In this document: positions 1-64,000 of the stretch, one piece after another | How positions within the stretch are numbered: the stretch's first letter is position 1 | Layout: each line of letters starts with the position of its first letter | NCBI GenBank assembly: GCA_019801415.1 | Contig: JAHVJD010000007.1 | Location: forward strand, 1-64,000 | Direction: 5' to 3' | Origin: Nocardioides marinus | GTDB lineage: Bacteria; Pseudomonadota; Alphaproteobacteria; Rhodobacterales; Rhodobacteraceae | Length of the DNA: 64,000 nt | Translations under genes and position numbers: made by a program | Notes under the pieces: generated by a model | Database searches by the model: none | What the model saw: only the letters and a program-made list of their open reading frames with translations | Told to the model about the DNA's origin: nothing

Positions 1-88
1 TAAGCGCCCCCACAGCGCCTTGGGATACCGGCCCCCTGCGCCAGAAACCATCGTCCCGATGGACCAAAGGCCAGTCATGCACTAACAA

Positions 89-1090
89 TCAAACCGGACC
101 AGTCGGATCAGGCTCCCCAGCGCCATGCTTCAGCACCGTCTGGCTGACGTAGTAGCGGTAGAGCCTGTCGCCCTTGCGAGTATGCGTCGGTGAGAACGCA
201 GCACCATCGGGACCGAACAGCAGCCCCTTCAGAAACGCGGGCGTATCGGCGCGCGTGCGGGCAGCGCGCTTGCGGGGGCTCTCTTTCAGGATCGAGTGGA
301 CTTTGTCCCAAACGGCGCGGTCTATGATCGCGTCGTGCTCGCCGGGATAGCTTTCGCCCTTATGGACCGCTTCGCCGATATAGGTGCGGTTGTTGAGCAT
401 GCGATAGATGAACTTCTTGTCCATCGGGTTGCCTTTTGGGGTCAGGATTCCCTTGGCAGCGGTTTCACGGGCCAGCTCCGTGCCAGAGCCAATTTTGATG
501 AACCGCTCGAATGCCCATCTCACATGGCCCGCGCGCTCCTCGTCGATGATTAGCTTCCGGTTTTCAATGCGATACCCGTAGGGCGGTACGCCGCCCATCC
601 ACATCCCCTTCCGGCGAGAGGCGGCGACCTTGTCGCGGATGCGTTCGGCCGTCACCTCGCGCTCGAACTGGGCAAACGAGAGCAGGATGTTCAGCGTCAG
701 TCGCCCCATGGACGTGGTTGTGTTGAACGACTGCGTCACCGAAACAAAGGTCACGTCATTGCGGTCGAACACCTCGACCAGCTTGGCAAAATCCGCCAGC
801 GAACGGCTGAGGCGGTCGATCTTGTAGACTACTACCACGTCAACCAGTCCGTCCTCAATGTCGGTAATCAATTGCTGCAGCCCCGGGCGTTTGAGCGTGC
901 CACCGGAAACGCCACCGTCATCGTATTCATCGCGGACAAGCACCCAGCCTTCGGACCGCTGGCTAGCGATATATGCCTCGCAGGCCTCGCGTTGCGCATG
1001 CAGGCTGTTGAATTCCTGCTCGAGTCCCTCCTCCGAGGACTTTCGCGTGTAGATCGCGCAGCGCAGTTTCCGGATAATCGGCTTGGTCAT
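89..1090 (-). CDS. Serine recombinase, C-terminally shortened
   Basis: DNA recombinase of the large serine family, which cuts and rejoins att sites of mobile elements. The start ATG overlaps the DUF2924 stop (ATGA), giving 333 aa. The N-terminal resolvase domain shows the YTRKS active-site motif with the likely catalytic Ser18, followed by an intact VYKIDRLSRS segment; a recombinase domain (GVPPYGYR, then NNRTYIGEAVHKG) follows. The family is usually 500 aa or more, with a zinc-binding/coiled-coil C-terminus. Here the reading ends just after LYRYYVSQTVLKHG with a short unrelated tail, so the C-terminal part is missing through truncation or frameshift. The gene is last in a same-strand set with DUF2924, small ORFs, a winged-helix protein and a primase-like protein. 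Activity is doubtful; family assignment is firm. Confidence 0.85.
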   Translation of the reverse strand: MTKPIIRKLRCAIYTRKSSEEGLEQEFNSLHAQREACEAYIASQRSEGWVLVRDEYDDGGVSGGTLKRPGLQQLITDIEDGLVDVVVVYKIDRLSRSLADFAKLVEVFDRNDVTFVSVTQSFNTTTSMGRLTLNILLSFAQFEREVTAERIRDKVAASRRKGMWMGGVPPYGYRIENRKLIIDEERAGHVRWAFERFIKIGSGTELARETAAKGILTPKGNPMDKKFIYRMLNNRTYIGEAVHKGESYPGEHDAIIDRAVWDKVHSILKESPRKRAARTRADTPAFLKGLLFGPDGAAFSPTHTRKGDRLYRYYVSQTVLKHGAGEPDPTGPV

Positions 1091-1539
1091 GCGCGCCTCC
1101 GGTGGTTTTTCAGGCCGAAGAACACCCATCCGTTCCATCGCGTCCCGGTGATGGCGCGGGCAACGGCAGAAAGCGATTTGTAAGGGCGGCCCTGCCAGTC
1201 GAAGCCGTCCGCGGTGACCGTGACAAGATGCTCGACACCCTGCCATTCACGGATCAACCGCGTGCCGACAATGGGCGTCATTTCAGCGCGGATACGGCTC
1301 TTCTTGCGATCGCCACCGTCCAGCTGTTCGCCAAGGGTTTCCAGTCGCTTGATAATTTCCGGTTTCAGTCCGCCGTAGGCCAGCTCCTGAATGCGGTAGG
1401 CCAGTCGGCTTTCGAGATAACGGCGATTGAATGGCGGCGGCTCGCTGTCAAACAATTCCCGCCATTGGTTCTTCAGTTCTAGTGTCGTGACAGTTTTCAG
1501 GGCCGCCAAACGCGCGGGGATTGGGTCCTGCATTGCCAT
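1087..1539 (-). CDS. DUF2924 family protein
   Basis: A 150-aa protein of the DUF2924 family, whose members sit directly upstream of serine recombinases in alphaproteobacterial integrated elements; the molecular role is unknown. Recognisable family segments are IPARLAALKT near the N-terminus, NRRYLESRLAYRIQELAYGG in the middle, and TADGFDWQGRPYKSLSAVAR near the C-terminus. The chosen start has an AGGAGG-like site 7 nt upstream and gives the usual family N-terminus. A longer in-frame form from 1614, also preceded by AGGAG, would add 25 residues and overlap the small upstream gene by ATGA. The stop overlaps the recombinase start, so the two are translationally coupled. Confidence 0.85.
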   Translation of the reverse strand: MAMQDPIPARLAALKTVTTLELKNQWRELFDSEPPPFNRRYLESRLAYRIQELAYGGLKPEIIKRLETLGEQLDGGDRKKSRIRAEMTPIVGTRLIREWQGVEHLVTVTADGFDWQGRPYKSLSAVARAITGTRWNGWVFFGLKNHRRRA

Positions 1540-1610
1540 GTGGTTTCCTCCTGAGCTGCGTGGTCCATGGACACTCAGATCGACCGCAAAGTGTAGATGT
1601 GGGCGGTCAT

Positions 1611-1778
1611 TCATGTGCTGTGTCTCCTAGATGCTGCTGGACTCTCCATTCTTTCCGGGCTTCGAATCCGAAGTCGGATCAAGCCGAGAGCGAGAAGGGC
1701 GCATAGTTCACGCCGCCGTTCCATCGGTGTTAGCATCGATGTAGGTACCGGGTTGGAGCCGAAAGTCACTTTTTCCAT
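1611..1778 (-). CDS. Small conserved-looking protein upstream of DUF2924
   Basis: A 55-aa ORF with a compact helical core (ERRRELCALLALGLIRLRIR) that resembles the short proteins often found just before DUF2924 in recombinase islands; function is unknown. Its TGA overlaps the ATG of the long DUF2924 form (ATGA), and an AGGAG site for that downstream ATG lies inside its last codons, which favours real translation and coupling. Its own ribosome binding site is weak (CAGG). Low hydrophobicity at the ends and no signal peptide suggest a cytoplasmic protein. Support comes only from coupling and family resemblance, so confidence is moderate. Confidence 0.5.
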   Translation of the reverse strand: MEKVTFGSNPVPTSMLTPMERRRELCALLALGLIRLRIRSPERMESPAASRRHST

Positions 1779-2266
1779 GAGGAACCTGCCAGGATTTCCG
1801 CCCAGCGCCGTTGCGCTGCAAGGAGTAGGCCGGGGCATGACCGTTGCGAAATGTCGTTCAAGGAGCATTTGTAGCGCGGCACATCAATTGAGCTCCAAGC
1901 AAGTGCCTCAAGAGTTCGTGCTTGATCATGACCGGGTGCGGACCATTCGCTAAAGGGTGCGTACCTGCGTACCCAAGGTGCGCACCCAAAATTTCTTCTT
2001 GGAACTGGCGAGTTCGTGCGCTTTCGCCCCCCGCATAGGGAAGTGCCACGGAAGGACCCAAAAGGCGGGCTGTGAGGCACTGCGCTCTGGATGCCATCTC
2101 CGGCCCCCATGCTTGAGGCGCTTTTTTCCGTGAAAGAGGAAGGCGCAATCGCAGTTTGGCAGTCCGCGCCGTCCTTTTCGGAAGTGTTCGCAGACCCAGG
2201 CGCACCAGCTTTTTGGGGGAACGCACCTTCTTTTTTCACGGCGCCTCCTTTTACGGTCTTGTTCAT
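1766..2266 (-). CDS. Possible ORF of the recombinase island
   Basis: A possible 166-aa ORF starting 20 nt after the winged-helix gene, with GGAGG 10 nt before its ATG. I do not recognise the protein. It is basic at the start (MNKTVKGGAVKKEG) and low in obvious structure after that, and a second frame is also open between 1858 and 2226, so the frame may be accidental. The best argument for it is position: it fills an otherwise empty gap in a tightly packed same-strand set. An alternative GTG start with its own AGGAGG lies eight codons in. Treat as doubtful. Confidence 0.25.
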   Translation of the reverse strand: MNKTVKGGAVKKEGAFPQKAGAPGSANTSEKDGADCQTAIAPSSFTEKSASSMGAGDGIQSAVPHSPPFGSFRGTSLCGGRKRTNSPVPRRNFGCAPWVRRYAPFSEWSAPGHDQARTLEALAWSSIDVPRYKCSLNDISQRSCPGLLLAAQRRWAEILAGSSWKK

Positions 2267-2286
2267 TTCCCTGTTTCCTCCCCTGT

Positions 2287-2634
2287 TTATTGGTTGATGG
2301 GGCGCAGGGCGGTTAGGCGCCGTTGATAGGGGGTGTGCCTCGCAGCTGCATGGGGTCCGTCTAAAGCCGGGAAGGTGTAAGACGACGAAATGCTTCCTCC
2401 GTGGCCGGGGTGACAGTGCCGCATACTGGATATGAGCTCTCGCTGTTCTAGCGCGCGCAACCCTTTGTTGATCGTGGACACCGAAACGCCCACCTCTTTG
2501 GCCAGAAGGGACTGGCTGGGGTAGCATCGGTAGTCCTTGTCGTTTCTGTGATAGGCTAGGCCGATCAGAATGAGCTTTGTCGTCGTGTTGAGATCGGTTT
2601 GCTCGAATGCCCATTGCATTGCCGAGTAAGACAT
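2287..2634 (-). CDS. Winged helix-turn-helix protein
   Basis: A 115-aa DNA-binding protein of the prophage/replication helix-turn-helix type. The first 80 residues carry a winged-helix fold: TTKLILIGLAYHRN, then the recognition region SLLAKEVGVSVSTINKGLRALEQRELI. The start is MSYSAMQWAFEQ, preceded by AGGAGACCAAAT. The C-terminus is short and basic. It lies between the Toprim protein (62 nt upstream) and the recombinase end of the element on the same strand, so it may control the element or assist its replication; which of the two cannot be told from sequence. Confidence 0.7.
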   Translation of the reverse strand: MSYSAMQWAFEQTDLNTTTKLILIGLAYHRNDKDYRCYPSQSLLAKEVGVSVSTINKGLRALEQRELISSMRHCHPGHGGSISSSYTFPALDGPHAAARHTPYQRRLTALRPINQ

Positions 2635-2696
2635 ATTTGGTCTCCTTTTCAGTGAAAGGGGAAAGACAGGTGAGGGGTGATGAGGCGAAAGCACTC

Positions 2697-3569
2697 TCAG
2701 GTCTGCGTTCGCAGGAGCACGTCGTTCCAATCCAGACCGGTCGGCGCGGCGTCGATCTCTACTTCCCATCCGAGGTCTGCTGCGCGCGCTTCCAGTGTGC
2801 GGGCGGCGGCGTGTCCTTCTCGGTCTCCGTCGGCTGCTATGATAAGCGTCTTAGGTTCGGGCGGGAGGTTCAGGCTGCTCATTGCCGCTGTGCCTAATGA
2901 GGCCCATGTCATCGCTGCGGGCGGCCTGCAGAACTGAAGATACGACAGGGCCGTCTCAATCCCCTCGGCAACGACCAAGGGGCCTCCACCGTACGAGAGA
3001 CTGACGTGTCCCCCTTCGGTGGTTCCCAGGCGCGCTTTTTGCAAGCCTTTGCCAATATCCGCTTTCCCATGCCCGTCAGGGCGGAGGAACGTCCGATTGA
3101 TCGAGAAGCCCGAGCCCCCGTCGATACGTGCGATCATGGCGGGCAGATTGCGACGCAGGGGACCAAGCCAAAGAGAAGGATGAAATCGCAAGCTGTCCGG
3201 ATAGGGTCCTTCCAGGCCGCGAGCCTCGCGGAGGTAGGTTTCTGCGGGCGTGCCAATAATTGAGCGGCCTTCGTGCCAGGCTTTCCTTGCGTAGTTATCG
3301 TAAGTGGGTTTCGGTAGGCGGCGGGCCGCATTGGACTGCGCCGATGAGGGATTTGAACGTTGCCAAGCGAGCCCGCAGGCAACCGCCAAATCCTTGAATG
3401 CGCAATTCGACTTCTTGCAATGCATCAGGAGGCGAAAGTCGCCGTCGCTGATCGTAAGCGCGTTGTGAGACTTGTCGGCATCCTGCTGGCAAACAGGGCA
3501 GGGGGCTGTGCCGTAACGACCGTACCATTTCCCGCCCAGCGCTTTTGTGATGTCTTGGGCCGTCCTCAT
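2697..3569 (-). CDS. Zinc-ribbon/Toprim primase-like protein
   Basis: A 290-aa protein with a primase-like layout. Residues 24-56 form a zinc ribbon (C24-x2-C27, then C51-x4-C56). A central region of about 110 residues follows, then a Toprim domain with the catalytic Glu in VVAEGIETALS (E202) and the DxD pair in IIAADGDREG (D247, D249). Such proteins are encoded by phages and integrative elements and are thought to prime or assist element DNA replication. No helicase domain is fused here, unlike longer relatives. The ATG overlaps the stop of a 66-codon upstream ORF (ATGA). Three 10-bp iterons lie about 250 bp upstream of the ATG, which may be linked to replication or control. Confidence 0.8.
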   Translation of the reverse strand: MRTAQDITKALGGKWYGRYGTAPCPVCQQDADKSHNALTISDGDFRLLMHCKKSNCAFKDLAVACGLAWQRSNPSSAQSNAARRLPKPTYDNYARKAWHEGRSIIGTPAETYLREARGLEGPYPDSLRFHPSLWLGPLRRNLPAMIARIDGGSGFSINRTFLRPDGHGKADIGKGLQKARLGTTEGGHVSLSYGGGPLVVAEGIETALSYLQFCRPPAAMTWASLGTAAMSSLNLPPEPKTLIIAADGDREGHAAARTLEARAADLGWEVEIDAAPTGLDWNDVLLRTQT

Positions 3570-3766
3570 GAGCGCACCTCGAAAGATGACCGGATGAGGG
3601 CGACCATGGGTCGAAGTGCTTTTCTGGCTAAGATCCGGTAACCCGGGCTGGAACGCTCCGGTCTTCGGCCTGTGTGTATTATCCTGCGACGAGCGGTGTT
3701 TCTTAGGCGTACCGTAATGGCGGTTGGAACCAAGTGGTCGGTTCGCAGTTGAAGGCTTGCATGCAT
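3566..3766 (-). CDS. Small basic protein, first gene of the recombinase island
   Basis: A 66-aa Arg-rich ORF (about one residue in five is Arg) with no recognised family. The start MHASLQLRTD has a good CAGGAG site 6 nt upstream, and its stop overlaps the start of the primase-like gene by ATGA, so it is probably translated and couples primase expression. It could be a small DNA-binding or leader protein; nothing in the sequence decides this. Confidence 0.5.
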   Translation of the reverse strand: MHASLQLRTDHLVPTAITVRLRNTARRRIIHTGRRPERSSPGYRILARKALRPMVALIRSSFEVRS

Positions 3767-3823
3767 GGTTTGCTCCTGTGTTTTGACGCAGGAGAAACTT
3801 GGCATCAGTTCTTCGAGGGCGCG

Positions 3824-3853
3824 TAGGCGGGCTTAGGCGCGAATAGGCGCGGA
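3824..3853. repeat. Three 10-bp direct repeats (iterons), TAGGCGSGNN
   Basis: TAGGCG occurs at 3824, 3834 and 3844, exactly one helical turn apart, as TAGGCGGGCT, TAGGCGCGAA and TAGGCGCGGA. They lie about 60 bp upstream of the first gene of the recombinase/primase island. The arrangement fits either an operator for a repressor of the element or replication iterons; the sequence does not decide. Confidence 0.6.
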
Positions 3854-4505
3854 ATAAGTGCTGTAGCGGCTCAAATTTTAATGCCTAAGCACGCCTTGAC
3901 ACTCGTTTGCTGCATTGCGCTGGGCGATTCTATGGGGGCTATTCAGATTTTCTTGCTGTTTCTTCTTCACCGGCGGCCTATCGGCGCAGTGCCGGGTGTG
4001 CCAAGGGCTTTTATTCCCGAGCACGGGAAAGCGACGATTAGCCAGACAGGAAGCAGGCGTTCTCCTGTGGACTGCGCGCTTTTGGTGCCGCTGGTGGTGA
4101 GCAGCTTTGGCTAGCTCAATTTCCATGGACAGGTGATCATGACGGTCTCCGCAGAGAGCGACTGATTGGCGCATATTTTGAATCAGGGGGACATGAACGT
4201 ATAGGCTAGCTCGTCACGGACCGCCAAATCGGTTCTCAGTAGGCTTTCGACAATCTCGCCAGCCTTGCCGATGGTTTTTTCTGTTCAAGGGCGTTGACCA
4301 GCTTGACGGTCTAGAAAAAGCGGACTTTTTGCGATGGTGCTCGATGGATCGCACGCCGGTGGCGGAAGCGAAAAGGCTTGTGCTCGTTCCCGATCTTCCG
4401 ATCAGGACAATACTATGTGTACCGTCAAGGAAGTCAGAGCGGTGCAGCAATGTCCGAATTCCGGGGAGCAGTAGACGAACTTCGCTCAGCCAGTGAGAGT
4501 AAGAA
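3854..4505. other. Intergenic region without a supported gene
   Basis: About 650 bp between the element and the catabolic operon. Short frames are open on both strands (for example 3878-4174 minus and 3881-4114 plus), but none has a convincing start site or recognisable protein. No tRNA, IS end or att duplication was seen. It may hold the promoter of the element on the minus strand and decayed sequence. Confidence 0.5.
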
Positions 4506-4539
4506 ATAATTCACCGCTCTGTTACACGCGGTGAATTAT
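4506..4539 (-). terminator. Hairpin terminator of the catabolic operon
   Basis: A perfect 12-bp inverted repeat (ATAATTCACCGC with GCGGTGAATTAT) around a 10-nt loop. Read on the minus strand it is followed by TTCTTACTC, and it begins 16 nt past the stop codon of the DapA-like gene. The position and trailing pyrimidines fit a rho-independent terminator, although the stem is AT-rich. Confidence 0.65.
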
Positions 4540-4554
4540 GTAGCCCGGCTGAAA

Positions 4555-5526
4555 TCAATGGGGCATAAGCTTAGAGCGCAAAAGAACTCTAGTTTCTTTC
4601 AGCAGGTCCTGGTCAATTGGAGACCCGGTGCCGCTCAAGTGTTTGGCGGCTCCCCCCCGCCTAATTACGTCCACGCCGCGATTGGCAAGCGCAAATGTGT
4701 TTTCGGACGGCCAGCGGCTTGCAATCTCGAAAAGGCTTTCAACGACCTCGGTCAGTGTACCACTTAAGGCTTGCGCCCGCTGCCTGTCCCCTTGTCGAAC
4801 GGCCCGCTCGATCTGCCGCAGTTCGGGGGCAAGGCCGTTCGCGGTGCTAAGCAGCCACCCGTCGTAGGGCCCCTCCGGCGCGATCCAACGGGCATAGTCA
4901 CCTTCGGCGCCGCGTAGCATGGTCACTTCTGACGCCCGCAGACTTTCTGAAATGACTGCGTCGGTTCCGCTGGTGTCCTTGAAGAAGGCGATGCGGCCGC
5001 TTTCAACTAGCTTGTCAAAGCTCTCTGCCGATAGGGAACATCCGGTGACCTGCGGCAGTTGGTAGACTGCCAGTGGCAGCGCGGTGGCCTCCATAACACG
5101 TTCGAAGTGCGAGAGGATGCGCTCCTGCGTCGCTTCCGGATCGACCGGCGGGCAGATGGTCAACGCGACGACCTCGCCTGACAATGGGCGCTTGCCGATC
5201 TGGCCCTCAATCCAGCGCGCCCGGGCCACCACCGCCTCAGTGTTCGGCTCAAGCACGCCGAGCATCAGCTTTTGCCCGCGCGGCATGTCTTCAGAGCGCA
5301 GAAGATCGAGCCAGTCGGCAAGCAACGCCTGCGGCATGGACCAGCCGTCGCCAGTGGTGCCGGCGATCAGCAATTGACGGACGTGCGGCGCGATCTGGGC
5401 GATGTGATCCGCGGCACACTCTGCGTCGAGGCGCGAGGGCGCGTCGGCTTGATAGTGGGTGAGGATGGGAACCCAGAGCGGATCTGCCATCGGCTTTTTT
5501 TGCGGCGTCGAGACGTTAGCCATCAT
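4555..5526 (-). CDS. DapA-family lyase/aldolase
   Basis: Member of the dihydrodipicolinate synthase/N-acetylneuraminate lyase family, class I lyases that use a Schiff-base lysine on 2-keto acids. The catalytic pair is visible: Tyr155 in AVYQLPQVTG and Lys183 in AFFKDTSG. The usual GTTGE loop reads GTTGDGWS, a conservative change. The chosen start (MMANVS) overlaps the TRAP permease gene by 11 nt; an internal Met13 is another option. As the last gene of a catabolic operon with two dehydratase-type enzymes and a TRAP-TAXI importer, it is more likely a 2-keto-3-deoxy-acid aldolase or dehydratase than a lysine-synthesis enzyme. The substrate is not known. Confidence 0.8.
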   Translation of the reverse strand: MMANVSTPQKKPMADPLWVPILTHYQADAPSRLDAECAADHIAQIAPHVRQLLIAGTTGDGWSMPQALLADWLDLLRSEDMPRGQKLMLGVLEPNTEAVVARARWIEGQIGKRPLSGEVVALTICPPVDPEATQERILSHFERVMEATALPLAVYQLPQVTGCSLSAESFDKLVESGRIAFFKDTSGTDAVISESLRASEVTMLRGAEGDYARWIAPEGPYDGWLLSTANGLAPELRQIERAVRQGDRQRAQALSGTLTEVVESLFEIASRWPSENTFALANRGVDVIRRGGAAKHLSGTGSPIDQDLLKETRVLLRSKLMPH

Positions 5527-7438
5527 AGGCGTGTGCTCCCCGGTTGGATTTTTCGATTTGGCGTGGGCTGCGCACCTTTTGCCAAGCGGCGATGCCGGCC
5601 AGGAGCGCGATGCCTGCCAGGTCGGTTTCCCAGCTACCTAGCAAAAGCAGCACTGCTGAGACCGCCAGCAGTCCCCGCTGCATCACGGTCAGCGCGCCGA
5701 TCAGCCAGCCCTGGACGCAGGCGGCGAGCGAAACGATGCCGATAATGGCGGTAGCCGCGGCCAGCACGATTTGAAGCGGATCACCGATCATCAGCAGCGC
5801 CGGATTGGCCACGATCACGAAGGGAGTGAGATAGGCCGCGGCGCCGAGACGCATCGCCGTGAAGCCTGTCGCCTGCAGCGACGTACCACCGGCAATGCTG
5901 GCCGCGGCATAGGCTGCGACCGCGATCGGCGGGGTGATTGCTGATAGGATCGCGTAGTAGAACACGAAGAAATGCGCGGCCAACGGTTGCACCCCCAGCT
6001 TGATCAGCGCCGGCGCCGCAAAAATCGCCACGATGGTATAGGCCGCCGCCGTAGGCAGGCCCATGCCCATGATGATGCAGCTGATCATGACCAAGATCAG
6101 GGTGATAGTTAGCTCTCCACCGCTGATCGACAGCAGCAGAGAGGTAAAGCGTAGACCGAGCCCGGTCAGTTCGATGGTGCTGATGATGAGTCCGGCGATG
6201 AACAGGGCGGCGGCGATCGGGGCGATGGTCCGTCCGCCGAATTCCAGCGCGTCTGAAATATCGCGTAGGGACATCCGGGTTCGCGGCCGCAGCTGCGCCA
6301 GCACGAAGGTGGTCAGCATCGCCCAATAGGCGGCGTTGAAGGGCGAATGCCGTTCCAGCAGCAGATAGATGATGACGGCCAGCGGCAGGAGCATATGAAT
6401 GTAGTCCAGTACCTCCTCGCGGGCACGCTGCACCAAAGACGGCTCCATCGCAGCTAGTCCCATGCGCAGAGCTTCGAGATGGACCATTAGGAAGACCGCA
6501 AAGAGATAGAGGATCGCCGGGATCAGTGCCGCTGACAGAACGCCGACGTAAGGCGTCGAAGTGAAATCGGCGATCAGGAAGGCGGCCGATCCCATGATGG
6601 GTGGCACCAGCTGGCCGCTGGAGGAGGCCACTGCCTCGACCGCGGCGGCAAAGCGCGGGTTGAAGCCGTTGCGGATCATCAGCGGGATTGTGAAACTGCC
6701 GGTGGCATAGACATTGGCCACCGCCGAGCCCGAGAGCGAGCCGAAAAGGCCGGAGGAAATAACCGCTGCCTTGCCGGGCCCGCCGCGCATCTTGCCGGTC
6801 AGCAGGGCGGAGAGATGCATGAACAGCTCGCCACCACGCGCCTTGTCGAGCACCGCGCCGAACATCACGAACATGAGCACGTAAGTTGCCGACAGGCCGG
6901 TGATCGAACCGTAGAGCCCGGCGGTGGTCAGGAAGCTGTGGTCGAGGAACCGCTCGGGCGTGATCGCGGGTTGTTGCAGCACGCCGGGGAAGTAAGGGCC
7001 GAAGAAAGCATGCAGGACAAAAACCGCCAGCATGATCGGCAGCGTCCAGCCGAGCGCCCGGCGGCAGGCTTCGACGACGAGAACCAGCATGAGAATGCCC
7101 ATGGCCCAGTCCAGCGGCTCGAGCGCGGTGATGTAGGGATAACGATCCTGCAGCCTGTCATGCTCGAGGTGGATGTAGGCGGCAGGCAGGATTGCCAGAA
7201 ACGCCAACCCGAAGTCGAGCCAGGGAATGCGGCCATCCTCGCGACCTAGAAAGGCGTTGTAGGCCAGGAATATCAGGGCCACGTACATCGACACGTGGGA
7301 CGAGCGGAACAGCATGACGCTCGGCGCGCCGAACTGGACTGCATAAAGATGGTAGGCGACGACGCAGAGCGCGAAAACCTTCAGGACAAGTCGTTGATTT
7401 CCAACGCCATCGCGTTGTCCGGTCACTTGGACGGTCAT
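5516..7438 (-). CDS. TRAP transporter permease, 4TM/12TM fusion
   Basis: A 640-aa inner-membrane protein in which the small (DctQ-like, 4 TM) and large (DctM-like, 12 TM) TRAP subunits are fused, the usual form for TRAP-TAXI systems. It imports organic acids using an ion gradient together with the periplasmic binding protein encoded just upstream. Hydrophobic segments run through the whole length; DctM hallmarks include GLFGSLSGSAVANVYATGSF and MGMGLPTAAAYTIVAIF. The start MTVQVTGQ has GGGAGGAACATAA before it. A GC-rich hairpin separates it from the binding-protein gene, and its end overlaps the DapA-like gene. Confidence 0.9.
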   Translation of the reverse strand: MTVQVTGQRDGVGNQRLVLKVFALCVVAYHLYAVQFGAPSVMLFRSSHVSMYVALIFLAYNAFLGREDGRIPWLDFGLAFLAILPAAYIHLEHDRLQDRYPYITALEPLDWAMGILMLVLVVEACRRALGWTLPIMLAVFVLHAFFGPYFPGVLQQPAITPERFLDHSFLTTAGLYGSITGLSATYVLMFVMFGAVLDKARGGELFMHLSALLTGKMRGGPGKAAVISSGLFGSLSGSAVANVYATGSFTIPLMIRNGFNPRFAAAVEAVASSSGQLVPPIMGSAAFLIADFTSTPYVGVLSAALIPAILYLFAVFLMVHLEALRMGLAAMEPSLVQRAREEVLDYIHMLLPLAVIIYLLLERHSPFNAAYWAMLTTFVLAQLRPRTRMSLRDISDALEFGGRTIAPIAAALFIAGLIISTIELTGLGLRFTSLLLSISGGELTITLILVMISCIIMGMGLPTAAAYTIVAIFAAPALIKLGVQPLAAHFFVFYYAILSAITPPIAVAAYAAASIAGGTSLQATGFTAMRLGAAAYLTPFVIVANPALLMIGDPLQIVLAAATAIIGIVSLAACVQGWLIGALTVMQRGLLAVSAVLLLLGSWETDLAGIALLAGIAAWQKVRSPRQIEKSNRGAHAYDG

Positions 7439-7484
7439 TTATGTTCCTCCCAGATGGTATCCGTGTCCTCACTCACGGATGGTC

Positions 7485-7508
7485 GGGCCCCGCCGTTTGG
7501 CGGAGCCC
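7485..7508 (-). promoter_or_regulatory. Hairpin between TAXI binding-protein and permease genes
   Basis: A 10-bp stem (one G-U pair on the minus-strand RNA) with a 4-nt loop begins 8 nt after the binding-protein stop and ends about 45 nt before the permease start. There is no T-run. A stem in this place would stabilise the upstream message or weaken read-through, giving more binding protein than permease. Confidence 0.55.
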
Positions 7509-7515
7509 GGAGCAA

Positions 7516-8502
7516 TTATTCGATCGCGCCGATTTCGCGGTAGAACCGTTCCGCGCCCGGGTGCAGAGGGATCTGCACACCTTTGGAGCCTGCCTGCGGG
7601 TCGAGGTTGCCATAGGAGGCATGCCCGGCCACGAGGTCTTCCTTCTTCTCGAAGAGCAGCTTGGTCATTTGATAGACGGTCTCTTCGGGCGTGTCGGAAT
7701 TGGTGAAGAAGACGACGCTTTGCAGCGTGGTCGGCAGATCCGCATCCTGGCCTTCGTAGGTGCCTGCCGGGATCACGGCCGGTGTATAGCCGTAGGTCTC
7801 CTTAAGGTACTGGATGGCCGCCTCGTCTTGGGGCAGCAGCGTGATGTTCTCGTCCGAGGCAAACTCGGCAAACAGCGGCTGGCCCAGCAGTTCGTCGTTC
7901 ATGAAGGCGTCGATATGACCGTCGCGCACCCGGTCGATGGCTTCACGGTAGGGGCTGTGGGTGATCGCGCCGCCGAATTCCTCGATCTTGTGGTAAGACG
8001 CTCCATGTGCCTCGAGCACCCGGCTGGCCGCCAGTTCGCCGCCGGTGCCGCGCGGGCCCGTGTCGATCTTGATGGGGATCTGCTTCTCGGCGATCTCACT
8101 CAGGCTCGAAATGCCCACGTCATCCTTGACGAAGGGGTGGATATAGGCGGTGATTTCGAGGTTCGCGATGGCGCGCAGGTTCTCCATCTTGTTGTCATAG
8201 GGGTCCTTGCCTTCGGAGGCGGCGAAGAGGTTGGTCGAATAGGACAGCCCAAACTGCGTGCTGCCGCCCGAGACCGCGATCGGGTTGGCGACGCCGCCGC
8301 CTGGAACGGTGTTGTAACGCAGTCCTTCGATTTCTTTCTGATAGGTTTCGAATAAGGTGGTCATCAGCACGAACCAGCCGCCGCCGATGGAACCTACCGA
8401 CACAGTTACATCTTTTTGTTCCACCGCCTGCGCAGGCATGACGCTGGACAGTAGCGCGACCGTCGACGCGACGGCGAGACCGGATTTGATGATGTCTTTC
8501 AT
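7516..8502 (-). CDS. TRAP transporter substrate-binding protein, TAXI family
   Basis: A 328-aa periplasmic binding protein that delivers a ligand to the fused permease. The start MKDIIKSGLAVAS is preceded by GGGAGGAAAAATC and opens a signal peptide ending near MPAQA-VEQ. Family features include VSVGSIGGGWFVLMTTLF near the mature N-terminus, VPGGGVANPIAVSGG, and DTGPRGTGGELAASRVL in the middle. TAXI proteins commonly bind dicarboxylates such as glutamate or 2-oxoglutarate, but the ligand here is open. The position inside the catabolic operon suggests that it captures the pathway substrate. Confidence 0.9.
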   Translation of the reverse strand: MKDIIKSGLAVASTVALLSSVMPAQAVEQKDVTVSVGSIGGGWFVLMTTLFETYQKEIEGLRYNTVPGGGVANPIAVSGGSTQFGLSYSTNLFAASEGKDPYDNKMENLRAIANLEITAYIHPFVKDDVGISSLSEIAEKQIPIKIDTGPRGTGGELAASRVLEAHGASYHKIEEFGGAITHSPYREAIDRVRDGHIDAFMNDELLGQPLFAEFASDENITLLPQDEAAIQYLKETYGYTPAVIPAGTYEGQDADLPTTLQSVVFFTNSDTPEETVYQMTKLLFEKKEDLVAGHASYGNLDPQAGSKGVQIPLHPGAERFYREIGAIE

Positions 8503-8527
8503 GATTTTTCCTCCCAGGGTTGATTGA

Positions 8528-9688
8528 TTAGGCCGCGGCCGTTCGGGCAGGCGGCACATAGGAAGCGCCCGGGATTGCCGGGTAGGCTTCGAGCATGGCT
8601 TCGTCGATTTCCAGGCCCAATCCCGGAAGGTCGTTGGGTTCGATGAACCCGTTCTCTACCTTCAGGGGGTTCGTTGCGAGATCGTCGCGCCACGGGTTCT
8701 TGGCCGAAATATCGGCCTCGTAGATCAACCCGTTAGAGATCGCGCAAAGCAGGTGAACGTTGGCGGCCGTGCCGATCACGCTTTGACTGGTGTGTGGTGC
8801 GACTTGCAGGTGCCAGGCGGCGCCCATGTCCGCGATCTTCTTGGTCTCGGTCAGACCGCCGGCCTTGGCGCTGTCGGGTTGCAAGATGGTGATCGCACGG
8901 CGCTCCAGCAGGTCGCGGAAGGCATGTTTGGTGAAGTGGTTCTCGCCAGCCGCGATTGGCACCTGCGTCGCCCGGCGGAGCTCGGCATATGCGTGCAGAT
9001 CATCCGGCGCGAAAGGTTCCTCAAGCCAGAGCACTTGGCCGTCCTCGCAAAACCGGGTGACCGCCGCGATATCGCTCTGGGTATAGCGGGTGGCGGCATC
9101 GACCGCGATGTCCAGCGTGTCGCCGAAGACCTTGCGGATATGGCGCACCTTTGAAGCATCGGGTCCGATGCCTTGGCCGATCCGCAGCTTTACGGCGGTA
9201 TAGCCCTGATCAACGAGTTTGCCGATTTCGCGCTCGAGGTCGGTATCGGGCTGCCAGCCCAGTCCCATGCCCCCGGCATAGGCCCGCAGTCGCTTCTTCG
9301 AGCCGCCCATCAGCTTGTAGACCGGCAGGCCCAGAAGCTTGCCGCGCAGGTCCCAGAGCGCGATGTCGACACCGCTCATGGCGATGACGCTGCCGGCGCC
9401 CAGTCCGTGGGTCACAATCTGGTGGCGATAGACCGCCTGCCAACAGCCTTCCACGTCATGCGAGTCGCGCCCGACCAGCTGTGGCGCGATGGAATGGTTG
9501 ATAACCTCGGCGATGGCCGTGGGGTTCAGCCCCATATGCGCTTCGCCGTAGCCCACCGTGCCGTCGCTGGCGACCACGCGCACCAGCACGAGGTCACGCT
9601 TGACCATATTGCCGACGCCCTGGGTCACCGCCACGCCGTCGAATTGGCATGAATGCACCGTTGCGTAGATCTGTTTGATTGCCGCCAT
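8528..9688 (-). CDS. Enolase-superfamily enzyme, mandelate racemase/muconate lactonising type
   Basis: A 386-aa TIM-barrel enzyme that abstracts the alpha proton of a carboxylate using Mg2+. Likely active-site residues are Lys167 and Arg169 (AVKLRIG), metal ligands Asp197 (AVDAAT), Glu223 (WLEEPF) and Glu249 (AAGENH), and the base His299 (APHTSQS). The KxR end of the second strand and the conserved His fit acid-sugar dehydratase or racemase subgroups rather than muconate cycloisomerase. The gene is 25 nt before the TAXI binding-protein gene and 30 nt after an enoyl-CoA hydratase gene, with AGGGAGGAGAAC as its ribosome site. The exact substrate cannot be read from sequence. Confidence 0.85.
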   Translation of the reverse strand: MAAIKQIYATVHSCQFDGVAVTQGVGNMVKRDLVLVRVVASDGTVGYGEAHMGLNPTAIAEVINHSIAPQLVGRDSHDVEGCWQAVYRHQIVTHGLGAGSVIAMSGVDIALWDLRGKLLGLPVYKLMGGSKKRLRAYAGGMGLGWQPDTDLEREIGKLVDQGYTAVKLRIGQGIGPDASKVRHIRKVFGDTLDIAVDAATRYTQSDIAAVTRFCEDGQVLWLEEPFAPDDLHAYAELRRATQVPIAAGENHFTKHAFRDLLERRAITILQPDSAKAGGLTETKKIADMGAAWHLQVAPHTSQSVIGTAANVHLLCAISNGLIYEADISAKNPWRDDLATNPLKVENGFIEPNDLPGLGLEIDEAMLEAYPAIPGASYVPPARTAAA

Positions 9689-9718
9689 GTTCTCCTCCCT
9701 CTATGGCTGGTCCGGGGC

Positions 9719-10546
9719 TTATCTGCCGGTAAAGGCGGGGGGGCGCTTTTCGAGGAAATGCGCCACGCCCTCCTTGAAGTCCTCGCTCCGGATCGAGGCG
9801 ACCATTTCGCGGTTCGCCCGGGTCGTGGCTTCGGCCAGGGTTTCGAAGGGCGCCTCCCAAATCTGGCGCTTCATCACCCGCAGCGAGCGGGGCGAAACCT
9901 CTTCGGCCAGCCCCCGTGCATACTCCGCGACCGCTTCGGCAAAGCCTTCGGAGGGCAGCACCCGATGCACCAGCGACATCGCCAGCGCCTCCTGCGCGCT
10001 CACCTTGCGCGAGGAAAACAGCATCTCGGTGGCATGGGCTTGGCCAACCACACGTGGCAGTATCCAAGAGATTCCATGCTCGGCCACCAGCCCGCGCCCG
10101 GCGAAGGCGGTGACGAACTTAGCGTGCTCCGAGGCGATGCGAATGTCGGAGTAAAGCGCGAAGATCAGCCCGAGCCCGGCTGCCGCGCCGTTGATCGCGG
10201 CGATGATCGGCGTGTCGAAGCCGGGAAAATAGCCGTAGCGCGACTGGTAGTCCGGGCGGGTCGACATGCGGTAGGGCCGGGTCATCGCCGGATCGTCGAT
10301 GTCCTCTGGCGGCAGGCCCGCGAGCTCTTCCATGTCCATGCCGGCACAGAAGGCGCGGCCCTCGCCAGTCAGCACGATGATCCGCACCGAGCTGTCTGCA
10401 TCGAGCGAGCGCATCGCGTCAAAAAGCTCGTGCTCCATGCGCCGGGTGACGGCGTTCATCCGGTCTGGCCGGGCCAAGGTGACGGTCGCCACATGGCCGG
10501 TCTGCGAGACCGCGAGCGTCCTGAAATCGTAACGTGAGCCGTCCAT
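9719..10546 (-). CDS. Enoyl-CoA hydratase/isomerase family protein (1)
   Basis: A 275-aa crotonase-fold protein acting on an acyl-CoA. Oxyanion-hole segments are GRAFCAGMDMEEL and INGAAAGLGLIFALYSD. In the catalytic loop (GRGLVAEHGISWILPRVVG) the second acidic position is a Glu, while the first position is not a typical Glu, so the reaction may be isomerisation or a lyase step rather than simple hydration. It begins 2 nt after the stop of the aldehyde dehydrogenase gene. With the second crotonase homologue and the acyl-CoA synthetase it implies that part of the pathway proceeds on CoA esters. Confidence 0.85.
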   Translation of the reverse strand: MDGSRYDFRTLAVSQTGHVATVTLARPDRMNAVTRRMEHELFDAMRSLDADSSVRIIVLTGEGRAFCAGMDMEELAGLPPEDIDDPAMTRPYRMSTRPDYQSRYGYFPGFDTPIIAAINGAAAGLGLIFALYSDIRIASEHAKFVTAFAGRGLVAEHGISWILPRVVGQAHATEMLFSSRKVSAQEALAMSLVHRVLPSEGFAEAVAEYARGLAEEVSPRSLRVMKRQIWEAPFETLAEATTRANREMVASIRSEDFKEGVAHFLEKRPPAFTGR

Positions 10547-10548
10547 GC

Positions 10549-11970
10549 TCAGACCTCCTTGTACTGTACCGATTTGAGTTCCTGGAATTCCTCGAGCCCG
10601 TAGCGCCCGTTCTCGCGGCCGATGCCGGACTGGCCGAAGCCGCCGAAGGGGGCGCCGAGGTTGAAGGGTGCGCCGTTCAGGTCAATCTGTCCGGCCCGAA
10701 TGCCGCGGGCGGCGTCTGCGGCCGTGGCGTCATCCGCGGCCCAGACCGCAGCGGCGAGCCCGTAGGCGCTGTCATTTGCAATGCGCAGGGCATCCTCGGT
10801 GCCGCGGTGCACCAGCACCGAGAGCACCGGGCCGAAGACCTCTTCGCGGGCGATCTCGGCCGCCTCCGGCACCGGACCGAAGACCACAGGCGGCACGAAA
10901 AAGCCGGGCCGGTCGCCGGGGTCGGCGCCGCGGGCGATCACCGGAATGCTCTCGGCCTCGGCCCGGGCGATCATCGCCAGGACACGGGTCTTCTGTTCGG
11001 CGGAGGCCAGCGGCCCGAGCCGCGTGGCCGGATCGTCGGGCGCGCCGAGGGTGAACTTCGACAGCCCCGCCTTGAGCAATTCGGTCACCTCGCCCAGCCG
11101 CGCCTCAGGTACGATCAACCGGGTCATCGCGTTGCAGGTCTGGCCGGAGTTGAGCAGGCAGGAGCCGAGCGTCGCCTTCACCGCCGCCGCGAGGTCCGCG
11201 CCCTCGAGCACCACGGCGGCGGATTTCCCACCAAGCTCCAGCGAGACCCGCTTGACCCCTTCCGCCGCCAGTGCCGCCACGCGCTTGCCCGCAGCGGTCG
11301 ATCCGGTGAAGGACACCGCGGCAATCGCCGGGTGTCGCACCAGCGCTTCGCCCACCTCGGGGCCGGTGCCGGTGACGAGGTTGAAGACCCCTGCCGGCAG
11401 CCCGGCCTCGTCGGCCGCTTCGGCCAGAATAAAGGCGCTGAGCGGTGCCACTTCCGAGGGTTTCAGCACCACCGTCGCCCCGGCGGCCAGTGCGGCGGCC
11501 AGTTTCGAGGTGACCTGGTGCAGCGGGTAGTTCCAGGGCGTGATGCAGGCGACCGGCCCGACCGGTTCGCGGTAGATCCGGGAATTTCCGATGACCTTCG
11601 GGGCCTGCGTCTCAGCCGCCAGCTCGGCATAGAACTTCCACGCCGCCAGCGGGCCGCCGACCTGGATCATCCCGGTCAGCTTGCGCGGCATCCCGGTCTC
11701 GCGCGAAATCATCTCGACCAGCGCCTCCTGCCGCGCCTTCAGCGCCTCGCGCAGCCGGGTGATATGGGCGGCGCGCTCGGCCGGGGTCAGGGCCGCCCAG
11801 GCGGGAAATGCCCGGGCGGCGGCCTCGGCGGCGCGGCCCGCCAGGGCGGCATCGGCCAGCGGCACGGTGGCGAAGGTTTCGCCGGTGGCGGCATCGCTTA
11901 CCTCGGCCAGGGGAACATCCCCGGCCGCGACCCATGCGCCGTCGATGTAAAGGTCGGTTTTCTCGATCAT
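10549..11970 (-). CDS. Aldehyde dehydrogenase family protein (1)
   Basis: A 473-aa NAD(P)-dependent aldehyde dehydrogenase. It shows the cofactor region ITPWNYPLHQ, the FTGSTAAGK motif, the general base Glu245 in VSLELGGKS and the nucleophile Cys279 in NSGQTCN. The ATG overlaps the stop of the upstream crotonase gene by ATGA. It likely oxidises an aldehyde formed in the operon's pathway to an acid, which the acyl-CoA synthetase could then activate. Substrate unknown. Confidence 0.88.
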   Translation of the reverse strand: MIEKTDLYIDGAWVAAGDVPLAEVSDAATGETFATVPLADAALAGRAAEAAARAFPAWAALTPAERAAHITRLREALKARQEALVEMISRETGMPRKLTGMIQVGGPLAAWKFYAELAAETQAPKVIGNSRIYREPVGPVACITPWNYPLHQVTSKLAAALAAGATVVLKPSEVAPLSAFILAEAADEAGLPAGVFNLVTGTGPEVGEALVRHPAIAAVSFTGSTAAGKRVAALAAEGVKRVSLELGGKSAAVVLEGADLAAAVKATLGSCLLNSGQTCNAMTRLIVPEARLGEVTELLKAGLSKFTLGAPDDPATRLGPLASAEQKTRVLAMIARAEAESIPVIARGADPGDRPGFFVPPVVFGPVPEAAEIAREEVFGPVLSVLVHRGTEDALRIANDSAYGLAAAVWAADDATAADAARGIRAGQIDLNGAPFNLGAPFGGFGQSGIGRENGRYGLEEFQELKSVQYKEV

Positions 11971-12746
11971 TGCGTCTGTCCTGTCGATTCTTTCTTGGCG
12001 CGCCGGGCCAGAAAGGCCTCCTGGGCCGCCTGAGGCTCGCCACTGGCGTAGCATTGCATTTGCAGCCCGACGGCCGCGTCGCAGGCGGCGTCGAATCCGG
12101 GCTGGGTGAGGGCGCGGAAGCGCGCCTTCGACACGCGCATCGCGGTGCGGGGCAGGGCGGCCATGGCCTCGGCGCGGGCAAGCGCGGTCTCGAGCACGGC
12201 CTCGGGGGCGACCAGCTCGTTAATCAGCGTCAGGCGATGTGCCTCGGTGCCGGTGATCAGATCGCCTGTCAGCGACAGCTGCGTATTGACTGAAAGGCCG
12301 ACGTGCAGCGTCATGAGATAGGAGCCGACGATGCTTGCGAGACCGGCCTTGAGCTCAGGCTGACCGATGCGGATGCCGGCATGGCCGATGCGCAGATCGG
12401 CACAGAGCGCGACCTGAAACCCGGCGCCAGCCGCCACACCGTTCAGCGCCGCGATACAGCCCTTGTCGAGATCGCGCACCGCCTGGTACATCGTCCGCTG
12501 GTGCGACAGCCAGCGCGGCAGGTCCGCATAGGTGACGGCGCGACTCTCCTCGAGGTCCTGCCCGGCGCAGAAGGCGCGGTCGCCGGCCCCGGTCAGCACG
12601 ATGGCGCCGACCTGCGGATCGGCATTGGCGGCTCTGAGGGCGGCGATCAGCCCGTCGCGCAGCGCGCCGTTGACCGCGTTCATCCGCTCGGGGCGGCTCA
12701 GCGTGATGACCTGTACCGCGCCATGACGCTCACTCGCGACGCTCAT
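11967..12746 (-). CDS. Enoyl-CoA hydratase/isomerase family protein (2)
   Basis: A 259-aa crotonase-fold protein. Oxyanion-hole motifs are DRAFCAGQDLEES and LNGVAAGAGFQVALCADLR, and the catalytic loop is GQPELKAGLASIVGSYLM, where the first Glu (PEL) is kept and the second acidic position is not obvious. It differs clearly from the other crotonase in the operon, so the two probably catalyse separate steps. Both ends overlap neighbours by ATGA (acyl-CoA synthetase upstream, aldehyde dehydrogenase downstream), showing tight coupling. Confidence 0.85.
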   Translation of the reverse strand: MSVASERHGAVQVITLSRPERMNAVNGALRDGLIAALRAANADPQVGAIVLTGAGDRAFCAGQDLEESRAVTYADLPRWLSHQRTMYQAVRDLDKGCIAALNGVAAGAGFQVALCADLRIGHAGIRIGQPELKAGLASIVGSYLMTLHVGLSVNTQLSLTGDLITGTEAHRLTLINELVAPEAVLETALARAEAMAALPRTAMRVSKARFRALTQPGFDAACDAAVGLQMQCYASGEPQAAQEAFLARRAKKESTGQTQ

Positions 12747-14827
12747 GCCAGACCCTCCGGTTGCGTCGGCACCACCAGCGCGTCGAGCGCGATGGCCCCT
12801 TGCCCCTCGGGTTTGACGAGCAGCGGGTTCACATCGACGCTCTCGATCCAGGGGTTGGCCTCCATCAGTCCGGAGAGGTCGGCCACGGCCTGGCAGACCG
12901 CCTCCACATCCATCGGCCCCGCGCCGCGCGCGCCCTGAAGGATCGGCCAGATGCGCAGCTGCTGCAGGGCGCGGCGGGCGGCGGCCGCGTCGACCGGGGC
13001 AGCCAGGGTAGCGACATCCTTCAGCACCTCGACAAAGATGCCGCCGTCGCCTACCACCACCATCGGTCCGAGCACGGGGTCGCGGCGCGCGCCAATCATC
13101 AGCTCGCGGCTGCCGCGCTCCATGCGGGCGACGAGGGCCTTGAAGGGCAGGCCGAGACTGGCGAGGCCATCGCCAAGCGCCGTGACCGCCGCCTGCACCG
13201 CGTCGCGGTCCGCGAGCCCCAGATGCACCAGCCCGTGATCGCTCTTGTGCGCCACCTCGGCCGCGCAGCCCTTAAGGACCACCGGCCCGCCGATCTCATC
13301 AAAGGCGGCCAGCACCTGCTCCGGCGACACGCAGACACGATGGGTGACGCAGCCGATCCCGGCCGCGGCTAGAACCGACAGGCTCTCGGCCTCGTCAAGC
13401 GGGCCGGACCGGGGGGGCAGCGTCGGGGCGGTCCCGGCGCCAATCGGCAATGTCTCAGGCCGGGCGGCGGCCGCCGCAATTGCGCGCACCACGTCGAGAT
13501 CCTCGTCGTAGGTGGGGATGCCTCTGGCGCGAAAGACCGCGCGGACCTCGGCCTGCGGGCCGGCCATGACCACCGGCTTGCCAGAGGCTGCCGCAGCTGC
13601 CGCGCTGGCCTCCGCCAACGCTGGGACGTCATAGCCGTCGCCCGCGACCGGGATCGAGATCTGCAGCACGTCGATGTTGGGGTCGGCGGCGATCGCGGAG
13701 AGCGCGCGGCCGAACATGGCATTGTCGCCGAGCAGCCCGGCGGTCAGGTCTACCGGGTTTCCAACGGTGCCGAAGCTGGGCAGGGTCTCGTGCAGAGCAC
13801 GGCGGGTTTCCTCTGCGAAATCCGGGAGATCGAGCCCGGCGGCGGCGGCGTGATCGGCGATCATCACCCCCACGGCACCGCTGTGGCTGAGCGCCGCGAT
13901 GCGGCCGCGGCCGACGCCGCGCGCCCCCAGCAAAAGCGGAACCGGGCGCACCCAGTCGCGCAGGCTGGTCGCGCGTTGATAGCCGTGGCGGTCGAAGAAG
14001 GCCGAAACCGACCTGTCCTCGGTGGCGAGCGCGCCGGTGTGCGAAGCCGCCGCCGCCGCGCCCTTGGCGCTGGTGCCGGGCTTCAGAACGCGAAGCGTCA
14101 CGCCGCGTTCGCGGGCCATGGCCCCGGCGCGGATCAGCGTCTCGCGGTCGCGGATCGCCTCGAGATAAAGCAGCACCACGCGGATCTCGTCATCTTCGAG
14201 CACCCGGGTCAGCAGCTCTGGCGCCGAGAGGTCGGCGTCATTGCCGGTGGCCATCAGGTAGCGCACGCCGATGCCCGCCGCGCGCAGCAGGGCAAAAGGC
14301 ATCACGCTGGCGGCGCCGCTCTGGCTGATGACCGCGACCGGCCCGTCTTGCGGCGCGACTGAGGTGAACATGGTCGAGAAGTTGGCTACTGCGCCGGTGG
14401 CGAAATTCGCGATCCCCTGGGCATTTGGCCCGATGATGCGCATGCCAGTCGCTGCGGCAATCCGGGTCAGCTCCTTCTGCGCGCTGGCCCCTGCCTCGCC
14501 GGTTTCCGCATAGCCGGAGGTCATGACGATTGCGGCAGCGGTGCCTATCTCGGCCAGCTCTGCGACCGCTCTCGCCGCCAGCTTGGCAGGCAGGCAGACA
14601 ACGCCGAGGTCGGGCGCGGCGGGAAGATCGGCTACGCTGGCATAGGCGCTCAAGCCCTGAATCTGCGACCGCTTCGGGTTGACCGGGAAGATCGTACCGT
14701 CGAAGCCGAATTCCAGCATATATCGAATGGCACGCCCGCCGACCTTGTCGGGATCGTCGCTGGCGCCCAATATGGCCACGCTCCGTGGGTTAAGGACCGG
14801 ATCGTGGTCGGCAAGTACTTGCAGCAT
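12743..14827 (-). CDS. ADP-forming acyl-CoA synthetase, fused alpha-beta type
   Basis: A 694-aa NDP-forming acid:CoA ligase with a CoA-binding Rossmann domain (SVAILGASDDPDKVGGRAIR), a CoA-ligase domain containing the conserved SHTGALA His region, and a C-terminal ATP-grasp domain (PVVLKGCAAEVAHKSDHGLV; later VDVNPLLV). It activates a carboxylic acid to its CoA ester with ATP giving ADP, a reversible reaction. The start is preceded by GGGGAGGAAAC. The 82-bp gap upstream holds an AT-rich stretch and a LysR-type box, so an internal promoter may begin here. It supplies CoA esters to the two crotonase homologues encoded next. Confidence 0.88.
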   Translation of the reverse strand: MLQVLADHDPVLNPRSVAILGASDDPDKVGGRAIRYMLEFGFDGTIFPVNPKRSQIQGLSAYASVADLPAAPDLGVVCLPAKLAARAVAELAEIGTAAAIVMTSGYAETGEAGASAQKELTRIAAATGMRIIGPNAQGIANFATGAVANFSTMFTSVAPQDGPVAVISQSGAASVMPFALLRAAGIGVRYLMATGNDADLSAPELLTRVLEDDEIRVVLLYLEAIRDRETLIRAGAMARERGVTLRVLKPGTSAKGAAAAASHTGALATEDRSVSAFFDRHGYQRATSLRDWVRPVPLLLGARGVGRGRIAALSHSGAVGVMIADHAAAAGLDLPDFAEETRRALHETLPSFGTVGNPVDLTAGLLGDNAMFGRALSAIAADPNIDVLQISIPVAGDGYDVPALAEASAAAAAASGKPVVMAGPQAEVRAVFRARGIPTYDEDLDVVRAIAAAAARPETLPIGAGTAPTLPPRSGPLDEAESLSVLAAAGIGCVTHRVCVSPEQVLAAFDEIGGPVVLKGCAAEVAHKSDHGLVHLGLADRDAVQAAVTALGDGLASLGLPFKALVARMERGSRELMIGARRDPVLGPMVVVGDGGIFVEVLKDVATLAAPVDAAAARRALQQLRIWPILQGARGAGPMDVEAVCQAVADLSGLMEANPWIESVDVNPLLVKPEGQGAIALDALVVPTQPEGLA

Positions 14828-14874
14828 GTTTCCTCCCCTTGTTGCTATCCCCAAGGTGACAGCATTGCTTGAAT

Positions 14875-14888
14875 TCCGGAATTTGGAT
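14875..14888 (-). promoter_or_regulatory. LysR-type box before the acyl-CoA synthetase gene
   Basis: On the minus strand the site reads ATCCAAATTCCGGA, matching the site in the lysR-oxidoreductase intergenic region at 13 of 14 positions. It contains T-N11-A with a TCC/GGA dyad, the LysR-family box pattern, and lies about 50 bp upstream of the acyl-CoA synthetase start in an AT-rich gap. Confidence 0.55.
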
Positions 14889-14909
14889 TTCGGAAATATG
14901 AGGTATTCG

Positions 14910-16619
14910 CTATTCGGATGAATCTGAGAAGTTTGTAGGGGCGCCGGTGGTCGCGCCCTTTGGCAGCGGGCCGACATTGCGCTGATAGAGCGCGAGCCAC
15001 CCTTTGGGCTCTGTCTGGCGCAGCTGCGGCGCTTCGGAAATGCGCCGGGCGATCACCTTCGGCGCCAGATCGAGATCAATGCGCCGTGCGCCGAGATCGA
15101 GCGAAATCCTATCGCCATCCCGCACTGCGGCGAGGGGGCCGAGGTCTGCGGCTTCCGGGCAGACCTGTCCGACAACCAGCCCGTGGTTCAACCCCGAGAG
15201 CTGGCCATCGGTCACCACGCAGACCTGTGAGGCTAAGCCCGATCCGCTGAGCGCCGCGACAAACCAGGAGGCGGAAGCGACGCCCGGGCCACCGCGCGCG
15301 CCAAGCCCGCGCAGGACGACAACGGAGCCGGGGGCGATCTCATTGCCAGTTAGGGCGTCGAGCGCCTCCTCCTGCGATGAGAACACCTGCGCCGGGCCGC
15401 AGAACCGCTCGGGTGCGCTGCCGCCCCCGGATTTCAGGATGGCGCCCTCAGGCGCAAGCGTACCCCTCAGTACCATGACCGACGGGCCGTGGCGGAACGG
15501 GCTGTCGAGGCTGCCCAGCGCTGGATGGGGCGGCGCGCTCGGGGCCGCCTGCATCTCGTCTGTCAGACATTGCCCGCTCGCGCCCAGGCAACTCAAGTCT
15601 AGCAGGGGCGCCAGCGCCTGCATCACCGCGCGGGTGCCTCCGGCTGTCTCGAGGTCTTCGATCCGATGCGGACCGCAGGGCTTTACCCCGGCCAGCTGCG
15701 GCACGCGCTCGCCCAGCTCCGAGATCATCTCGTAGAGGTCGAGTTCAAGCCCCGCCTCAGCCGCTACCGCAGCCAGATGGCGTAATACGTTGACCGATCC
15801 CGATACCGCCAATGACACCGCAAGCGCGTTACGGAATGCGCCGCGGCTCAGGATGGAGGAGGGCCGCAAATCCTCTGCGATCATTTCGACGATGCGGCGG
15901 CCGGCCCTCTGGGTGTTGTGCCGCAGCGCCTCGCTGGCCGCCGCCACGGGAGTGGTGCCTGGCAGGGCGAGGCCCAGCGCCTCGGCCATGATATGCATGC
16001 TGTTGGCCGTACCCATGCCTGCACAGACCCCGGGCCCGGTGATCGCGCGGTCGGTCATGGCGGTCAGCGTCGCCAGCGTGATCTTGCCGGACAGATATTC
16101 GCCGACGCCTTCAAAGACATCTTCGATGTCGAGTGCCGTACCGTTGATATGGCCGCTCCGTTGGTAGCCACAGGCGAGGATCAGCGCCGGAATGTCGAGC
16201 CGTGCCATCGCCATCATCTGCGCCGGTGCGGTTTTATCGCAGGAGGCGAGGCAAATCATGCCGTCGAGCTGCGCGCCCTCGACGCTGACCTCGATGTCAT
16301 GGGCGACGAGTTCCCGCGCCGGCATCAGGTAGCGCCCGCCGCGGGCAGCGCCGGTGACGAAATCCGAGGGTGCGGTGGTCCTGATCTCGAAGGGCACGCC
16401 GCCGGCGGCGCGGATCGCTGCCTTCAACTCAGCTACGATTCCGTCGAGATGTGCAAAGCAGATCGACAGCTCCGACGAGGTGTTGACGATCGCCACCTTA
16501 GGCTTTTCTAGGTCCTCTGGAGGGATGCCTAGGGCGCGCCATTGCGCCCGCCTAACTGCCCAGCGCGTGGTGCCCTGGTCGAAATTGCTGCGGAGTGTCT
16601 TTTTGGTAGTGTCAGTCAT
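14910..16619 (-). CDS. IlvD/Edd family dehydratase
   Basis: A 569-aa iron-sulfur dehydratase that removes water from a 2,3-dihydroxy acid or sugar acid. Likely cluster-binding cysteines are Cys54 (LSICFAHL), Cys127 (LASCDKTAP) and Cys199 (GVCAGMGTANSM); the C-terminal motif TDGQLSGLNHG, with PEAADLGPLAAV after it, is also present. It diverges from housekeeping dihydroxyacid dehydratase in several signature positions (SELSICF instead of the usual PCN form), so a catabolic sugar-acid dehydratase such as the arabinonate/xylonate type is more likely than a role in branched-chain amino acids. It begins 3 nt after the FAD oxidoreductase gene. Confidence 0.85.
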   Translation of the reverse strand: MTDTTKKTLRSNFDQGTTRWAVRRAQWRALGIPPEDLEKPKVAIVNTSSELSICFAHLDGIVAELKAAIRAAGGVPFEIRTTAPSDFVTGAARGGRYLMPARELVAHDIEVSVEGAQLDGMICLASCDKTAPAQMMAMARLDIPALILACGYQRSGHINGTALDIEDVFEGVGEYLSGKITLATLTAMTDRAITGPGVCAGMGTANSMHIMAEALGLALPGTTPVAAASEALRHNTQRAGRRIVEMIAEDLRPSSILSRGAFRNALAVSLAVSGSVNVLRHLAAVAAEAGLELDLYEMISELGERVPQLAGVKPCGPHRIEDLETAGGTRAVMQALAPLLDLSCLGASGQCLTDEMQAAPSAPPHPALGSLDSPFRHGPSVMVLRGTLAPEGAILKSGGGSAPERFCGPAQVFSSQEEALDALTGNEIAPGSVVVLRGLGARGGPGVASASWFVAALSGSGLASQVCVVTDGQLSGLNHGLVVGQVCPEAADLGPLAAVRDGDRISLDLGARRIDLDLAPKVIARRISEAPQLRQTEPKGWLALYQRNVGPLPKGATTGAPTNFSDSSE

Positions 16620-16622
16620 GTC

Positions 16623-17954
16623 TCAGCCCAAAAAAGCTTGGTCAGCGGTTAGCCGCGCCTGCAGTTTGTCGATCGCGATGTCGCCCACCGCGGCGATGCC
16701 GTCGTCGATGGCAATCGCTGCGGCGAGGCCCGCCGCTTGGCCCATCGCCATGCAGGTCGCGCCCACCCGTAGCGAGGCATGGGCATCATGCTCGGCCGAC
16801 ACGCAGCGCCCGGCGATCAGGAGGTTGCCGGGGCCGCGTTCCGGTACCAGGCAGCCGAACGGCACCTGGTAGTAGGAGCCGGGCTCGAGCCAGACCCAGC
16901 GGGTCTTGCGGTCGGCGCCGTGATCCTCCACCGGCCAGGCGGAACAGGCGATGGCGGTGTCGCTCTTGGCGCCGCGCAGCACTTCATCTGCGGTCAGCAC
17001 GTGCCGACCGCGGATACGGCGGCTTTCGCGAATCCCGGCCAGGCTGCCGGCGTCGGCGACGAAGGCCTTTTCGAACCCCGGCACGAAGCGGCGGAATGCG
17101 GACACGTAGAGCTTGACCTGACGACGCCCCTCGATCTCAGTGGCCGTCATCTCCTCGGCGGACAGCGGATCGGGCGAGCGGGCTCCATGTTCCAGCCGAG
17201 TGACATTGGCGTGCACCATCCCATCGCGCAGCGAGAACAGACCGCCAGCGGTCCGGGGCAGATCCATTCCTTCGGCGACCGCAAGCTCCAGCCGCGCGCG
17301 TAGCGCGGCGCGGTCCAGCGTGTCGAGGGTGCCAGGGGCCACCCCGCCGAACCGGAACATGGCCGAAGGCATCTGCAGGTGCTCAAGATCGCACTCCCAG
17401 GGAACTCCGGCCAGCGCCGCGACTTCGCCATCGCCGGTGCAGTCGATAATCTGTCGGCAGCGCACCGCGAAAAGCTGGGATCGAAAGCCGAGGACAAGGC
17501 CGGTGATGCGGTTCTCTTTCTGGTCCAAGTCAATGCAGCGGGTGTGCATCAAGATCTCGACACCGGCTTCATGTATCATTTCGTCAAGTACGCAGCGCAT
17601 CGCAAAGGGGTCGTAGATCGTCGTCGCGGTTTGCAGCCAGCACTCCGGACCGCGTGCTTCACCACGTGCCATGAGCCTGTTTACCAGGTCCTCGATCAGA
17701 CCGCCGACGATGCGCCGGGGTGTCCCATTCTCAAGCACGTATTCGCCGCAAATGGAGCCGACCGTCACCGCAGTCATGGTTCCGCCCAGAAATCCCTGGG
17801 CTTCGACGAGCAGAACGCGTGCTCCTGCGCGGCCTGCAGCGATTGCTGCTCCGACGCCCGCAAGCCCGCCGCCGACGACCACAATATCCACCTCACGCCA
17901 AACGGGAACTTCGCGCGCAGGTAGGACGATTTCATCCATGTGAATTTTTGACAT
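16623..17954 (-). CDS. FAD-dependent oxidoreductase
   Basis: A 443-aa flavoprotein of the FAD-dependent oxidoreductase family, with the dinucleotide-binding motif VVVGGGLAGVGAA (residues 26-38), VLLVEAQGFLGGTM after it, a DCTGDGEVAALAG segment, and a C-terminal FAD-closing region (GNLLIAGRCVSAEHDAHAS). It is the first gene of the catabolic operon, so it may oxidise the imported substrate. The start given is Met1; Met6 is an alternative, and neither has a strong ribosome site. The promoter lies in the 81-bp region shared with the divergent LysR gene. Confidence 0.85.
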   Translation of the reverse strand: MSKIHMDEIVLPAREVPVWREVDIVVVGGGLAGVGAAIAAGRAGARVLLVEAQGFLGGTMTAVTVGSICGEYVLENGTPRRIVGGLIEDLVNRLMARGEARGPECWLQTATTIYDPFAMRCVLDEMIHEAGVEILMHTRCIDLDQKENRITGLVLGFRSQLFAVRCRQIIDCTGDGEVAALAGVPWECDLEHLQMPSAMFRFGGVAPGTLDTLDRAALRARLELAVAEGMDLPRTAGGLFSLRDGMVHANVTRLEHGARSPDPLSAEEMTATEIEGRRQVKLYVSAFRRFVPGFEKAFVADAGSLAGIRESRRIRGRHVLTADEVLRGAKSDTAIACSAWPVEDHGADRKTRWVWLEPGSYYQVPFGCLVPERGPGNLLIAGRCVSAEHDAHASLRVGATCMAMGQAAGLAAAIAIDDGIAAVGDIAIDKLQARLTADQAFLG

Positions 17955-18012
17955 GCAGTCAGGTTAGAAGTCCGGTAAGGTATCAGTAAGTCGGTCAGAG
18001 TAGATATCAGGT

Positions 18013-18026
18013 ATCCAAATTTCGGA
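18013..18026 (+). promoter_or_regulatory. LysR-type box in the divergent intergenic region
   Basis: ATCCAAATTTCGGA, a T-N11-A site with TCC/GGA half-sites, centred about 16 bp before the LysR start and about 65 bp before the oxidoreductase start. The same sequence with one change occurs before the acyl-CoA synthetase gene, which suggests specific binding by the LysR protein encoded here. Confidence 0.6.
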
Positions 18027-18035
18027 TGACTAAGG

Positions 18036-18929
18036 ATGAATGATCTCCGCGCCCTGCGCGTTTTTTCCGAAATCTGCCGACTGGGCAGCTTCTCGAAAGC
18101 CGCGGTTGCTCTGGGCATGGCACAGCCGAGCATCAGCCGAATTGTTCGTGAACTGGAAGAAAACGTCGGATCGCCGCTGTTCCTGCGAACCGGACGGGGG
18201 GTCGTACCCAGCGAAGTTGGCGAGGTAGCATTCGAACGAGCAGAACGCTTACTGCTTGAGGCAGATCAGATGATGGTCGACCTACGGAATGCTTCAGACA
18301 ACCCATCAGGCAAAGTAATCGTCGGCTTGTTGCCTTCGGTCGCCCAGCATGTGGCTGCGGATCTGACCAAACATGTGGCAAATCACGCACCTGAGATTTT
18401 TCTGTCCTTTCGTGTCGGATCCAGCGATCAGGTTGATCGCTGGGTGTCTGAAGGCCGTGTCGATATCGGGCTGCTTGGTTTCTACAAGGGATCCGACGAG
18501 GGGGGGGGAACGGTACTGTTTCGCTCCGAGCTACTTCTCATCGGGTCTGCGCGGCATCGCTGTTTGCCCGAAGTGGTAAACATGCAGCAGCTGTCAGAGT
18601 ATCCGTTGGTGATCGCGCCTGAGCCCAACGGACTGAGATTGCTTTTGCGCGATGCGGCCAGATCAGTCGGCAGCACCCTCAATGTAGTGGTGGAAGCCGA
18701 AGCCATCGAGCTGCAGAAGACTATCATCCAGGAGTGCCTGTACTTCTCGGTGGTCGCTCGAACCGCAGTCGAGGATGAACTGCGTTCAGGTATTTTTCAT
18801 TCTGCGCGCATAGAAAGCCCACAACTCCTTCGTTCAGTCGTACTTACGACCACCCAGCAGCGTCCCACCAGCCGGGCCGCACGCTTAGTTACTGATGTTC
18901 TTATCGAAAAGTTTCGGCGGTCCCGGTAG
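18036..18929 (+). CDS. LysR-family regulator of the catabolic operon
   Basis: A 297-aa LysR-type transcription factor. The N-terminal helix-turn-helix spans about residues 1-60 (FSKAAVALGMAQPSISRIVRELE), followed by the linker helix and a periplasmic-binding-protein-like effector domain from about residue 90. It is divergent from the ten-gene operon, and LysR boxes lie in the intergenic region and within the operon, so it most likely controls that pathway in response to an intermediate. The AAGG before the start touches the ATG, so the ribosome site is poor; no better start is seen. Confidence 0.88.
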   Translation: MNDLRALRVFSEICRLGSFSKAAVALGMAQPSISRIVRELEENVGSPLFLRTGRGVVPSEVGEVAFERAERLLLEADQMMVDLRNASDNPSGKVIVGLLPSVAQHVAADLTKHVANHAPEIFLSFRVGSSDQVDRWVSEGRVDIGLLGFYKGSDEGGGTVLFRSELLLIGSARHRCLPEVVNMQQLSEYPLVIAPEPNGLRLLLRDAARSVGSTLNVVVEAEAIELQKTIIQECLYFSVVARTAVEDELRSGIFHSARIESPQLLRSVVLTTTQQRPTSRAARLVTDVLIEKFRRSR

Positions 18930-18982
18930 CCAAGGTGATTCACAAATTTGCAGTTCGGCTTCCACGAGAGCGTAGACGGAAG

Positions 18983-20039
18983 CGGTTTTGTTGCCAAAAC
19001 AACGGCTGTGAATTCACTATGTGAATACAGTATGGTAGCTGAAGCAGCATAAGAAGTTGGGTCCCTAGGTATTACAAAACCAGGAACTGGCCTTCGTACA
19101 ACACAGCACTAAGGCAGCGCGGATCACTTTCGGTTTGAATTGATCCTGAGAAGGTCTGGGTGCCACCGCAGAGCGACAAGCGGCGCCGACAACAGTAATT
19201 CAGCGACGCTGCGACGCAGACCTGCCTGACCCTGTAGGTGTTGTTCGGCAGGCCGTTGCGACAGGCGACCGGGTTTGTCGAAAGTCTGCTGCGGCTCGTT
19301 GGACGGGGTTGGGTCGTGCCCGCTTTCAGCTCAGTTCGCCGCCGTCAGAAGATGCCGAACGTGAGCCTGCCGTATCGCGGTGGAACCGGCCCGTTAAACT
19401 TTTTTATCGATAGCACCGCCATTAAGACCGAGGGAAAAAGGGAAGTAGAGCGCCTGCAAACATGGTGGCCCCAAACGCCGGGTTTGACGTAGAAATCCTA
19501 TTCGGATCGATGAAGTCGACGCTAGAAGTTCGGGCGGGCGAGGTCACCACCAGCATTGTCGGTTCAGCGCCGATGCTGTCGGTACTGCTCGCCTAATTTT
19601 CGTTTGATCAAGGCATCGGATCAGTGACCGCCAAGGGAGTTTTTGGCACAAGCAAATGTCGCCACTCGATTGCTGTCCGTGGTGCTGGCACCGTCATTCC
19701 AGCTGGCAACGGCGCCTAGCTCTGGAAACCAATTAGCGCCGGGGAAACCGCCCGGAAAGAAACGGTTAACGCGTCGCGATATATAGTCCGCGCTCTGGGT
19801 CGGCGATTGAGCGGATACCAACGGAGAAGCCGTGTTGAGAGAAAGAAAGACAGTGTTAAACTTCTTTGGCAGTCACTCATGGCACGCGACTTCGACGGAT
19901 AAGTCGCGGCAATCCAAATCCGCGTCACCGCGATAAATCGCTACACCGTTCCAGGCACACCAATCAAAGAGCCGGTAGGACAATTCCGCCCAGAGAAAGC
20001 GGAAGCCTGCCCATCAACATTTTTGCGCAACAAAGCCGC
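18983..20039 (+). mobile_element. Decayed IS5-family insertion sequence, full length
   Basis: An element of about 1,057 bp bounded by near-matching terminal inverted repeats: left GCGGTTTTGTTGCCAAAA and right end, reversed, GCGGCTTTGTTGCGCAAAA (one mismatch and one missing base). Between them lies a transposase reading that matches the IS5-family pattern along its whole length but is broken by stops and frameshifts. The size fits the family. No clear target duplication is left. It sits between the LysR gene and a broken regulator next to the defence operon. Confidence 0.8.
19067..19980 (+). pseudogene. IS5-family transposase remnant
   Basis: Read in three frames, this stretch gives the familiar IS5-type order: TRNWPSYNTALRQRGSLSV, then LRQATGFVESLLRLVG, YRGGTGPLNFFIDSTAIK, ACKHGGPKRRV, TLEVRAGEVTTSIVGSAPML, QGIGSVTAKGVFGTSKC, RLSGYQRRSRVERK, VKLLWQSLMARDFDG and INRYTVPGTPIKEPVG. 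Several stop codons (for example after GSLSV, after RRRQQ, after QTCLTL and after GNGA) and at least two frameshifts interrupt it, so no functional transposase can be made. The DDE residues DST and the DFDG-region are still readable. This is an old, immobile copy. Confidence 0.8.
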
Positions 20040-20156
20040 TTTGAATGTGGTCCGAAGTAAATTGAAACGCGCGTTATCATCCTAGCCGCAAACTTCTGCA
20101 CGGCCGATCCAACTGATGGCGCGATGGGCGCGCAGCCCCATGGTTTCGGGGAGGCA

Positions 20157-20438
20157 TTAGCGTGCGGTACGTGCCGCAATTTCCAGCGCCTCGATCGCCG
20201 TTTCCTGTCGGGGCTGCAGTCGATCTGGCAACGGAGCGTCCAACCGCCAATATCGCCGTCTTTCTGCATCGTCTGTGGCCGAGGCATTCGCGAAAGTTGC
20301 TTCGAGAGCCTCGGTCGTCCGTTTACCGGTGCGGTGCGACACATCGAACTCGGCGCAAATGTCCTTGAGGCTGACGCCATCTCGGCGAAAAGCCGACATC
20401 TGGGCAAGGCGAAGCAAAACCTGCGCTTTTGTAAAAGA
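20157..20438 (-). pseudogene. Truncated HTH regulator, probably WYL-type
   Basis: The minus strand encodes a helix-turn-helix region (SFTKAQVLLRLAQMSAFRRD, then GVSLKDICAEFDVSHRTGKR and DDAERRRYWRL) typical of the N-terminal wing of WYL-domain regulators, then stops after about 90 codons without any WYL domain. No good start codon or ribosome site is present in frame. It is divergent from the nuclease-helicase gene, the position often held by WYL regulators of defence operons. The decayed IS5 element lies 118 bp beyond its stop, so the gene was probably broken during rearrangement there. Confidence 0.6.
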
Positions 20439-20546
20439 TATTTGATCTCCATGCCAGAAATTGACACCCTCGCACGGTATTGATGACCTTGCGGTCTGTC
20501 GAGGCGATTCCCTCGGAAGTTGATTTTTTAAGGTATTGGAGCAGCC

Positions 20547-23500
20547 ATGAGGGACCTAGCCGGTCACATTTTGCTGTCAGCCACAGATCTCATGCGCTTC
20601 ACAGGCTGCGCACATGCGACCACCCTTGATCTGGCATATATGCGCGGAACGGGCCCGGAGCCGGGCGACGACACCGAGGACGCAGCGCTTTTGCAAAAGC
20701 AGGGCGATGCGCATGAGGCGGCGCACCTTGCACATCTCAAAGAGGCCGGGCGCACGGTCATGGAAATCGAGCGCGGCAAACTTGGCGAAAACGCCGGAGC
20801 CACGCGCGCGGCGCTCGCCGTTGGTCCGGATGTGGTGTCTCAGGGCGCGTTTCTGTCGGGGAACTGGGGCGGCTGGTCCGACTTTCTGGAGCGTGTTGAG
20901 GTACCCTCAGCGCTCGGACCGTTCAGCTACGAGGTGGCCGACACCAAGCTGAAACGTCGGGCCGATCCCAAACATGTGCTTCAGCTGGTTCTGTATTCCG
21001 ATCTGTTGGCGGAAATTCAGGGGGTGGAGCCCGAGTTCGCGCATGTCGAATTGGGAGACGGCACCCGCGCTACGCTGCGCCTAGCAGACTACTCTTCCTA
21101 TGCTCGGATGGCGCGACAACGGTTGGAAGCCTTCGTCGCCGATCCGCAGCCAACACGCCCGGTGCCATGTGCGGATTGCGGTCTGTGCCGCTGGGTCGAA
21201 CATTGCAACAGCGTCTGGCACGCCGAAGACAGCTTGTTCAATGTCGCCAACATCAGTCGTGGCCAGGTGAAAAAGCTAGAAGCAGCGGGTGTTCACACAT
21301 TGGAGGCTCTCTCGACGCTGGATCACCCGGTGCGCGGAATGGCCGAAAACACAAAGGCCCGATTGGTTACTCAGGCCCGCCTGCAACAGGCCCGCAAAAA
21401 CGGGGAGCCAGATTTCGAACTGCGGGCACTGGAGCCTGGCAAAGGTTTCGACCTCTTGCCGGAACCTCAGACGGGCGACCTGTTCTACGACATCGAAGGC
21501 GATCCTCACTATGAAGGCGGCCTCGAATATCTGCACGGCATCTGGTTCGACGGGCAGTTCCAGGCGTTTTGGGCCCATGACCACGGCGCAGAAGCGCGGG
21601 CATTGTCGGACTTGCTGGCGTTCGTTCGCGCGCGGATTTCGCAATACCCCACTGCGCGCATTTATCACTACGCGCCATACGAGATCACCGCGCTGAAACG
21701 CCTGACCACGAAATATGGGATCGGTGAAGCCTTCCTAGACCGGCTGCTCCGGGAACGGCGCTTCGTCGACTTGTTCGCCGTGGTCCGCGGCGGGCTGATC
21801 GGATCAGAGCCGAACTATTCCATCAAATCGATGGAGGCATTTTACGACCGCAAGCGGGACGGTGAGGTCAAGACAGCGGGTGGCTCGGTCGTGGCCTATG
21901 AGCGTTGGCGTGAAACGCAAGACCAGCAGATTCTGGACGAGATCGAGGATTACAACCGCGTCGATTGCATCTCGACCGAGGAATTGCGCGACTGGCTGGT
22001 AGGCATCCGACCTGCCGGCCCTTGGCCAAAACTTGCCCCGGATGCAGGCGATAAAGAAGTCGACGAGGACGCCGACACGCAAGCTCTGCGTAACCTGCTA
22101 GCAACATCAGGCTTGCCCGAGGCGCGGCAGGATATGCTGTTCAACCTCGGCGTCTTTCACAACCGCGAGTTAAAGCCGGCGCAATGGGCCGTATTCGATA
22201 GCACCGCAAAGGACGAGGATGATCTGCTCGACGATCTCGATGCACTTGGCGGGCTTGAGGCAGCGGGTCCTGTCGAACCCGTCAAGCGATCCTTCGCGCG
22301 CCGATACACCTATCCTGAACAGGAAATGAAACTGCGGAGCGGCAAGAAGGCGACGGTTCCCGTATTCGGCAGTCCCCCGACAACGGTCGGCATCGAATCC
22401 ATGGATCGGCGGGCACGTGAGATCACGGTAAAAGCAGGTCCCGGCAAAGCCGACCTTCTTGGGGACCAGCTGACACTACATCCGGACTGGCCGATCCAAA
22501 CGGGCGTCATTGCCAATGCTCTGCGTGATGTGATCGCCGATCAGTGCGGTGCGCGCCGGTACTCGGCGGTGGATGACCTGCTGTCGTGCGCCGCACCGCG
22601 ACTGCGCTCTGGCTCAAGAGGCGATCTTCTAGGCGGGGCGGACCCTGTAGCGGGCGCTATTGCCGTGGTGAATGACATGGATGGAACGGTCCTGCCGATT
22701 CAGGGCCCACCTGGTACCGGCAAGACCTATGTGAGCGCACGCGCAATCCTGTCTTTGGTGCGCAAGGGCCATCGCGTCGGCGTCGCATCCAACAGCCACG
22801 AGGCTATCAGGAATGTGCTGATGGGCTGTCTTTCAGCTTTGGAAGACGAAGACCTGCCGATCAATCTTGATCTCGTCCACAAGGTTTCCAGCATCGAGGA
22901 TGGTTATCCCGAAGGCTGCCCTGTACATCGTACGACTGACAACGCAGAAGCCGCGAAAACCGGGCATGTCGTGGGCGGCACCGCGTGGTTCTTCTCGCGC
23001 GACGAAAATGTTCAGGCCTTTGATTGGCTGTTCGTGGACGAGGCAGGTCAGGTCGGACTTGCCAACATGGCTGCCATGGGTCGTGCCGCGCGAAACATCG
23101 TCCTTGTGGGCGACCCACGCCAGTTGCCGCAGGTCATTCAGGGAGCGCATCCCGAGCCTGCGAACCTGTCGTGCCTGGATTGGATGCTCGGTGTGCATGC
23201 GACGGTTCCAGCCGACCGGGGCATTTTCCTTCCCACTTCACGGCGCATGCACCCTGACGTCTGTCGGTTTGTCTCAGAACAGGTGTATGAAGGCCGACTA
23301 ACCAGCCATCCTGATACGGCTAACCAGTGCGTGACAGGCATGGCGCTCCCCGAAGCCGGAGCTTTCTGGGTGCCGATCCCGCATGAGGGTAATGCCCAGA
23401 TCGCACAGGAAGAAGCCGCCGCAATTGGAGAAACCGTCACTGAGTTACTAAGCGGAAGCTGGACAGAGAAGGACGGCAGCACGCGGCCGATGCGCGAAAC

Positions 23501-23822
23501 GGACATTATTGTCGTCGCTCCGTACAACGCTCAGGTAAACGCGCTCCGTGATGCCCTTCCGTTGGCTGTTCGTGTCGGAAACGTGGACAAGTTCCAGGGG
23601 CAAGAGGCACCGGTCTGCCTGGTTTCCATGACCGCATCTTCCGCCGAAGAAACCTCGCGCGGGATGGAGTTTCTGTTTTCGCTGAACCGCATCAATGTCG
23701 CGGTCTCACGCGCCAAGGGACTCGCATTGGTGTTTGGAGCGCCACGATTGCGTGAGGCGAAGTGCAATTCTGTTGAGCAAATGCAGCTGGTCAATACGCT
23801 CTGCGCATTGTCGGCATTTTGA
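20547..23822 (+). CDS. TM0106-type RecB nuclease / DEDD exonuclease / SF1 helicase fusion
   Basis: A 1,091-aa three-part nucleic-acid enzyme. Residues about 1-230 form a RecB-like PD-(D/E)xK nuclease: YEVADTKLKRR, LQLVLYSDLL, then a four-cysteine cluster CADCGLCRWVEHC (208-220) that could hold iron-sulfur. Residues about 310-490 form an RNase-H-like DEDD exonuclease (FYDIEGD; YHYAPYEITALK; DYNRVDCISTEEL). Residues about 690-1090 form a superfamily 1 helicase with Walker A GPPGTGKT (720-727), Walker B VDEAGQ (830-835), GDPRQLPQ, VDKFQGQE and NVAVSRAKG. The start has GGAG 6 nt upstream. McrB follows 18 nt after the stop, so the three genes form an operon. A DNA- or RNA-degrading effector acting with McrBC is the likely role; this pairing is inferred from position. 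Confidence 0.85.
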   Translation: MRDLAGHILLSATDLMRFTGCAHATTLDLAYMRGTGPEPGDDTEDAALLQKQGDAHEAAHLAHLKEAGRTVMEIERGKLGENAGATRAALAVGPDVVSQGAFLSGNWGGWSDFLERVEVPSALGPFSYEVADTKLKRRADPKHVLQLVLYSDLLAEIQGVEPEFAHVELGDGTRATLRLADYSSYARMARQRLEAFVADPQPTRPVPCADCGLCRWVEHCNSVWHAEDSLFNVANISRGQVKKLEAAGVHTLEALSTLDHPVRGMAENTKARLVTQARLQQARKNGEPDFELRALEPGKGFDLLPEPQTGDLFYDIEGDPHYEGGLEYLHGIWFDGQFQAFWAHDHGAEARALSDLLAFVRARISQYPTARIYHYAPYEITALKRLTTKYGIGEAFLDRLLRERRFVDLFAVVRGGLIGSEPNYSIKSMEAFYDRKRDGEVKTAGGSVVAYERWRETQDQQILDEIEDYNRVDCISTEELRDWLVGIRPAGPWPKLAPDAGDKEVDEDADTQALRNLLATSGLPEARQDMLFNLGVFHNRELKPAQWAVFDSTAKDEDDLLDDLDALGGLEAAGPVEPVKRSFARRYTYPEQEMKLRSGKKATVPVFGSPPTTVGIESMDRRAREITVKAGPGKADLLGDQLTLHPDWPIQTGVIANALRDVIADQCGARRYSAVDDLLSCAAPRLRSGSRGDLLGGADPVAGAIAVVNDMDGTVLPIQGPPGTGKTYVSARAILSLVRKGHRVGVASNSHEAIRNVLMGCLSALEDEDLPINLDLVHKVSSIEDGYPEGCPVHRTTDNAEAAKTGHVVGGTAWFFSRDENVQAFDWLFVDEAGQVGLANMAAMGRAARNIVLVGDPRQLPQVIQGAHPEPANLSCLDWMLGVHATVPADRGIFLPTSRRMHPDVCRFVSEQVYEGRLTSHPDTANQCVTGMALPEAGAFWVPIPHEGNAQIAQEEAAAIGETVTELLSGSWTEKDGSTRPMRETDIIVVAPYNAQVNALRDALPLAVRVGNVDKFQGQEAPVCLVSMTASSAEETSRGMEFLFSLNRINVAVSRAKGLALVFGAPRLREAKCNSVEQMQLVNTLCALSAF

Positions 23823-23840
23823 TATAAGGAATTATAAAGT

Positions 23841-26585
23841 ATGGATAATATGGCAGGCGAAAGTGGCTGGCTTGTCATCCGTAAAGAGCAGGCGGAAGCC
23901 TACGGAAAGAAATTGTCCGAGGCGGAATTCTTGGTCAGGGCTGGCTCAACCGCCATGCGCGAAGGCACCCCAAAGGTGAAACGCAATCGTCCAGAGCGTG
24001 ATCGTTTGGTTCAGCAAGGGATTTTGATTCCAGATGTCAATGCCGCGCTGTTCCGCTTTTCTCAGGACCATGTTTTTTCAAGCAAGAGTACAGCAGCGGG
24101 CGTAATCATTGACGGAAACAGCAACGGCGACCATTGGAAGGAAGCTGGGGGCTCGTCGTCTCTGGCTGCTTTGGTCGCGCAGGTAACGAGGCGCGAAATC
24201 GAATTGGCGATGGATGAGTGCGATAGGAAGGGCTTGAGTGCCTTTCTTGCCGAACGTGATTTCGGTAAACCTCGTGTATGGGCATTGCGCAACAACCACC
24301 GCTATCCTGCAAAGGCGACTGTTGCTGTTGCAATTCAGTATTTGCCTGACGGTCCTAGATTCTCCGCCAAGACATTTTTCAACGGGTTCGGCGAAAAGGA
24401 GGCCTTCGCGCGTCTCGAAGAACTTGCCTATGAGCTGGACCGCGATGGCGAAACGCTTAGCCGCACAAGCATCGAAGCCGCGATGGACGCATACGACAGC
24501 TACCGTACGACAGGTGCACATGGCGAAATCTTTAATGCCTTTGGGGAACCGCGTGATTATTGGGTGCGCTCCACGCGTGAGCGCGAAAATCGTGTCTATC
24601 CAACGAAGCCGCTGATTGGGTTCATTCTCAACAAGGCAGAGCTAAACGGCGGTTGGGGACAGAAGTCGGATGCGGCTGCGCGTCTTCACAACGCCGGTTT
24701 CATCATAGTTGACCAAAAAGATCAGCCCATCGATCGTCCTGAACGCTACAAACACCTGCTCGAAGGTGCCAACCGGATCAGGCTATGCGCTCTGAACTAT
24801 TTCATCGAACCGGCCCGGGAAAAGGCGGCTAGGGAGGTCTCCATCCGCGCGGGCGAGTTGGCCGCAGCGATGGGGTTGACTGAACGATCACCCAATATCT
24901 GCCAGGCCCTTGGCGGTGAAAAGTTCCAGAAACTTGCACATGTACCACCGCCCACGAGCACCGAACCGAATCCAAGCAGCTCGACCGTTTTCACATATAC
25001 GCTCAATTCCCAACCGGAGGCGGACACCGTGACCGACACAAAAAAAGCGCCATCGCCATCCGCCGTAAATTTGATCCTCTATGGCCCGCCGGGCACGGGT
25101 AAGACGTATCAGACGGCATGGGAAGCCGTCCGGCTGTGCTTGGGTGACGAAGCTACTGCTGCGCTAAATGGACAAAATGGCCGAGCAGAACTCATGAGCA
25201 CGTACCGCAGCCTCGTAAGCGAGGGGCGCATCGAATTCGTGACTTTCCACCAGTCTATGTCCTACGAGGAGTTCGTCGAGGGGCTGCGACCGACCACGGA
25301 TCAGTCCGAGGACAGCTCGGCGGGCACCGGGTTCCGGCTGGAGCCGGTCCCCGGGATCTTTAGACGCATCTCGGAGCGTGCGGAGAAGGGCGTGCCGAGA
25401 GTACCGCGAGGGAACGTCGTTTCCCTCGATGGGCGCCAGGTCTTCAAGATGTCGATCGCGCGCGCCAACGTGGCGGCAGAGGACTACCTGTTCGAGGAAG
25501 CCATCTCCGAGGGGCACACGCTCCTCGGCTGGGAGGACATCGACTTCTCCGACGACAGGTTTTCCGATGTCGAGGAGATACTGGAGGCTTGTCGTACCCA
25601 AGGTGAGCGCGAAGGCGAGGTTACTCTGCAGTCGGGTCAGGTGAGCCAAGTGGACGTGTTCCGTAACCAGTTGGACGTCGGAGACATCATCGTTGTCACC
25701 AAGGGCAACCGACTGTTCCGGGCCATCGGCGAGGTCACCGGCGAGTACGAATACCGGCAGCGGGACAACCGCAAGTACTGCCACCGACGGGCCGTGCGGT
25801 GGCTCTGGGTCGACCGGGATGGGGTTCCTGCCTCCGAAATCTACGATGGCAACTTCACCATGAGGTCGATCTATGCACTCAATCGGGCCCGCCTCGATAA
25901 CGTTGCCCTCGAAAGCTATATGAACAGCGGCGGCGAACCGGTGCAGCGCGAGGCAAGACCGTATGTTCTCATCATCGACGAGATCAATCGGGCGAACATC
26001 TCCAAGGTCTTCGGCGAACTGATCACGCTTCTCGAGCCCGACAAGCGGCTTGGGGCGGACAACGAGATCCGCCTCACGCTTCCATATTCCAAGAAGTCAT
26101 TCGGGGTGCCTCAAAACCTGCATGTCATAGGTACGATGAACACGGCCGATCGCTCCATCGCGCTCTTGGATACAGCGCTACGCCGCCGGTTCTCATTCAA
26201 GGAACTGATGCCCGACCCTTCAGTTCTGTCTGACAACGTTGAGGGGGTCGATCTGCAAAAGCTGCTGTCTACGATCAACGAGCGGATCGAGTATCTGTTC
26301 GACCGGGAGCATCAAGTGGGGCACGCCTACTTCACAGGCTGCCAGACGCGGTCGGATATCGAGAGCGTCATGCGAGACAAGGTGATCCCGCTTCTGGCTG
26401 AGTATTTCTATGAGGACTGGTCCAAGGTCGCAGCTGTTCTTGGCGACTCTGCTCACGGTCCCGCCCGTTTCCTCGATGCCAATCGAGTCGCTGTACCCAG
26501 AGGCATGACTGAAGACGACTTTACTAGCGAAAAGCTGCGGTGGACGGTCAAAGACAAATTCGACTTCTCAGAGTTTGCGGTCTGA
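23841..26585 (+). CDS. mcrB: McrB-family restriction GTPase with DUF4357, head repeats and EVE-like insert
   Basis: A 914-aa AAA+ protein of the McrB type, the motor and recognition part of type IV restriction of modified DNA. Residues about 25-100 match DUF4357 (LVRAGSTAMREG; HVFSSKSTAAGVIIDGNSNG). Residues about 135-300 hold two copies of a module with the core RYPAKATVAVAI / VYPTKPLIGFIL, like N-terminal head domains of McrA/McrB-type enzymes. Walker A GPPGTGKT is at 415-422, Walker B LIIDEIN at 709-714 and the McrB signature MNTADRS at 766-772. The unusually long Walker A-B distance is due to an insert at about 525-690 that looks EVE-like (DIIVVTKGNRLFRAIGEVTGEY), a fold known to bind modified bases. 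TGATG links it to mcrC. Confidence 0.88.
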   Translation: MDNMAGESGWLVIRKEQAEAYGKKLSEAEFLVRAGSTAMREGTPKVKRNRPERDRLVQQGILIPDVNAALFRFSQDHVFSSKSTAAGVIIDGNSNGDHWKEAGGSSSLAALVAQVTRREIELAMDECDRKGLSAFLAERDFGKPRVWALRNNHRYPAKATVAVAIQYLPDGPRFSAKTFFNGFGEKEAFARLEELAYELDRDGETLSRTSIEAAMDAYDSYRTTGAHGEIFNAFGEPRDYWVRSTRERENRVYPTKPLIGFILNKAELNGGWGQKSDAAARLHNAGFIIVDQKDQPIDRPERYKHLLEGANRIRLCALNYFIEPAREKAAREVSIRAGELAAAMGLTERSPNICQALGGEKFQKLAHVPPPTSTEPNPSSSTVFTYTLNSQPEADTVTDTKKAPSPSAVNLILYGPPGTGKTYQTAWEAVRLCLGDEATAALNGQNGRAELMSTYRSLVSEGRIEFVTFHQSMSYEEFVEGLRPTTDQSEDSSAGTGFRLEPVPGIFRRISERAEKGVPRVPRGNVVSLDGRQVFKMSIARANVAAEDYLFEEAISEGHTLLGWEDIDFSDDRFSDVEEILEACRTQGEREGEVTLQSGQVSQVDVFRNQLDVGDIIVVTKGNRLFRAIGEVTGEYEYRQRDNRKYCHRRAVRWLWVDRDGVPASEIYDGNFTMRSIYALNRARLDNVALESYMNSGGEPVQREARPYVLIIDEINRANISKVFGELITLLEPDKRLGADNEIRLTLPYSKKSFGVPQNLHVIGTMNTADRSIALLDTALRRRFSFKELMPDPSVLSDNVEGVDLQKLLSTINERIEYLFDREHQVGHAYFTGCQTRSDIESVMRDKVIPLLAEYFYEDWSKVAAVLGDSAHGPARFLDANRVAVPRGMTEDDFTSEKLRWTVKDKFDFSEFAV

Positions 26586-27895
26586 TGCCGACCTTCACCC
26601 TGCGCGAATGGGAAACGTTGCGGCACGGCGAAGGGGAGGGCTGCATTCCCGACCACTTTGCCGAGCGTCTCGCGGCGCTGGCCAAGAAATCTGCCTTTGG
26701 CGGCAGCGGCGGCGGAGTGCTTGAGGATCGGCGCCATGAACTGCGAGCGCGTGGTGTCGTCGGCGTCTTGGCGACCGAGGAGTGCAGTCTAGAGATCCTT
26801 CCTAAGATCGATGTCGAGGTGCAGGGTGGTAAAGCAATGCAAAACGCTGCCATTCGCAAACGCCTTGTTCACATGCTTGCTGTCACGCTCGACCTAAAGA
26901 TCGAGACAGGCCAAATCACAGAGCTTGACTGGCAGCGCGAAACGCTCCTCGAAATTCTCATCCGAATTTTCAGCAGCAAGCTGACCGATGCTGTTCGTCG
27001 CGGCATGCCTAGACGATACATGGTCCGAGAGGATGACCTTGCGGCTTTGCGCGGGACGCTCGACCTACCACGTCAATTCACACGGCACGCCGCAAATCCT
27101 TCACGGCTTGCCTGCAAGTTCGATGAGCTCTCAGAGGACATCGCTCTGAACCGCATCATGAAAGCCACGGTCGCATATCTCTTCAGAATGTCCCGTAGCC
27201 CGTCCAACCAACAGCGCTTGCGCGAATTGGCTTTCGTCTACGCTGATATTGCCGACGTCGCTGTGTCTGCGCTGAAATGGGACGAGGTCGTTATCGACCG
27301 GACTAACCGGGCTTGGCAGGAATTGTTCGGGATGGCGCAACTTTTTCTGCGTAGTCGCTACCAAACGACGAGCGCCGGGGCGGGGCGAGGTACTGCGCTT
27401 CTCTTCGAGATGAATACACTTTTCGAGGAATATGTCGGCCGACTGATCACACGCGCCTTGGCACGCACGGAGTATCGGGTCTCTCTACAGGGCGGGAGAC
27501 TGTTCTGCCTAACATCTCTCGATGATAAACGCGCTGTGTTCCAGACGAAACCCGATATCCTGATCTGGCGTGCAGGGCAGGTTGTCCATGTGATCGACAC
27601 GAAGTGGAAGCGGATTTCTTCCCGCATTGATGATCGAAAACAAGGAGTTTCCCAAAGCGACGTCTATCAGATGATGGCTTATGCACAGCTATATCGCGCG
27701 CCTCGGCTTACGCTTCTTTATCCACATCATCCAGGGCTGGGTGCAACAGAGCTCGTTCAGGCGAGACACCGAATAACCGGTCAAACGACAACATTGGAGA
27801 TAGCCAGCATTGATGTAGAGAATGGTGGAAACATAATTGATCGGCTTCAAAGTCTGCTTCTCTCCAGCGAGTTGACAGGAGAACTGTCAGTTTAA
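26585..27895 (+). CDS. mcrC: McrC-family nuclease subunit
   Basis: A 436-aa McrC homologue, the endonuclease partner of McrB. The start MPTFTLREWETL overlaps the mcrB stop (TGATG). The N-terminal region binds the McrB ring in known systems; the C-terminal PD-(D/E)xK site is visible as Asp324 in KPDILIWR and Asp338-Thr-Lys340 in VIDTKWKRI, after the conserved FEMNTLFEEYVGRL segment. All catalytic positions are present, so it should be active. It is the last gene of the defence-type operon. Confidence 0.88.
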   Translation: MPTFTLREWETLRHGEGEGCIPDHFAERLAALAKKSAFGGSGGGVLEDRRHELRARGVVGVLATEECSLEILPKIDVEVQGGKAMQNAAIRKRLVHMLAVTLDLKIETGQITELDWQRETLLEILIRIFSSKLTDAVRRGMPRRYMVREDDLAALRGTLDLPRQFTRHAANPSRLACKFDELSEDIALNRIMKATVAYLFRMSRSPSNQQRLRELAFVYADIADVAVSALKWDEVVIDRTNRAWQELFGMAQLFLRSRYQTTSAGAGRGTALLFEMNTLFEEYVGRLITRALARTEYRVSLQGGRLFCLTSLDDKRAVFQTKPDILIWRAGQVVHVIDTKWKRISSRIDDRKQGVSQSDVYQMMAYAQLYRAPRLTLLYPHHPGLGATELVQARHRITGQTTTLEIASIDVENGGNIIDRLQSLLLSSELTGELSV

Positions 27896-28305
27896 TGGGG
27901 CCGCCGATCATCTTCTAAGGCACGCAAGATGGAGGAGGTTCGACGGGTGTCCCATTCCCTCCGCCACTTGCCCCCCGCGAAGATTTGATCCCGAACCTTG
28001 GCTGTCGGTTTCCTGTTCTTTTTACAGGGTATTGGCTGAGCTTTCGCATGGGGGAGAGTGGCTGAAGGCGGTCTCTGAGAGACGAAATTCCCAGATCCTG
28101 ATTGCTTCAACGGTGACGGTTCCTGTCGGCGCGCTACGAAGACCGCGTATTCGCGAAAACCCACATTCGCGGCGTGGGCGGCGAATGATACGTCGTGGGT
28201 TGAACCCAGTGCACCGAATGCCGGGCCTGTGGTGGTCGGCATTCGGAATTTTATCGCTGCGGGCAGCCGCTTCTAGCTGTATCACCGCCCGCCGCCAGAG
28301 GGGCG
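27896..28305. other. Gene-free boundary region after mcrC
   Basis: About 410 bp without a supported gene. Near the start, 27937-27966 ends in CCCTCCGCCA, like the 3' end of a serine tRNA, and 28055-28085 resembles part of the 5' half of such a tRNA, but the arms do not fold into a tRNA. It may be a scar at the edge of the defence insertion. Minus-strand frames here have no start site or known protein. Confidence 0.4.
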
Positions 28306-28662
28306 TCAGCCTTCCGCGGCGATGGCCAGAACCTCGATGCGGTAGTGCGGCTGCGCCATGCGGGCCTCGACGCACACGCGGGTCGGCGACGTCGTGTCGG
28401 CGACCCATTCGTCCCAGACGGCGTTCATGCCTGCGTAATCGTCCATGTCGGCGAGCCAGATCTGCACCGAGATCAGGTTCTGCCGGCTGGTCCCGGCCTC
28501 GGCGAGCAGCGCATCGACCTTGGCGAAGACGTCGCGCGACTGGGCTTCGATGTCGCCGTCCTTGAGCTGAGACACCTGCCCGGCGAGGTGCACCTGGCCG
28601 TTGTGGATCGCGATTGCCGAAAAGCGGGACGAGCCGCCGATTTTCCTTAAAGTGCCAGTCAT
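28306..28662 (-). CDS. RidA/YjgF-family protein
   Basis: A 118-aa Rid-family protein; members hydrolyse reactive enamine/imine intermediates to keto acids, or act in catabolic pathways. The start MTGTLRKIGG is preceded by AAGGAGCGCCCCGC. The family's ligand-binding arginine is in SPTRVCVEARM, and the C-terminal RIEVLAIAAEG keeps the usual Glu. It is divergent from a LysR gene whose dyads lie in the shared 100-bp region, so it is probably co-controlled with the aldehyde dehydrogenase module on the other side. Confidence 0.88.
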   Translation of the reverse strand: MTGTLRKIGGSSRFSAIAIHNGQVHLAGQVSQLKDGDIEAQSRDVFAKVDALLAEAGTSRQNLISVQIWLADMDDYAGMNAVWDEWVADTTSPTRVCVEARMAQPHYRIEVLAIAAEG

Positions 28663-28746
28663 GCGGGGCGCTCCTTGTTTCTGCTGTCCGCTGGTCTTGT
28701 AGACAGCTCCCCATGATTCAGGCAAAGTTCATTACCTGAATTCTAC

Positions 28747-28761
28747 TTCAGGAGATCTGAA
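28747..28761. promoter_or_regulatory. LysR dyad TTCAG-N5-CTGAA before the regulator gene
   Basis: A perfect 5-bp inverted repeat with a 5-bp spacer, containing T-N11-A. It overlaps the AGGAG ribosome site of the LysR gene, a position suited to autorepression. A second, wider dyad (TTCAGG-N12-CCTGAA, 28717-28740) lies just upstream in the ridA-lysR gap, and an identical-type site follows the gene at 29649-29663. Confidence 0.6.
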
Positions 28762-28762
28762 A

Positions 28763-29647
28763 TTGGCCATCAAGATAGAAATGCTGCGCTGTTTCTGCGC
28801 CGTGGTGCAGCAGGGCAGCCTGAACGAGGCCGCCAGTGAGTTGGGCCGCACCCCGTCGGCGGTTTCGATGATGCTCAAGCAATTCGAGGAGCATATCGGC
28901 GCGCCGCTGTTCGAGACGGCGCGAAAGTCGCGTCTCACACCGCTGGGCGAGATGATCTACAGCGAGGCCCGGCGCGAAATCGAACATTTCGGCCGTACGG
29001 TCGCTGCAATCGAGGGGCTGTCGCGTGCGGAAGAAGGCCAGGTGAGGCTGGCGGTGACGCCGTCTGTCGCAACGGCCATTCTGCCCGCGGTGATCCGCCA
29101 CTTTCGCCGCGACCATCCGAAGGTGCGCATCGACATGCGCGACATGGACAGTGGCTCGGTGCAGCGCGAACTGGAGGCCGAGCGGGCCGATATCGGCATC
29201 GCCACCATCACGGTGGCCTCGGGGTTCGAACGCAAGTTGCTGTTCTCGGACGCCTTCGGGGTTGTTTGCGCGCGCGACGATTCGCTTGCGTCGCGGGGGG
29301 AACCTGTGGGGTGGGGTGATCTCGCAGGGCGCGATTTCATTGCCAACGGGCTGTGTCGGCTGATCGAGGATCCGGGCTTTGCCGCGATCCGGGACGCTGC
29401 GTTGATGTCGGTGCCCAACACGGCCTCGCTGTTGGCGCTGGTGCGCGGCGGGGTTGGTCTGACACTGCTGCCCCGCCGGGCCGTGCCGCAGGAGGACGCT
29501 GGCCTTGCCTTCCTTCCGCTCGCCGAAAGCGAGGCGCGGCGGGATCTTTACCTCGTGTCGCAGCCGCGCCGTCTGCTGCCGCCATCGGCGCGGGCCTTCC
29601 TGCGGGTTCTGGAAGCCGAGACATCAGATTTGCGAGGGGATGTATAA
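28763..29647 (+). CDS. LysR-family regulator of the aldehyde dehydrogenase/BCCT module
   Basis: A 294-aa LysR-type regulator. The helix-turn-helix is at residues about 20-45 (LNEAASELGRTPSAVSMMLKQFE), and the effector domain follows from about residue 90. The start used is TTG, supported by AGGAG 9 nt upstream; the first ATG is six codons later. It stands between divergent ridA and the aldehyde dehydrogenase operon, and TTCAG-N5-CTGAA dyads flank the gene on both sides, so it probably represses or activates both directions. Confidence 0.85.
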   Translation: MAIKIEMLRCFCAVVQQGSLNEAASELGRTPSAVSMMLKQFEEHIGAPLFETARKSRLTPLGEMIYSEARREIEHFGRTVAAIEGLSRAEEGQVRLAVTPSVATAILPAVIRHFRRDHPKVRIDMRDMDSGSVQRELEAERADIGIATITVASGFERKLLFSDAFGVVCARDDSLASRGEPVGWGDLAGRDFIANGLCRLIEDPGFAAIRDAALMSVPNTASLLALVRGGVGLTLLPRRAVPQEDAGLAFLPLAESEARRDLYLVSQPRRLLPPSARAFLRVLEAETSDLRGDV

Positions 29648-29648
29648 A

Positions 29649-29663
29649 TTCAGATTTCCTGAA
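29649..29663. promoter_or_regulatory. LysR dyad before the aldehyde dehydrogenase gene
   Basis: TTCAG-ATTTC-CTGAA, the same dyad with 5-bp spacer as the site before lysR, located about 97 bp upstream of the aldehyde dehydrogenase ATG in an AT-rich gap. A likely operator for the downstream operon. Confidence 0.6.
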
Positions 29664-29759
29664 GAAAGTTCAATCTAATCGAATTTGACTGAATCTCCTG
29701 ATCTTGGCCTACTGGCGGCGATCACGTCCGGGGCGCCCGGTCCAGACAGGAGACACAGC

Positions 29760-31229
29760 ATGAACGCGAAGACTGACCTCAACCGCAACTACATCGCAGG
29801 GGCCTGGGTTGCCGGGATCGGCGAGATCGAGAACCGCAACCCGTCGGACCTGTCCGATCTGGTGGGCCGCTATGCGCAGGCCAGCGCCACCCAGCTCGAC
29901 GACGCCCTGGCGGCGGCGAAGCGCGCGCAGGCGATCTGGGCGGGCTATGGGCCGGAGCGGCGCCACGACGTCCTGATGGCCATCGGCACCGAGATGATGG
30001 AGCGCGCTGCAGAGCTCGGCGAGCTGCTGTCGCGCGAAGAGGGCAAGCCGCTGGCGGAGGGCAAGGGCGAGGTCTACCGCGCCGGGCAGTTCTTTACCTA
30101 TTATGCCGCCGAGTGCCTGCGCCAGATCGGCGATACCGCCGACAGCGTGCGCGCCGGTGTTGAGATCGACGTGCGGCGCGAGCCTGTGGGCGTTGTCGCC
30201 GTGATCAGCCCGTGGAACTTCCCCACCGCGACAGCCAGCTGGAAGATCGCCCCGGCGCTGGCCTTTGGCAACGCGGTGATCTGGAAGCCCGCCAATGTCA
30301 CCCCGGCCTCGGCCGTGGCGCTGACCGAGATCATCGCCCGCCAGGACATTCCCGAAGGGCTGTTCAACCTGGTCATGGGCGCGGGCAGCGAGATCGGTCA
30401 GAAGCTGGTCGAAAGCCCCGAACTGGACGCGATTTCCTTCACCGGCTCGGTGCCGGTCGGGCGCGGCATCGCCCGCGCGGCAGTGGGGAACTTCACCAAG
30501 ATCCAGATGGAGATGGGCTCGAAGAACGCGCTGGCGGTGATGGATGACGCTGATCTCGACCTCGCGGTCAGCCTCGCGCTTGGCGGCGCTTTTGGCGGTT
30601 CGGGGCAGAAATGCACCGCCTCGTCGCGGCTGGTGGTGCACGAGGCCGTGCACGACGAATTCGTCGAGAAGCTGATCGCGGGTGCGAAGGCGCTGAAGGT
30701 CGGCCACGCGCTGGAGGAGGGCACGCAGATCGGCCCGGTGGTGAGCGAGGCGCAGCTGGCGGCCAATCTCGACTATATCGAGCTGGGCAAATCCGAAGGC
30801 GCAACGCTGGCCTGCGGCGGTGAACGCCTCAAGCTTGCGACCGAGGGCTACTACATGTCGCCCGCGGTCTTCACCGGCACCACCAACGACATGCGGATCA
30901 ACCGCGAGGAAATGTTCGCCCCGATTGCCTGCGTCATCAAGGTCGGCTCCTACGCCGAGGCGCTGGAGGTGGTGAACGACACCGAGTTCGGGCTGACCTC
31001 GGGCATCGTCACCCGGTCGATTGCACGGGCCACCCATTTCCGCCGCAACGCCCGCACCGGCTGCGTCATGGTCAACCTGCCGACCGCCGGAACCGACTAT
31101 CACGTTCCCTTTGGCGGGCGGGGGAATTCCTCCTACGGACCGCGTGAGCAGGGCGCCTATGCGGCCGAGTTCTACACCACGGTCAAGACCGCCTATATCG
31201 CGGCCGGCACGCCGGAGGATCTGAAGTGA
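29760..31229 (+). CDS. Aldehyde dehydrogenase, 2-oxoglutarate-semialdehyde type
   Basis: A 489-aa NAD(P)-dependent aldehyde dehydrogenase. The start MNAKTDLNRN has ACAGGAGACACAGC before it. It has the cofactor motif SPWNFPTATASW, the FTGSVPVGRG loop, base Glu251 in KIQMEMGSKN and nucleophile Cys285 in GSGQKCTASSRL. The MEMGSKNALAVMDDADLD and C-terminal GTDYHVPFGGRGNSSYGPREQG segments are typical of 2-oxoglutarate-semialdehyde (2,5-dioxovalerate) dehydrogenases, so a dicarboxylic semialdehyde is a plausible substrate. The stop overlaps the GTG start of the dipeptidase-like gene. Confidence 0.88.
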   Translation: MNAKTDLNRNYIAGAWVAGIGEIENRNPSDLSDLVGRYAQASATQLDDALAAAKRAQAIWAGYGPERRHDVLMAIGTEMMERAAELGELLSREEGKPLAEGKGEVYRAGQFFTYYAAECLRQIGDTADSVRAGVEIDVRREPVGVVAVISPWNFPTATASWKIAPALAFGNAVIWKPANVTPASAVALTEIIARQDIPEGLFNLVMGAGSEIGQKLVESPELDAISFTGSVPVGRGIARAAVGNFTKIQMEMGSKNALAVMDDADLDLAVSLALGGAFGGSGQKCTASSRLVVHEAVHDEFVEKLIAGAKALKVGHALEEGTQIGPVVSEAQLAANLDYIELGKSEGATLACGGERLKLATEGYYMSPAVFTGTTNDMRINREEMFAPIACVIKVGSYAEALEVVNDTEFGLTSGIVTRSIARATHFRRNARTGCVMVNLPTAGTDYHVPFGGRGNSSYGPREQGAYAAEFYTTVKTAYIAAGTPEDLK

Positions 31230-32233
31230 GCCACCGGATCGATTGCCTGCAATATGCCAACTGGTCGGAAAAGATCTTCCGCCAGATGCGCGAAGGCGGC
31301 GTGGACGCGGTCCACGTCACCATCGCCTATCATGAAAACTTCCGGGAAACCGTGCTCAACATCGAGGCCTGGAACCGCCGCTTCGAGGAATTCCCCGAGC
31401 TGATCTTTCAGGGCCGCACCGGCGACGACGTGCGCCGCGCCAAGGCCGAGGGACGCACCGCGATCTTCTTCGGCTTCCAGAACCCCAGCCCGATCGAGGA
31501 CGACATCGGCCTGGTCGAGATCGTCCACACGCTCGGCGCGCGCTTCATGCAGCTGAGCTACAACAACCAGTCGCTGCTGGCGACCGGCTGTTACGAGGCC
31601 GAGGATCCGGGACTCACCCGGATGGGGCGGGAGGTGATCGAGGAAATGAACCGCGTCGGGCTGGTGGTCGACATGAGCCATTCCGCCGAGCGTTCGACGC
31701 TGGAGGCGGTCGAGCGTTCGGCGCGCCCCATCGCCATCACCCACGCCAATCCGGCCTCCTGGGCCCCGGCGCTGCGCAACAAGAGCGACACCGTCATCCG
31801 GGCGCTGGCCGAGACCGGCGGCATGCTCGGCTTCTCGCTGTATCCGCATCACCTCAAGGACAAGTCGGCCTGCACGCTGGAGAGCTTTTGCGAGATGATC
31901 GCGCGCACCGCGGAAGTGGCGGGCACCCAGAGCCTCGGGATCGGCTCGGACCTGTGCCAGGACCACCCCGACAGCGTGGTCGACTGGATGCGCATGGGCC
32001 GCTGGACCAAGCGGGTCGATTACGGCGAGGGCTCGGCCGCCGCGCCCGGTTTCCCTGACATGCCAAGTTGGTTCGAGGACAACCGGCACTTCTCCAACAT
32101 CGAGGCGGGGCTGCGGGCCGTGGGCTTCGACGCGGCGGAGGTGGCCGCGATCATGGGCGAGAACTGGCTGCGCTTCTTTGACGAAAGCTTCGGCGCCGCT
32201 GGGGAGGCGGGGCTGAGGGCGGTGGCCGAGTAG
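31226..32233 (+). CDS. M19 dipeptidase-like protein with altered metal site
   Basis: A 335-aa amidohydrolase-fold protein related to membrane (renal-type) dipeptidases. GTG start in a GTGA overlap with the upstream gene. Segments of the family are present: DMSHSAERST, ITHANPAS, LGIGSDLCQD and IMGENWLRFF. However, the N-terminal HxD zinc motif is replaced by DCLQYANW, and the position of the bridging Glu reads FGFQNPSPI, with Gln. Two of the usual zinc-ligand sites are therefore lost, so ordinary dipeptidase activity is unlikely. Together with an aldehyde dehydrogenase and a BCCT importer it may act on a small amide or betaine-like compound. No signal peptide is seen. Confidence 0.8.
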   Translation: MSHRIDCLQYANWSEKIFRQMREGGVDAVHVTIAYHENFRETVLNIEAWNRRFEEFPELIFQGRTGDDVRRAKAEGRTAIFFGFQNPSPIEDDIGLVEIVHTLGARFMQLSYNNQSLLATGCYEAEDPGLTRMGREVIEEMNRVGLVVDMSHSAERSTLEAVERSARPIAITHANPASWAPALRNKSDTVIRALAETGGMLGFSLYPHHLKDKSACTLESFCEMIARTAEVAGTQSLGIGSDLCQDHPDSVVDWMRMGRWTKRVDYGEGSAAAPGFPDMPSWFEDNRHFSNIEAGLRAVGFDAAEVAAIMGENWLRFFDESFGAAGEAGLRAVAE

Positions 32234-32281
32234 CGCCACCGGAACACAACAGACCTGAGAAATTCCTTCAGGGAGGATGGA

Positions 32282-33841
32282 ATGACGGATCAAACCCAGA
32301 CCCCGGCTGCGGCGGCAACGCCCGGCCCCGGCCATATCAACAGGCCGCTTTTCGCGATCACCGGCGGCTTCATCGCCATCTTCTGCCTGATCGCGCTCTT
32401 CGACCTCGCGCTTCTGTCGTCGATCGTGGACGCGAGCTTTGCCTTCTCGGCCAAGTATTTCGGCTTCTACTGGCAGCTGCTGCTGCTGGCGACTTTCCTG
32501 ATCGGTCTTGTCCTGATCGTGCTGCCCGGCGGGCGGGCGCTCATGGGCGGTCTCGCGCGGCCCGAGTTCTCGGTGTTCCAGTGGGGCTCGATGATCATGT
32601 GCACGCTGCTGGCCGGCGGCGGCGTGTTCTGGGCCGCGGGCGAGCCGATGGCGCATTTTCTGTCCCCGCCGCCGTACTTCGGCACCGAGGCAGGCACGGC
32701 CGAGACCGTGGCCCCCGCACTGGCGCAGAGCTTCATGCATTGGGGCTTTCTGGCCTGGGCGATCCTCGGCGCGCTCTCGACCGTGATGCTGATGCATTAC
32801 CACTATGAAAAAGGGCTGCCGCTGGCGCCGCGTACTCTGCTCTACCCGCTGTTCGGTGACCGCGCGATCCGCGGCCCGATCGGGCTTGCCGCCGACGCCT
32901 CCTGCATCATCGCGGTGGTCGCGGGGACCGTCGGCCCGATCGGCTTCCTTGGCCTTCAGGTCAGCTACGGGCTGAACGCGCTGTTTGGCATCACCGACAG
33001 CTTTGCGACACAGGCGACCGTGATCGCCGGGCTGGTCGTGCTCTACACCCTGTCGGCAGTCTCCGGCCTGACCCGCGGCATCCAGCTTCTGAGCAAGATC
33101 AACGTGATCCTTGCAGGCGGGCTGCTGCTGTTCATGCTGGTCTTCGGGCCGACCGCCTTCATCTTCAAGAGCTACTTTGCCGGCTTTGCCGACTATATCG
33201 GCAGCTTCTTCGGCATGGCGCTCTACCGCGGCGATGCCGGGCTGTTCGGCGAGCCGGGCTGGCTGGGCTGGTGGACGGTGTTCTTCTGGGGCTGGTTCAT
33301 GGGCTACGGGCCGCTGATGGCGATGTTCATCGCCCGGATCTCGCGCGGTCGCTCGATCCGCTCCATCGTGATCATGCTGTCGCTGGTGGCGCCGGTGATC
33401 ACCACCTTCTGGTTCACCATCATCGGTGGCTCTGGCATCGCCTTCGAGCTGGCCGAGACCGGCTCCGTCTCGACGGCCTTCGAGGGCTTCAACCTGCCCG
33501 CCGCATTGCTGGCGATTACCCAGCAGCTGCCGATGGGGTTTGTCGTCTCGCTGCTGTTCCTGGTGCTGACGACGATCTTCGTCGCCACCACGGGCGACTC
33601 GATGACCTATGTGATCTCGGTTGCCATGTCCGACCAGGACCGCTCCTCGCTGCCGGTGCGGGTGTTCTGGGGCATCGGCATGGGCTTGATGGCCATCATC
33701 CTGATCTCGCTCGGCTCGGGCGGCGTTGGCAAGCTGCAGAGCTTCATCGTGGTGACCGCCGTTCCGGTGTCGCTGGTGCTGCTGCCCTCGCTGTGGGACG
33801 CGGTCAGGATCACCCTTGCCAAGGGTCGCGAACGCGGCTGA
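32282..33841 (+). CDS. BCCT-family transporter
   Basis: A 519-aa inner-membrane carrier of the betaine/choline/carnitine family with about 12 hydrophobic segments. The family's core is recognisable in WWTVFFWGWFMGYGPLMAMF followed by IARISRGRSIR, although the usual second part of the Trp motif is changed to GYGP. GGGAGGATGGA precedes the ATG. It probably imports the substrate of the aldehyde dehydrogenase/M19 module: a quaternary ammonium or other zwitterionic compound is the family norm, but not shown here. Confidence 0.88.
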   Translation: MTDQTQTPAAAATPGPGHINRPLFAITGGFIAIFCLIALFDLALLSSIVDASFAFSAKYFGFYWQLLLLATFLIGLVLIVLPGGRALMGGLARPEFSVFQWGSMIMCTLLAGGGVFWAAGEPMAHFLSPPPYFGTEAGTAETVAPALAQSFMHWGFLAWAILGALSTVMLMHYHYEKGLPLAPRTLLYPLFGDRAIRGPIGLAADASCIIAVVAGTVGPIGFLGLQVSYGLNALFGITDSFATQATVIAGLVVLYTLSAVSGLTRGIQLLSKINVILAGGLLLFMLVFGPTAFIFKSYFAGFADYIGSFFGMALYRGDAGLFGEPGWLGWWTVFFWGWFMGYGPLMAMFIARISRGRSIRSIVIMLSLVAPVITTFWFTIIGGSGIAFELAETGSVSTAFEGFNLPAALLAITQQLPMGFVVSLLFLVLTTIFVATTGDSMTYVISVAMSDQDRSSLPVRVFWGIGMGLMAIILISLGSGGVGKLQSFIVVTAVPVSLVLLPSLWDAVRITLAKGRERG

Positions 33842-33850
33842 TCCGGTCGC

Positions 33851-33875
33851 CGGGCGACCCAAGACGGGTCGCCCG
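33851..33875 (+). terminator. GC-rich hairpin after the BCCT gene
   Basis: A perfect 10-bp inverted repeat (CGGGCGACCC with GGGTCGCCCG) and 5-nt loop begins 9 nt past the BCCT stop. There is no T-run, so it may act as a weak terminator or a message-stabilising stem before the next gene. Confidence 0.55.
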
Positions 33876-33912
33876 CACCGATACGTGGTAACATGCAAAG
33901 AGGAGGCGTGTG

Positions 33913-35616
33913 ATGAAACTTGACCAGCTGAGCCCAGATCGCGTCGCGCTGCGCCGCCCGGAGACGGTGATGCGCCTGGCACGGATGGGGTCGTTCCACC
34001 AGTCGCGGCTGTCCTTCATGCGGGTGCTGCTGCGGCGTTTGAAATCCGAGAACTGGCGCTTTGAGCGTCGCGCCTTTGAGATCGACGCCAAGGGCGTGGG
34101 GTATGCGGTCTACACCATGCACGGACCCGAGCGCAGCTACAGCCTCGTGGCCTTTGCCCATGATCTCGCTCCCGAGCAACGGTCGGACCGGGTCATCGCC
34201 ACCGCGTGGGATACGACCTTCACCCTGTTCGACGGGCTGCCCACCGCGGCGGATATCGAGCGGCTGTCGCGCAACGTACCCCTGCAGGAAGCCGGGCGTG
34301 TCACCTCCAGCGAACTGACCGTGTCGCGGGCCAACAGATCGGTGCGGATGTTCGACCATGTGGTGAACTGCCTGAGCCGCGGCGAACAGCCCGACACCGC
34401 GCTGGTTGATGCCGTCGGCTACCTGATGCGCACCACCGCGGTTTACGGCTCGGGCAAGCTCGGCGCAGCAGATCGGGAAAGCATCTGCGACCGTCCCGAG
34501 TTCGCAGCACCGTTTCAGGCCGAGATGCTGACCGTATTTCTGATCCGGGGCTTCGTGCTGGACCTCGTGGAACATCTCGCCGCCGTCAAAGGTGGCGAGC
34601 GTGCGGTCACGCTGGAGCCAAAGCTGCGCCGCCGTTTCGGCATCGGCAACTCTACCGGGCTTGGCATGGCGCCGTTCCTGCTCAACCATCCGATCCTGCT
34701 CAACAACTGGATCGCGGCGCGGGAAACCGGGCTGGCGCGGGTCCGCGGGGTGGCGGCTGCCACCTCCGACGAGATCGAGGCCTTCCGCACCTTGCTGCGC
34801 CGGGGGCGCCGTACCATTGACGAGTGGCAGTCCGAACACCCGATCCAAAGCGGCAGGATCGCAGAGCTGAAGACCGATCTGGCCCGGCTGAACGGCCATG
34901 TTGAAGGAGGCGCGCTGGTGGAGGCATATCCGTGGGATCGCCTGTACCATTGGGCCGAGACCGCGCTGAGCATTGAAGGGCAGGAGCTCCTCGTGTCGCT
35001 GATGATGGAACCCTATGGTGCGCTGATCGACGATCTGCCAATGCAGATGAGTGCGGATGAGAACGCCGGTTTTCGCATCGAAGGCGGTATGACCGTGGCA
35101 CGCTTGCGCAGCATTCTCGAGGAGGACTACGCTTGGGCGCTGGGGATCGACTGGCAGAGCCCCGAAGCGCAGGCGCGCACCTGGTACATCTCGGCGGAGA
35201 AACTCGAGCCGCGTCTGGGCGACCGGTATTCCGAGCCGGTTGCGGCCTATGAACAACCCTTGGCTCCGGGCCGCGACGCGGCGCTGCTGTACGAGGCACT
35301 GAAGAGCGAAGCCGACGCAACCCGCGTCGCGGATTTCCTGCTGCGCCACCCGGAACACCGTCATATCCTGCGGCGGGTGCAGATCGCGGCCCGCCATCCC
35401 TATGCCGAGATCCGCGACAACACCGTCGCCGCCGACGTGCTGCCCATCGACCTTCTGCGGGCGAAGCTGTCGTTCTTCGGCGCCTGCCATTTCGATCCGC
35501 GCTCCGACCGGTGGGTGCGCATCAACATGTTCCGCAATGCGCCTTTCCCGCACGAGCTGGCCGAGATGGAGTTCGCCGGGTGGACGTATCCTGCCCTTTC
35601 GGAGGTACCCGCGTGA
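33913..35616 (+). CDS. Uncharacterised protein of 567 aa
   Basis: I do not recognise this family. The ATG is chosen over the GTG one codon earlier because AGGAGG lies 6 nt before it. The protein is soluble, with no signal peptide or membrane segment, and has an Arg-rich start (LARMGSFHQSRLSFMRVLLRR). Central segments such as RRRFGIGNSTGLGMAPFLLN and the C-terminal KLSFFGACHFDPRSDRWVR look conserved in style. Its stop overlaps the GTG of the DUF3726 gene, so the two are coupled and probably act together. Location after the BCCT gene suggests a part in the same pathway, but this is inference. Confidence 0.6.
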   Translation: MKLDQLSPDRVALRRPETVMRLARMGSFHQSRLSFMRVLLRRLKSENWRFERRAFEIDAKGVGYAVYTMHGPERSYSLVAFAHDLAPEQRSDRVIATAWDTTFTLFDGLPTAADIERLSRNVPLQEAGRVTSSELTVSRANRSVRMFDHVVNCLSRGEQPDTALVDAVGYLMRTTAVYGSGKLGAADRESICDRPEFAAPFQAEMLTVFLIRGFVLDLVEHLAAVKGGERAVTLEPKLRRRFGIGNSTGLGMAPFLLNHPILLNNWIAARETGLARVRGVAAATSDEIEAFRTLLRRGRRTIDEWQSEHPIQSGRIAELKTDLARLNGHVEGGALVEAYPWDRLYHWAETALSIEGQELLVSLMMEPYGALIDDLPMQMSADENAGFRIEGGMTVARLRSILEEDYAWALGIDWQSPEAQARTWYISAEKLEPRLGDRYSEPVAAYEQPLAPGRDAALLYEALKSEADATRVADFLLRHPEHRHILRRVQIAARHPYAEIRDNTVAADVLPIDLLRAKLSFFGACHFDPRSDRWVRINMFRNAPFPHELAEMEFAGWTYPALSEVPA

Positions 35617-36257
35617 TCTGCTCGCTGAATGAAATCGAGGCGCTCGCCCGCAAGGCGGCGCGGGGCGGCGGCATGAGCTGGGGGCTGGCCGAAGAGACCG
35701 GCAAGGCGGTGCGCTGGCTCAGCGCCAACGGGTTTCCCGGACCGCAGCTGCTGGCCGAGTTGCTCTGCCAGAATGACGGCAAACCCTACTGCGATCTCGC
35801 GCCGCAGCAATCGGAGGGGATCTGGCACGCCCGCAGTGGTCCGCTTTGCCCGATCGTGGCCGGGACATTGATCTGCGATCGCGCCGAGGACCTGGAGACG
35901 GAGGCGGCGTTGCGGCTGGGCGAGGTCGCCGTGCCATTGCTGCTGCTTCCATTCGCCTCCGAGGCTGCGCGCACCGTCGGCTCGACCGTGACCTTGGAGT
36001 GGCGTGGCATGTGCTTCGGTCTTGACGGTGGCGCCCCGAAAGTTCGTGGCGAGGAGGCGGCGCTGGGCGTGGCCAGGGTGAGTTCTGTCGCGTTGTCCCT
36101 GGCTGGCGCGCAAGCGCTCGGACAGGTGTGGACCGGCGCGGGTCGCCACGTTACGCGCGACACCCTGCAAGTTCTCGAGAGCTTTGCGCAGCGTACCTAT
36201 GCACCGGCGACCGAAGAAAGTCGGGCAGGGGCGGGCGCCGGGCAGGACAACGACTGA
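35613..36257 (+). CDS. DUF3726 family protein
   Basis: A 214-aa protein that fits DUF3726, a family of unknown function: SLNEIEALARKAARGGGMSW near the N-terminus, then GLAEETGKAVRWL. It has a GTG start with GGAGG 7 nt upstream and a GTGA overlap with the unassigned 567-aa gene, showing coupled translation. No transmembrane segment or nucleotide-binding motif is evident. It ends before a hairpin shared with the convergent glucokinase gene. Confidence 0.7.
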   Translation: MICSLNEIEALARKAARGGGMSWGLAEETGKAVRWLSANGFPGPQLLAELLCQNDGKPYCDLAPQQSEGIWHARSGPLCPIVAGTLICDRAEDLETEAALRLGEVAVPLLLLPFASEAARTVGSTVTLEWRGMCFGLDGGAPKVRGEEAALGVARVSSVALSLAGAQALGQVWTGAGRHVTRDTLQVLESFAQRTYAPATEESRAGAGAGQDND

Positions 36258-36308
36258 TGACGGGACTGCTGCGATGGCCGAGAGGCACGCTTTTGGCCGA
36301 CACCGTGA

Positions 36309-36374
36309 AGCAAGAGCAGGATCGAAAGGCGGGCAGCCGTAAGCGGTTGAAATCCCGCCTTCCGCGCTCTTGCT
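36309..36374. terminator. Bidirectional terminator-like cruciform
   Basis: Two nested perfect inverted repeats: AGCAAGAGC (36309-36317) with GCTCTTGCT (36366-36374), and AAGGCGGG (36326-36333) with CCCGCCTT (36354-36361). It lies between the convergent DUF3726 and glucokinase genes and touches the glucokinase stop, so it can end transcripts from both sides. Confidence 0.65.
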
Positions 36375-37302
36375 AATCCCGGCCGAGCGGCACCTGGGCG
36401 CAACCGTGCAAGGCCGCCGTGTCGGCCGTGATGACAAAGGCGGGTGTGGTTGCATGGGTCGCGACCGGGTAGGCCCGCGCGGTGATGTCGAGGAACCGGG
36501 TGCAAAAGGCCGGCGTCAGGATCGAACGGGCGACGCTGCCGGCAAAATAGACGCCATTTGTTGGCAGATAGGTCAGCATCAACTCTCGGTGCAGCCAGCC
36601 CATCAACTCGGCATAAAAGCCTACCGCGCCGGAGATCGCGGGGTCTCCCTCGTCGCAGAGGCGCATGAACGCTTCCGGGGCGGATGCGGTGCGGCCTGTG
36701 ACCTGTCGGCAGACTTCGGAAAACCCACGGCCCGAAAAACAATGTTCGACCGTCGGAAAAGACTCCGACAGTCCCGGCTGTCTCGCATCCATCGCCTTGG
36801 CAATGGATGCGGGCAGGGCCGTGTGTCCGAACTCTGCCCGCAGGCACAGGAGGGTGTCACCCTGCTCGACGACCGGGCTGACGTTGAAGCCGGTGCCGAT
36901 TCCCACGACGAGGGATTGGCGGGGGCTGGCGTTTTCCGGGGTGCCATTGGCAACGGTGAGCATATCCTCGGGCCCCAATTGCGGCACCGAGTATCCGAGC
37001 GCGACAAGGTCATTGATGATCTTGCCCCGGCCCTCGCCCAGCCGGGCGGCCAGGCGGGGGGCTGATATCTCCCAATTCCGGTTTGTCAGCCGGGCAGTAT
37101 CGCCGTCAACCGGGCCTGCCACGGCAACGACGAATTCCTCCGGTGCCGGGCCATCATCCGCCGTCAGATAGGCATCCACCACGGCGTCAAATGACGCGAA
37201 ATCCTCGTTTCGGAAGCTTCGGGTGGATCCGGGCCGCAATTGGCCCGCATCCGCGATAGCGAGGCGGCTGTTTGTTCCGCCGATATCTGCCACTAACCGC
37301 AT
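36373..37302 (-). CDS. glk: Glucokinase
   Basis: A 309-aa bacterial glucokinase that phosphorylates imported glucose with ATP. It starts with the phosphate motif DIGGTNSRLA, has TNRNWEIS near residue 75, KIINDLVALGYSV and VGIGTGFNVSPVV for ATP binding, and AEFGHTALP near the sugar site. It follows the ABC transporter ATPase by 4 nt and is the last gene of the sugar-import operon, which explains how imported glucose is trapped. Confidence 0.9.
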   Translation of the reverse strand: MRLVADIGGTNSRLAIADAGQLRPGSTRSFRNEDFASFDAVVDAYLTADDGPAPEEFVVAVAGPVDGDTARLTNRNWEISAPRLAARLGEGRGKIINDLVALGYSVPQLGPEDMLTVANGTPENASPRQSLVVGIGTGFNVSPVVEQGDTLLCLRAEFGHTALPASIAKAMDARQPGLSESFPTVEHCFSGRGFSEVCRQVTGRTASAPEAFMRLCDEGDPAISGAVGFYAELMGWLHRELMLTYLPTNGVYFAGSVARSILTPAFCTRFLDITARAYPVATHATTPAFVITADTAALHGCAQVPLGRD

Positions 37303-37306
37303 TCTG

Positions 37307-38404
37307 TCAGTTCAACCGCTGGCCGGTTTCCGGTGCAAAATACGAGACCTTGCCCAGGTCAAACGCCAGTCTTTGCGCCTTGCCGGGTTCGGCCGAGGTC
37401 TCGGCGTGCAAACGGGCGGTGACATGTTTACCCCCCATCTGCATCACCACATAGGTGTCGGCGCCTGCCGGTTCGACGATATCGACCATGCACTCGGCTT
37501 CTTGTGTCACCGACCCGTTGCGATGGCCCGGCTCGGCGATATCCTCGGGGCGCACGCCGATGATGACGTCTTCCGGCAGGTTGCGGTTCTGCCTATCGGT
37601 CAGCACGATCGGTGCCCCATCGCGGCGGGCGATCTCGATGCGCGAGGCCTCGCTGTCGGATTTGACCTTGGCCGGGATCAGGTTCATCGCCGGGTTGCCC
37701 ATGAAGTCGGCCACGAACAGGTTGGCCGGGCGGTTGTAGATCTCGGCCGGGGTGCCGATCTGCTGGATCACGCCGCCTTTCATCACCACGATCTTGGTGG
37801 CCAAGGTCATTGCTTCGATCTGGTCATGGGTGACATAGACCATCGAGGCGCCGAGCCGCTGGTGCAGCTCCTTGATCTCGGTGCGCATCTCGACCCGGAG
37901 TTTGGCGTCGAGGTTGCTGAGCGGCTCGTCGAACAGGAACAGCTTGGGATCGCGCACCAGCGCGCGCCCCATCGCCACCCGCTGCCGCTGTCCGCCGGAC
38001 AGTTGGCCGGGGCGGCGGTTCAGCAGCGGTTCGATCTGCAGCTGCCGGGCAACCTTCTGCAGCTTCTCCTGCTGGGTCGCCGCATCGACACCGCGCACCT
38101 TCATGCCAAAGGTGATATTCTTGGCGACGGTCATCGTCGGGTAGAGCGCATAGGATTGGAACACCATGGCGATGTCGCGGTCCTTGGGGCTGACATCGGT
38201 CATGTTGCGCCCGGCGATGTGCAGCTCGCCGCCCGAGATCGGCTCCAGCCCCGCAATACAGTTCAGCAGCGTGGACTTGCCGCATCCCGACGGTCCGACA
38301 AGGACCAGGAAGTCGCCCTGTTCGATTGAGACGTTGATGTCCTTGAGGATCTCGACAGAGCCGTAGTTCTTGTAGAGGTTCTTGATATCCAGGATCGGTG
38401 CCAT
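37307..38404 (-). CDS. Sugar ABC transporter ATP-binding protein
   Basis: A 365-aa ATPase of the UgpC/MalK type that powers the importer. Walker A GPSGCGKS (37-44), signature [15 protein letters not shown], Walker [12 protein letters not shown] and the switch His in YVTHDQ are all present. The C-terminal regulatory domain with the family's IGVRPEDI is complete. The ribosome site AAAGGA lies inside the last codons of the upstream permease gene. Together with the two permeases and the binding protein it makes a GtsABCD-like glucose/mannose system. Confidence 0.9.
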
Positions 38405-38409
38405 GGGTT

Positions 38410-39303
38410 TTATCCTTTCACGGAGCCGGCGGTCAGACCGCGGATGAAGTATTTGCCAGCAACGACGTAGACGAGAAGCGTTGGCAGCGCGGCGATGATG
38501 GCGGCGGCCATGTCGACGTTGTATTCCTTCACGCCGGTGGTGGAGTTGACGATGTTGTTGAGCGCGACTGTGATTGGCTGGGTGCCAGACTGGCTGAACG
38601 AGACGCCAAACAGGAAATCGTTCCAGATCTGGGTGAACTGCCAGATGACGGAGACCACGATGATCGGCAGCGACAGCGGCAGGAAGATCGACCAGAAGAT
38701 GCGGAAGAACCCGGCACCGTCGACCTTGGCGGCCTTGCTCAGCTCGGCCGGGATCGTCACGTAGTAGTTGCGGAAGAACAGCGTGGTGAAGCCCAGACCG
38801 TAGATCACATGCACGAAGATCAGCCCCGGAATGGTGCCGGCAATGCCCATGAACCCCAGCACGCGGGCCATTGGCAGCAGCACGACCTGGAACGGGATGA
38901 AGCAGCCGAACAGCATCAGCGCAAAGAAGATATTGGCGCCTTTGAATTTCCAGTGGGCCACCACATAGCCGTTCATCGCGCCCAGCAGGGTCGAGATCAG
39001 AACGGCGGGCACCGCGATCAGCACCGAGTTCCAGAAGTAGGGTTTGACCCCGTTGCACTGGATGCCGGTGCAGGCCTTCGACCAGGCGGTACGCCAGGCG
39101 TCAAAGGTCACTTCGCGCGGCAGCGCCATCAGGTCGCCGGTGCGGATTTCCTCAAGGCTTTTGAGCGAGGTTGTGATCATCACGAACAGCGGCAGCAGGT
39201 AGTAGAGCGCGAAGAGGCCGAGGATGACATAGAGAAGCCAGCGCAGGCCAATGCGGAGGGTGCGGCTTTGGCTGCGGGGGGTGTCGATTGCGAAATCAGT
39301 CAT
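38410..39303 (-). CDS. Sugar ABC transporter permease (2)
   Basis: A 297-aa inner-membrane permease of the carbohydrate importer family, six predicted membrane segments, with the cytoplasmic coupling motif around AELSKAAKVDGAGFFRIFWSI, where EAA-loop residues are found. The layout matches the second permease (GtsC-like) of glucose transporters, including the long periplasmic loop with ACTGIQCNGVKPYFWNS. The start overlaps the first permease gene by 8 nt. Confidence 0.88.
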   Translation of the reverse strand: MTDFAIDTPRSQSRTLRIGLRWLLYVILGLFALYYLLPLFVMITTSLKSLEEIRTGDLMALPREVTFDAWRTAWSKACTGIQCNGVKPYFWNSVLIAVPAVLISTLLGAMNGYVVAHWKFKGANIFFALMLFGCFIPFQVVLLPMARVLGFMGIAGTIPGLIFVHVIYGLGFTTLFFRNYYVTIPAELSKAAKVDGAGFFRIFWSIFLPLSLPIIVVSVIWQFTQIWNDFLFGVSFSQSGTQPITVALNNIVNSTTGVKEYNVDMAAAIIAALPTLLVYVVAGKYFIRGLTAGSVKG

Positions 39304-40168
39304 TTTTGGCCCTCAGTTCGGAGTAGAGGTACGGGACGACGATGGTGAACACGACGCCCATCATGATCATCGCCGAGCTGGCCGCCTGGCCGATGTCGCC
39401 GCGCGAGAAGGCCATCGCGTACATGTAGGTGGCGGGCAGGTCGGTGGCAAAGCCGGGGCCGCCGCCGGTCAGCGCGATCACCAGGTCGAAGCTCTTGATC
39501 GCGAGATGCGCCAGCACGATGAAGGCGGACAGGAAGATCGGCGCCATCGAGGGGATGATGATCGCGGTATAGACGCGCCAGGTGGGGATGCCGTCGACCT
39601 GGGCGGCGCGGATGATTTCCGTGTCGACCGACCGCAGCCCGGCGAGGAACAGCGCCATCACGAAGCCCGAGCTTTGCCAGATGGCGGCGAGGACAATGGT
39701 GTAGATCGCCTTGTCGGGGTCGACGAGCCAGTTGAAGGTGAAGGTCTCGAACCCCCAGCCCTGTACCGTCGCTTCCAGGCCAAGGCCGGGATTGAGGATC
39801 CATTTCCAGGCCGTGCCGGTGACGATCATCGACAGGGCCATCGGATACAGGTAGATCGTGCGGATCGCGCCTTCGGTGCGGATGTTCTGGTCCAGCAGGA
39901 TTGCCAGCATCAGGCCCAGCACCATCGAAATGGCAATGAACAGCGTGCCGAAGATGAAGAGGTTGTTCATCGCCACGTCCCAACGTGGCGCGGCAAACAG
40001 GCGGTCGTACTGGATGAAGCCTTCGATGTCGTATTTCGGCAGCAGTTTCGATCGTGTCAACGATACCCAGGCTGTCCAGATGATGAACCCGTAAACAAAG
40101 ACCAGAACGGCGATGAACGAGGGAGCGAGCACGACTTTTGGCAAGTGCTCTTCGAGCCACTTGGACAT
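39296..40168 (-). CDS. Sugar ABC transporter permease (1)
   Basis: A 290-aa membrane protein of the MalF/UgpA class with six predicted segments. The coupling loop is seen in TEIIRAAQVDGIPTWRVYTA. It pairs with the downstream permease in the importer. A hairpin lies between the binding-protein gene and this gene, which should lower its expression relative to the binding protein. Confidence 0.88.
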   Translation of the reverse strand: MSKWLEEHLPKVVLAPSFIAVLVFVYGFIIWTAWVSLTRSKLLPKYDIEGFIQYDRLFAAPRWDVAMNNLFIFGTLFIAISMVLGLMLAILLDQNIRTEGAIRTIYLYPMALSMIVTGTAWKWILNPGLGLEATVQGWGFETFTFNWLVDPDKAIYTIVLAAIWQSSGFVMALFLAGLRSVDTEIIRAAQVDGIPTWRVYTAIIIPSMAPIFLSAFIVLAHLAIKSFDLVIALTGGGPGFATDLPATYMYAMAFSRGDIGQAASSAMIMMGVVFTIVVPYLYSELRAKND

Positions 40169-40187
40169 GGGATTTCCTCCATAGGGA

Positions 40188-40212
40188 TGACCTGCCCCGG
40201 AAGGGCAGGTCA
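40188..40212 (-). promoter_or_regulatory. Hairpin between sugar-binding protein and permease genes
   Basis: A perfect 10-bp inverted repeat (TGACCTGCCC with GGGCAGGTCA) around 5 nt, 13 nt past the binding-protein stop and without a T-run. Such stems protect the upstream message and thin out read-through, favouring binding protein over membrane parts. Confidence 0.6.
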
Positions 40213-40225
40213 GGACGTCTTCAGG

Positions 40226-41470
40226 TTACATGCTGTTCTGAACTGCTGTCAGCAGTTGCTGGACTGCATCCTCCGACGACATGTCGGAGTTGAAGTGGGA
40301 GGTCACCACATCGGTGATCGCGCCGGCCTGTGCGCCGCGCAGGGCCATGCCATGGGCATAGGAGGGCAGCAGCGCGCCGCTGTCCGAGCTGGCTTGCATA
40401 TCCTTGGCCGACAGGTCGGCGCACTGGTCGAATTCGTCCAGGGCAACGTCGGTACGGGCCGGGATCGAGCCCTTGTTCAGGTTGAACACCTTCTGGAAGT
40501 TCTTGCCGACGATCAGCTTGGCCAGAAGCTGCTGGCCGGCTTTCTTGTCGTCGCCATCGACGTCGAACATCGCGAAGCTGTCCACATTGTAGAGGAAGCC
40601 GTCGCCCGGCGTCGAGGCACAGAGGAAATCTTCGCCCGGCGCCTTGCCCGCGGCCAGGAACTCGCCCTTGGCCCAGTCGCCCATGATCTGGAAGGCCGCT
40701 TCGCCGTTCATCACCATTGCCGTGGCCAGGTTCCAGTCACGACCGGGGAAGTTCTCGTCGACGTAGCCGCGCATCTTGCGCATCTGGTCGAACACCGCCT
40801 TCATTTCATCCGAGGTCAAAGTGGCTTCATCCAGTTCGACGAACGCCTTGCGGAACCCATCGGGCCCCAGGATGCCAAGTGCCACCGCCTCGAACACGGT
40901 CGCGTCCTGCCAGGCCTGCCCACCGTGCGCCAGCGGGATTACCCCGGCGGCCTGCAATTTTTCGGCAGCGGCGTTGAATTCGTCCCAGGTGGTGGGCATT
41001 TCGATGTCGTTGGCTTTCAGCACATCGGCGTTGGCCCAGATCCAGTCGACCCGGTGGACGTTGACCGGGGCCGCGCACCAATTTCCTTCACATTTCATGT
41101 GGTCGGCAATTGAGGCAGGCAGAACCTTGGCCCAATTTTCAGCTTCGGCCACGTCCGAGATATCCGCCAGGACGCCTTCTTCGTACCATTCCTGGATGGC
41201 CGGGCCTTTCAGCTGAACGGCGGTCGGCGCATTGCCGGACAGCACGCGGGCGCGCAGCGCGGTCATCGCGGCGTCACCGCCACCGCCGGCCACCGGCATG
41301 TCCGTCCAGGTGCCGCCGTTGTCGGCGAATTCCTTTTGCAGCACCGCCACGGACTTGGCTTCACCGCCCGAAGTCCAGTAGTGCAGCACTTCGGCGCTGG
41401 GCTCTGCGCTGGCAAAGGTTGCGGACAGAATGGCCACAGCGGACACGGCGCTGAGTACTTTGGTTTTCAT
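40226..41470 (-). CDS. Sugar ABC transporter substrate-binding protein
   Basis: A 414-aa periplasmic binding protein of the extracellular solute-binding family 1. It starts with a signal peptide (MKTKVLSAVSAVAILSATFASA) preceded by GGAGGAGACAACT; cleavage is probably after FASA. HYWTSGGEAKSVAVLQKEF and IMGDWAKGEF are typical of glucose-binding GtsA-like proteins. First gene of the importer-glucokinase operon, divergent from a two-component system that likely regulates it. Confidence 0.88.
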   Translation of the reverse strand: MKTKVLSAVSAVAILSATFASAEPSAEVLHYWTSGGEAKSVAVLQKEFADNGGTWTDMPVAGGGGDAAMTALRARVLSGNAPTAVQLKGPAIQEWYEEGVLADISDVAEAENWAKVLPASIADHMKCEGNWCAAPVNVHRVDWIWANADVLKANDIEMPTTWDEFNAAAEKLQAAGVIPLAHGGQAWQDATVFEAVALGILGPDGFRKAFVELDEATLTSDEMKAVFDQMRKMRGYVDENFPGRDWNLATAMVMNGEAAFQIMGDWAKGEFLAAGKAPGEDFLCASTPGDGFLYNVDSFAMFDVDGDDKKAGQQLLAKLIVGKNFQKVFNLNKGSIPARTDVALDEFDQCADLSAKDMQASSDSGALLPSYAHGMALRGAQAGAITDVVTSHFNSDMSSEDAVQQLLTAVQNSM

Positions 41471-41612
41471 AGTTGTCTCCTCCCAATGGTTGATCCGGTG
41501 GGGTATCTTTGGCCCCGGTCGATCAAGTGCTCCTGTCTTGAGGCATGCGGCCCCAGCCATGCAATCCGTGCAACGCCGGAATCTGCTGGGCGCATGGAGA
41601 AAATGCCGCGTT

Positions 41613-41659
41613 CTGTTACAGGCTGTTACGATGGCGTTGATTCTGTTGCCGTCTGTTAC
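41613..41659. promoter_or_regulatory. CTGTTAC direct repeats on a 10-bp period
   Basis: CTGTTAC occurs at 41613, 41623 and 41653 and CTGTTGC at 41643, all in 10-bp register, with one degenerate unit (GGCGTTGATT) between the pairs. OmpR-type regulators bind such tandem half-sites. The array lies between the sugar importer operon and the response-regulator gene and is the best candidate operator for that regulator. Confidence 0.65.
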
Positions 41660-41668
41660 ATAAGTTCC

Positions 41669-41694
41669 AGTCCCGGACCTCGTGTTCCGGGACT
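41669..41694 (+). promoter_or_regulatory. Hairpin in the leader of the response-regulator gene
   Basis: A 9-bp perfect stem (AGTCCCGGA with TCCGGGACT) and 8-nt loop, ending just before the GGGAGGGG ribosome site. It could be a terminator for read-through or a leader structure that affects translation of the regulator. Confidence 0.5.
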
Positions 41695-41712
41695 AGGGAG
41701 GGGATACATTCA

Positions 41713-42450
41713 ATGACGATTCCTCGGCTTCTCGTGGTCGATGACGATCAGGACACGCGGCAGATGCTGACCCAGTTTCTGCAACAGAACGGATCGATCG
41801 CACTGCCGGCCGCGTCAGAGGCCGATGTGCGCAGGCATCTGGCAACCGGGCGCATTGATCTCATCCTTCTTGACGTGATGCTGGGGGATGAAAACGGGCT
41901 GGAGATCTGCGCCCGCCTGCGCGCCGAACAGGATGTGCCGATCATCATGATCTCTGCCTTGTCGGCCGATCACCAACGCATGTCGGGCTATCAGGTTGGC
42001 GCCGACGATTACATCGCGAAACCCTTCAACCCGCAGCTGCTGCTGGCCCGCATCAAGGCCGTTCTGGCGCGCGCGCATCGGTCGTCATCGCTGGCCCATC
42101 GGCGCCAGAACAAGACATTCCGTTTTGCGGGATGGACCTATGATGCCAAGCATGACGAGGTGCGCTCGCCGGAAGGATTTCAGGTGGCGTTGTCGCGCCG
42201 TGAAACGGCGCTGTTGCAGGTGTTGCTGGCCAATCCACGCATCCCCCTGACGCGCGAGGAGATCGCCACGGCGCTGGATGTCACGGCGGAGTCCGACAGC
42301 GCCATGGGCGCCAGTGGCAGGGCCATCGATGTGCTGGTGGGGCGGCTGCGTTCAAAGATCGAGAAACAGCCGAAATCACCGCAGCTGCTGCGCACGGAGC
42401 GCGGCGTCGGCTACGTTTTTGCTGCCGATGTCATCGCCGAGGAGACATGA
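41713..42450 (+). CDS. OmpR-family response regulator
   Basis: A 245-aa regulator with a receiver domain (acidic pocket VVDDDQ, phospho-acceptor Asp54 in ILLDVML, Lys103 in IAKPFN) and a C-terminal winged-helix DNA-binding domain (VALSRRETALLQVL; LRTERGVGYVF). The stop overlaps the kinase start (ATGA). Divergent from the glucose-type importer and glucokinase operon, an arrangement similar to the GltR/GtrS glucose regulation of pseudomonads, so control of sugar uptake is likely. Confidence 0.88.
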   Translation: MTIPRLLVVDDDQDTRQMLTQFLQQNGSIALPAASEADVRRHLATGRIDLILLDVMLGDENGLEICARLRAEQDVPIIMISALSADHQRMSGYQVGADDYIAKPFNPQLLLARIKAVLARAHRSSSLAHRRQNKTFRFAGWTYDAKHDEVRSPEGFQVALSRRETALLQVLLANPRIPLTREEIATALDVTAESDSAMGASGRAIDVLVGRLRSKIEKQPKSPQLLRTERGVGYVFAADVIAEET

Positions 42451-43898
42451 AGCAGGCGTTGCATTCGCTGCGGTTCTTCGGAATTGCCCTCGCTCTGACG
42501 GCCTTTGTCTGCGGTCTGGCCAGTGCGGTGTTGTGGATGCAGTCCGCCGCTGCCTGGGAGCGGCATCTGACCCGCTCTTACTACACTGGCAAGGCGCTGT
42601 TTGCGACGCTGACCGCGGGGGGCAACCCGCCCGCGGGGGTGGAGATCACGCCGCTCTCACCGGCGGATCAGGCGTTGGCGGCGGAAGCTGCCTTCAGCCG
42701 GATCAGTGGCACGCCACGACCTGCGCTGGTCACCAATGTCACCATCCAGCAGGCGGCATCGGCGCAACAGCCTGCCCACACGCTGTCGTTGGCGGTCGTC
42801 GCGGCGGAGCTGCGCTATCCGCTGGCAAAGATTTCGTTCCGGGACGACACCGGTGCGGCGGACACCCTTGGTGCCTTGACGCGTATCATGGCAAGCCATT
42901 GCAGTGATCCGGTCATTTTTGCCTCCGTCGACACTCAGCCGTGGCAACGCATTGATGGCACCGCCGTCTGGGGCTGTGCCTCGGCGCCGAGCGACTATCG
43001 CCTGATTGCGGTTCTTCTGGCGGTTGTCAGCCTGGGTGTGATGGTTACCGTGTTCTTGGACATGACCAGCCATTTCGACCGCTTTGCCGCGCTGTTGCGC
43101 AGTCGACGTCGGCTTGGGGGGCCGGACAGTTACGAAACCTCGGGACCGCGTGAGCTGCGTGCGATCGTGGCGGCGGTGAACAACTATCTGGAAACCGGGC
43201 GCGAGCAGCTTGAGAAGCGCGCGATGGTGTTGTCCGGCGTTAGCCACGATCTGGGCACCCCGGCGACCCGTCTGCGGCTGCGGGCGGCCCTGATCGACGA
43301 CCCCGATCTGCGCCAGCGGCTGGAGCGTGATATCGACCAGATGACCGGGATCATCGATAGCGTGCTGACCTATACCCGCACAGAGCTGGACTCAGAGGAG
43401 CCGCGCCAGATCTCGTTGACCTCGCTGGTCGAAGCGCTTGTTGCCGATTACAGCGATACGGGCCAGCCGGTGACGTTCCGCCCGTCTGGTGCCCAGAAGG
43501 TGCAGGGCGGGCGTTCGGTCTTCATGCTGCGGCGGGGGCAAGGCACGCTGCCTGAGGAACGCCGTGTCGTCGTAACGGCGCGGCCCGTGGCGCTTCAGCG
43601 GGCGCTCTCCAACCTGATCGACAACGCGCTGAAATATGGCCGTCGGGCCACGGTTGAACTGGAGGCCGATGCCGATACGGCCACGCTCATTGTCGAGGAC
43701 GAGGGCGCGGATTATCGGCCCGAAGACCTCGAGAAGCTGGTTGCGCCCTACCGGCGTGGCACGAATACGGACGCGGTTCAGGGGTTTGGCCTTGGCCTGA
43801 CGATCGTCGCCAGCATTGCCAGCATGCACGGCGGAACCCTGAGCTTTGAGGCCGGGGCAACCGGCATCCGCGCACGGCTGAGCATCGAGCGGAATTGA
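42447..43898 (+). CDS. Membrane sensor histidine kinase
   Basis: A 483-aa kinase with a transmembrane helix near residues 10-32, a periplasmic sensor of about 150 residues, a second helix near 185-205, a HAMP-like linker, the dimerisation site with His267 (SGVSHDLGTPATRLRLR), the N box LSNLIDNALKYG and G box GFGLGLTIVASI. It pairs with the response regulator encoded just upstream with a 4-nt overlap. The periplasmic part may sense the sugar or its binding protein. A GC-rich inverted repeat lies just after the stop. Confidence 0.88.
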   Translation: MKQALHSLRFFGIALALTAFVCGLASAVLWMQSAAAWERHLTRSYYTGKALFATLTAGGNPPAGVEITPLSPADQALAAEAAFSRISGTPRPALVTNVTIQQAASAQQPAHTLSLAVVAAELRYPLAKISFRDDTGAADTLGALTRIMASHCSDPVIFASVDTQPWQRIDGTAVWGCASAPSDYRLIAVLLAVVSLGVMVTVFLDMTSHFDRFAALLRSRRRLGGPDSYETSGPRELRAIVAAVNNYLETGREQLEKRAMVLSGVSHDLGTPATRLRLRAALIDDPDLRQRLERDIDQMTGIIDSVLTYTRTELDSEEPRQISLTSLVEALVADYSDTGQPVTFRPSGAQKVQGGRSVFMLRRGQGTLPEERRVVVTARPVALQRALSNLIDNALKYGRRATVELEADADTATLIVEDEGADYRPEDLEKLVAPYRRGTNTDAVQGFGLGLTIVASIASMHGGTLSFEAGATGIRARLSIERN

Positions 43899-44219
43899 AG
43901 GGCGCGCGTTTCGCGTCGTCGCCAGCGGCTCGCGCCCGTGACGCGGAGGGCACGGACACCGCTCTGTTTACAGCACAATCCGGAGCGTCCAGCCGATAGA
44001 CTTGGCTGTCGCAGACCTTAACTTCGATAACAATTATTTAAGATTGCGCCTTTTTTTACGGGCGTCGGAGCGGCGGCAGCTGTTTGCGGGCCTTGTTTTG
44101 GCCTCAATCCCAAATGAAAAAAGAAAGGCCGCCCTTTTGAACGGGTGGAGAGTGTTTTTTCTTTGGCGCCCGTTGTCTTGGTATGAAGCGGCGCGGCCAG
44201 CAACGCAGTGAGGACGCGC
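43899..44219. other. Leader region before the hybrid kinase gene
   Basis: About 320 bp. It contains GGGCGCG/CGCGCCC arms just after the kinase stop (43900-43937), a long AT-rich stretch with the run CCTTTTTTTACG near 44050, and a small TTG-started frame (44002-44211) that ends in a GTGA with an alternative GTG start of the kinase. The small frame lacks a ribosome site and looks spurious. A promoter is expected here but cannot be pinned down. Confidence 0.4.
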
Positions 44220-45968
44220 ATGCTGACTCTACGATCAAACCTCGAAAGTTCGGTGGCTGCCCAGAATGAGCTGGTGCGCGCGGATCTTCCGTCCCGGTTT
44301 GCGTCGATCTCGCTGGTCTCGGTTTTGTCGCTCCATTACCTGCCGGTGCAGATGGTCGGGATGGTCTATCTTGCCTACGTACTGGTCGAAGCCATCGGCC
44401 TGATAGTCTACCGATGGTTGGAGCATCGGGTGACCTGGGGCGGGATCCTGTTGCTGTGCTCCTCGGCGTTCATCGGGGTGTGGGTGTTCAATGCCATCCC
44501 CTTGCTGTTGTTCGTACAGCCCGAGCCGTTTCCCAAGCTGATCGGGGTGATGCTGCTGATCATCGCGCTCAACCATTGTGTTGTCGCCCGATCGGCCTGG
44601 ATGTTTTTTGGCGTTCTGACGGCCGTTCCCATCATTTGCGCGGTGGGCTACATGATCTTCAGCTTTCTCAATGCCTTCGCCAGCCCGATGGAAAACCTGA
44701 TCGCCGCGGTGATCCTGATCCTTGGGGCAGCCTATGTGGCGCATAGCATGTGGGCGCTCAATCGGCTGACCGGGCGATTGCGCAGGGCTTTGCGGGATGC
44801 CAAGGCCGGGAGCCGCGCAAAGAGCCGCTTCCTGGCGGCCATGAGCCATGAGATCCGCACCCCCCTGAATGCGATTTGCGGGATGGCCGAGCTGATCGAA
44901 GAAGAGGATGTCGACCCTGAGACCCGCCGGGAGCGCACGGCACTGCTGCGCAAATCGGCGCAGGCGCTGACCAGCATCCTCGATGATGTGCTGGACCACG
45001 CCAAGGTCGAGGCCGGGCATTTCGAGTTGAGCCTCGCCGCCGCCGCGCCACGGCTGGAAATCATGAGCGTGGTGGAAATGTTTCGCACCTCCGCCGACGA
45101 AAAGGGGCTTCGCCTGGATGTCAGTATTGGGCCGGGGCTGCCGGCTTATGCCGAGTTTGATGCGCTGCGGTTGCGTCAGGTGGTCGGCAATCTTCTGTCC
45201 AACGCGATCAAATACACCGAAGCAGGCCATGTGTCTGTCGCTGTGAGTAGCGAGCAGGACGGCGGGCAGTCGACGCTCAAGATCGAGGTGTCCGACACTG
45301 GCCGTGGCATGACGGCGGAGCAGCTCTCGCACCTCTTCACCGACTTCTACCGGGTCGAGGACAAGAACGCCCCGAGCGTGCCCGGCACCGGTCTCGGCCT
45401 GGCGATCGCGCGTCGGCTGGCACAGATGATGGGCGGCGATATCACGGTTCAGTCCTGCCCGGCTGAAGGCAGCTGTTTTACCTTCACTTGCCGGGTCCGG
45501 GTGCTGGAAGCCTCCGAGATTGCCATTGACCAGAGCCAGTCAGAAACGCCGGATCAGGACGAAAGTGCCTTGGACCTTGGTGTAAAGTCGATCCTCTTGG
45601 TGGATGATACCCGCTCCAACAGAATGGTGGTCAGCGCCTTTCTGAAGAAGGGGGATTTCGAGATCATCGAAGCCACCAATGGAGCCGAGGCGCTGAGCTG
45701 TCTGGAGAGCAGACAGGTGGATCTTGTGCTGCTCGACATGAAGATGCCGGTGATGAATGGACGTGAAACCCTGACCGAGATGGCGCGGCGGGGCGGTCGG
45801 ATCGGCGCCACGCCCGTGATCATGCTCACGGCCAATGCCGCGCCCGAGGACCGCGCGCAATACCTGGCGCTGGGGGCCGCGGGGTATATTGCCAAGCCGG
45901 TCAAGAAATCCGTCCTGCTGTCGGAAATCCGCAAGGTTGCCACGGGGCGGGACACCCAGGCGGCCTGA
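44220..45968 (+). CDS. Hybrid sensor kinase/response regulator
   Basis: A 582-aa hybrid kinase. The first 185 residues are a membrane domain with about five to six hydrophobic segments and no large periplasmic loop, so it may sense a membrane or hydrophobic signal. The kinase core has His210 (AAMSHEIRTPLNAI), N box GNLLSNAIKYTEAG and G2 GTGLGLAIARRLA. A receiver domain at the C-terminus has Asp506 in VLLDMKMPV. ATG chosen for the GTGAGGA site 6 nt upstream. The luxI-type gene is next in the same direction, so the kinase may belong to a cell-density circuit. Confidence 0.87.
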   Translation: MLTLRSNLESSVAAQNELVRADLPSRFASISLVSVLSLHYLPVQMVGMVYLAYVLVEAIGLIVYRWLEHRVTWGGILLLCSSAFIGVWVFNAIPLLLFVQPEPFPKLIGVMLLIIALNHCVVARSAWMFFGVLTAVPIICAVGYMIFSFLNAFASPMENLIAAVILILGAAYVAHSMWALNRLTGRLRRALRDAKAGSRAKSRFLAAMSHEIRTPLNAICGMAELIEEEDVDPETRRERTALLRKSAQALTSILDDVLDHAKVEAGHFELSLAAAAPRLEIMSVVEMFRTSADEKGLRLDVSIGPGLPAYAEFDALRLRQVVGNLLSNAIKYTEAGHVSVAVSSEQDGGQSTLKIEVSDTGRGMTAEQLSHLFTDFYRVEDKNAPSVPGTGLGLAIARRLAQMMGGDITVQSCPAEGSCFTFTCRVRVLEASEIAIDQSQSETPDQDESALDLGVKSILLVDDTRSNRMVVSAFLKKGDFEIIEATNGAEALSCLESRQVDLVLLDMKMPVMNGRETLTEMARRGGRIGATPVIMLTANAAPEDRAQYLALGAAGYIAKPVKKSVLLSEIRKVATGRDTQAA

Positions 45969-46145
45969 TCGGCCACTCTTAGGGGATTGGGCTCAGCCGT
46001 GTCGCGCGCCGCGGCGCGGCACATCCGTCGCAATTTGGGCGCTGGCGTTAATCCAAAATTTACCTTTCTCAACAATGATTTTTAAAAATTTAGACAAATA
46101 CCTCGATTCTTTTATCCAAATAGGCGCTATGAGTGGCCAGAGCCC

Positions 46146-46802
46146 ATGCAGTCGACTGAAATCACCTTCGACAATCTGGGCAAAAGCGGCGGTCTGCTGA
46201 CGTCGCTTTTGCGCGCAAGATATCATCATTTCATAGAAGCACGCGGCTGGGATTTGCCGAACACCCGCGGGCTGGAATTTGACCAGTACGACACGCCGGA
46301 AAGCATCTATTGCGCGATACATGACGGCGGCATCATCCGTGGCGGTTTCCGGGTCACGCCGACTACGGCGCAATGCGTGAACGCGAGCTACATGCTCCGG
46401 GATGCGCAGCGGGGCTTGCTTCCGGGATTGCCCACAACCGTGCTTGACCATCCCGCCCCGCAGGATCCGAACATTTGGGAGGTCAGCAGGGTGTTCGTGG
46501 ATGATAAGCTGAGCAGCCGCGACCGGATGCGTGTCAGGCAGGCGCTGGGAGTGAATTTTGCCCGGCTATCGCAGGAGCGTAACATCGACAGCTTCCTGTG
46601 CCTGACCTCGGTGTCGGCGGCCTTGCTGACGCGCCGGGCCGGGCTGGTGATGACCCCCGCCGGGCCGCGGTTCGAGGTGGCGGGGGAAACCTGTCAGGCG
46701 TATCGGATCACGGTGGACGTGGAAAAACTGCACGAGCAGGCGCCGGGACTGCCGGAGCCGGATGCTGCGCATGTGCCGTTTCAGCAATCTAGTGGCGGCT
46801 AA
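46146..46802 (+). CDS. Acyl-homoserine-lactone synthase, LuxI family
   Basis: A 218-aa LuxI-type synthase that makes N-acyl-homoserine lactone from SAM and an acyl carrier. The family residues line up with the EsaI numbering plus one: Arg25, Phe29, Trp35, Glu44, Asp46, Asp49 and Arg69, followed by WEVSRVFV (Glu112, Arg115). No good ribosome site precedes the ATG. No luxR gene is in the window, and the upstream neighbour is a hybrid kinase. The 177-bp leader includes a wobble-paired stem (about 45991-46015) and an AT-rich stretch that could be the promoter. Confidence 0.88.
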   Translation: MQSTEITFDNLGKSGGLLTSLLRARYHHFIEARGWDLPNTRGLEFDQYDTPESIYCAIHDGGIIRGGFRVTPTTAQCVNASYMLRDAQRGLLPGLPTTVLDHPAPQDPNIWEVSRVFVDDKLSSRDRMRVRQALGVNFARLSQERNIDSFLCLTSVSAALLTRRAGLVMTPAGPRFEVAGETCQAYRITVDVEKLHEQAPGLPEPDAAHVPFQQSSGG

Positions 46803-46815
46803 TACCGTGGAAGGC

Positions 46816-47595
46816 TCACACGCGCAGCGCGCGAGGGGAGCCTAGGCTGCGGCGCAGCAGGTAGATGTCCATGATCCAGCCGTGCTCGGCCCGGGCCGTC
46901 GCGCGGGTGCGGATGATTTCATCGCGCATTTCGCTCAGGGGGCCGGACAGGGAAATCTGGTTTTCCATTCCCGCATAGGCGGTCCAGTAGATCTCCACCC
47001 CCTGCGGCGCGATGGACTGGAAGGAACATTCGCCGTCCAGCATGATCACCAGTGTATCGGCGCTGTCCGGCCAGCCTTGTTCGCGCAGTTGGCGCCCGGT
47101 GGTGATGGTGAAAGGGGCACCGATCTCGTTGAGAGGGATCGCATGGGCCGCGGTCAGGGCCTGGATCGAGGTAATGCCCGGGATCACCGTCAGTTTGAGG
47201 TCAGCGCGCTGTTGCAGCCGGTCGGCAATGCGCATGGTGCTGTCGTAGAGCGAAGGATCGCCCCAGACGAGGAAACCCGCCTTGCCGCCGTCGGGCAGAT
47301 GCGTGCTGATGTTCTGCCACCAGATCTCGGCAATGGCATCGTGCCAATCGTCGACCCGTTTGCGGTAGTCGCGGATGGTTTCGTCCCGCACCGGCAGCGA
47401 GAATTCGACGATCCGTGGGCCGTTGCCCTTGATTGCCAGGTGGCAGATTTCGCGCCGCAGCCCGGCCAGATCATCCTTGCCGACCCCTTTGTTGGGGATC
47501 AGGATCAGGTCCTGCGCGTTCAGCGCGTCGATTGCCTGCAGGGTCATGTGCTGCGGGTTTCCGGTGCCGATACCGATCAGGCTGAGTTCGATCAT
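46816..47595 (-). CDS. cobF: Precorrin-6A synthase (deacetylating), CobF
   Basis: A 259-aa SAM methyltransferase of aerobic cobalamin synthesis that methylates C1 and removes the acetyl group of precorrin-5. It starts LSLIGIGTGNPQHMTLQAID; the SAM site region appears in FLVWGDPSLYDSTMR and VIPGITSIQALTA. The start ATG has AAAGG 6 nt upstream; an alternative Met lies five codons earlier. It stands apart from the main cob operon, downstream of the cobalt-uptake genes, and converges with the luxI-type gene. Confidence 0.88.
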   Translation of the reverse strand: MIELSLIGIGTGNPQHMTLQAIDALNAQDLILIPNKGVGKDDLAGLRREICHLAIKGNGPRIVEFSLPVRDETIRDYRKRVDDWHDAIAEIWWQNISTHLPDGGKAGFLVWGDPSLYDSTMRIADRLQQRADLKLTVIPGITSIQALTAAHAIPLNEIGAPFTITTGRQLREQGWPDSADTLVIMLDGECSFQSIAPQGVEIYWTAYAGMENQISLSGPLSEMRDEIIRTRATARAEHGWIMDIYLLRRSLGSPRALRV

Positions 47596-47667
47596 GGCGG
47601 GGCCTTTCATGCGTGGACACGCCCCCTATGGAGCCGTGCCGCTGGTCTTGCAAGCGCGGGGTGACGG

Positions 47668-48171
47668 TCAGGTGCCCTCAGCATCGGACGGCACGGTTGT
47701 CGTGGCCTCGACGGGCTGTCCCTCCACCGTCAGCGCGCTGTGGTTGTTGGTGTTCAGCGAGACCTTGATGACTGCCCCGGCAGGCAGCGACGGGAGGTGA
47801 ACCCACTCTGCATAGAGCCGGGCAAGTTTTTCACCATTCACGTAGACATGGGCGTGGCCTTCACCGGGAACATTCTCCGCCGAAGCATTCTGCGGGGCAA
47901 AGCGGAAGTTCTGCGGCAGCACCTGCAGGTTCCAGCCGGACATGGGATCCTTGTGCAGACGTACGGCAACTCGGGGTGCATCCGGGCCCGACGGTAGATC
48001 GACCGCCGTCGCGTGGTCATGGGCCATCGCGCCCGCGTGGCCACCGCCGTGATGTGCCGGGTCGCCGTGGTCGTGGCCGTCAAAAGTGATGCCATTGCCA
48101 GCCGCGGTGACAAAGCCGATGCCGCCTCCGAACAGCAGTCCGATGGCAAAGAGAGCGAGAGAACGGGACAT
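47668..48171 (-). CDS. His-rich exported protein next to CbtAB
   Basis: A 167-aa protein of unknown function. It opens with a signal or anchor helix (MSRSLALFAIGLLFGGGIGF), followed by a His/Gly/Asp-rich stretch (HDHGDPAHHGGGHAGAMAHD) that suits divalent metal binding, and a C-terminal beta-rich domain containing GHAHVYVNGEKLARLYAEWV and SLNTNNHSAL. Position 67 nt after cbtA and before cobF, with a hairpin between, suggests a periplasmic cobalt-handling role; that is inference. GAGG lies 8 nt before the ATG. Confidence 0.65.
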   Translation of the reverse strand: MSRSLALFAIGLLFGGGIGFVTAAGNGITFDGHDHGDPAHHGGGHAGAMAHDHATAVDLPSGPDAPRVAVRLHKDPMSGWNLQVLPQNFRFAPQNASAENVPGEGHAHVYVNGEKLARLYAEWVHLPSLPAGAVIKVSLNTNNHSALTVEGQPVEATTTVPSDAEGT

Positions 48172-48196
48172 CAAGTCTTCCTCGGACAAGAACTGT

Positions 48197-48220
48197 CCCC
48201 GCCGGACTTCTCCGGCGGGG
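48197..48220 (-). terminator. Perfect hairpin after cbtA
   Basis: CCCCGCCGGA and TCCGGCGGGG form a perfect 10-bp stem with a four-base loop, 19 nt past the cbtA stop and 26 nt before the ATG of the His-rich protein. No T-run follows, so it may attenuate or protect the cbtBA message rather than end it fully. Confidence 0.6.
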
Positions 48221-48238
48221 CGCAAGAGGGCAGCCGGG

Positions 48239-48937
48239 TCAGGCCGCTGCGAGCGAGCGCTTGCCTTCGGCCTGCCAGAAGTGCCCGGCAAAGGCTCCCA
48301 GCAGCACCCAGGCCGCCATTCCGATCCCGAAGGCACGGGCGGCAAACAGCGCGCCGATCTCGGTCGGCACCGGTCCCGAGAAACTCTCGGGTTCGGGGGC
48401 GCCGATGACATGCGGCGCCAGCAGCAGTAACGCGGCGATCAGGTAGCTGACCATGTTGCCGCCAAAGGCGATCAGCCACATGGCTACGCCCGCAGTGGCT
48501 ACGGTGGCGGTCCACCAGATCTGGCGCAGGCCGACATCCGCGGCCGCGACGCCGGGCACCTCGGGGGCCAGCGACAGGCCGGGCGCGAAGTGGAAGGTAA
48601 CGTAGCCTGCCACACCCCAGAGCAAGCCGCTGCGCGCGTTGATCGCATGTCCCTGACGCTCGGCAACCGACATCAATGCAACCATGACCAGCGCATAGCC
48701 GGTGTAGGTGAGCATGGTGAAGATGACGCTCAGCCCGTCGCGCACCGGATCGGCGAACAGGCCGGGCAGGTCGGGATGGGCCGACACGGCCTCGGCGCCG
48801 AAATGCACCAGTTCACCGCCCTCGTAGAGTTCGGCATGGAGCAGAACAGGCTGCACGAAATAAAGCTGCAGCAGGGCGGTGATCAGCCCTGCTGCAGCGC
48901 CAGCGAACAGGCCGCTGGTCAAAATACGACTGAACAT
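48239..48937 (-). CDS. cbtA: Cobalt transporter subunit CbtA
   Basis: A 232-aa inner-membrane protein with about five hydrophobic segments, matching CbtA, the predicted cobalt transporter partner of CbtB. The N-terminus (MFSRILTSGLFAGAAAGLITALLQ), the LLHAELYEGGEL acidic stretch and the YVTFHFAPGLSLAPEVPG segment, which is well kept in CbtA, support this. It begins 4 nt after the cbtB stop. Both are under the cobalamin riboswitch just upstream. Confidence 0.88.
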   Translation of the reverse strand: MFSRILTSGLFAGAAAGLITALLQLYFVQPVLLHAELYEGGELVHFGAEAVSAHPDLPGLFADPVRDGLSVIFTMLTYTGYALVMVALMSVAERQGHAINARSGLLWGVAGYVTFHFAPGLSLAPEVPGVAAADVGLRQIWWTATVATAGVAMWLIAFGGNMVSYLIAALLLLAPHVIGAPEPESFSGPVPTEIGALFAARAFGIGMAAWVLLGAFAGHFWQAEGKRSLAAA

Positions 48938-48941
48938 GGCC

Positions 48942-49112
48942 TTAGTGGCAGGGGAAGCCGGTTGCGTGGCGTACATCGTGCGCCGCGTCATGCAGCGCGG
49001 ATGCCTGCACATGGCCGGTCAGCGTGAGGATCCCCAGCCCGAGAACCACGGCAAACAGGGCCGGGATTACGGAAGTGCCTGCGGCAGAAGCGTTGAGCGT
49101 CTTGGTCGTCAT
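48942..49112 (-). CDS. cbtB: Cobalt transporter subunit CbtB
   Basis: A 56-aa small membrane protein with one hydrophobic helix (VIPALFAVVLGLGILTLTG) and a His-rich tail (ALHDAAHDVRHATGFPCH) that fits the metal-binding end of CbtB. It follows a cobalamin riboswitch, so it should be repressed when the vitamin is plentiful. The ATG lies seven codons into a longer frame and gives the usual CbtB length. Confidence 0.85.
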   Translation of the reverse strand: MTTKTLNASAAGTSVIPALFAVVLGLGILTLTGHVQASALHDAAHDVRHATGFPCH

Positions 49113-49159
49113 TGATGGTCTCCTTGCCGTCACACCCGACGGCGTAAGTTTTCATTCGC

Positions 49160-49336
49160 ACACGGCCGGTCTCCTGACTCGCGGGTCGCTGCTGCTCTCC
49201 TCCTTCCCGGCGTCTTGCGCGCCAGTGGATGCCGGAGAGCCGCTCGCCGCTCACAGTCGCGGGGGCGGTTGAGGCTGCGGTGCCGCGATTTGGTCCACCG
49301 TCCTCATTCCCGTTTCAGTCCTGGTGCTTGGGCACC
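49160..49336 (-). promoter_or_regulatory. Cobalamin riboswitch upstream of cbtB
   Basis: The minus strand carries the ordered core of the adenosylcobalamin riboswitch: GAAACGGGAATGAGG, CGCCCCCGCGACTGTGAG, CCACTGG, GGGAAGG, then the B12-box-like AGTCAGGAGACCGGCC near its 3' end, about 50 nt before the cbtB start. It should turn down cobalt uptake when cobalamin is present. Confidence 0.88.
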
Positions 49337-49458
49337 TTTGGACACCGTATTCAATGGTAATGCCTCGCGGGGGCGATTCCGGTCAAGGAAGAAACCGCCC
49401 CTTGACCGGTTGTCTGCGGCATATCTGCGGGCCGCGGGGGCAGATTGGCGGTGCGAGG

Positions 49459-49785
49459 TCAGCCTGGGATGCGGGCAATCGCCTTGAAACGCAGCTTGCC
49501 CAGCGGGCGGGCATCGGCGAAATTCCCGTCAGCGCTGCGGGCGTACATGCGCAGAAAGGTCAGCACGTCCGGCAGATCGCCAGCGGAAATTTCACCGAAC
49601 AGATAGGCGGTCTTGCCGGATTGGCGCACCGCCAGTGTCTGCGGCCGCTGGCAGCCGGACATGCAGTCCACCTGCGTCAGATGGGCCGCGATCCCTGCGC
49701 GCTCCAGTGCCGCGGCGACCTGCCCGGGCAGGGCAGGGTCCGCATCGCGGCAGGTGCGGCACAGGGTTAGGGTCGGCACGCTCAT
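49459..49785 (-). CDS. DUF1636 family protein (ferredoxin-like), downstream copy
   Basis: A 108-aa protein of the DUF1636 family, thioredoxin-like ferredoxin-type proteins encoded in cobalamin clusters. Four cysteines fit a 2Fe-2S site: LCRTCRDAD near residue 10 and DCMSGCQRP near residue 40. The ATG overlaps the cobA stop (ATGA), so it ends the cob operon. A related gene opens the operon near 63 kb. Role in the pathway is unknown; electron transfer is possible. Confidence 0.8.
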   Translation of the reverse strand: MSVPTLTLCRTCRDADPALPGQVAAALERAGIAAHLTQVDCMSGCQRPQTLAVRQSGKTAYLFGEISAGDLPDVLTFLRMYARSADGNFADARPLGKLRFKAIARIPG

Positions 49786-50516
49786 GCGCCGGGCAGGTCC
49801 TGATCTGCCAGCGGCCCATAAAGGATCAGCACCGGGGCGGTGGTTTCCATGGCGCGCAGCACCTGCGGCAGTTCACCGACTGTGTGGCAGAACAGCTTCT
49901 GCTCCGGGGTGGAGACGCCCTGCGCCACCAGCGCGTGGGTCTCCGCAGGCAGCCCGGCCTCCATCAGCTTTTCCGCCAGCGCGGCGAAGGTACGCTTGCC
50001 CATGTAGACCACGGTGGTGGCCTGCGGGTCAGCCAGCGCCGCCATGTTCAGATCGTCCGGCAGCCCGCCGGTCACGTCATGGCCGGTGATGAACTGCAGC
50101 CGCCGCGCGGTCAGCCGACGGGTGAGCGGAATATTGGCCGCCGCCGCCGCCGCCGAGGCCGCGGTGACACCGGGCACGATCTCAAACCCGATCCCGGCTT
50201 CGCGCAGGGCGGTAATTTCTTCCTCCAGGCGGCCGAAGACGCCCGAGTCGCCGGATTTCAGTCGCACCACCCGCAGCCCGGAGGAGGCATAATCGACCAG
50301 CAGCTGGCTGACATGGTCCTGCTTGGGCGAAGGTCGCCCGGCGCGTTTGCCCACGCCCACCAGGTCGGCATCGGCACGGGCATGGCTCAGGATCGGCCCA
50401 GAGGACAGATCATCGAACAGGATCGCATCCGCCGTCTCCAGCCGCTTGACGGCTTTCACGGTCAACAGCTCCGGATCGCCGGGCCCGGAGGAGACAAAGC
50501 TGACAAAGCCGCTCAT
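49782..50516 (-). CDS. cobA: Uroporphyrinogen-III C-methyltransferase, CobA
   Basis: A 244-aa SAM methyltransferase that converts uroporphyrinogen III to precorrin-2, the first committed step. Family segments: FVSSGPGDPELLTVKAVKRL, the VVRLKSGDSGVFGR SAM loop, and EIVPGVTAASAAAA. It has ATGA overlaps with cobB upstream and the DUF1636 gene downstream, and so is translated as part of the operon. Confidence 0.9.
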   Translation of the reverse strand: MSGFVSFVSSGPGDPELLTVKAVKRLETADAILFDDLSSGPILSHARADADLVGVGKRAGRPSPKQDHVSQLLVDYASSGLRVVRLKSGDSGVFGRLEEEITALREAGIGFEIVPGVTAASAAAAAANIPLTRRLTARRLQFITGHDVTGGLPDDLNMAALADPQATTVVYMGKRTFAALAEKLMEAGLPAETHALVAQGVSTPEQKLFCHTVGELPQVLRAMETTAPVLILYGPLADQDLPGA

Positions 50517-51823
50517 GCGCGTTCTCCGGTGATCAGGTGGAAGAAGGTGCCGGTCACGTTGCCCTTGACCGATCCGGTCTCGGGCACCGGGTTTCCGTCG
50601 GCGTCCATGACATTGGCCAGCGGCGCGTCGGGTTCTTCCAGAATGGTGGAATAGTGGAATTCGTGCCCGCGCAAGGCGGTGCCGGCAGCAAAGCCGGGCA
50701 TCTCCGCCTGCAGCACCGCGCGGCGGTAGCCGAGGTGGAACTTGCGCTTCTCGTAAGACGTCACCAGCCCCAGCAGGCCCAGCATCTGGTGGCGGTTGCC
50801 CTGCTTGTCGATCAGCGCTTCGCCAAGCGCCATGTAGCCGCCGCATTCGCCGTGCACCGGCTTGGTCTGCGCGTGTTTCCGAACGCCCGCGCGGAAGGTC
50901 TCTGCCGCGGCCAGTGCGCCGCCATGCAGTTCGGGGTAGCCACCGGGCAGCCAGACCAGATCAGCGTCCAGGGCCGGGGCCTCATCCGCCAAGGGCGAGA
51001 AGGGCAGGATCTCGGCGCCAGCGGCACGCCAGCCTTCCAGCAGGTGCGGGTAGGTGAAGGAAAACGCCGCATCGCGCGCCAGCGCAATGCGCTGCGCGGG
51101 CGGTGTGGGCAGGCTGGCGGGTGCCGGGGCCTGACCGGACAGCGCCGCGGATTTGATCGCTTCCAGATCCACATGCTCGCGCAGGAAGGCGGCGTAGCCT
51201 GCGATGGCGGCTTCCAGATCGGGGTGCTCCACCGCCTGGATCAGGCCCAGATGCCGCTCCGGCAGGGTCAGGTCACCGCGGCGGGGCAGGGAGCCCAGCA
51301 CCTTGATTCCTGCCTTTTCCATCCCCAGCCGGGTCAGGCGCTCATGGCGCGGGCTGGCGACGCGGTTGAGGATCACGCCCGCAAAGGGCAGCTCCGGGTC
51401 GTAAGCCCTGAACCCCAGCGCCGTGGCCGCAGCGGACTGTGCCTGGCCGCCTACATCGACGACCAGCACCACCGGCCAGCCCATCCGCTTGGCGGTCTCG
51501 GCAGAGGAGCCAAAGCCCGATTGGCCGCGGGTGGCAACGCCATCATAGAGGCCCATGGAACCTTCGCCGATGCAGATTTCCGCGCCAGCCGACTGGCCGG
51601 TGACCGCATCCAGCAGCCCGCCGTCCATCGCCCAGGTGTCCAGGTTGAAGCTGGGGCGCTTGGCGGCTGCCAGATGAAAGGCGGGGTCGATATAATCCGG
51701 CCCGCTCTTGTAGGGCTGCACGGTGAGGCCGTCCTCGGCCAGCGCCCGCAGCAGGCCCAGCATTACGGTGGTCTTGCCGGTGCCCGAAGAGGGTGCCGAG
51801 ATCATCAGTCCGGGAGGGGTCAT
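50513..51823 (-). CDS. cobB: Hydrogenobyrinic acid a,c-diamide synthase, CobB
   Basis: A 436-aa ATP- and glutamine-dependent amidase that makes the a,c-diamide. N-terminal synthetase domain with the P-loop SAPSSGTGKTTV and KSGPDYIDPAFH; C-terminal class I glutamine amidotransferase domain with the nucleophile Cys in HGECGGYMALGE. GAGGAGAACGCA precedes the ATG. A 114-bp gap with strong hairpins separates it from cobM, unlike most junctions in the operon, which overlap. Confidence 0.9.
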   Translation of the reverse strand: MTPPGLMISAPSSGTGKTTVMLGLLRALAEDGLTVQPYKSGPDYIDPAFHLAAAKRPSFNLDTWAMDGGLLDAVTGQSAGAEICIGEGSMGLYDGVATRGQSGFGSSAETAKRMGWPVVLVVDVGGQAQSAAATALGFRAYDPELPFAGVILNRVASPRHERLTRLGMEKAGIKVLGSLPRRGDLTLPERHLGLIQAVEHPDLEAAIAGYAAFLREHVDLEAIKSAALSGQAPAPASLPTPPAQRIALARDAAFSFTYPHLLEGWRAAGAEILPFSPLADEAPALDADLVWLPGGYPELHGGALAAAETFRAGVRKHAQTKPVHGECGGYMALGEALIDKQGNRHQMLGLLGLVTSYEKRKFHLGYRRAVLQAEMPGFAAGTALRGHEFHYSTILEEPDAPLANVMDADGNPVPETGSVKGNVTGTFFHLITGERA

Positions 51824-51869
51824 TGCGCGTTCTCCTCATATTCCGCCCGGGCCGCTTGCGGCTCGGGCC

Positions 51870-51906
51870 GCACCCGCCCGCCCCCCAGGCGGGTGCGTTC
51901 GCACCC
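51870..51906 (-). promoter_or_regulatory. Mutually exclusive hairpins between cobM and cobB
   Basis: GCACCCGCC (51870-51878) can pair with GGCGGGTGC (51888-51896), or GGGTGC (51891-51896) can pair with GCACCC (51901-51906). The two stems share the same arm, so only one can form at a time. They sit in the only long gap in the lower half of the cob operon. Confidence 0.5.
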
Positions 51907-51937
51907 CCCTCGGGCAGGCGCGGCCCTAGTGTACTTC

Positions 51938-52732
51938 TCAATCATCCCCATGGCTCCAGCTCGACCACGGGCTGTCGGCGCTCTGCGGCCGGTAGCGGCG
52001 GTCGTAGTCGGTGGAATACAGGCAGCTTTCGTCGAAACCCTCGCCCTTCAGCACCGGCCCCACAAGGATCAGCGCGGTGCGGGAGATCTTCTCGTCCAGC
52101 GAGTCTTTCAGGGTCGCCAGAGTGGCGCGGATGATCTGCTGGTCCGGCCAGCTGGCGCGGTAGACGACGGCGACAGGGCAGTCCGGGCCGTAGTGCGGGG
52201 TGAGGCTGTCGACCACATGGTCGAGATTGCCGATCGACAGGTGGATCGCCAGCGTGGTGCCGGTTCGTGCAAAATTCTCCAGCGTCTCACCTTCGGGCAT
52301 CGAGGACGCGCGGCCCGGGGTGCGGGTCAGCACCACCGACTGGCCGAGGCCGGGCAGGGTCAACTCGGTTCCCAGCGCGGCCGCGGCCGCGGCAAAGGAC
52401 GGCACGCCGGGAGTGACGCTGACGGGGATGCCTTCGGCTTTCAGGCGGCGGATCTGTTCGCCCATCGCCGACCACACCGACAGATCGCCGGAATGCAGCC
52501 GCGCCACATCCTGTCCCGCCTCATGCGCGGCCTTGATCTCGGCCACGATGGCATCCAGGTCCATCGACGCGGTGTTCACGATTTTTGCGTCCGCCGGGCA
52601 GTGGCTCAGGATTTCCTCTGGCACCAGCGAGCCTGCATAGAGGCACACCGGGCAGGCGGCGATGATGTCGCGTCCGCGCAGGGTCAGAAGGTCGGCAGCG
52701 CCCGGTCCGGCGCCAATGAAGTGAACGGTCAT
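51938..52732 (-). CDS. cobM: Precorrin-4 C11-methyltransferase, CobM
   Basis: A 264-aa SAM methyltransferase acting on precorrin-4 at C11. It has [17 protein letters not shown] at the start, the SAM loop [18 protein letters not shown] and [15 protein letters not shown]. The ATG overlaps the cobE stop. C-terminal tail [17 protein letters not shown] fits the family. Confidence 0.9.
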
Positions 52733-53106
52733 GGCTCAAGTCTTTCTGCTATGGCCGCGGTGGCAAGCCCATCCGCGGTGACAACTCTGGGGGCGATCAG
52801 GCGCGCACGCGCACCCGGCACCCCGTGGCGCGCGCCCGCCAGCGCCGCGGCTTCCGCCAACGACCCGGTGCCGAACCGCGCCTTGATCCGGGGCGAGCAG
52901 GTGAGGGTCTGCTCCCCGGCAATATCCTGTTCCTTCAGCGCAATCACCGGCAAGCCGGTGCTGCGCGCAAGGTCCTGCATGGCCGGGGCCGCGGCTTTCT
53001 CAGCAATGGAAGCCAGCGCATCCACGTCTTCGTCGGCCAGCGCCAGCGCTGCCTGCAAATCGGCTGCCGTGGCAGCGCTACGAAATCCGATGCCTGCCAC
53101 CTTCAT
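52729..53106 (-). CDS. cobE: CobE/GbiG C-terminal-domain protein
   Basis: A 125-aa protein like CobE of aerobic cobalamin operons, related to the C-terminal domain of CbiG. Segments: [58 protein letters not shown]. It has been proposed to help with precorrin intermediates; the exact function is unsettled. ATGA overlaps with cobL and cobM. Confidence 0.85.
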
Positions 53107-54290
53107 CGCGTAACACTCCACTGGATGACGGGCCGGGCCCGCTGCCAGCCGCGCATCGACCCCAAGGGGCCGGCCTCGGCGATCTCTGCCTTCAGCAGAT
53201 GGCCGCCGCGCCGGGCGTGGGCCTGCATCAAGAGGGTTTCGGTTTCCAGAGTGACGCCATTGGCGACCAGCCGGGTGCCCTTGGGCAGGATCTCCCACAG
53301 ATGGTCCAGCAGCGCTTGCGATCCGCCGCCGCCGATAAACACGCAATCGGGCAGCGGCTGGTGTTCCAGCACCTGCGGTGCCTTGCCCAAAACCGGGATC
53401 ATCCGGTGGTCCAGCCCAAAGGCAGCGGCGTTCGCCCGGATGTTCTCCAGTCGGCTCTCGCGCGGCTCAAAGGTGATCGCCCGCGCGCCTGAAGCCGCGA
53501 GGCACCACTCAACCGAGACCGAGCCGGAGCCGCCGCCGATGTCCCACAGCAGCTCCCCCGCTCGCGGAGCGAGGGCCGAAAGGGTCAGCGCCCGGATGGG
53601 ACGTTTGGTGATCTGCCCGTCACTGACAAAGAGGTCGTCCGCCAGACCGGAAGCCTGCGGCAGGCCCTTGCTCCCGACGGCTTCGATCGCGACCGCAACA
53701 GGCGCTTGAATGTCCTGAAGCTCAAAACCGTCCGCAGTGGCCGACCGCACCCGCTGGCGCGGCCCGCCCAAGGCCTCCATCACGGTCAGCTTGGAGGCAC
53801 CAAAGCCTTCAGCGGTCAGCCATTCCGCCAGTTCCGCCGGGGCAGCCCCGTCCCGCATAGTGCAGATCACGCGCGTGCCGCGCCCCAAGAGCGGGCGCAG
53901 CCGCGCGTAAGGGGCCGCGTGCAGGCCGAGGCACAGCGTCTCTTCCAATTTCCACGCAAGATGGTTCGCGGCCAGGGCAAAGGTGGAGGGAAACGGGTGC
54001 GACACCCATTCGCCATCCTCCAGGTGCCGCGCGAGCGAACCGCCTGCGCCGTGCCAGAACGGATCACCAGACGCCAGAACGGCCACCTTGCGGCCGCGTA
54101 TCTCCAGCACCGGATCGATGGAGAACGGCACCGGCCACGGCTGGCCCTTGCTGCCTGCGCCTGCCAGTTCCAGATGCCGCGGGCCGCCGAATACGACCTC
54201 GGCCTGTGCCAGCGCCTTCCGGCTTGCATCGCCCAAGCCTTCCAGTCCATTTTCGCCCAGACCGATAATCGTAAGCCATGGATTAGACAT
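53103..54290 (-). CDS. cobL: Precorrin-6Y C5,15-methyltransferase (decarboxylating), CobL
   Basis: A 395-aa two-domain enzyme that methylates C5 and C15 and decarboxylates the acetate chain. N-terminal tetrapyrrole methylase domain (LTIIGLGENGLEGL; VAVLASGDPFWHGAG), and a C-terminal class I methyltransferase domain (LLWDIGGGSGSVSVEWC). AAGGA precedes the ATG. That ATG and the ATG of cobK on the other strand share two bases, so the two genes diverge from one point. The stop overlaps cobE. Confidence 0.9.
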   Translation of the reverse strand: MSNPWLTIIGLGENGLEGLGDASRKALAQAEVVFGGPRHLELAGAGSKGQPWPVPFSIDPVLEIRGRKVAVLASGDPFWHGAGGSLARHLEDGEWVSHPFPSTFALAANHLAWKLEETLCLGLHAAPYARLRPLLGRGTRVICTMRDGAAPAELAEWLTAEGFGASKLTVMEALGGPRQRVRSATADGFELQDIQAPVAVAIEAVGSKGLPQASGLADDLFVSDGQITKRPIRALTLSALAPRAGELLWDIGGGSGSVSVEWCLAASGARAITFEPRESRLENIRANAAAFGLDHRMIPVLGKAPQVLEHQPLPDCVFIGGGGSQALLDHLWEILPKGTRLVANGVTLETETLLMQAHARRGGHLLKAEIAEAGPLGSMRGWQRARPVIQWSVTR

Positions 54291-55032
54291 GACACGCATC
54301 CTTCTTCTCGGCGGCACCACCGAAGCGTCGGCGTTGGCCAAAACCCTGGCCGAGGCAGGGATGGATGCGGTGTTTTCCTACGCGGGCCGCACGGCGCGGC
54401 CTGTCAACCAGCCCCTGCCGACCCGCGTGGGCGGCTTTGGCGGTGCGGAGGGGCTCGCGGAATTCCTGAGGGCCGAAGGCATCACGCATGTTGTTGATGC
54501 GACCCACCCGTTCGCGGCCCAGATGAGCATCAATGCGGTTTATGCTTGTGACGCAGCGGATGTGCCGCTGTGTGCTTTCGAACGCCCGGCCTGGCAGGAG
54601 GGGGACGGCGATCAATGGGTGCATGTGGACACCATCGCCGAGGCCGTCAACGTGCTGCCGGAGGCCGCTGCGCGGGTGTTCCTGGCGATCGGAAAGCAGA
54701 ACCTTCCCCTGTTTGCCGCCAAGCCCCAGCATCACTACCTGCTGCGGCTCGTGGATGCGCCGGAGGCCCCGGTGCCGCTGCCGCATACCACGGTCGAGAT
54801 TGCCCGCGGACCGTTTGACGCGTCGGGCGACACCGCGCTGATGCAGCGCCACGGCATCACCCATGTGGTCGCCAAGAACGCGGGCGGCGTGGGGGCCGCA
54901 GCCAAGCTTGCCGCCGCGCGCAGGCTGGGGCTGCCGGTCATCATGATCGGCAGGCCGCAGGTGCCTGACCGCCCCATCAAGGGCAGCGTGGCAGAGGTTA
55001 TGGAGTGGCTCGCTCATCCCTCAGCCGCGTAG
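54289..55032 (+). CDS. cobK: Precorrin-6A reductase, CobK
   Basis: A 247-aa NADPH-dependent reductase of precorrin-6A. Rossmann start TRILLLGGTTEASALAKTL, then VVDATHPFAAQMSINA and VVAKNAGGVGAAAKL, as in CobK/CbiJ. It is the only cob gene in the cluster between 49 and 62.7 kb on the plus strand: it begins at the cobL start on the opposite strand and converges with cobJ with a 19-nt overlap. Any promoter must lie inside cobL, and no clear ribosome site is present. Confidence 0.9.
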   Translation: MTRILLLGGTTEASALAKTLAEAGMDAVFSYAGRTARPVNQPLPTRVGGFGGAEGLAEFLRAEGITHVVDATHPFAAQMSINAVYACDAADVPLCAFERPAWQEGDGDQWVHVDTIAEAVNVLPEAAARVFLAIGKQNLPLFAAKPQHHYLLRLVDAPEAPVPLPHTTVEIARGPFDASGDTALMQRHGITHVVAKNAGGVGAAAKLAAARRLGLPVIMIGRPQVPDRPIKGSVAEVMEWLAHPSAA

Positions 55033-55778
55033 CGTGGGGTGTAGACATACTTGCCCACCCGGCGGGTGTCACGATTGCCGACGATCACCACGGTGCGCAT
55101 GTCTGCCATTTCCGGCGTGGCCTCCTTCAGCGGTACCGTCAGCAGCTCCTGCCCGGGTTTGGTCACGTCGCGGGCGAAGGTGATGAGGGTGTCCTCACCG
55201 CAGGCCTCGCGCAGGATTTCCAGCGCGCGGGCAAACTGATGCGGCCGTGACTTGGAGCGCGGGTTGTAAAACGCCATCGCCAGACCGGCCTCGCCGACCA
55301 GCTGCAAGCGCTTTTCGATCAGGCTCCAGGGCTTCAGGTTGTCGCTGAGGTTGATGGCGGCAAAGTCATGTCCCAGAGGTGCGCCGATGGCAGCAGCGGC
55401 GGCCAGCATCGCGGTGATGCCCGGCAGCACCCTGATGTCCAGCTCCAGCCAGTCCGGGTGGCGTTCGGCGTTATTCTCCAGCGCCTCGAACACGGCGGAG
55501 GCCATGGCAAACACTCCCGGATCACCGGAGGAAACAACGACCACCCGCTTGCCCTCGGCGGCCATCTCCAACGCATGGGTGGCGCGGTCCACTTCAACCC
55601 GGTTGTCGCTGGCGTGCAGGGTCAGGCCGACACGCGGCTCGATACGTTTGACGTAGGGAATGTAGCCGACGATATCGGTCGCCTCCGCGATGGCGTCACG
55701 CACTTCCTGGGTCACCAGCGCCTCGTTGCCGGGGCCAAGCCCCGCGATCACCACCCAGCCATCTTGCGAAACAGTCAT
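55014..55778 (-). CDS. cobJ: Precorrin-3B C17-methyltransferase, CobJ
   Basis: A 254-aa SAM methyltransferase that also drives ring contraction. Family segments: VVIAGLGPGNEALVTQEVRD, VVVSSGDPGVFAMASAVFEAL, VLPGITAMLAAAA and MAFYNPRSKSRPHQF. The ATG overlaps the cobI stop by ATGA. Its 3' end overlaps the 3' end of cobK on the other strand. Confidence 0.9.
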   Translation of the reverse strand: MTVSQDGWVVIAGLGPGNEALVTQEVRDAIAEATDIVGYIPYVKRIEPRVGLTLHASDNRVEVDRATHALEMAAEGKRVVVVSSGDPGVFAMASAVFEALENNAERHPDWLELDIRVLPGITAMLAAAAAIGAPLGHDFAAINLSDNLKPWSLIEKRLQLVGEAGLAMAFYNPRSKSRPHQFARALEILREACGEDTLITFARDVTKPGQELLTVPLKEATPEMADMRTVVIVGNRDTRRVGKYVYTPRYAAEG

Positions 55779-56491
55779 GGCCGTCGCCCCTGTCCATGAA
55801 CCAGAACGATAGAGAAATAGGGCACCTCGCCCGTGACCTCGGAGAGTTTCTGCACGGTCTGGCCCGGCATGGTGCCACGCTCGACCAGCCAGGCGTCCTC
55901 GGCACGGCCCGCGCGTTCCAGGGCGCGGCGCAGCTTGGGAAGGTTGCGGCCGATCTTCATGACCACCAGCGCATCGGTCTCCGACGCGCGCTTGGCCAGT
56001 TCGTCCTCGCTGAGCGTGGCCATCGCCACCGTCAGCACGTCATCCCCCCAGGTGATCGGCTGGCCGGAGGCGGTCCAGCAGCCGGACATGCCGGTGATGC
56101 CGGGCACGATCTCCTGCTCGGCGCGGCCCTGCAGGCGGGTGTAGAGGTGCATGTAGGAGCCGTAGAGAAACGGATCGCCCTCGCAGAGCACCACCACGTC
56201 TTCGTCCTGCGCGATTTCGGCCAGCGTGTCGGCCCAGCGGTCATAGAACTCCGCCAGCACCCGGTTGTATTCGGGGTCGGAAAAATGGATCTCGGTCGTA
56301 ACCGGGTATTCCATCGCGTGTTCCGTTGCGCCCTCGGCAAGCAGCCCTTCGACGATTGCACGGGCCTGCCCCTGACGCCCCGCCTTGCGGAAATAGGCAA
56401 CGTGGCGCGCCGAGCCGATCAGCCGCTGCGCGCGCACGCTCATCAGGTCGGGGTCTCCGGGGCCAAGCCCTGTGCAGATAACCTTGCCCAT
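55775..56491 (-). CDS. cobI: Precorrin-2 C20-methyltransferase, CobI
   Basis: A 238-aa SAM methyltransferase of the aerobic route. VICTGLGPGDPDLMSVRAQR, VVVLCEGDPFLYGSYMHLY, and VPGITGMSGCWTASG are typical. It starts 3 nt after the cobH stop and overlaps cobJ by ATGA. Confidence 0.9.
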   Translation of the reverse strand: MGKVICTGLGPGDPDLMSVRAQRLIGSARHVAYFRKAGRQGQARAIVEGLLAEGATEHAMEYPVTTEIHFSDPEYNRVLAEFYDRWADTLAEIAQDEDVVVLCEGDPFLYGSYMHLYTRLQGRAEQEIVPGITGMSGCWTASGQPITWGDDVLTVAMATLSEDELAKRASETDALVVMKIGRNLPKLRRALERAGRAEDAWLVERGTMPGQTVQKLSEVTGEVPYFSIVLVHGQGRRP

Positions 56492-56494
56492 CGC

Positions 56495-57124
56495 TTACTC
56501 TTTCCAGCTCGCCAGGGCGTTGACGGCAGCAACGGTGATCGCAGAGCCCCCAAGGCGGCCTTTCACGATCATCGAGGGGACCGGCAGGTCTTCCATCAGC
56601 GCCTCTTTCGATTCCATAGCGCCGACAAAGCCCACCGGGCAGCCGATGATGGCGGCGGGGCGCGGGCAGGCGGGATCTTTCAGCATGTTCAGCAGGTGGA
56701 ACAGCGCGGTGGGGGCATTTCCGATGGCCACCACGGCGCCTTCCAGTTTCGGGCGCCACAGCTCCAGCGCCGCGGCCGAGCGGGTGTTGGACATTTCCTT
56801 GGCCAGCTCCGGCACCTTCGGGTCGCGCAGGGTGCAGATTACCTCGTTGTCCGCAGGCAGGCGCGGGCGGGTGATGCCTTCGCTCACCATATACGCGTCG
56901 CAGAGGATCGGCGCACCCTTGGCAAGTGCTGCGCGGGCGGTCTCGGCCATGCCGTCGGAAAAGCGCACGTGCTCTTCCAGCCCGACCATCCCCGCCGCGT
57001 GGATCATGCGCACGACGACGACTTCCTCGTCCTTGGTGAACCGGGCCAGATTGGCCTCGCGGCGAATGGTGGCAAAGCTTTCGGCGTAGATCTTGGCGCC
57101 GTCGGTTTCATAGGTGTGGAGCAT
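56495..57124 (-). CDS. cobH: Precorrin-8X methylmutase, CobH
   Basis: A 209-aa enzyme that moves a methyl group from C11 to C12. The catalytic His is in RMIHAAGMVGLEEHV; other family segments are GAPILCDAYMVSEGI and IIGCPVGFVGAMESKEAL. It begins one base after the cobG stop. Confidence 0.9.
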   Translation of the reverse strand: MLHTYETDGAKIYAESFATIRREANLARFTKDEEVVVVRMIHAAGMVGLEEHVRFSDGMAETARAALAKGAPILCDAYMVSEGITRPRLPADNEVICTLRDPKVPELAKEMSNTRSAAALELWRPKLEGAVVAIGNAPTALFHLLNMLKDPACPRPAAIIGCPVGFVGAMESKEALMEDLPVPSMIVKGRLGGSAITVAAVNALASWKE

Positions 57125-57125
57125 G

Positions 57126-58289
57126 TCAGCTGCCCTCTGTCAGAAGTTCGGGAGCGGCGCGCAAGCGGTCGGCGCTCAGGTTGGTTATTAGCGGTTGATC
57201 CGCGGCGGTGCCATTGCGGATCAGAGAGAATTCGTCCGCGCCGGTTGCGGTAAGGGTAACAGGCGATGGGCCAGGGCAAGCGCAGCCTTTAGCGCAGCCA
57301 GAGACATGCAGGCGCGTGTCCCGCGGCAGCTGTGGCGCAAGATCACGCGCCAGATCGCGGGTTGCGGAGAGCGCCTGCAGGCAACCGGGCGCTCCGGTGC
57401 AGGCGGTCACTTGCAGGCGCGGATCCGTGGCGTCCAGGATCAGGCCGGGCAGGGGCGGCAGGTCGCGCGCGCCCTCGATCAACAGCATTCGCCAGGGCGT
57501 GAGGCGGATCTCGCCGTGCGCGGCCAGTTCGGCAAGTGTCGCGGCGGGCATCTGGCCGAACTCCAAAGCAGCAAGCGTCCCCGCGGGCGTGTGGCCCGGT
57601 GCGGCGGCAAACGGGCGCTGGAGCGCCGTTGCGCCATGCGAAGGCGGCGGCCCGCGGCGCGCGATGAGACGGTGCATCCTGCCGCGACCCTCCGGCGCGC
57701 CGCCCTGGTCGAGGAACCAGCGCGCCAGCGCAAGAGCCTCGGCAGCGGCCGATTCACGTGTGACGGTTTTGCCAGCCGTGGCCCCATCCGCGCGCAGGAT
57801 CAGCCCGGCAGGGCCGCGCTCGACGCGGATATCGGCGGCGCAGTCCTGCAGCACCGGGGCCGCGCCGCAGTCGACGGCAAAGCCGAATTTGCCGGGCAGG
57901 GTCAGCCCGGTTGCCGCCGTCAGCGCGGCGCTGAGGGCTGAGGCGATGGCGTGGGTATCGTCGTCTTCCTGCCAAAACGGGGCAATCAGGATATTTCGGC
58001 GGGCTTCGGCGGCGGCATCGAGGTCGACAAGGCCAAGGGTGCGCAGGCCTGCAATCAGGGCCTCAAGCCCGTCTTCGCGGATGCCACGCAGCTGCAGGTT
58101 CGCGCGGGCGGAGATGTCCAGAAGACCATTGCCGAAGGTTTGCGCAAGTTCTGCCACGCCTTTCGCCTGCGCTGCGGACAGCTTGCCCAGCGGCGCGCGG
58201 ATACGCACCACCAGCCCGTCGCCGGACATCATCGGCCGCAGGGCGCCGGGGCACCAGCCATAGACCTTGGGGGCGGCGGACCCGCTCAT
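57126..58289 (-). CDS. cobG: Precorrin-3B synthase, CobG
   Basis: A 387-aa oxygen-dependent monooxygenase related to sulfite/nitrite reductases, which marks the aerobic cobalamin route. The start resembles siroheme-type reductases (GLLDISARANLQLRGI). Cluster cysteines are seen as ACTGAPGCLQ and SGCAKGCACPGPSP. The ATG region overlaps the cobN stop by ATGA. Confidence 0.9.
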   Translation of the reverse strand: MSGSAAPKVYGWCPGALRPMMSGDGLVVRIRAPLGKLSAAQAKGVAELAQTFGNGLLDISARANLQLRGIREDGLEALIAGLRTLGLVDLDAAAEARRNILIAPFWQEDDDTHAIASALSAALTAATGLTLPGKFGFAVDCGAAPVLQDCAADIRVERGPAGLILRADGATAGKTVTRESAAAEALALARWFLDQGGAPEGRGRMHRLIARRGPPPSHGATALQRPFAAAPGHTPAGTLAALEFGQMPAATLAELAAHGEIRLTPWRMLLIEGARDLPPLPGLILDATDPRLQVTACTGAPGCLQALSATRDLARDLAPQLPRDTRLHVSGCAKGCACPGPSPVTLTATGADEFSLIRNGTAADQPLITNLSADRLRAAPELLTEGS

Positions 58290-61200
58290 GCGGTGCCCTC
58301 CAGGGCTGCCATGATGGAGTTGCGCCGGGTGGTCCAGAGACCCGCATCATGCAGCGCCCGGAAACGGTCCCGCATGGCCTGAAGGGCGGCGGGGTTTTCG
58401 CGCTGCATGAATTCGACCAGGTCCTCGCGTCCCAGGGTTGCATCGAAATAGAGGTCGAAAAGATGCGGCTGCACCACCTGCGCAAGATGCGCGAAGGCCG
58501 CCATGTGGTCGAGGGTTGCCGCGATCTCGGCGGCGCCGCGGAAGCCGTGAGACATCATCGAGGTGGCCCAGTCCGGATTGGCGGCGCGGGCGCGGGTGAC
58601 GCGGGCGATTTCCTCGCTCAAGCTGCGCGCCTGCGGCTTGTCCGGCCGGGTTGCGTCGAGGTGATAGAGCGCGGGCGCGGCCTGGCCGATGCGGGCCATG
58701 GCGGCGGCAAATCCTGCCTCATGGGCGGCGTAATCAGACGCGACGAGCAGGTCCGTCTCCGGCAGGTCCTGCAGATGCACGAAACTGTCGGCGCTTTGCA
58801 GGCGGGTTTCCAAGGCGTCGCGGGCATCGGTGATTGCGCCCTTGGCGTCGATGGCGTGCGAGGAGGCGTTGAGCCAGGCCTCGCCCGCGGCCTGTCGCGC
58901 CGCATCGGTGTAGTCGTCCAGATGCGGGGTCATCGACAGGCCGTATTGGCCGGGCTTGGGGCCGAAGACGCGCGGTGTCTCGGTCAGATAGGGGTTGTCG
59001 GCCGCGGTTTCCTCGCGCGCGGCCAATGCGGCGGCGGCGGTTTCGAACATCTGCGCAAGGCCCGGAAAGACATCGCGGAACAGGCCGGAGACGCGCAGGG
59101 TCACGTCGATGCGCGGCCGGTTCAGCATCGACAGCGGCAGAACCTCAAAGCCCGACACCCGCTCGGAGCCTTCATCCCACTTGGGCGCGAGGCCCGCAAG
59201 ATGCAGTGCCATGGCGAATTCCTCGCCCGCGGTCCGCATGGTGGCAGAGCCCCAGAGGTCGATCACCAACCCCCTGGGCCAGTCGCCGTGGTCCTGAAGG
59301 TGGCGGCGCAGCAGCTCTTCCGCCAGCTTGACCCCTTGCGCATGCGCCGCCCGCGACGGCACCGCCCGCGGGTCGGTGGTAAAGAGGTTGCGCCCCGTCG
59401 GGATCACATCTTCGCGGCCGCGAAAGGGCGAGCCGGAGGGGCCGGGGGTGACGATCTTGCCGTCCAGTGCGGCGATCAGCCCGGCGCGTTCCTCAGCCCC
59501 GCATTGGCCGGTGCCGAAGATATGCAGGCCTTCGCCGTACTGGCTTTCCTTGATGTCGCAGACAAAGGCGTCGATGCGGGTGATCGCTTCCGCCGGCGAG
59601 GTCTCGGGCGTCAGGCCCAGATCGGCCTCGACGCCGGTGCCTTGCGCCTCGGCGCGGATGTCGTCGATCAGCCGGTCGCGGCGGGCCGGGTCCAGCCCGT
59701 CGGCGGTGGAGTATTCATCCAGCAGGCATTCCAACCGGGCCATGCCCTCGGGAAGGTTCGTTTGGGCAAGCGGCGGCGGCAGATGGCCGATGGTGACAGC
59801 ACCGATGCGGCGCTTGGCCTGCGCGGCCTCGCCCGGGTCGTTCACGATGAAGGGGTAGATCACCGGTAGCGGCCCGGTCAGCACCTCGGGCCAGCACAGG
59901 CCGGAGAGCGCCACTGCCTTGCCGGGCAACCATTCCAGCGTGCCATGCGCCCCGATGTGGATGAGGGCGTCCGTCTGGCCGCGCAGCCACAGGTAAAAGG
60001 CCACATAGGCGTGGCGCGGGGTGCGGTCGAGATCGTGGTAATCGTCGACGCGGTTTTTCACCTCGCCCCGCTCGGGCTGCAGCGCGACGAGGGCGTTGCC
60101 TGCGCGCAGGGCCTTGAAGTGAAAGGCGTCATCGCGGCAATCGGGGTCTTCTTCCGGGCGGCCCCAGGCCTCGGCCAGCGTGTCCTGCAGGTCTTGTGGC
60201 AGGGTGGCGAGCGCAGCTTTGTAGTCAGCAAGGGGGACGCTCAGCGTCTCCTCCATCAGCCGCAGGCCGGTGCTTTCGAGGGCTTCGACGGCGTAGCCTT
60301 GGGCGGAAAGCTCCCGCAGGATTTCGTCGCAGGAGGCCAGCGCGTCGAGGCCGACGGCATGGGCCAGGTTGTGGTCGCGGCCCGGGTAGGTGGAGAGGAT
60401 CAGCGCAAGACGCTTGTCGGCGTTCGGCAGTTTGGCCAGCCGCAGCCAGCCTTCGACGCGGTCGACGGCGGATTTAATGCGCTCTGCATCGGCGCGGTGG
60501 GCGAAGCGGGAATATTGCAGCTCCGGGTCTTTCTTGCCCGGCGATTTGAAACTGACCACGCCTGCAAAGATGCGGCCGTCCACCTCGGGCAGGACCACGT
60601 GCATGGCAAGGTCGGCTGGGGAGAGACCGCGGTCGGCCTCGCGCCAGTCCTTCTTGCGCGCGGTGGAGAGCGCCACCTGGAACACCGGACAACCGGTTGT
60701 CGACAGCGGCGAGGCGCTGCCGTCGGTGCCTTGGGCCGAGAAAGCCGTCGCATTGATGATCGCGGCGGGGGTCAGCGCGGGCAGCTTTTCACGCAGCCAA
60801 TCGGCTGCCGTCGGCGCCTTGAGACTGGCGGCAAAGGCACCAAAGGCCGCATAGCCACGGGTGCGCAGCTCGGCGATCAGGGCATCGACGGGCGCGGTGT
60901 CTGCGGCAGTGAGATAGGAGCGGTAGAAGCTCACCAGAACCAGCGGCTTGTCCTGCGGCGGAAGGTCCGCCAGCACGCCCTTGTCCGGGTCGTAAAACCC
61001 GTGGTCCGGCATGGATTTGAGGCCCAGAACCGGCCCGGCATAAAGCCCTGCCGCCAGCGACAATTGGGCGAGTGCCGCCTGCGCGGCCACTGCTCCGCCC
61101 GTATCACACAGGGCTTGCAGCCGTCGCAGGGTGGAAACGGGCAAGGTGGACAGGGCATCCAGCCGCGCGTCCTCGCGCCCGTCGGCGGGCAGTACCGCCA

Positions 61201-61531
61201 GCGCAATCCCCTTGCGGCGGGCGAGATCCTGCAGCGTGGCAAGGCCATAGGACCAATAGCTTTCGCCGCCGATCAGCCGGACGAGGATGCCCCTGGCGCC
61301 CTCCAGCGTCTGTTCCGCGTAGACGTCGACCGACAGCGGGTGCTTCAGCGCCACCAGATTGGCAAGGCGCAAAGTCGGCAGCTTGCCGTCCGCACGGTGC
61401 CACCCCGCCGCAAAAGCCCCGAGGTCGCTGTCGGAGAAGGACAGCACCACGAGATCCGCAGGCGTCTGGCCGAGATCCTGCGGCGTGTCGGTCTCGTCAA
61501 GGCCGTGGCTTTCGCGGAAGACGACGTGCAT
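58286..61531 (-). CDS. cobN: Cobaltochelatase large subunit CobN
   Basis: A 1,081-aa CobN/Mg-chelatase H-type subunit that inserts cobalt into hydrogenobyrinic a,c-diamide together with CobS and CobT, which are not in this window. Recognisable segments: VLILSTYPGRDHNLAHAVGLD-type core (LALILSTYPGRDHNLAHAVG), VDDYHDLDRTPRHAYVAFYL, IHIGAHGTLEWLPGKAVALS and the C-terminal SMMSHGFRGAAEIAATLDHM. It is somewhat shorter than the roughly 1,270 aa of well-known CobN proteins. Preceded by a 161-bp gap with a large stem. Confidence 0.9.
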   Translation of the reverse strand: MHVVFRESHGLDETDTPQDLGQTPADLVVLSFSDSDLGAFAAGWHRADGKLPTLRLANLVALKHPLSVDVYAEQTLEGARGILVRLIGGESYWSYGLATLQDLARRKGIALAVLPADGREDARLDALSTLPVSTLRRLQALCDTGGAVAAQAALAQLSLAAGLYAGPVLGLKSMPDHGFYDPDKGVLADLPPQDKPLVLVSFYRSYLTAADTAPVDALIAELRTRGYAAFGAFAASLKAPTAADWLREKLPALTPAAIINATAFSAQGTDGSASPLSTTGCPVFQVALSTARKKDWREADRGLSPADLAMHVVLPEVDGRIFAGVVSFKSPGKKDPELQYSRFAHRADAERIKSAVDRVEGWLRLAKLPNADKRLALILSTYPGRDHNLAHAVGLDALASCDEILRELSAQGYAVEALESTGLRLMEETLSVPLADYKAALATLPQDLQDTLAEAWGRPEEDPDCRDDAFHFKALRAGNALVALQPERGEVKNRVDDYHDLDRTPRHAYVAFYLWLRGQTDALIHIGAHGTLEWLPGKAVALSGLCWPEVLTGPLPVIYPFIVNDPGEAAQAKRRIGAVTIGHLPPPLAQTNLPEGMARLECLLDEYSTADGLDPARRDRLIDDIRAEAQGTGVEADLGLTPETSPAEAITRIDAFVCDIKESQYGEGLHIFGTGQCGAEERAGLIAALDGKIVTPGPSGSPFRGREDVIPTGRNLFTTDPRAVPSRAAHAQGVKLAEELLRRHLQDHGDWPRGLVIDLWGSATMRTAGEEFAMALHLAGLAPKWDEGSERVSGFEVLPLSMLNRPRIDVTLRVSGLFRDVFPGLAQMFETAAAALAAREETAADNPYLTETPRVFGPKPGQYGLSMTPHLDDYTDAARQAAGEAWLNASSHAIDAKGAITDARDALETRLQSADSFVHLQDLPETDLLVASDYAAHEAGFAAAMARIGQAAPALYHLDATRPDKPQARSLSEEIARVTRARAANPDWATSMMSHGFRGAAEIAATLDHMAAFAHLAQVVQPHLFDLYFDATLGREDLVEFMQRENPAALQAMRDRFRALHDAGLWTTRRNSIMAALEGTA

Positions 61532-61569
61532 GGGTCAGGCCTTTCGCGAGTGGTGCTTCAAAGCGCTGA

Positions 61570-61639
61570 GGGCAGCGCCCGGCCCGGCGGGGCGGGAAGC
61601 GAAGCGCCCGCCCCGTGGGGGGCGGGACGGGCGCTGCCC
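61570..61639 (-). promoter_or_regulatory. Large stem between cobW and cobN
   Basis: A perfect 12-bp inverted repeat (GGGCAGCGCCCG with CGGGCGCTGCCC) closes a 46-nt GC-rich loop that can itself fold. Found in the cobW-cobN gap. Without a T-run it is more likely a message-stabilising or attenuating stem than a terminator. Confidence 0.5.
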
Positions 61640-61692
61640 GGCGTGCCGCCGGGCCGAGACGCTCGAAATCTGGCACTTCGCTTCCATTGCTA

Positions 61693-62727
61693 TCAGGCCC
61701 CCAGCTCGGCGCGGATGGCCTGTTCGTCGATGTTGTCATGCTCGGCAATGACCACCAGGGCGGTCTTGCGCGGCTGCGCCCCCCAGGGCTGGTCGTACTG
61801 GGCGCGCAAACGCTCACCCACGGCCTGAACCAGCATCCGCATCGGTTTTCCCTCCACCGCGACATAGCCTTTGACGCGCAGGATGTTGCGTTCGCGGGCG
61901 AGTTTTACGATGGCATTCTGCAGCGCTTCCGGGTCGGAGACTTCGCCCATTTCGACCACGATGCTTTCAAAATCGTCATGCTCATGGTCGTGGTGGCCGT
62001 CGTGGTGGCTCGGGCGGGCATCGAGATCGTCCTCGGCCGCCGCACCGAGACCCAGGATGATGCGCGGGTCGATGACACCTTCGCTCATCGGCAGGATCGG
62101 CAACTTGCGCGGCGCCTCGGCTTCGATCACTGCGCGGGCTTTCTCGACGCCTGCGTCGCCGGCCAGGTCGGCCTTGGACAAAAGCACGATGTCGGCGCAG
62201 GAGATCTGGTCCTCGAACACCTCGGACAGCGGGGTTTCGTGATCGAGGCTGTCATCCGCCTCGCGCTGGGCCTGAACGGCGTCCAGATCCGGCGCGAACT
62301 GGCCCTTGGCGACGGCCTCGGCATCGGCCAGCGCAATCACCCCGTCAACGGTGATGCGGGAGCGGATCGCGGGCCAGTCGAAGGCCTTCAAGAGCGGCTT
62401 GGGCAGCGCCAGGCCGGAGGTTTCGATCACGATGTGGTCGGGCTTTTCCGGCAGTGCCATCAGCTGTTCGATGGTGGGAATGAAGTCATCCGCCACGGTG
62501 CAGCAGATGCAGCCGTTGGCGAGCTCCATGATGTTTTCCGCCGGGCAGTTGTCGTCGGCGCAAGATTTCAGGATATCGCCGTCGACCCCGGCGGTGCCGA
62601 ACTCGTTCACCACCACGGCCAGGCGCTTGCCCTGCGGGTTCTGCATCAGGTGGCGGATCAGCGTGGTCTTGCCCGCGCCCAGGAAGCCGGTGATGACGGT
62701 GACGGGGATCTTGTTGAGATCGCTCAT
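61693..62727 (-). CDS. cobW: CobW-type GTPase metallochaperone
   Basis: A 344-aa COG0523 GTPase, thought to deliver cobalt to the chelatase. Walker A GFLGAGKT (residues 14-21), the metal motif GCICCTV, NEFGTAGVDG and a His-rich stretch (SHHDGHHDHEHDD) between domains, followed by a C-terminal CobW domain (NILRVKGYVAVEGKPMRMLV). It begins 3 nt after the DUF1636 gene and precedes cobN, which supports the cobalt role. Confidence 0.9.
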   Translation of the reverse strand: MSDLNKIPVTVITGFLGAGKTTLIRHLMQNPQGKRLAVVVNEFGTAGVDGDILKSCADDNCPAENIMELANGCICCTVADDFIPTIEQLMALPEKPDHIVIETSGLALPKPLLKAFDWPAIRSRITVDGVIALADAEAVAKGQFAPDLDAVQAQREADDSLDHETPLSEVFEDQISCADIVLLSKADLAGDAGVEKARAVIEAEAPRKLPILPMSEGVIDPRIILGLGAAAEDDLDARPSHHDGHHDHEHDDFESIVVEMGEVSDPEALQNAIVKLARERNILRVKGYVAVEGKPMRMLVQAVGERLRAQYDQPWGAQPRKTALVVIAEHDNIDEQAIRAELGA

Positions 62728-62730
62728 GAA

Positions 62731-63156
62731 TTACTCCTCAGAAGGAAAGGCGGCCGGCGGGATGCGGGCGACGGATTGTTTGCGAAAGACGGTGGGGCGC
62801 TCGCGCCAGGGCACCAGCCCGTCGGCGGTGGCGGCATAGGCGGCGGTGCCTGCAAGGATTTCGGCGACATGCGCGTCCGGGTCCATGTCGCCGTAGATGT
62901 AGCTCCAGCGCGCTTCGCCGCCGGTCAGCGCAACGGAGCAGCCGCGCGAACAGGCCGACAGGCATTTCACACCGCGCAGGGTGACGCCCTCGGGCATGCC
63001 CGCTTCTTTCAGGGCAGCGTGCAGGATGGCGCCGGGACGGGTGGCCTCCGGGTCGGCGCCTTCGGTGCGGCAGGTCAGGCACACGGTCAGGGTGACCGGG
63101 TCTTTCGGGGCGGCGGTGGGCGCCTGTTCGTCAGCCAAAGGCACGTCTCCTGTCAT
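62731..63156 (-). CDS. DUF1636 family protein (ferredoxin-like), first gene of the cob operon
   Basis: A DUF1636-type protein, 141 aa from the ATG used here. Cysteines VCLTCRTEG and KCLSACSRGCSV fit a 2Fe-2S or similar site, as in the copy at the far end of the operon. A TTG six codons in has AGGAG 8 nt upstream and may be the true start (135 aa). It follows a cobalamin riboswitch and leads the cobW-cobN operon. Pathway role unknown. Confidence 0.8.
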   Translation of the reverse strand: MTGDVPLADEQAPTAAPKDPVTLTVCLTCRTEGADPEATRPGAILHAALKEAGMPEGVTLRGVKCLSACSRGCSVALTGGEARWSYIYGDMDPDAHVAEILAGTAAYAATADGLVPWRERPTVFRKQSVARIPPAAFPSEE

Positions 63157-63249
63157 TGCAGGCATGCGGGATGGCCGAAAAGGGGCGGCGGTCTGCCTGC
63201 CTCTCACCCGGTCGCGGAACACCCCGCCCGCCCGTTGATCTCTCACACG

Positions 63250-63430
63250 CTGGCAGGTCTCCCGGCTTGCGGATGCCAGGGCGTTCGCCCTGTCGGCCAT
63301 CCTGCCTTCCCGGGGTGTCCCAGTGGCATGGCGGCCTCATCCGGTCACGGTCGCGGGGGCGGCTGTGCTTGGGCCGTCAGTGGCCACTGTCACATTCCCT
63401 CTTCGCCTGCAATTGCAGGAACCAGCGAAA
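63250..63430 (-). promoter_or_regulatory. Cobalamin riboswitch upstream of the main cob operon
   Basis: On the minus strand: GAAGAGGGAATGTGACAG, CCGCCCCCGCGACCGTGACC, GCCACTGGG, CCCGGGAAGGC and the 3' B12-box-like AAGCCGGGAGACCTGCC, in the order of the cobalamin riboswitch. It lies about 95 nt before the first gene of the operon and should reduce its expression when cobalamin is abundant. Confidence 0.88.
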
Positions 63431-63491
63431 CCCCCTTGCGCTATCGCGCCCTTCTTTGTCAAGACTTGCGCCAAACAGCTGGAGAGCCCCC

Positions 63492-64000
63492 ATGAGCGAA
63501 AAGTCTGAAACCGGCATTTCAGAAGAAGAAGCCGCCCGTCACGCGTCCAAGATGGCCAAGAAAAAGGCCGCGCGCGACCGGATGATGAAAACCAAGGACG
63601 GCGAGAAGGGGCTGATCATTGTCCACACCGGGCCGGGCAAGGGCAAATCCTCGTCCGGTTTTGGCATGATTATGCGCTGCATCGCCCACAAGATGCCCTG
63701 CGCAGTGGTGCAGTTCATCAAGGGCGCCTGGCAGACCGGCGAGCGCACGCTGATCGAGGAGAACTTCAGCGATCTCTGCCAGTTCTACGCGATGGGCGAA
63801 GGGTTCACCTGGGAGACCCAGGACAAGGCCCGCGACATCGCCGCCGCGCAAAAGGGCTGGGAGAAGGCCAAGGAGATGATCCTGGACGAGCGCAACACCA
63901 TGGTGCTGCTGGACGAGATCAACATCGCGCTGCGCTATGAGTATCTGGACCTGGAAGAGGTGCTGGAGTTCCTGGTGGAGAAGAAGCCGCCGATGACCCA
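63492..64000 (+). CDS. cobO: Cob(I)yrinic acid a,c-diamide adenosyltransferase CobO, partial
   Basis: The first 169 codons of a CobO/BtuR adenosyltransferase, cut by the window edge. It adds the adenosyl group to the cobalt. Features: a basic N-terminal extension, P-loop TGPGKGKSSSGFG (residues 46-58), AVVQFIKGAWQTGE, and LLDEINIALRYEYLD. GGAG lies about 8 nt before the ATG. It diverges from the riboswitch-controlled cob operon. Confidence 0.9.
   Translation, partial: MSEKSETGISEEEAARHASKMAKKKAARDRMMKTKDGEKGLIIVHTGPGKGKSSSGFGMIMRCIAHKMPCAVVQFIKGAWQTGERTLIEENFSDLCQFYAMGEGFTWETQDKARDIAAAQKGWEKAKEMILDERNTMVLLDEINIALRYEYLDLEEVLEFLVEKKPPMT

Follow-up and report, generated by a model that had tools for sequence, protein, structure and literature searches.

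The window analysed here, a stretch of 64,000 nucleotides, carries mcrB and mcrC genes preceded on the same strand by a gene for a nuclease-exonuclease-helicase fusion (NH), and this arrangement raises the question of what such an enzyme does in front of a restriction system. In the preliminary description NH was considered a dedicated part of McrBC. The comparison with related loci leads to another answer: NH probably stands as the constant element at the head of a modular defence operon with exchangeable payloads, in which it would act as a generic DNA-processing partner. Those elements of this reading that can be drawn from sequence (intact enzyme parts, tight operons and repeated payload exchange) have been demonstrated at that level.

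The cluster is a real operon whose three ORFs are open from end to end, with no gene beyond NH, mcrB and mcrC (Table 1). The layout reported earlier agrees with the ORF coordinates: 18 nt separate the NH stop codon (23820-23822) from the mcrB ATG (23841), and the TGA of mcrB and the ATG of mcrC overlap by one base (TGATG). Related to this, among 49 loci typed by script the next gene of at least 130 aa lies on the NH strand in 46, a candidate ATG or GTG start is found at -25 to +60 of the NH stop in 34, and candidate starts overlap or abut that stop in 24, the start nearest the stop being chosen, which biases these counts toward small distances. The spacing is that of operons beyond chance.

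Table 1. Features of the NH-mcrBC locus (nucleotide positions in the window; residue numbers of NH where marked aa)
Feature	Position	Strand	Remarks
Left flank common with L060	11323..20162		8.8 kb, 94.8% DNA identity
WYL-family regulator remnant, divergent	20160..20441	-	N-terminal HTH part only, about 94 of 327 aa
Imperfect inverted repeat, WYL-NH intergenic	20452..20466		Conserved in an alignment of 19 chosen loci
NH (gene 1)	20547..23822	+	1,091 aa; catalytic residues checked are kept
Predicted Fe-S RecB/Cas4-type nuclease of NH	aa ~11-225	+	Profile matches, structure model
DEDD exonuclease of NH (RNase_H_2)	aa 312-485	+	Pfam
UPF1/DNA2-type SF1 helicase of NH	aa ~526-1091	+	AAA_11/AAA_12 matches reach aa 1065
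Payload exchange junction	23806		Homology at the DNA level with the four closest NH loci stops at 23806 in three, 23810 in one
mcrB	23841..26585	+	914 aa, canonical NxxD type
DUF4357 domain, McrB N terminus	23997..24152	+	aa 53-104; Pfam E 5e-8, 33.1 bits (cut-off 38.4)
Putative YTH/EVE-like domain in McrB GTPase	25440..25829	+	aa 534-663, between Walker A and Walker B
mcrC	26585..27895	+	436 aa counted from ATG; PF10117, PD-(D/E)xK motif present
Non-coding motif just past payload	27930..27969	+	Conserved behind different payloads; right-hand boundary

A divergent WYL regulator, whole in the Leisingera daeponensis locus L060 and in others, is the usual companion of NH. The intact divergent WYL gene of the BrxR/CapW type is absent from the window, where the expected start position lacks a start codon and some 775 bp have been lost in comparison with L060; because the regulator is reduced to a remnant, repression of the operon has probably ceased. 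The inverted repeat between the two genes is a candidate operator.

NH matches the model TIGR03491 ("TM0106 family RecB-like putative nuclease") over aa 11-484 with 253.2 bits, well above the cut-off of 97.45, which places it by profile in the TM0106 family; the model itself already takes in the exonuclease part. Together with the RNase_H_2 and AAA_11/AAA_12 matches, this bears out the fusion of RecB nuclease, DEDD exonuclease and SF1 helicase noticed previously. The fusion is not peculiar to the window: relatives in the sample have the same build, and among the best 80 species-genome relatives (577 confirmed in all) a match from the nuclease to the helicase end was obtained in 77. The four-cysteine cluster described at first does exist, but it is better placed at C21, C211, C214 and C220, each found in 55 of 56 alignment rows (in the sole exception, L142, all four are lost together), whereas C208 is kept in only 43 of the 56. 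These cysteines suggest that NH carries an Fe-S cluster. In the literature searched, with most subscription papers and supplements outside its coverage, no function was found for the TM0106 family and no mention of TIGR03491 or "RecB-like putative nuclease"; the term TM0106 appeared there in two papers only, both on corrosion.

The AlphaFold model of NH is good (pLDDT 90), and its best Foldseek match is eukaryotic Dna2, in an alignment that spans the full length; the VIA-align rows mainly cover model residues 378-1091. Both enzymes show an Fe-S RecB-like nuclease, the Fe-S cluster of NH being a predicted one, followed by a UPF1-like SF1 helicase, the four-cysteine RecB-type nuclease of NH being that expected of Dna2-like nuclease-helicases. 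However, NH adds a DEDD exonuclease between these parts, and it is bacterial, lies in operons and is also present on plasmids. In eukaryotes Dna2 resects DNA ends and processes flaps, and in view of this role and of the shared build it could be argued that NH serves repair or self-protection, mending or clearing the damage that the adjoining nuclease causes to the host. This is very improbable, since Tiamat and PsyrTA, for instance, are not known to cut DNA, and the distribution of NH is sporadic: any match was obtained in 40 of the 292 genomes of the window's order, and matches lie on 149 plasmid records, 58 of which hold at least 80% of NH.

The payload in the window consists, by sequence, of type IV genes, for which GTP-dependent cleavage of modified DNA is predicted. 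The GTPase motifs of McrB (GPPGTGKT, VLIIDEINR and MNTAD; MNTADRS in the window) vary little or not at all over 16 rows and include Walker A, Walker B and the NxxD element; profile matches were obtained with 6ut3/6ut5 and 6hz4, whereas the narrower NCBI models remain below their cut-offs (PRK11331, 109 vs 637 bits; PRK09736, 120 vs 338 bits). McrC matches PF10117 (DUF2357) with 251 bits and contains KPD...IDTKWK, a PD-(D/E)xK motif recovered by pattern in 24 of 25 NH-linked McrCs, window included. These features and the mcrB-mcrC overlap are shared with the type IV systems of E. coli and Thermococcus gammatolerans, from which the window differs in having NH as the first gene of the operon. Besides, E. 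coli McrB has DUF3578, whereas the window McrB has an N-terminal DUF4357 domain and an insert in its GTPase. McrB as a whole is poorly modelled by AlphaFold (pLDDT 61), particularly in residues 1-204, but the insert reaches pLDDT 68-92; Foldseek matches of the whole model to YTHDF2 (E 4e-4) and 1zce (E 0.03), reported without an aligned range, may be assigned to this insert, which would then have a YTH/EVE-like fold of modified-base readers. The insert alone gave nothing useful against PDB sequences.

Membership in CoCoNuT was rejected on the GTPase motif and the helicase build. According to the main text of PMC11090510, types II and III consist of CnuB-CnuC-CnuH-CnuE, the McrB GTPase motif is NxD, and CnuH has SmpB-like/RTL domains and a coiled-coil insert, CnuE being separate. 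In contrast, the window McrB has NTAD (NxxD), NH has RecB and DEDD nucleases in place of SmpB-like/RTL domains, and no CnuE-like further gene is present in the operon. That main text contains no mention of TM0106, RecB or Tiamat.

Counting how often NH adjoins McrB was proposed beforehand as a test of a dedicated role. The wider set comprised 51 loci, window included, with an NH at least 60% identical and at least 600 bp visible downstream; of 577 confirmed relatives the sample covers the best 80, together with six of the 40 plasmid matches listed, and the payload shares hold for this sample. McrBC is the commonest payload (22 loci), followed by Tiamat (TmtA, 14) and SbcCD-like genes (6, two of them also with TmtA); SNF2 helicase, PsyrTA, Pbe and PDC-M26A occur in one locus each, and five loci have no recognised partner. 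These classes were assigned by homology to defence families, those of PDC-M26A, SNF2 and SbcCD-like genes being few or weakly characterised. Repeated genomes were dropped (L068, L070, L074, L078, L065, L031, L140, L099, L141, L001), loci with less than 600 bp after NH were set aside (L072, L073, L088, L089 and L103, the start of TmtA being visible in L103 and L089), and broken or cut NH copies were left untyped (L017/L050, L021-L023, L033, L143, L144, L146). L064, L089 and L091 do not enter the spacing count (49), the tree of NH (with 53 rows) or any of the Mantel tests (21, 13 and 38); in the census L064 was typed by hand as McrBC and L091 as having no recognised payload.

The possibility that NH belongs to a McrBC variant as a dedicated third subunit, processing McrBC-cut DNA, finds some points in its favour in these data: the order has 16 NH copies of nearly full length (at least 58% identity), 11 of which are followed by mcrBC, the genes are tightly spaced, and NH and McrBC are partly co-inherited. 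Nevertheless, McrBC is not the payload in 29 of the 51 loci, 24 of which have another recognised one in the same position. Conversely, the 292 genomes gave 46 McrC matches, of which 11 adjoin a full-length NH and two adjoin NH fragments; the other 33 have no NH match beside them, some of these lying near contig ends, and among 18 of the NH-less loci inspected, the 11 with at least 6 kb visible upstream of mcrB all lack NH in that stretch. These 11 include L199 and L202, with McrC 70-72% identical to that of the window. The neighbour census and the trees rule out a McrBC-specific subunit as the general case, and a dedicated role is improbable; what stands of the preliminary description is the operon, McrBC as the commonest partner and DNA processing as the likeliest task.

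The closest relatives of the window locus point in the same direction. Its four closest NHs (91-95%) have partners other than McrBC in the stretch visible, and in the sample the McrBC closest to that of the window adjoins an NH of 75% identity. L060 is the same locus with Tiamat in place of McrBC; its NH has 94% DNA identity, and homology ends 13 bp ahead of the NH stop codon. No TmtA-like GHKL/sacsin-type protein is encoded in the window operon. As judged from these alignments, payloads have been exchanged repeatedly at the NH stop-codon junction, once at an orthologous chromosomal locus. On the NH tree the McrBC state changes 13 times, which is near random, and all payload classes change 17 times, against 21.4 after shuffling (2 of 200 shuffles as low). 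On the McrC tree NH linkage is clustered (6 changes against 9.6 shuffled, 2 of 500 as low), and NH and McrC distances are correlated (Mantel, r 0.46, p 0.0001). Full independence is contradicted by this partial co-inheritance; from the distance correlation and the clustering of McrC linkage and payload classes it follows that some NH-payload pairs travel together. With respect to the TM0106 family, it is the payload exchange that is new; no published description of a payload-swapping NH operon was found in literature covering few subscription papers and no supplements.

The modular operon would work as follows. NH normally has the divergent WYL regulator at its side and is followed on its strand by one of several unrelated payloads, which is McrBC in the window and, in other loci, Tiamat, an SbcCD-like pair, PsyrTA, Pbe or an SNF2 helicase. 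The payload would recognise or cut the invading DNA; in the window McrB would do the recognising, by means of its putative YTH/EVE-like domain and further specificity domains, with McrC acting as the nuclease. NH would load on the resulting ends or strands, unwind and digest them, and a local cut would be turned into loss of the invader genome. NH thus most likely unwinds and degrades DNA cut or marked by the payload, although payload and NH could simply be co-expressed.

Co-expression is the core of another explanation, in which NH is a complete defence system and its neighbours are separate systems stacked behind a WYL-controlled promoter, with common expression and separate mechanisms. McrBC, Tiamat and PsyrTA are each known to stand as systems of their own, Tiamat as a single gene without NH, and the TmtA, PsyrT and PsyrA models match the neighbours. 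Besides, many NH copies of less than about 58% identity lie next to no recognised payload, so that the presence of the enzyme does not require one, and in L119 NH is followed by a CBASS-type cyclase and a TIR protein. On the other hand, only the five loci without a recognised payload in the close clade would fit such independence, and starts that overlap or abut the NH stop are closer than stacking requires. A DUF4357-type domain is moreover a free gene of 109-192 aa between NH and TmtA in L054, L062, L082, L083 and L118, but in the window and in L036, L037 and L075 it forms one protein with McrB (related domains, blastp 44-57%). Stacking is therefore unlikely. It may tentatively be suggested that NH is a general "executioner" hub onto which unrelated sensors physically dock (McrBC, Tiamat, PsyrTA, Pbe, SbcCD-like and possibly CBASS), sometimes via the DUF4357-type adaptor; if so, systems thought to be self-complete would share one exchangeable DNA-destroying partner.

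It has also been considered that NH watches aberrant ends and degrades all DNA when the payload fails or is blocked. Damage sensing of this kind is described for the Hachiman nuclease-helicase in PMC12278908, NH has a helicase-nuclease build, and McrBC can kill its own host (PMC2614495). The three window proteins gave no HamA (DUF1837 nuclease) or HamB (helicase) match at the thresholds used, which counts against membership in Hachiman and not against a like mechanism. Evidence for toxicity is lacking, and the operon has stayed open with its WYL gene reduced to a remnant, a point against a strongly toxic product; such a damage sensor is improbable.

As to the significance of the modular operon, McrBC, Tiamat and PsyrTA are usually treated as closed systems, and if NH precedes a class of them, clones of the named genes alone may miss a working part. 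Pairs of these three systems are co-mentioned in the literature (e.g. PMC12278908). No mechanism of Tiamat was found in the literature searched; on the same condition, a direct handle on it would come from the question of what its GHKL-type protein can pass to a Dna2-like enzyme in common with McrBC and with a toxin pair of RecQ type. Repeated exchange at one junction also offers a natural experiment in modular immunity.

With regard to the motif at the right-hand border, a tRNA or tmRNA was discarded with ARAGORN, which gave no such gene next to the motif in checks of 25 and 12 loci; unrelated tRNAs occur elsewhere in L118, L077 and L189. No Rfam RNA reached the gathering score in 7 and 6 loci, and a permissive Rfam scan of 231 bases gave two chance-level matches only. 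The motif is not specific to defence: the 28 ORFs scanned, out of 30 that lie close to copies of it in other loci, include three McrC and two matches to the PADLOC model mad1, the rest being mixed.

The operon consists of a gene for a 1,091-aa nuclease-helicase (NH: Fe-S RecB-type nuclease, DEDD exonuclease and SF1 helicase) followed by mcrB and mcrC. The three genes lie where the preliminary description had placed them and their reading frames are uninterrupted; mcrB starts 18 nt after NH, and the mcrC start codon shares one base with the end of the mcrB stop codon, which is the overlap that had been reported. The TIGR03491 model (RecB-like putative nuclease family, TM0106) matches aa 11-484 of NH with 253 bits, RNase_H_2 lies inside this region (aa 312-485), and the C-terminal part is recognised by AAA_11/AAA_12 and IGHMBP2-type helicase models. 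The G+C content is 0.55-0.61 over 18-28 kb, below that of 9-18 kb (0.63-0.72) and 29-37 kb (0.65-0.67). An NH relative on a viral contig (L142) lacks all four presumed Fe-S cysteines and keeps the catalytic residues that were checked.

Positions of the operon and of neighbouring features in the window
Feature	Position	Strand	Remark
Serine recombinase	89-1246	-	Resolvase and Recombinase domains; left contig end
Toprim/DUF7146 primase-type gene	2697-3569	-	left contig end
WYL remnant	20160-20441	-	HTH part only; about 775 bp missing compared with L060
NH	20547-23822		nuclease-exonuclease-helicase
mcrB	23841-26585
mcrC	26585-27895
Conserved non-coding motif, about 38 nt	27930-27969	payload strand	3' of the last payload gene

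The McrB protein contains Walker A, Walker B and MNTADRS, the latter assigning it to the NxxD type, and its profile search retrieves the McrB structures of T. gammatolerans and E. coli. Its GTPase is interrupted by an insert at about aa 534-663. Foldseek, run with the whole predicted model, retrieves YTH domains (7z8w, E 4e-4; 7ywb, a complex with N6-methyladenine, E 9e-4), and 1zce is a weaker match (E 0.03). These matches are tabulated without aligned range, and the strands of the insert suggest that it is the part matched; the model as a whole is poor (pLDDT 61). GTPase inserts and EVE-type fusions have already been described for McrB (PMC11090510). None of the PADLOC models matches the window McrC.

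Relatives were collected from 292 whole genomes of the order, plasmids (six fetched among 40 matches listed), species genomes (the best 80 of 577 confirmed relatives) and a few viral contigs. The census retains NHs of at least 60% identity and, once repeated genomes are removed, comprises 56 NHs, 51 of them with at least 600 bp after the gene; the defence genes directly following NH on the same strand (the payload) are named by PADLOC profile matches, and the remainder by blastp to scanned representatives. In these 51 loci, drawn for the species genomes from the best 80 of 577 relatives, the payload is McrBC in 22, the Tiamat protein TmtA in 14, SbcCD-like genes with TmtA in two and without it in four (two of which continue with a DruE-like gene and one of which has the SbcD-like gene alone), and SNF2 helicase, PsyrTA, Pbe and PDC-M26A in one each, the last 206 bp after NH. 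PADLOC scores reach 1,804 bits for TmtA and are 996 for PsyrT, 531 for PsyrA, 779 for PbeA, 897 for PbeC, 283 for the DruE-like and 340 for the BrxH/DrmD-like proteins. Within the order, 40 of the 292 genomes have some NH match, many to the helicase part only, and 15 carry the 16 near-full-length copies (at least 58% identity): 11 precede mcrBC, two precede TmtA-like genes, two are without recognised partner, and one is followed after 397 bp by a metallophosphoesterase gene. The expected adjacency holds in that McrBC is the commonest partner in both counts, but NH is also followed by other payloads. Below about 58% identity many copies are without recognised partner; a possible further payload class is seen in L119 (51%), where NH precedes genes for a TIR protein and for a CBASS-type cyclase (L119:13664-16129).

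The proposal that NH is a dedicated part of a McrBC variant is weakened from both sides. The order contains 46 matches to PF10117 (McrC) in 43 of its 292 genomes; 11 adjoin a full-length NH, two adjoin NH fragments (G044, G257) and 33 have no NH match alongside. Eighteen of these 33 were fetched, seven being short or ended by the contig, and NH is upstream of mcrB in none of the 11 with at least 6 kb upstream in view. Two NH-less loci with more than 10 kb upstream in view (L199, L202) encode a McrC 70-72% identical to that of the window. Conversely, the NHs closest to the window's among the matches listed precede TmtA (L060, 95%; L062, 93%; L054, 91%) or an SNF2 helicase (L061, 93%).

DNA homology to these four loci is continuous through NH and ends at 23806 (three loci) or 23810 (one), before the NH stop codon at 23820. 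L060, from Leisingera daeponensis, lies at the corresponding chromosomal site: its identity to the window is 94.8% over 11323-20162 and 94.0% over NH, the payloads beyond NH differ, and homology resumes rightward at 46850-47596, 49780-51822 and 51942-52537, the window having about 19 kb extra between payload and resumed flank. On the other hand, the closest NH-linked McrBC (L042) has a McrB 87% and a McrC 82% identical to those of the window, beside an NH of 75%; at the DNA level NH is 70% identical, and mcrB from codon 210 on with mcrC 81%. The payload has thus been exchanged behind NH.

On the NH tree (53 rows, three outgroups), 13 changes are needed between McrBC and not-McrBC, 10 of them forced; shuffling gives a mean of 15.5, with 73 of 500 shuffles at or below the observed value. 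Eight payload classes need 17 changes (21.4 when shuffled; 2 of 200 at or below). Over 21 McrBC-linked loci, NH and McrC distances correlate with r 0.46 and McrB and McrC distances with 0.68; for NH and WYL (the divergent regulator normally beside NH) the value is 0.65, above that of NH and McrC. NH linkage is clustered on the McrC tree (six changes, shuffled 9.6). This clustering and the NH-McrC correlation speak against fully free exchange.

The next gene of at least 130 aa is on the same strand as NH in 46 of 49 script-typed loci. When the start closest to the NH stop is chosen for every next gene, it falls within -25 to +60 of the stop in 34 of 49, overlapping or abutting in 24. The main rival explanation is that independent systems are stacked behind one promoter; this closeness argues against it, though not decisively, as does the small number of close relatives that lack a payload (nothing recognised after NH in five of the 51 loci). 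The sequences establish the composition and intactness of the genes, their operon structure and the payload exchange; as a functional partner, NH would digest DNA already cut or marked by the payload. This role would best suit a Dna2-like enzyme that combines helicase and nuclease with an additional exonuclease, because the partners have no common fold, yet all could expose DNA ends or strands.

The domains themselves are already known. The nearest published case found of an SF1 helicase with McrBC is CoCoNuT types II/III, which motif and build rule out for the window operon; the CoCoNuT census may include NH-McrBC loci without mention in its main text. No paper found in a search of main texts, few of them from subscription journals, connects proteins of the TM0106 type with McrBC, Tiamat or PsyrTA. 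NH is therefore regarded as a new, promiscuous partner of the nuclease-helicase kind, represented in the window by its McrBC form.

Small genes accompany some payloads. In the window, L036, L037 and L075 a DUF4357-type domain forms part of McrB; in L054, L062, L082, L083 and L118 such a domain has a small gene of its own, placed between NH and TmtA. Other small genes of 134-168 aa, likewise located between NH and payload (L093:10304-10720, L066:13272-13685, also L096, L079, L087, L094) form two blastp groups besides DUF4357 and are possible adaptors.

In the window, as in 13 further distinct loci (L035, L036, L041, L054, L060-L063, L067, L071, L087, L094, L106), the motif of about 38 nt lies 5-51 nt past the last payload gene, behind McrC, TmtA and SNF2 genes equally. 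Its 22 matches are spread over 21 of the 115 sequences (among them 20 of 53 close loci), every one on the payload strand, seven being more distant (L034, L037, L066, L076, L086 twice, L105). With up to two mismatches it occurs in 57 of the 292 genomes, two to four times in some, and its reversed control is absent among the matches listed for these genomes. A terminator-like hairpin follows it in many of the listed loci. It resembles the attachment site or boundary of a mobile element; where present, the exchanged part is bracketed by NH on one side and the motif on the other. No match to tRNA, tmRNA or Rfam RNAs was obtained at the checked loci, and the motif has no general tie to defence genes.

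A divergent WYL-domain gene lies within four genes of NH in 38 of 53 close loci, and proteins of this kind are repressors of defence loci (BrxR, PMC9122601). It is whole in relatives; the window shows a natural loss of the presumed repressor beside an operon still open throughout. When 19 chosen loci are aligned, the region between WYL and NH keeps the block TG.CAGA.ATTGACACC, with L113 as the most divergent. A 221-aa gene beside WYL (L055:6231-6896) is annotated as a HEPN-domain protein; genes of similar length (221-223 aa) are found there in L037, L063, L075, L079, L083, L086, L087, L094 and L118, and all of these may be constant components of the operon. The recombinase and primase-type genes at the left contig end, separated from the defence operon by transporter and catabolic genes, suggest a mobile region extending to the contig start.
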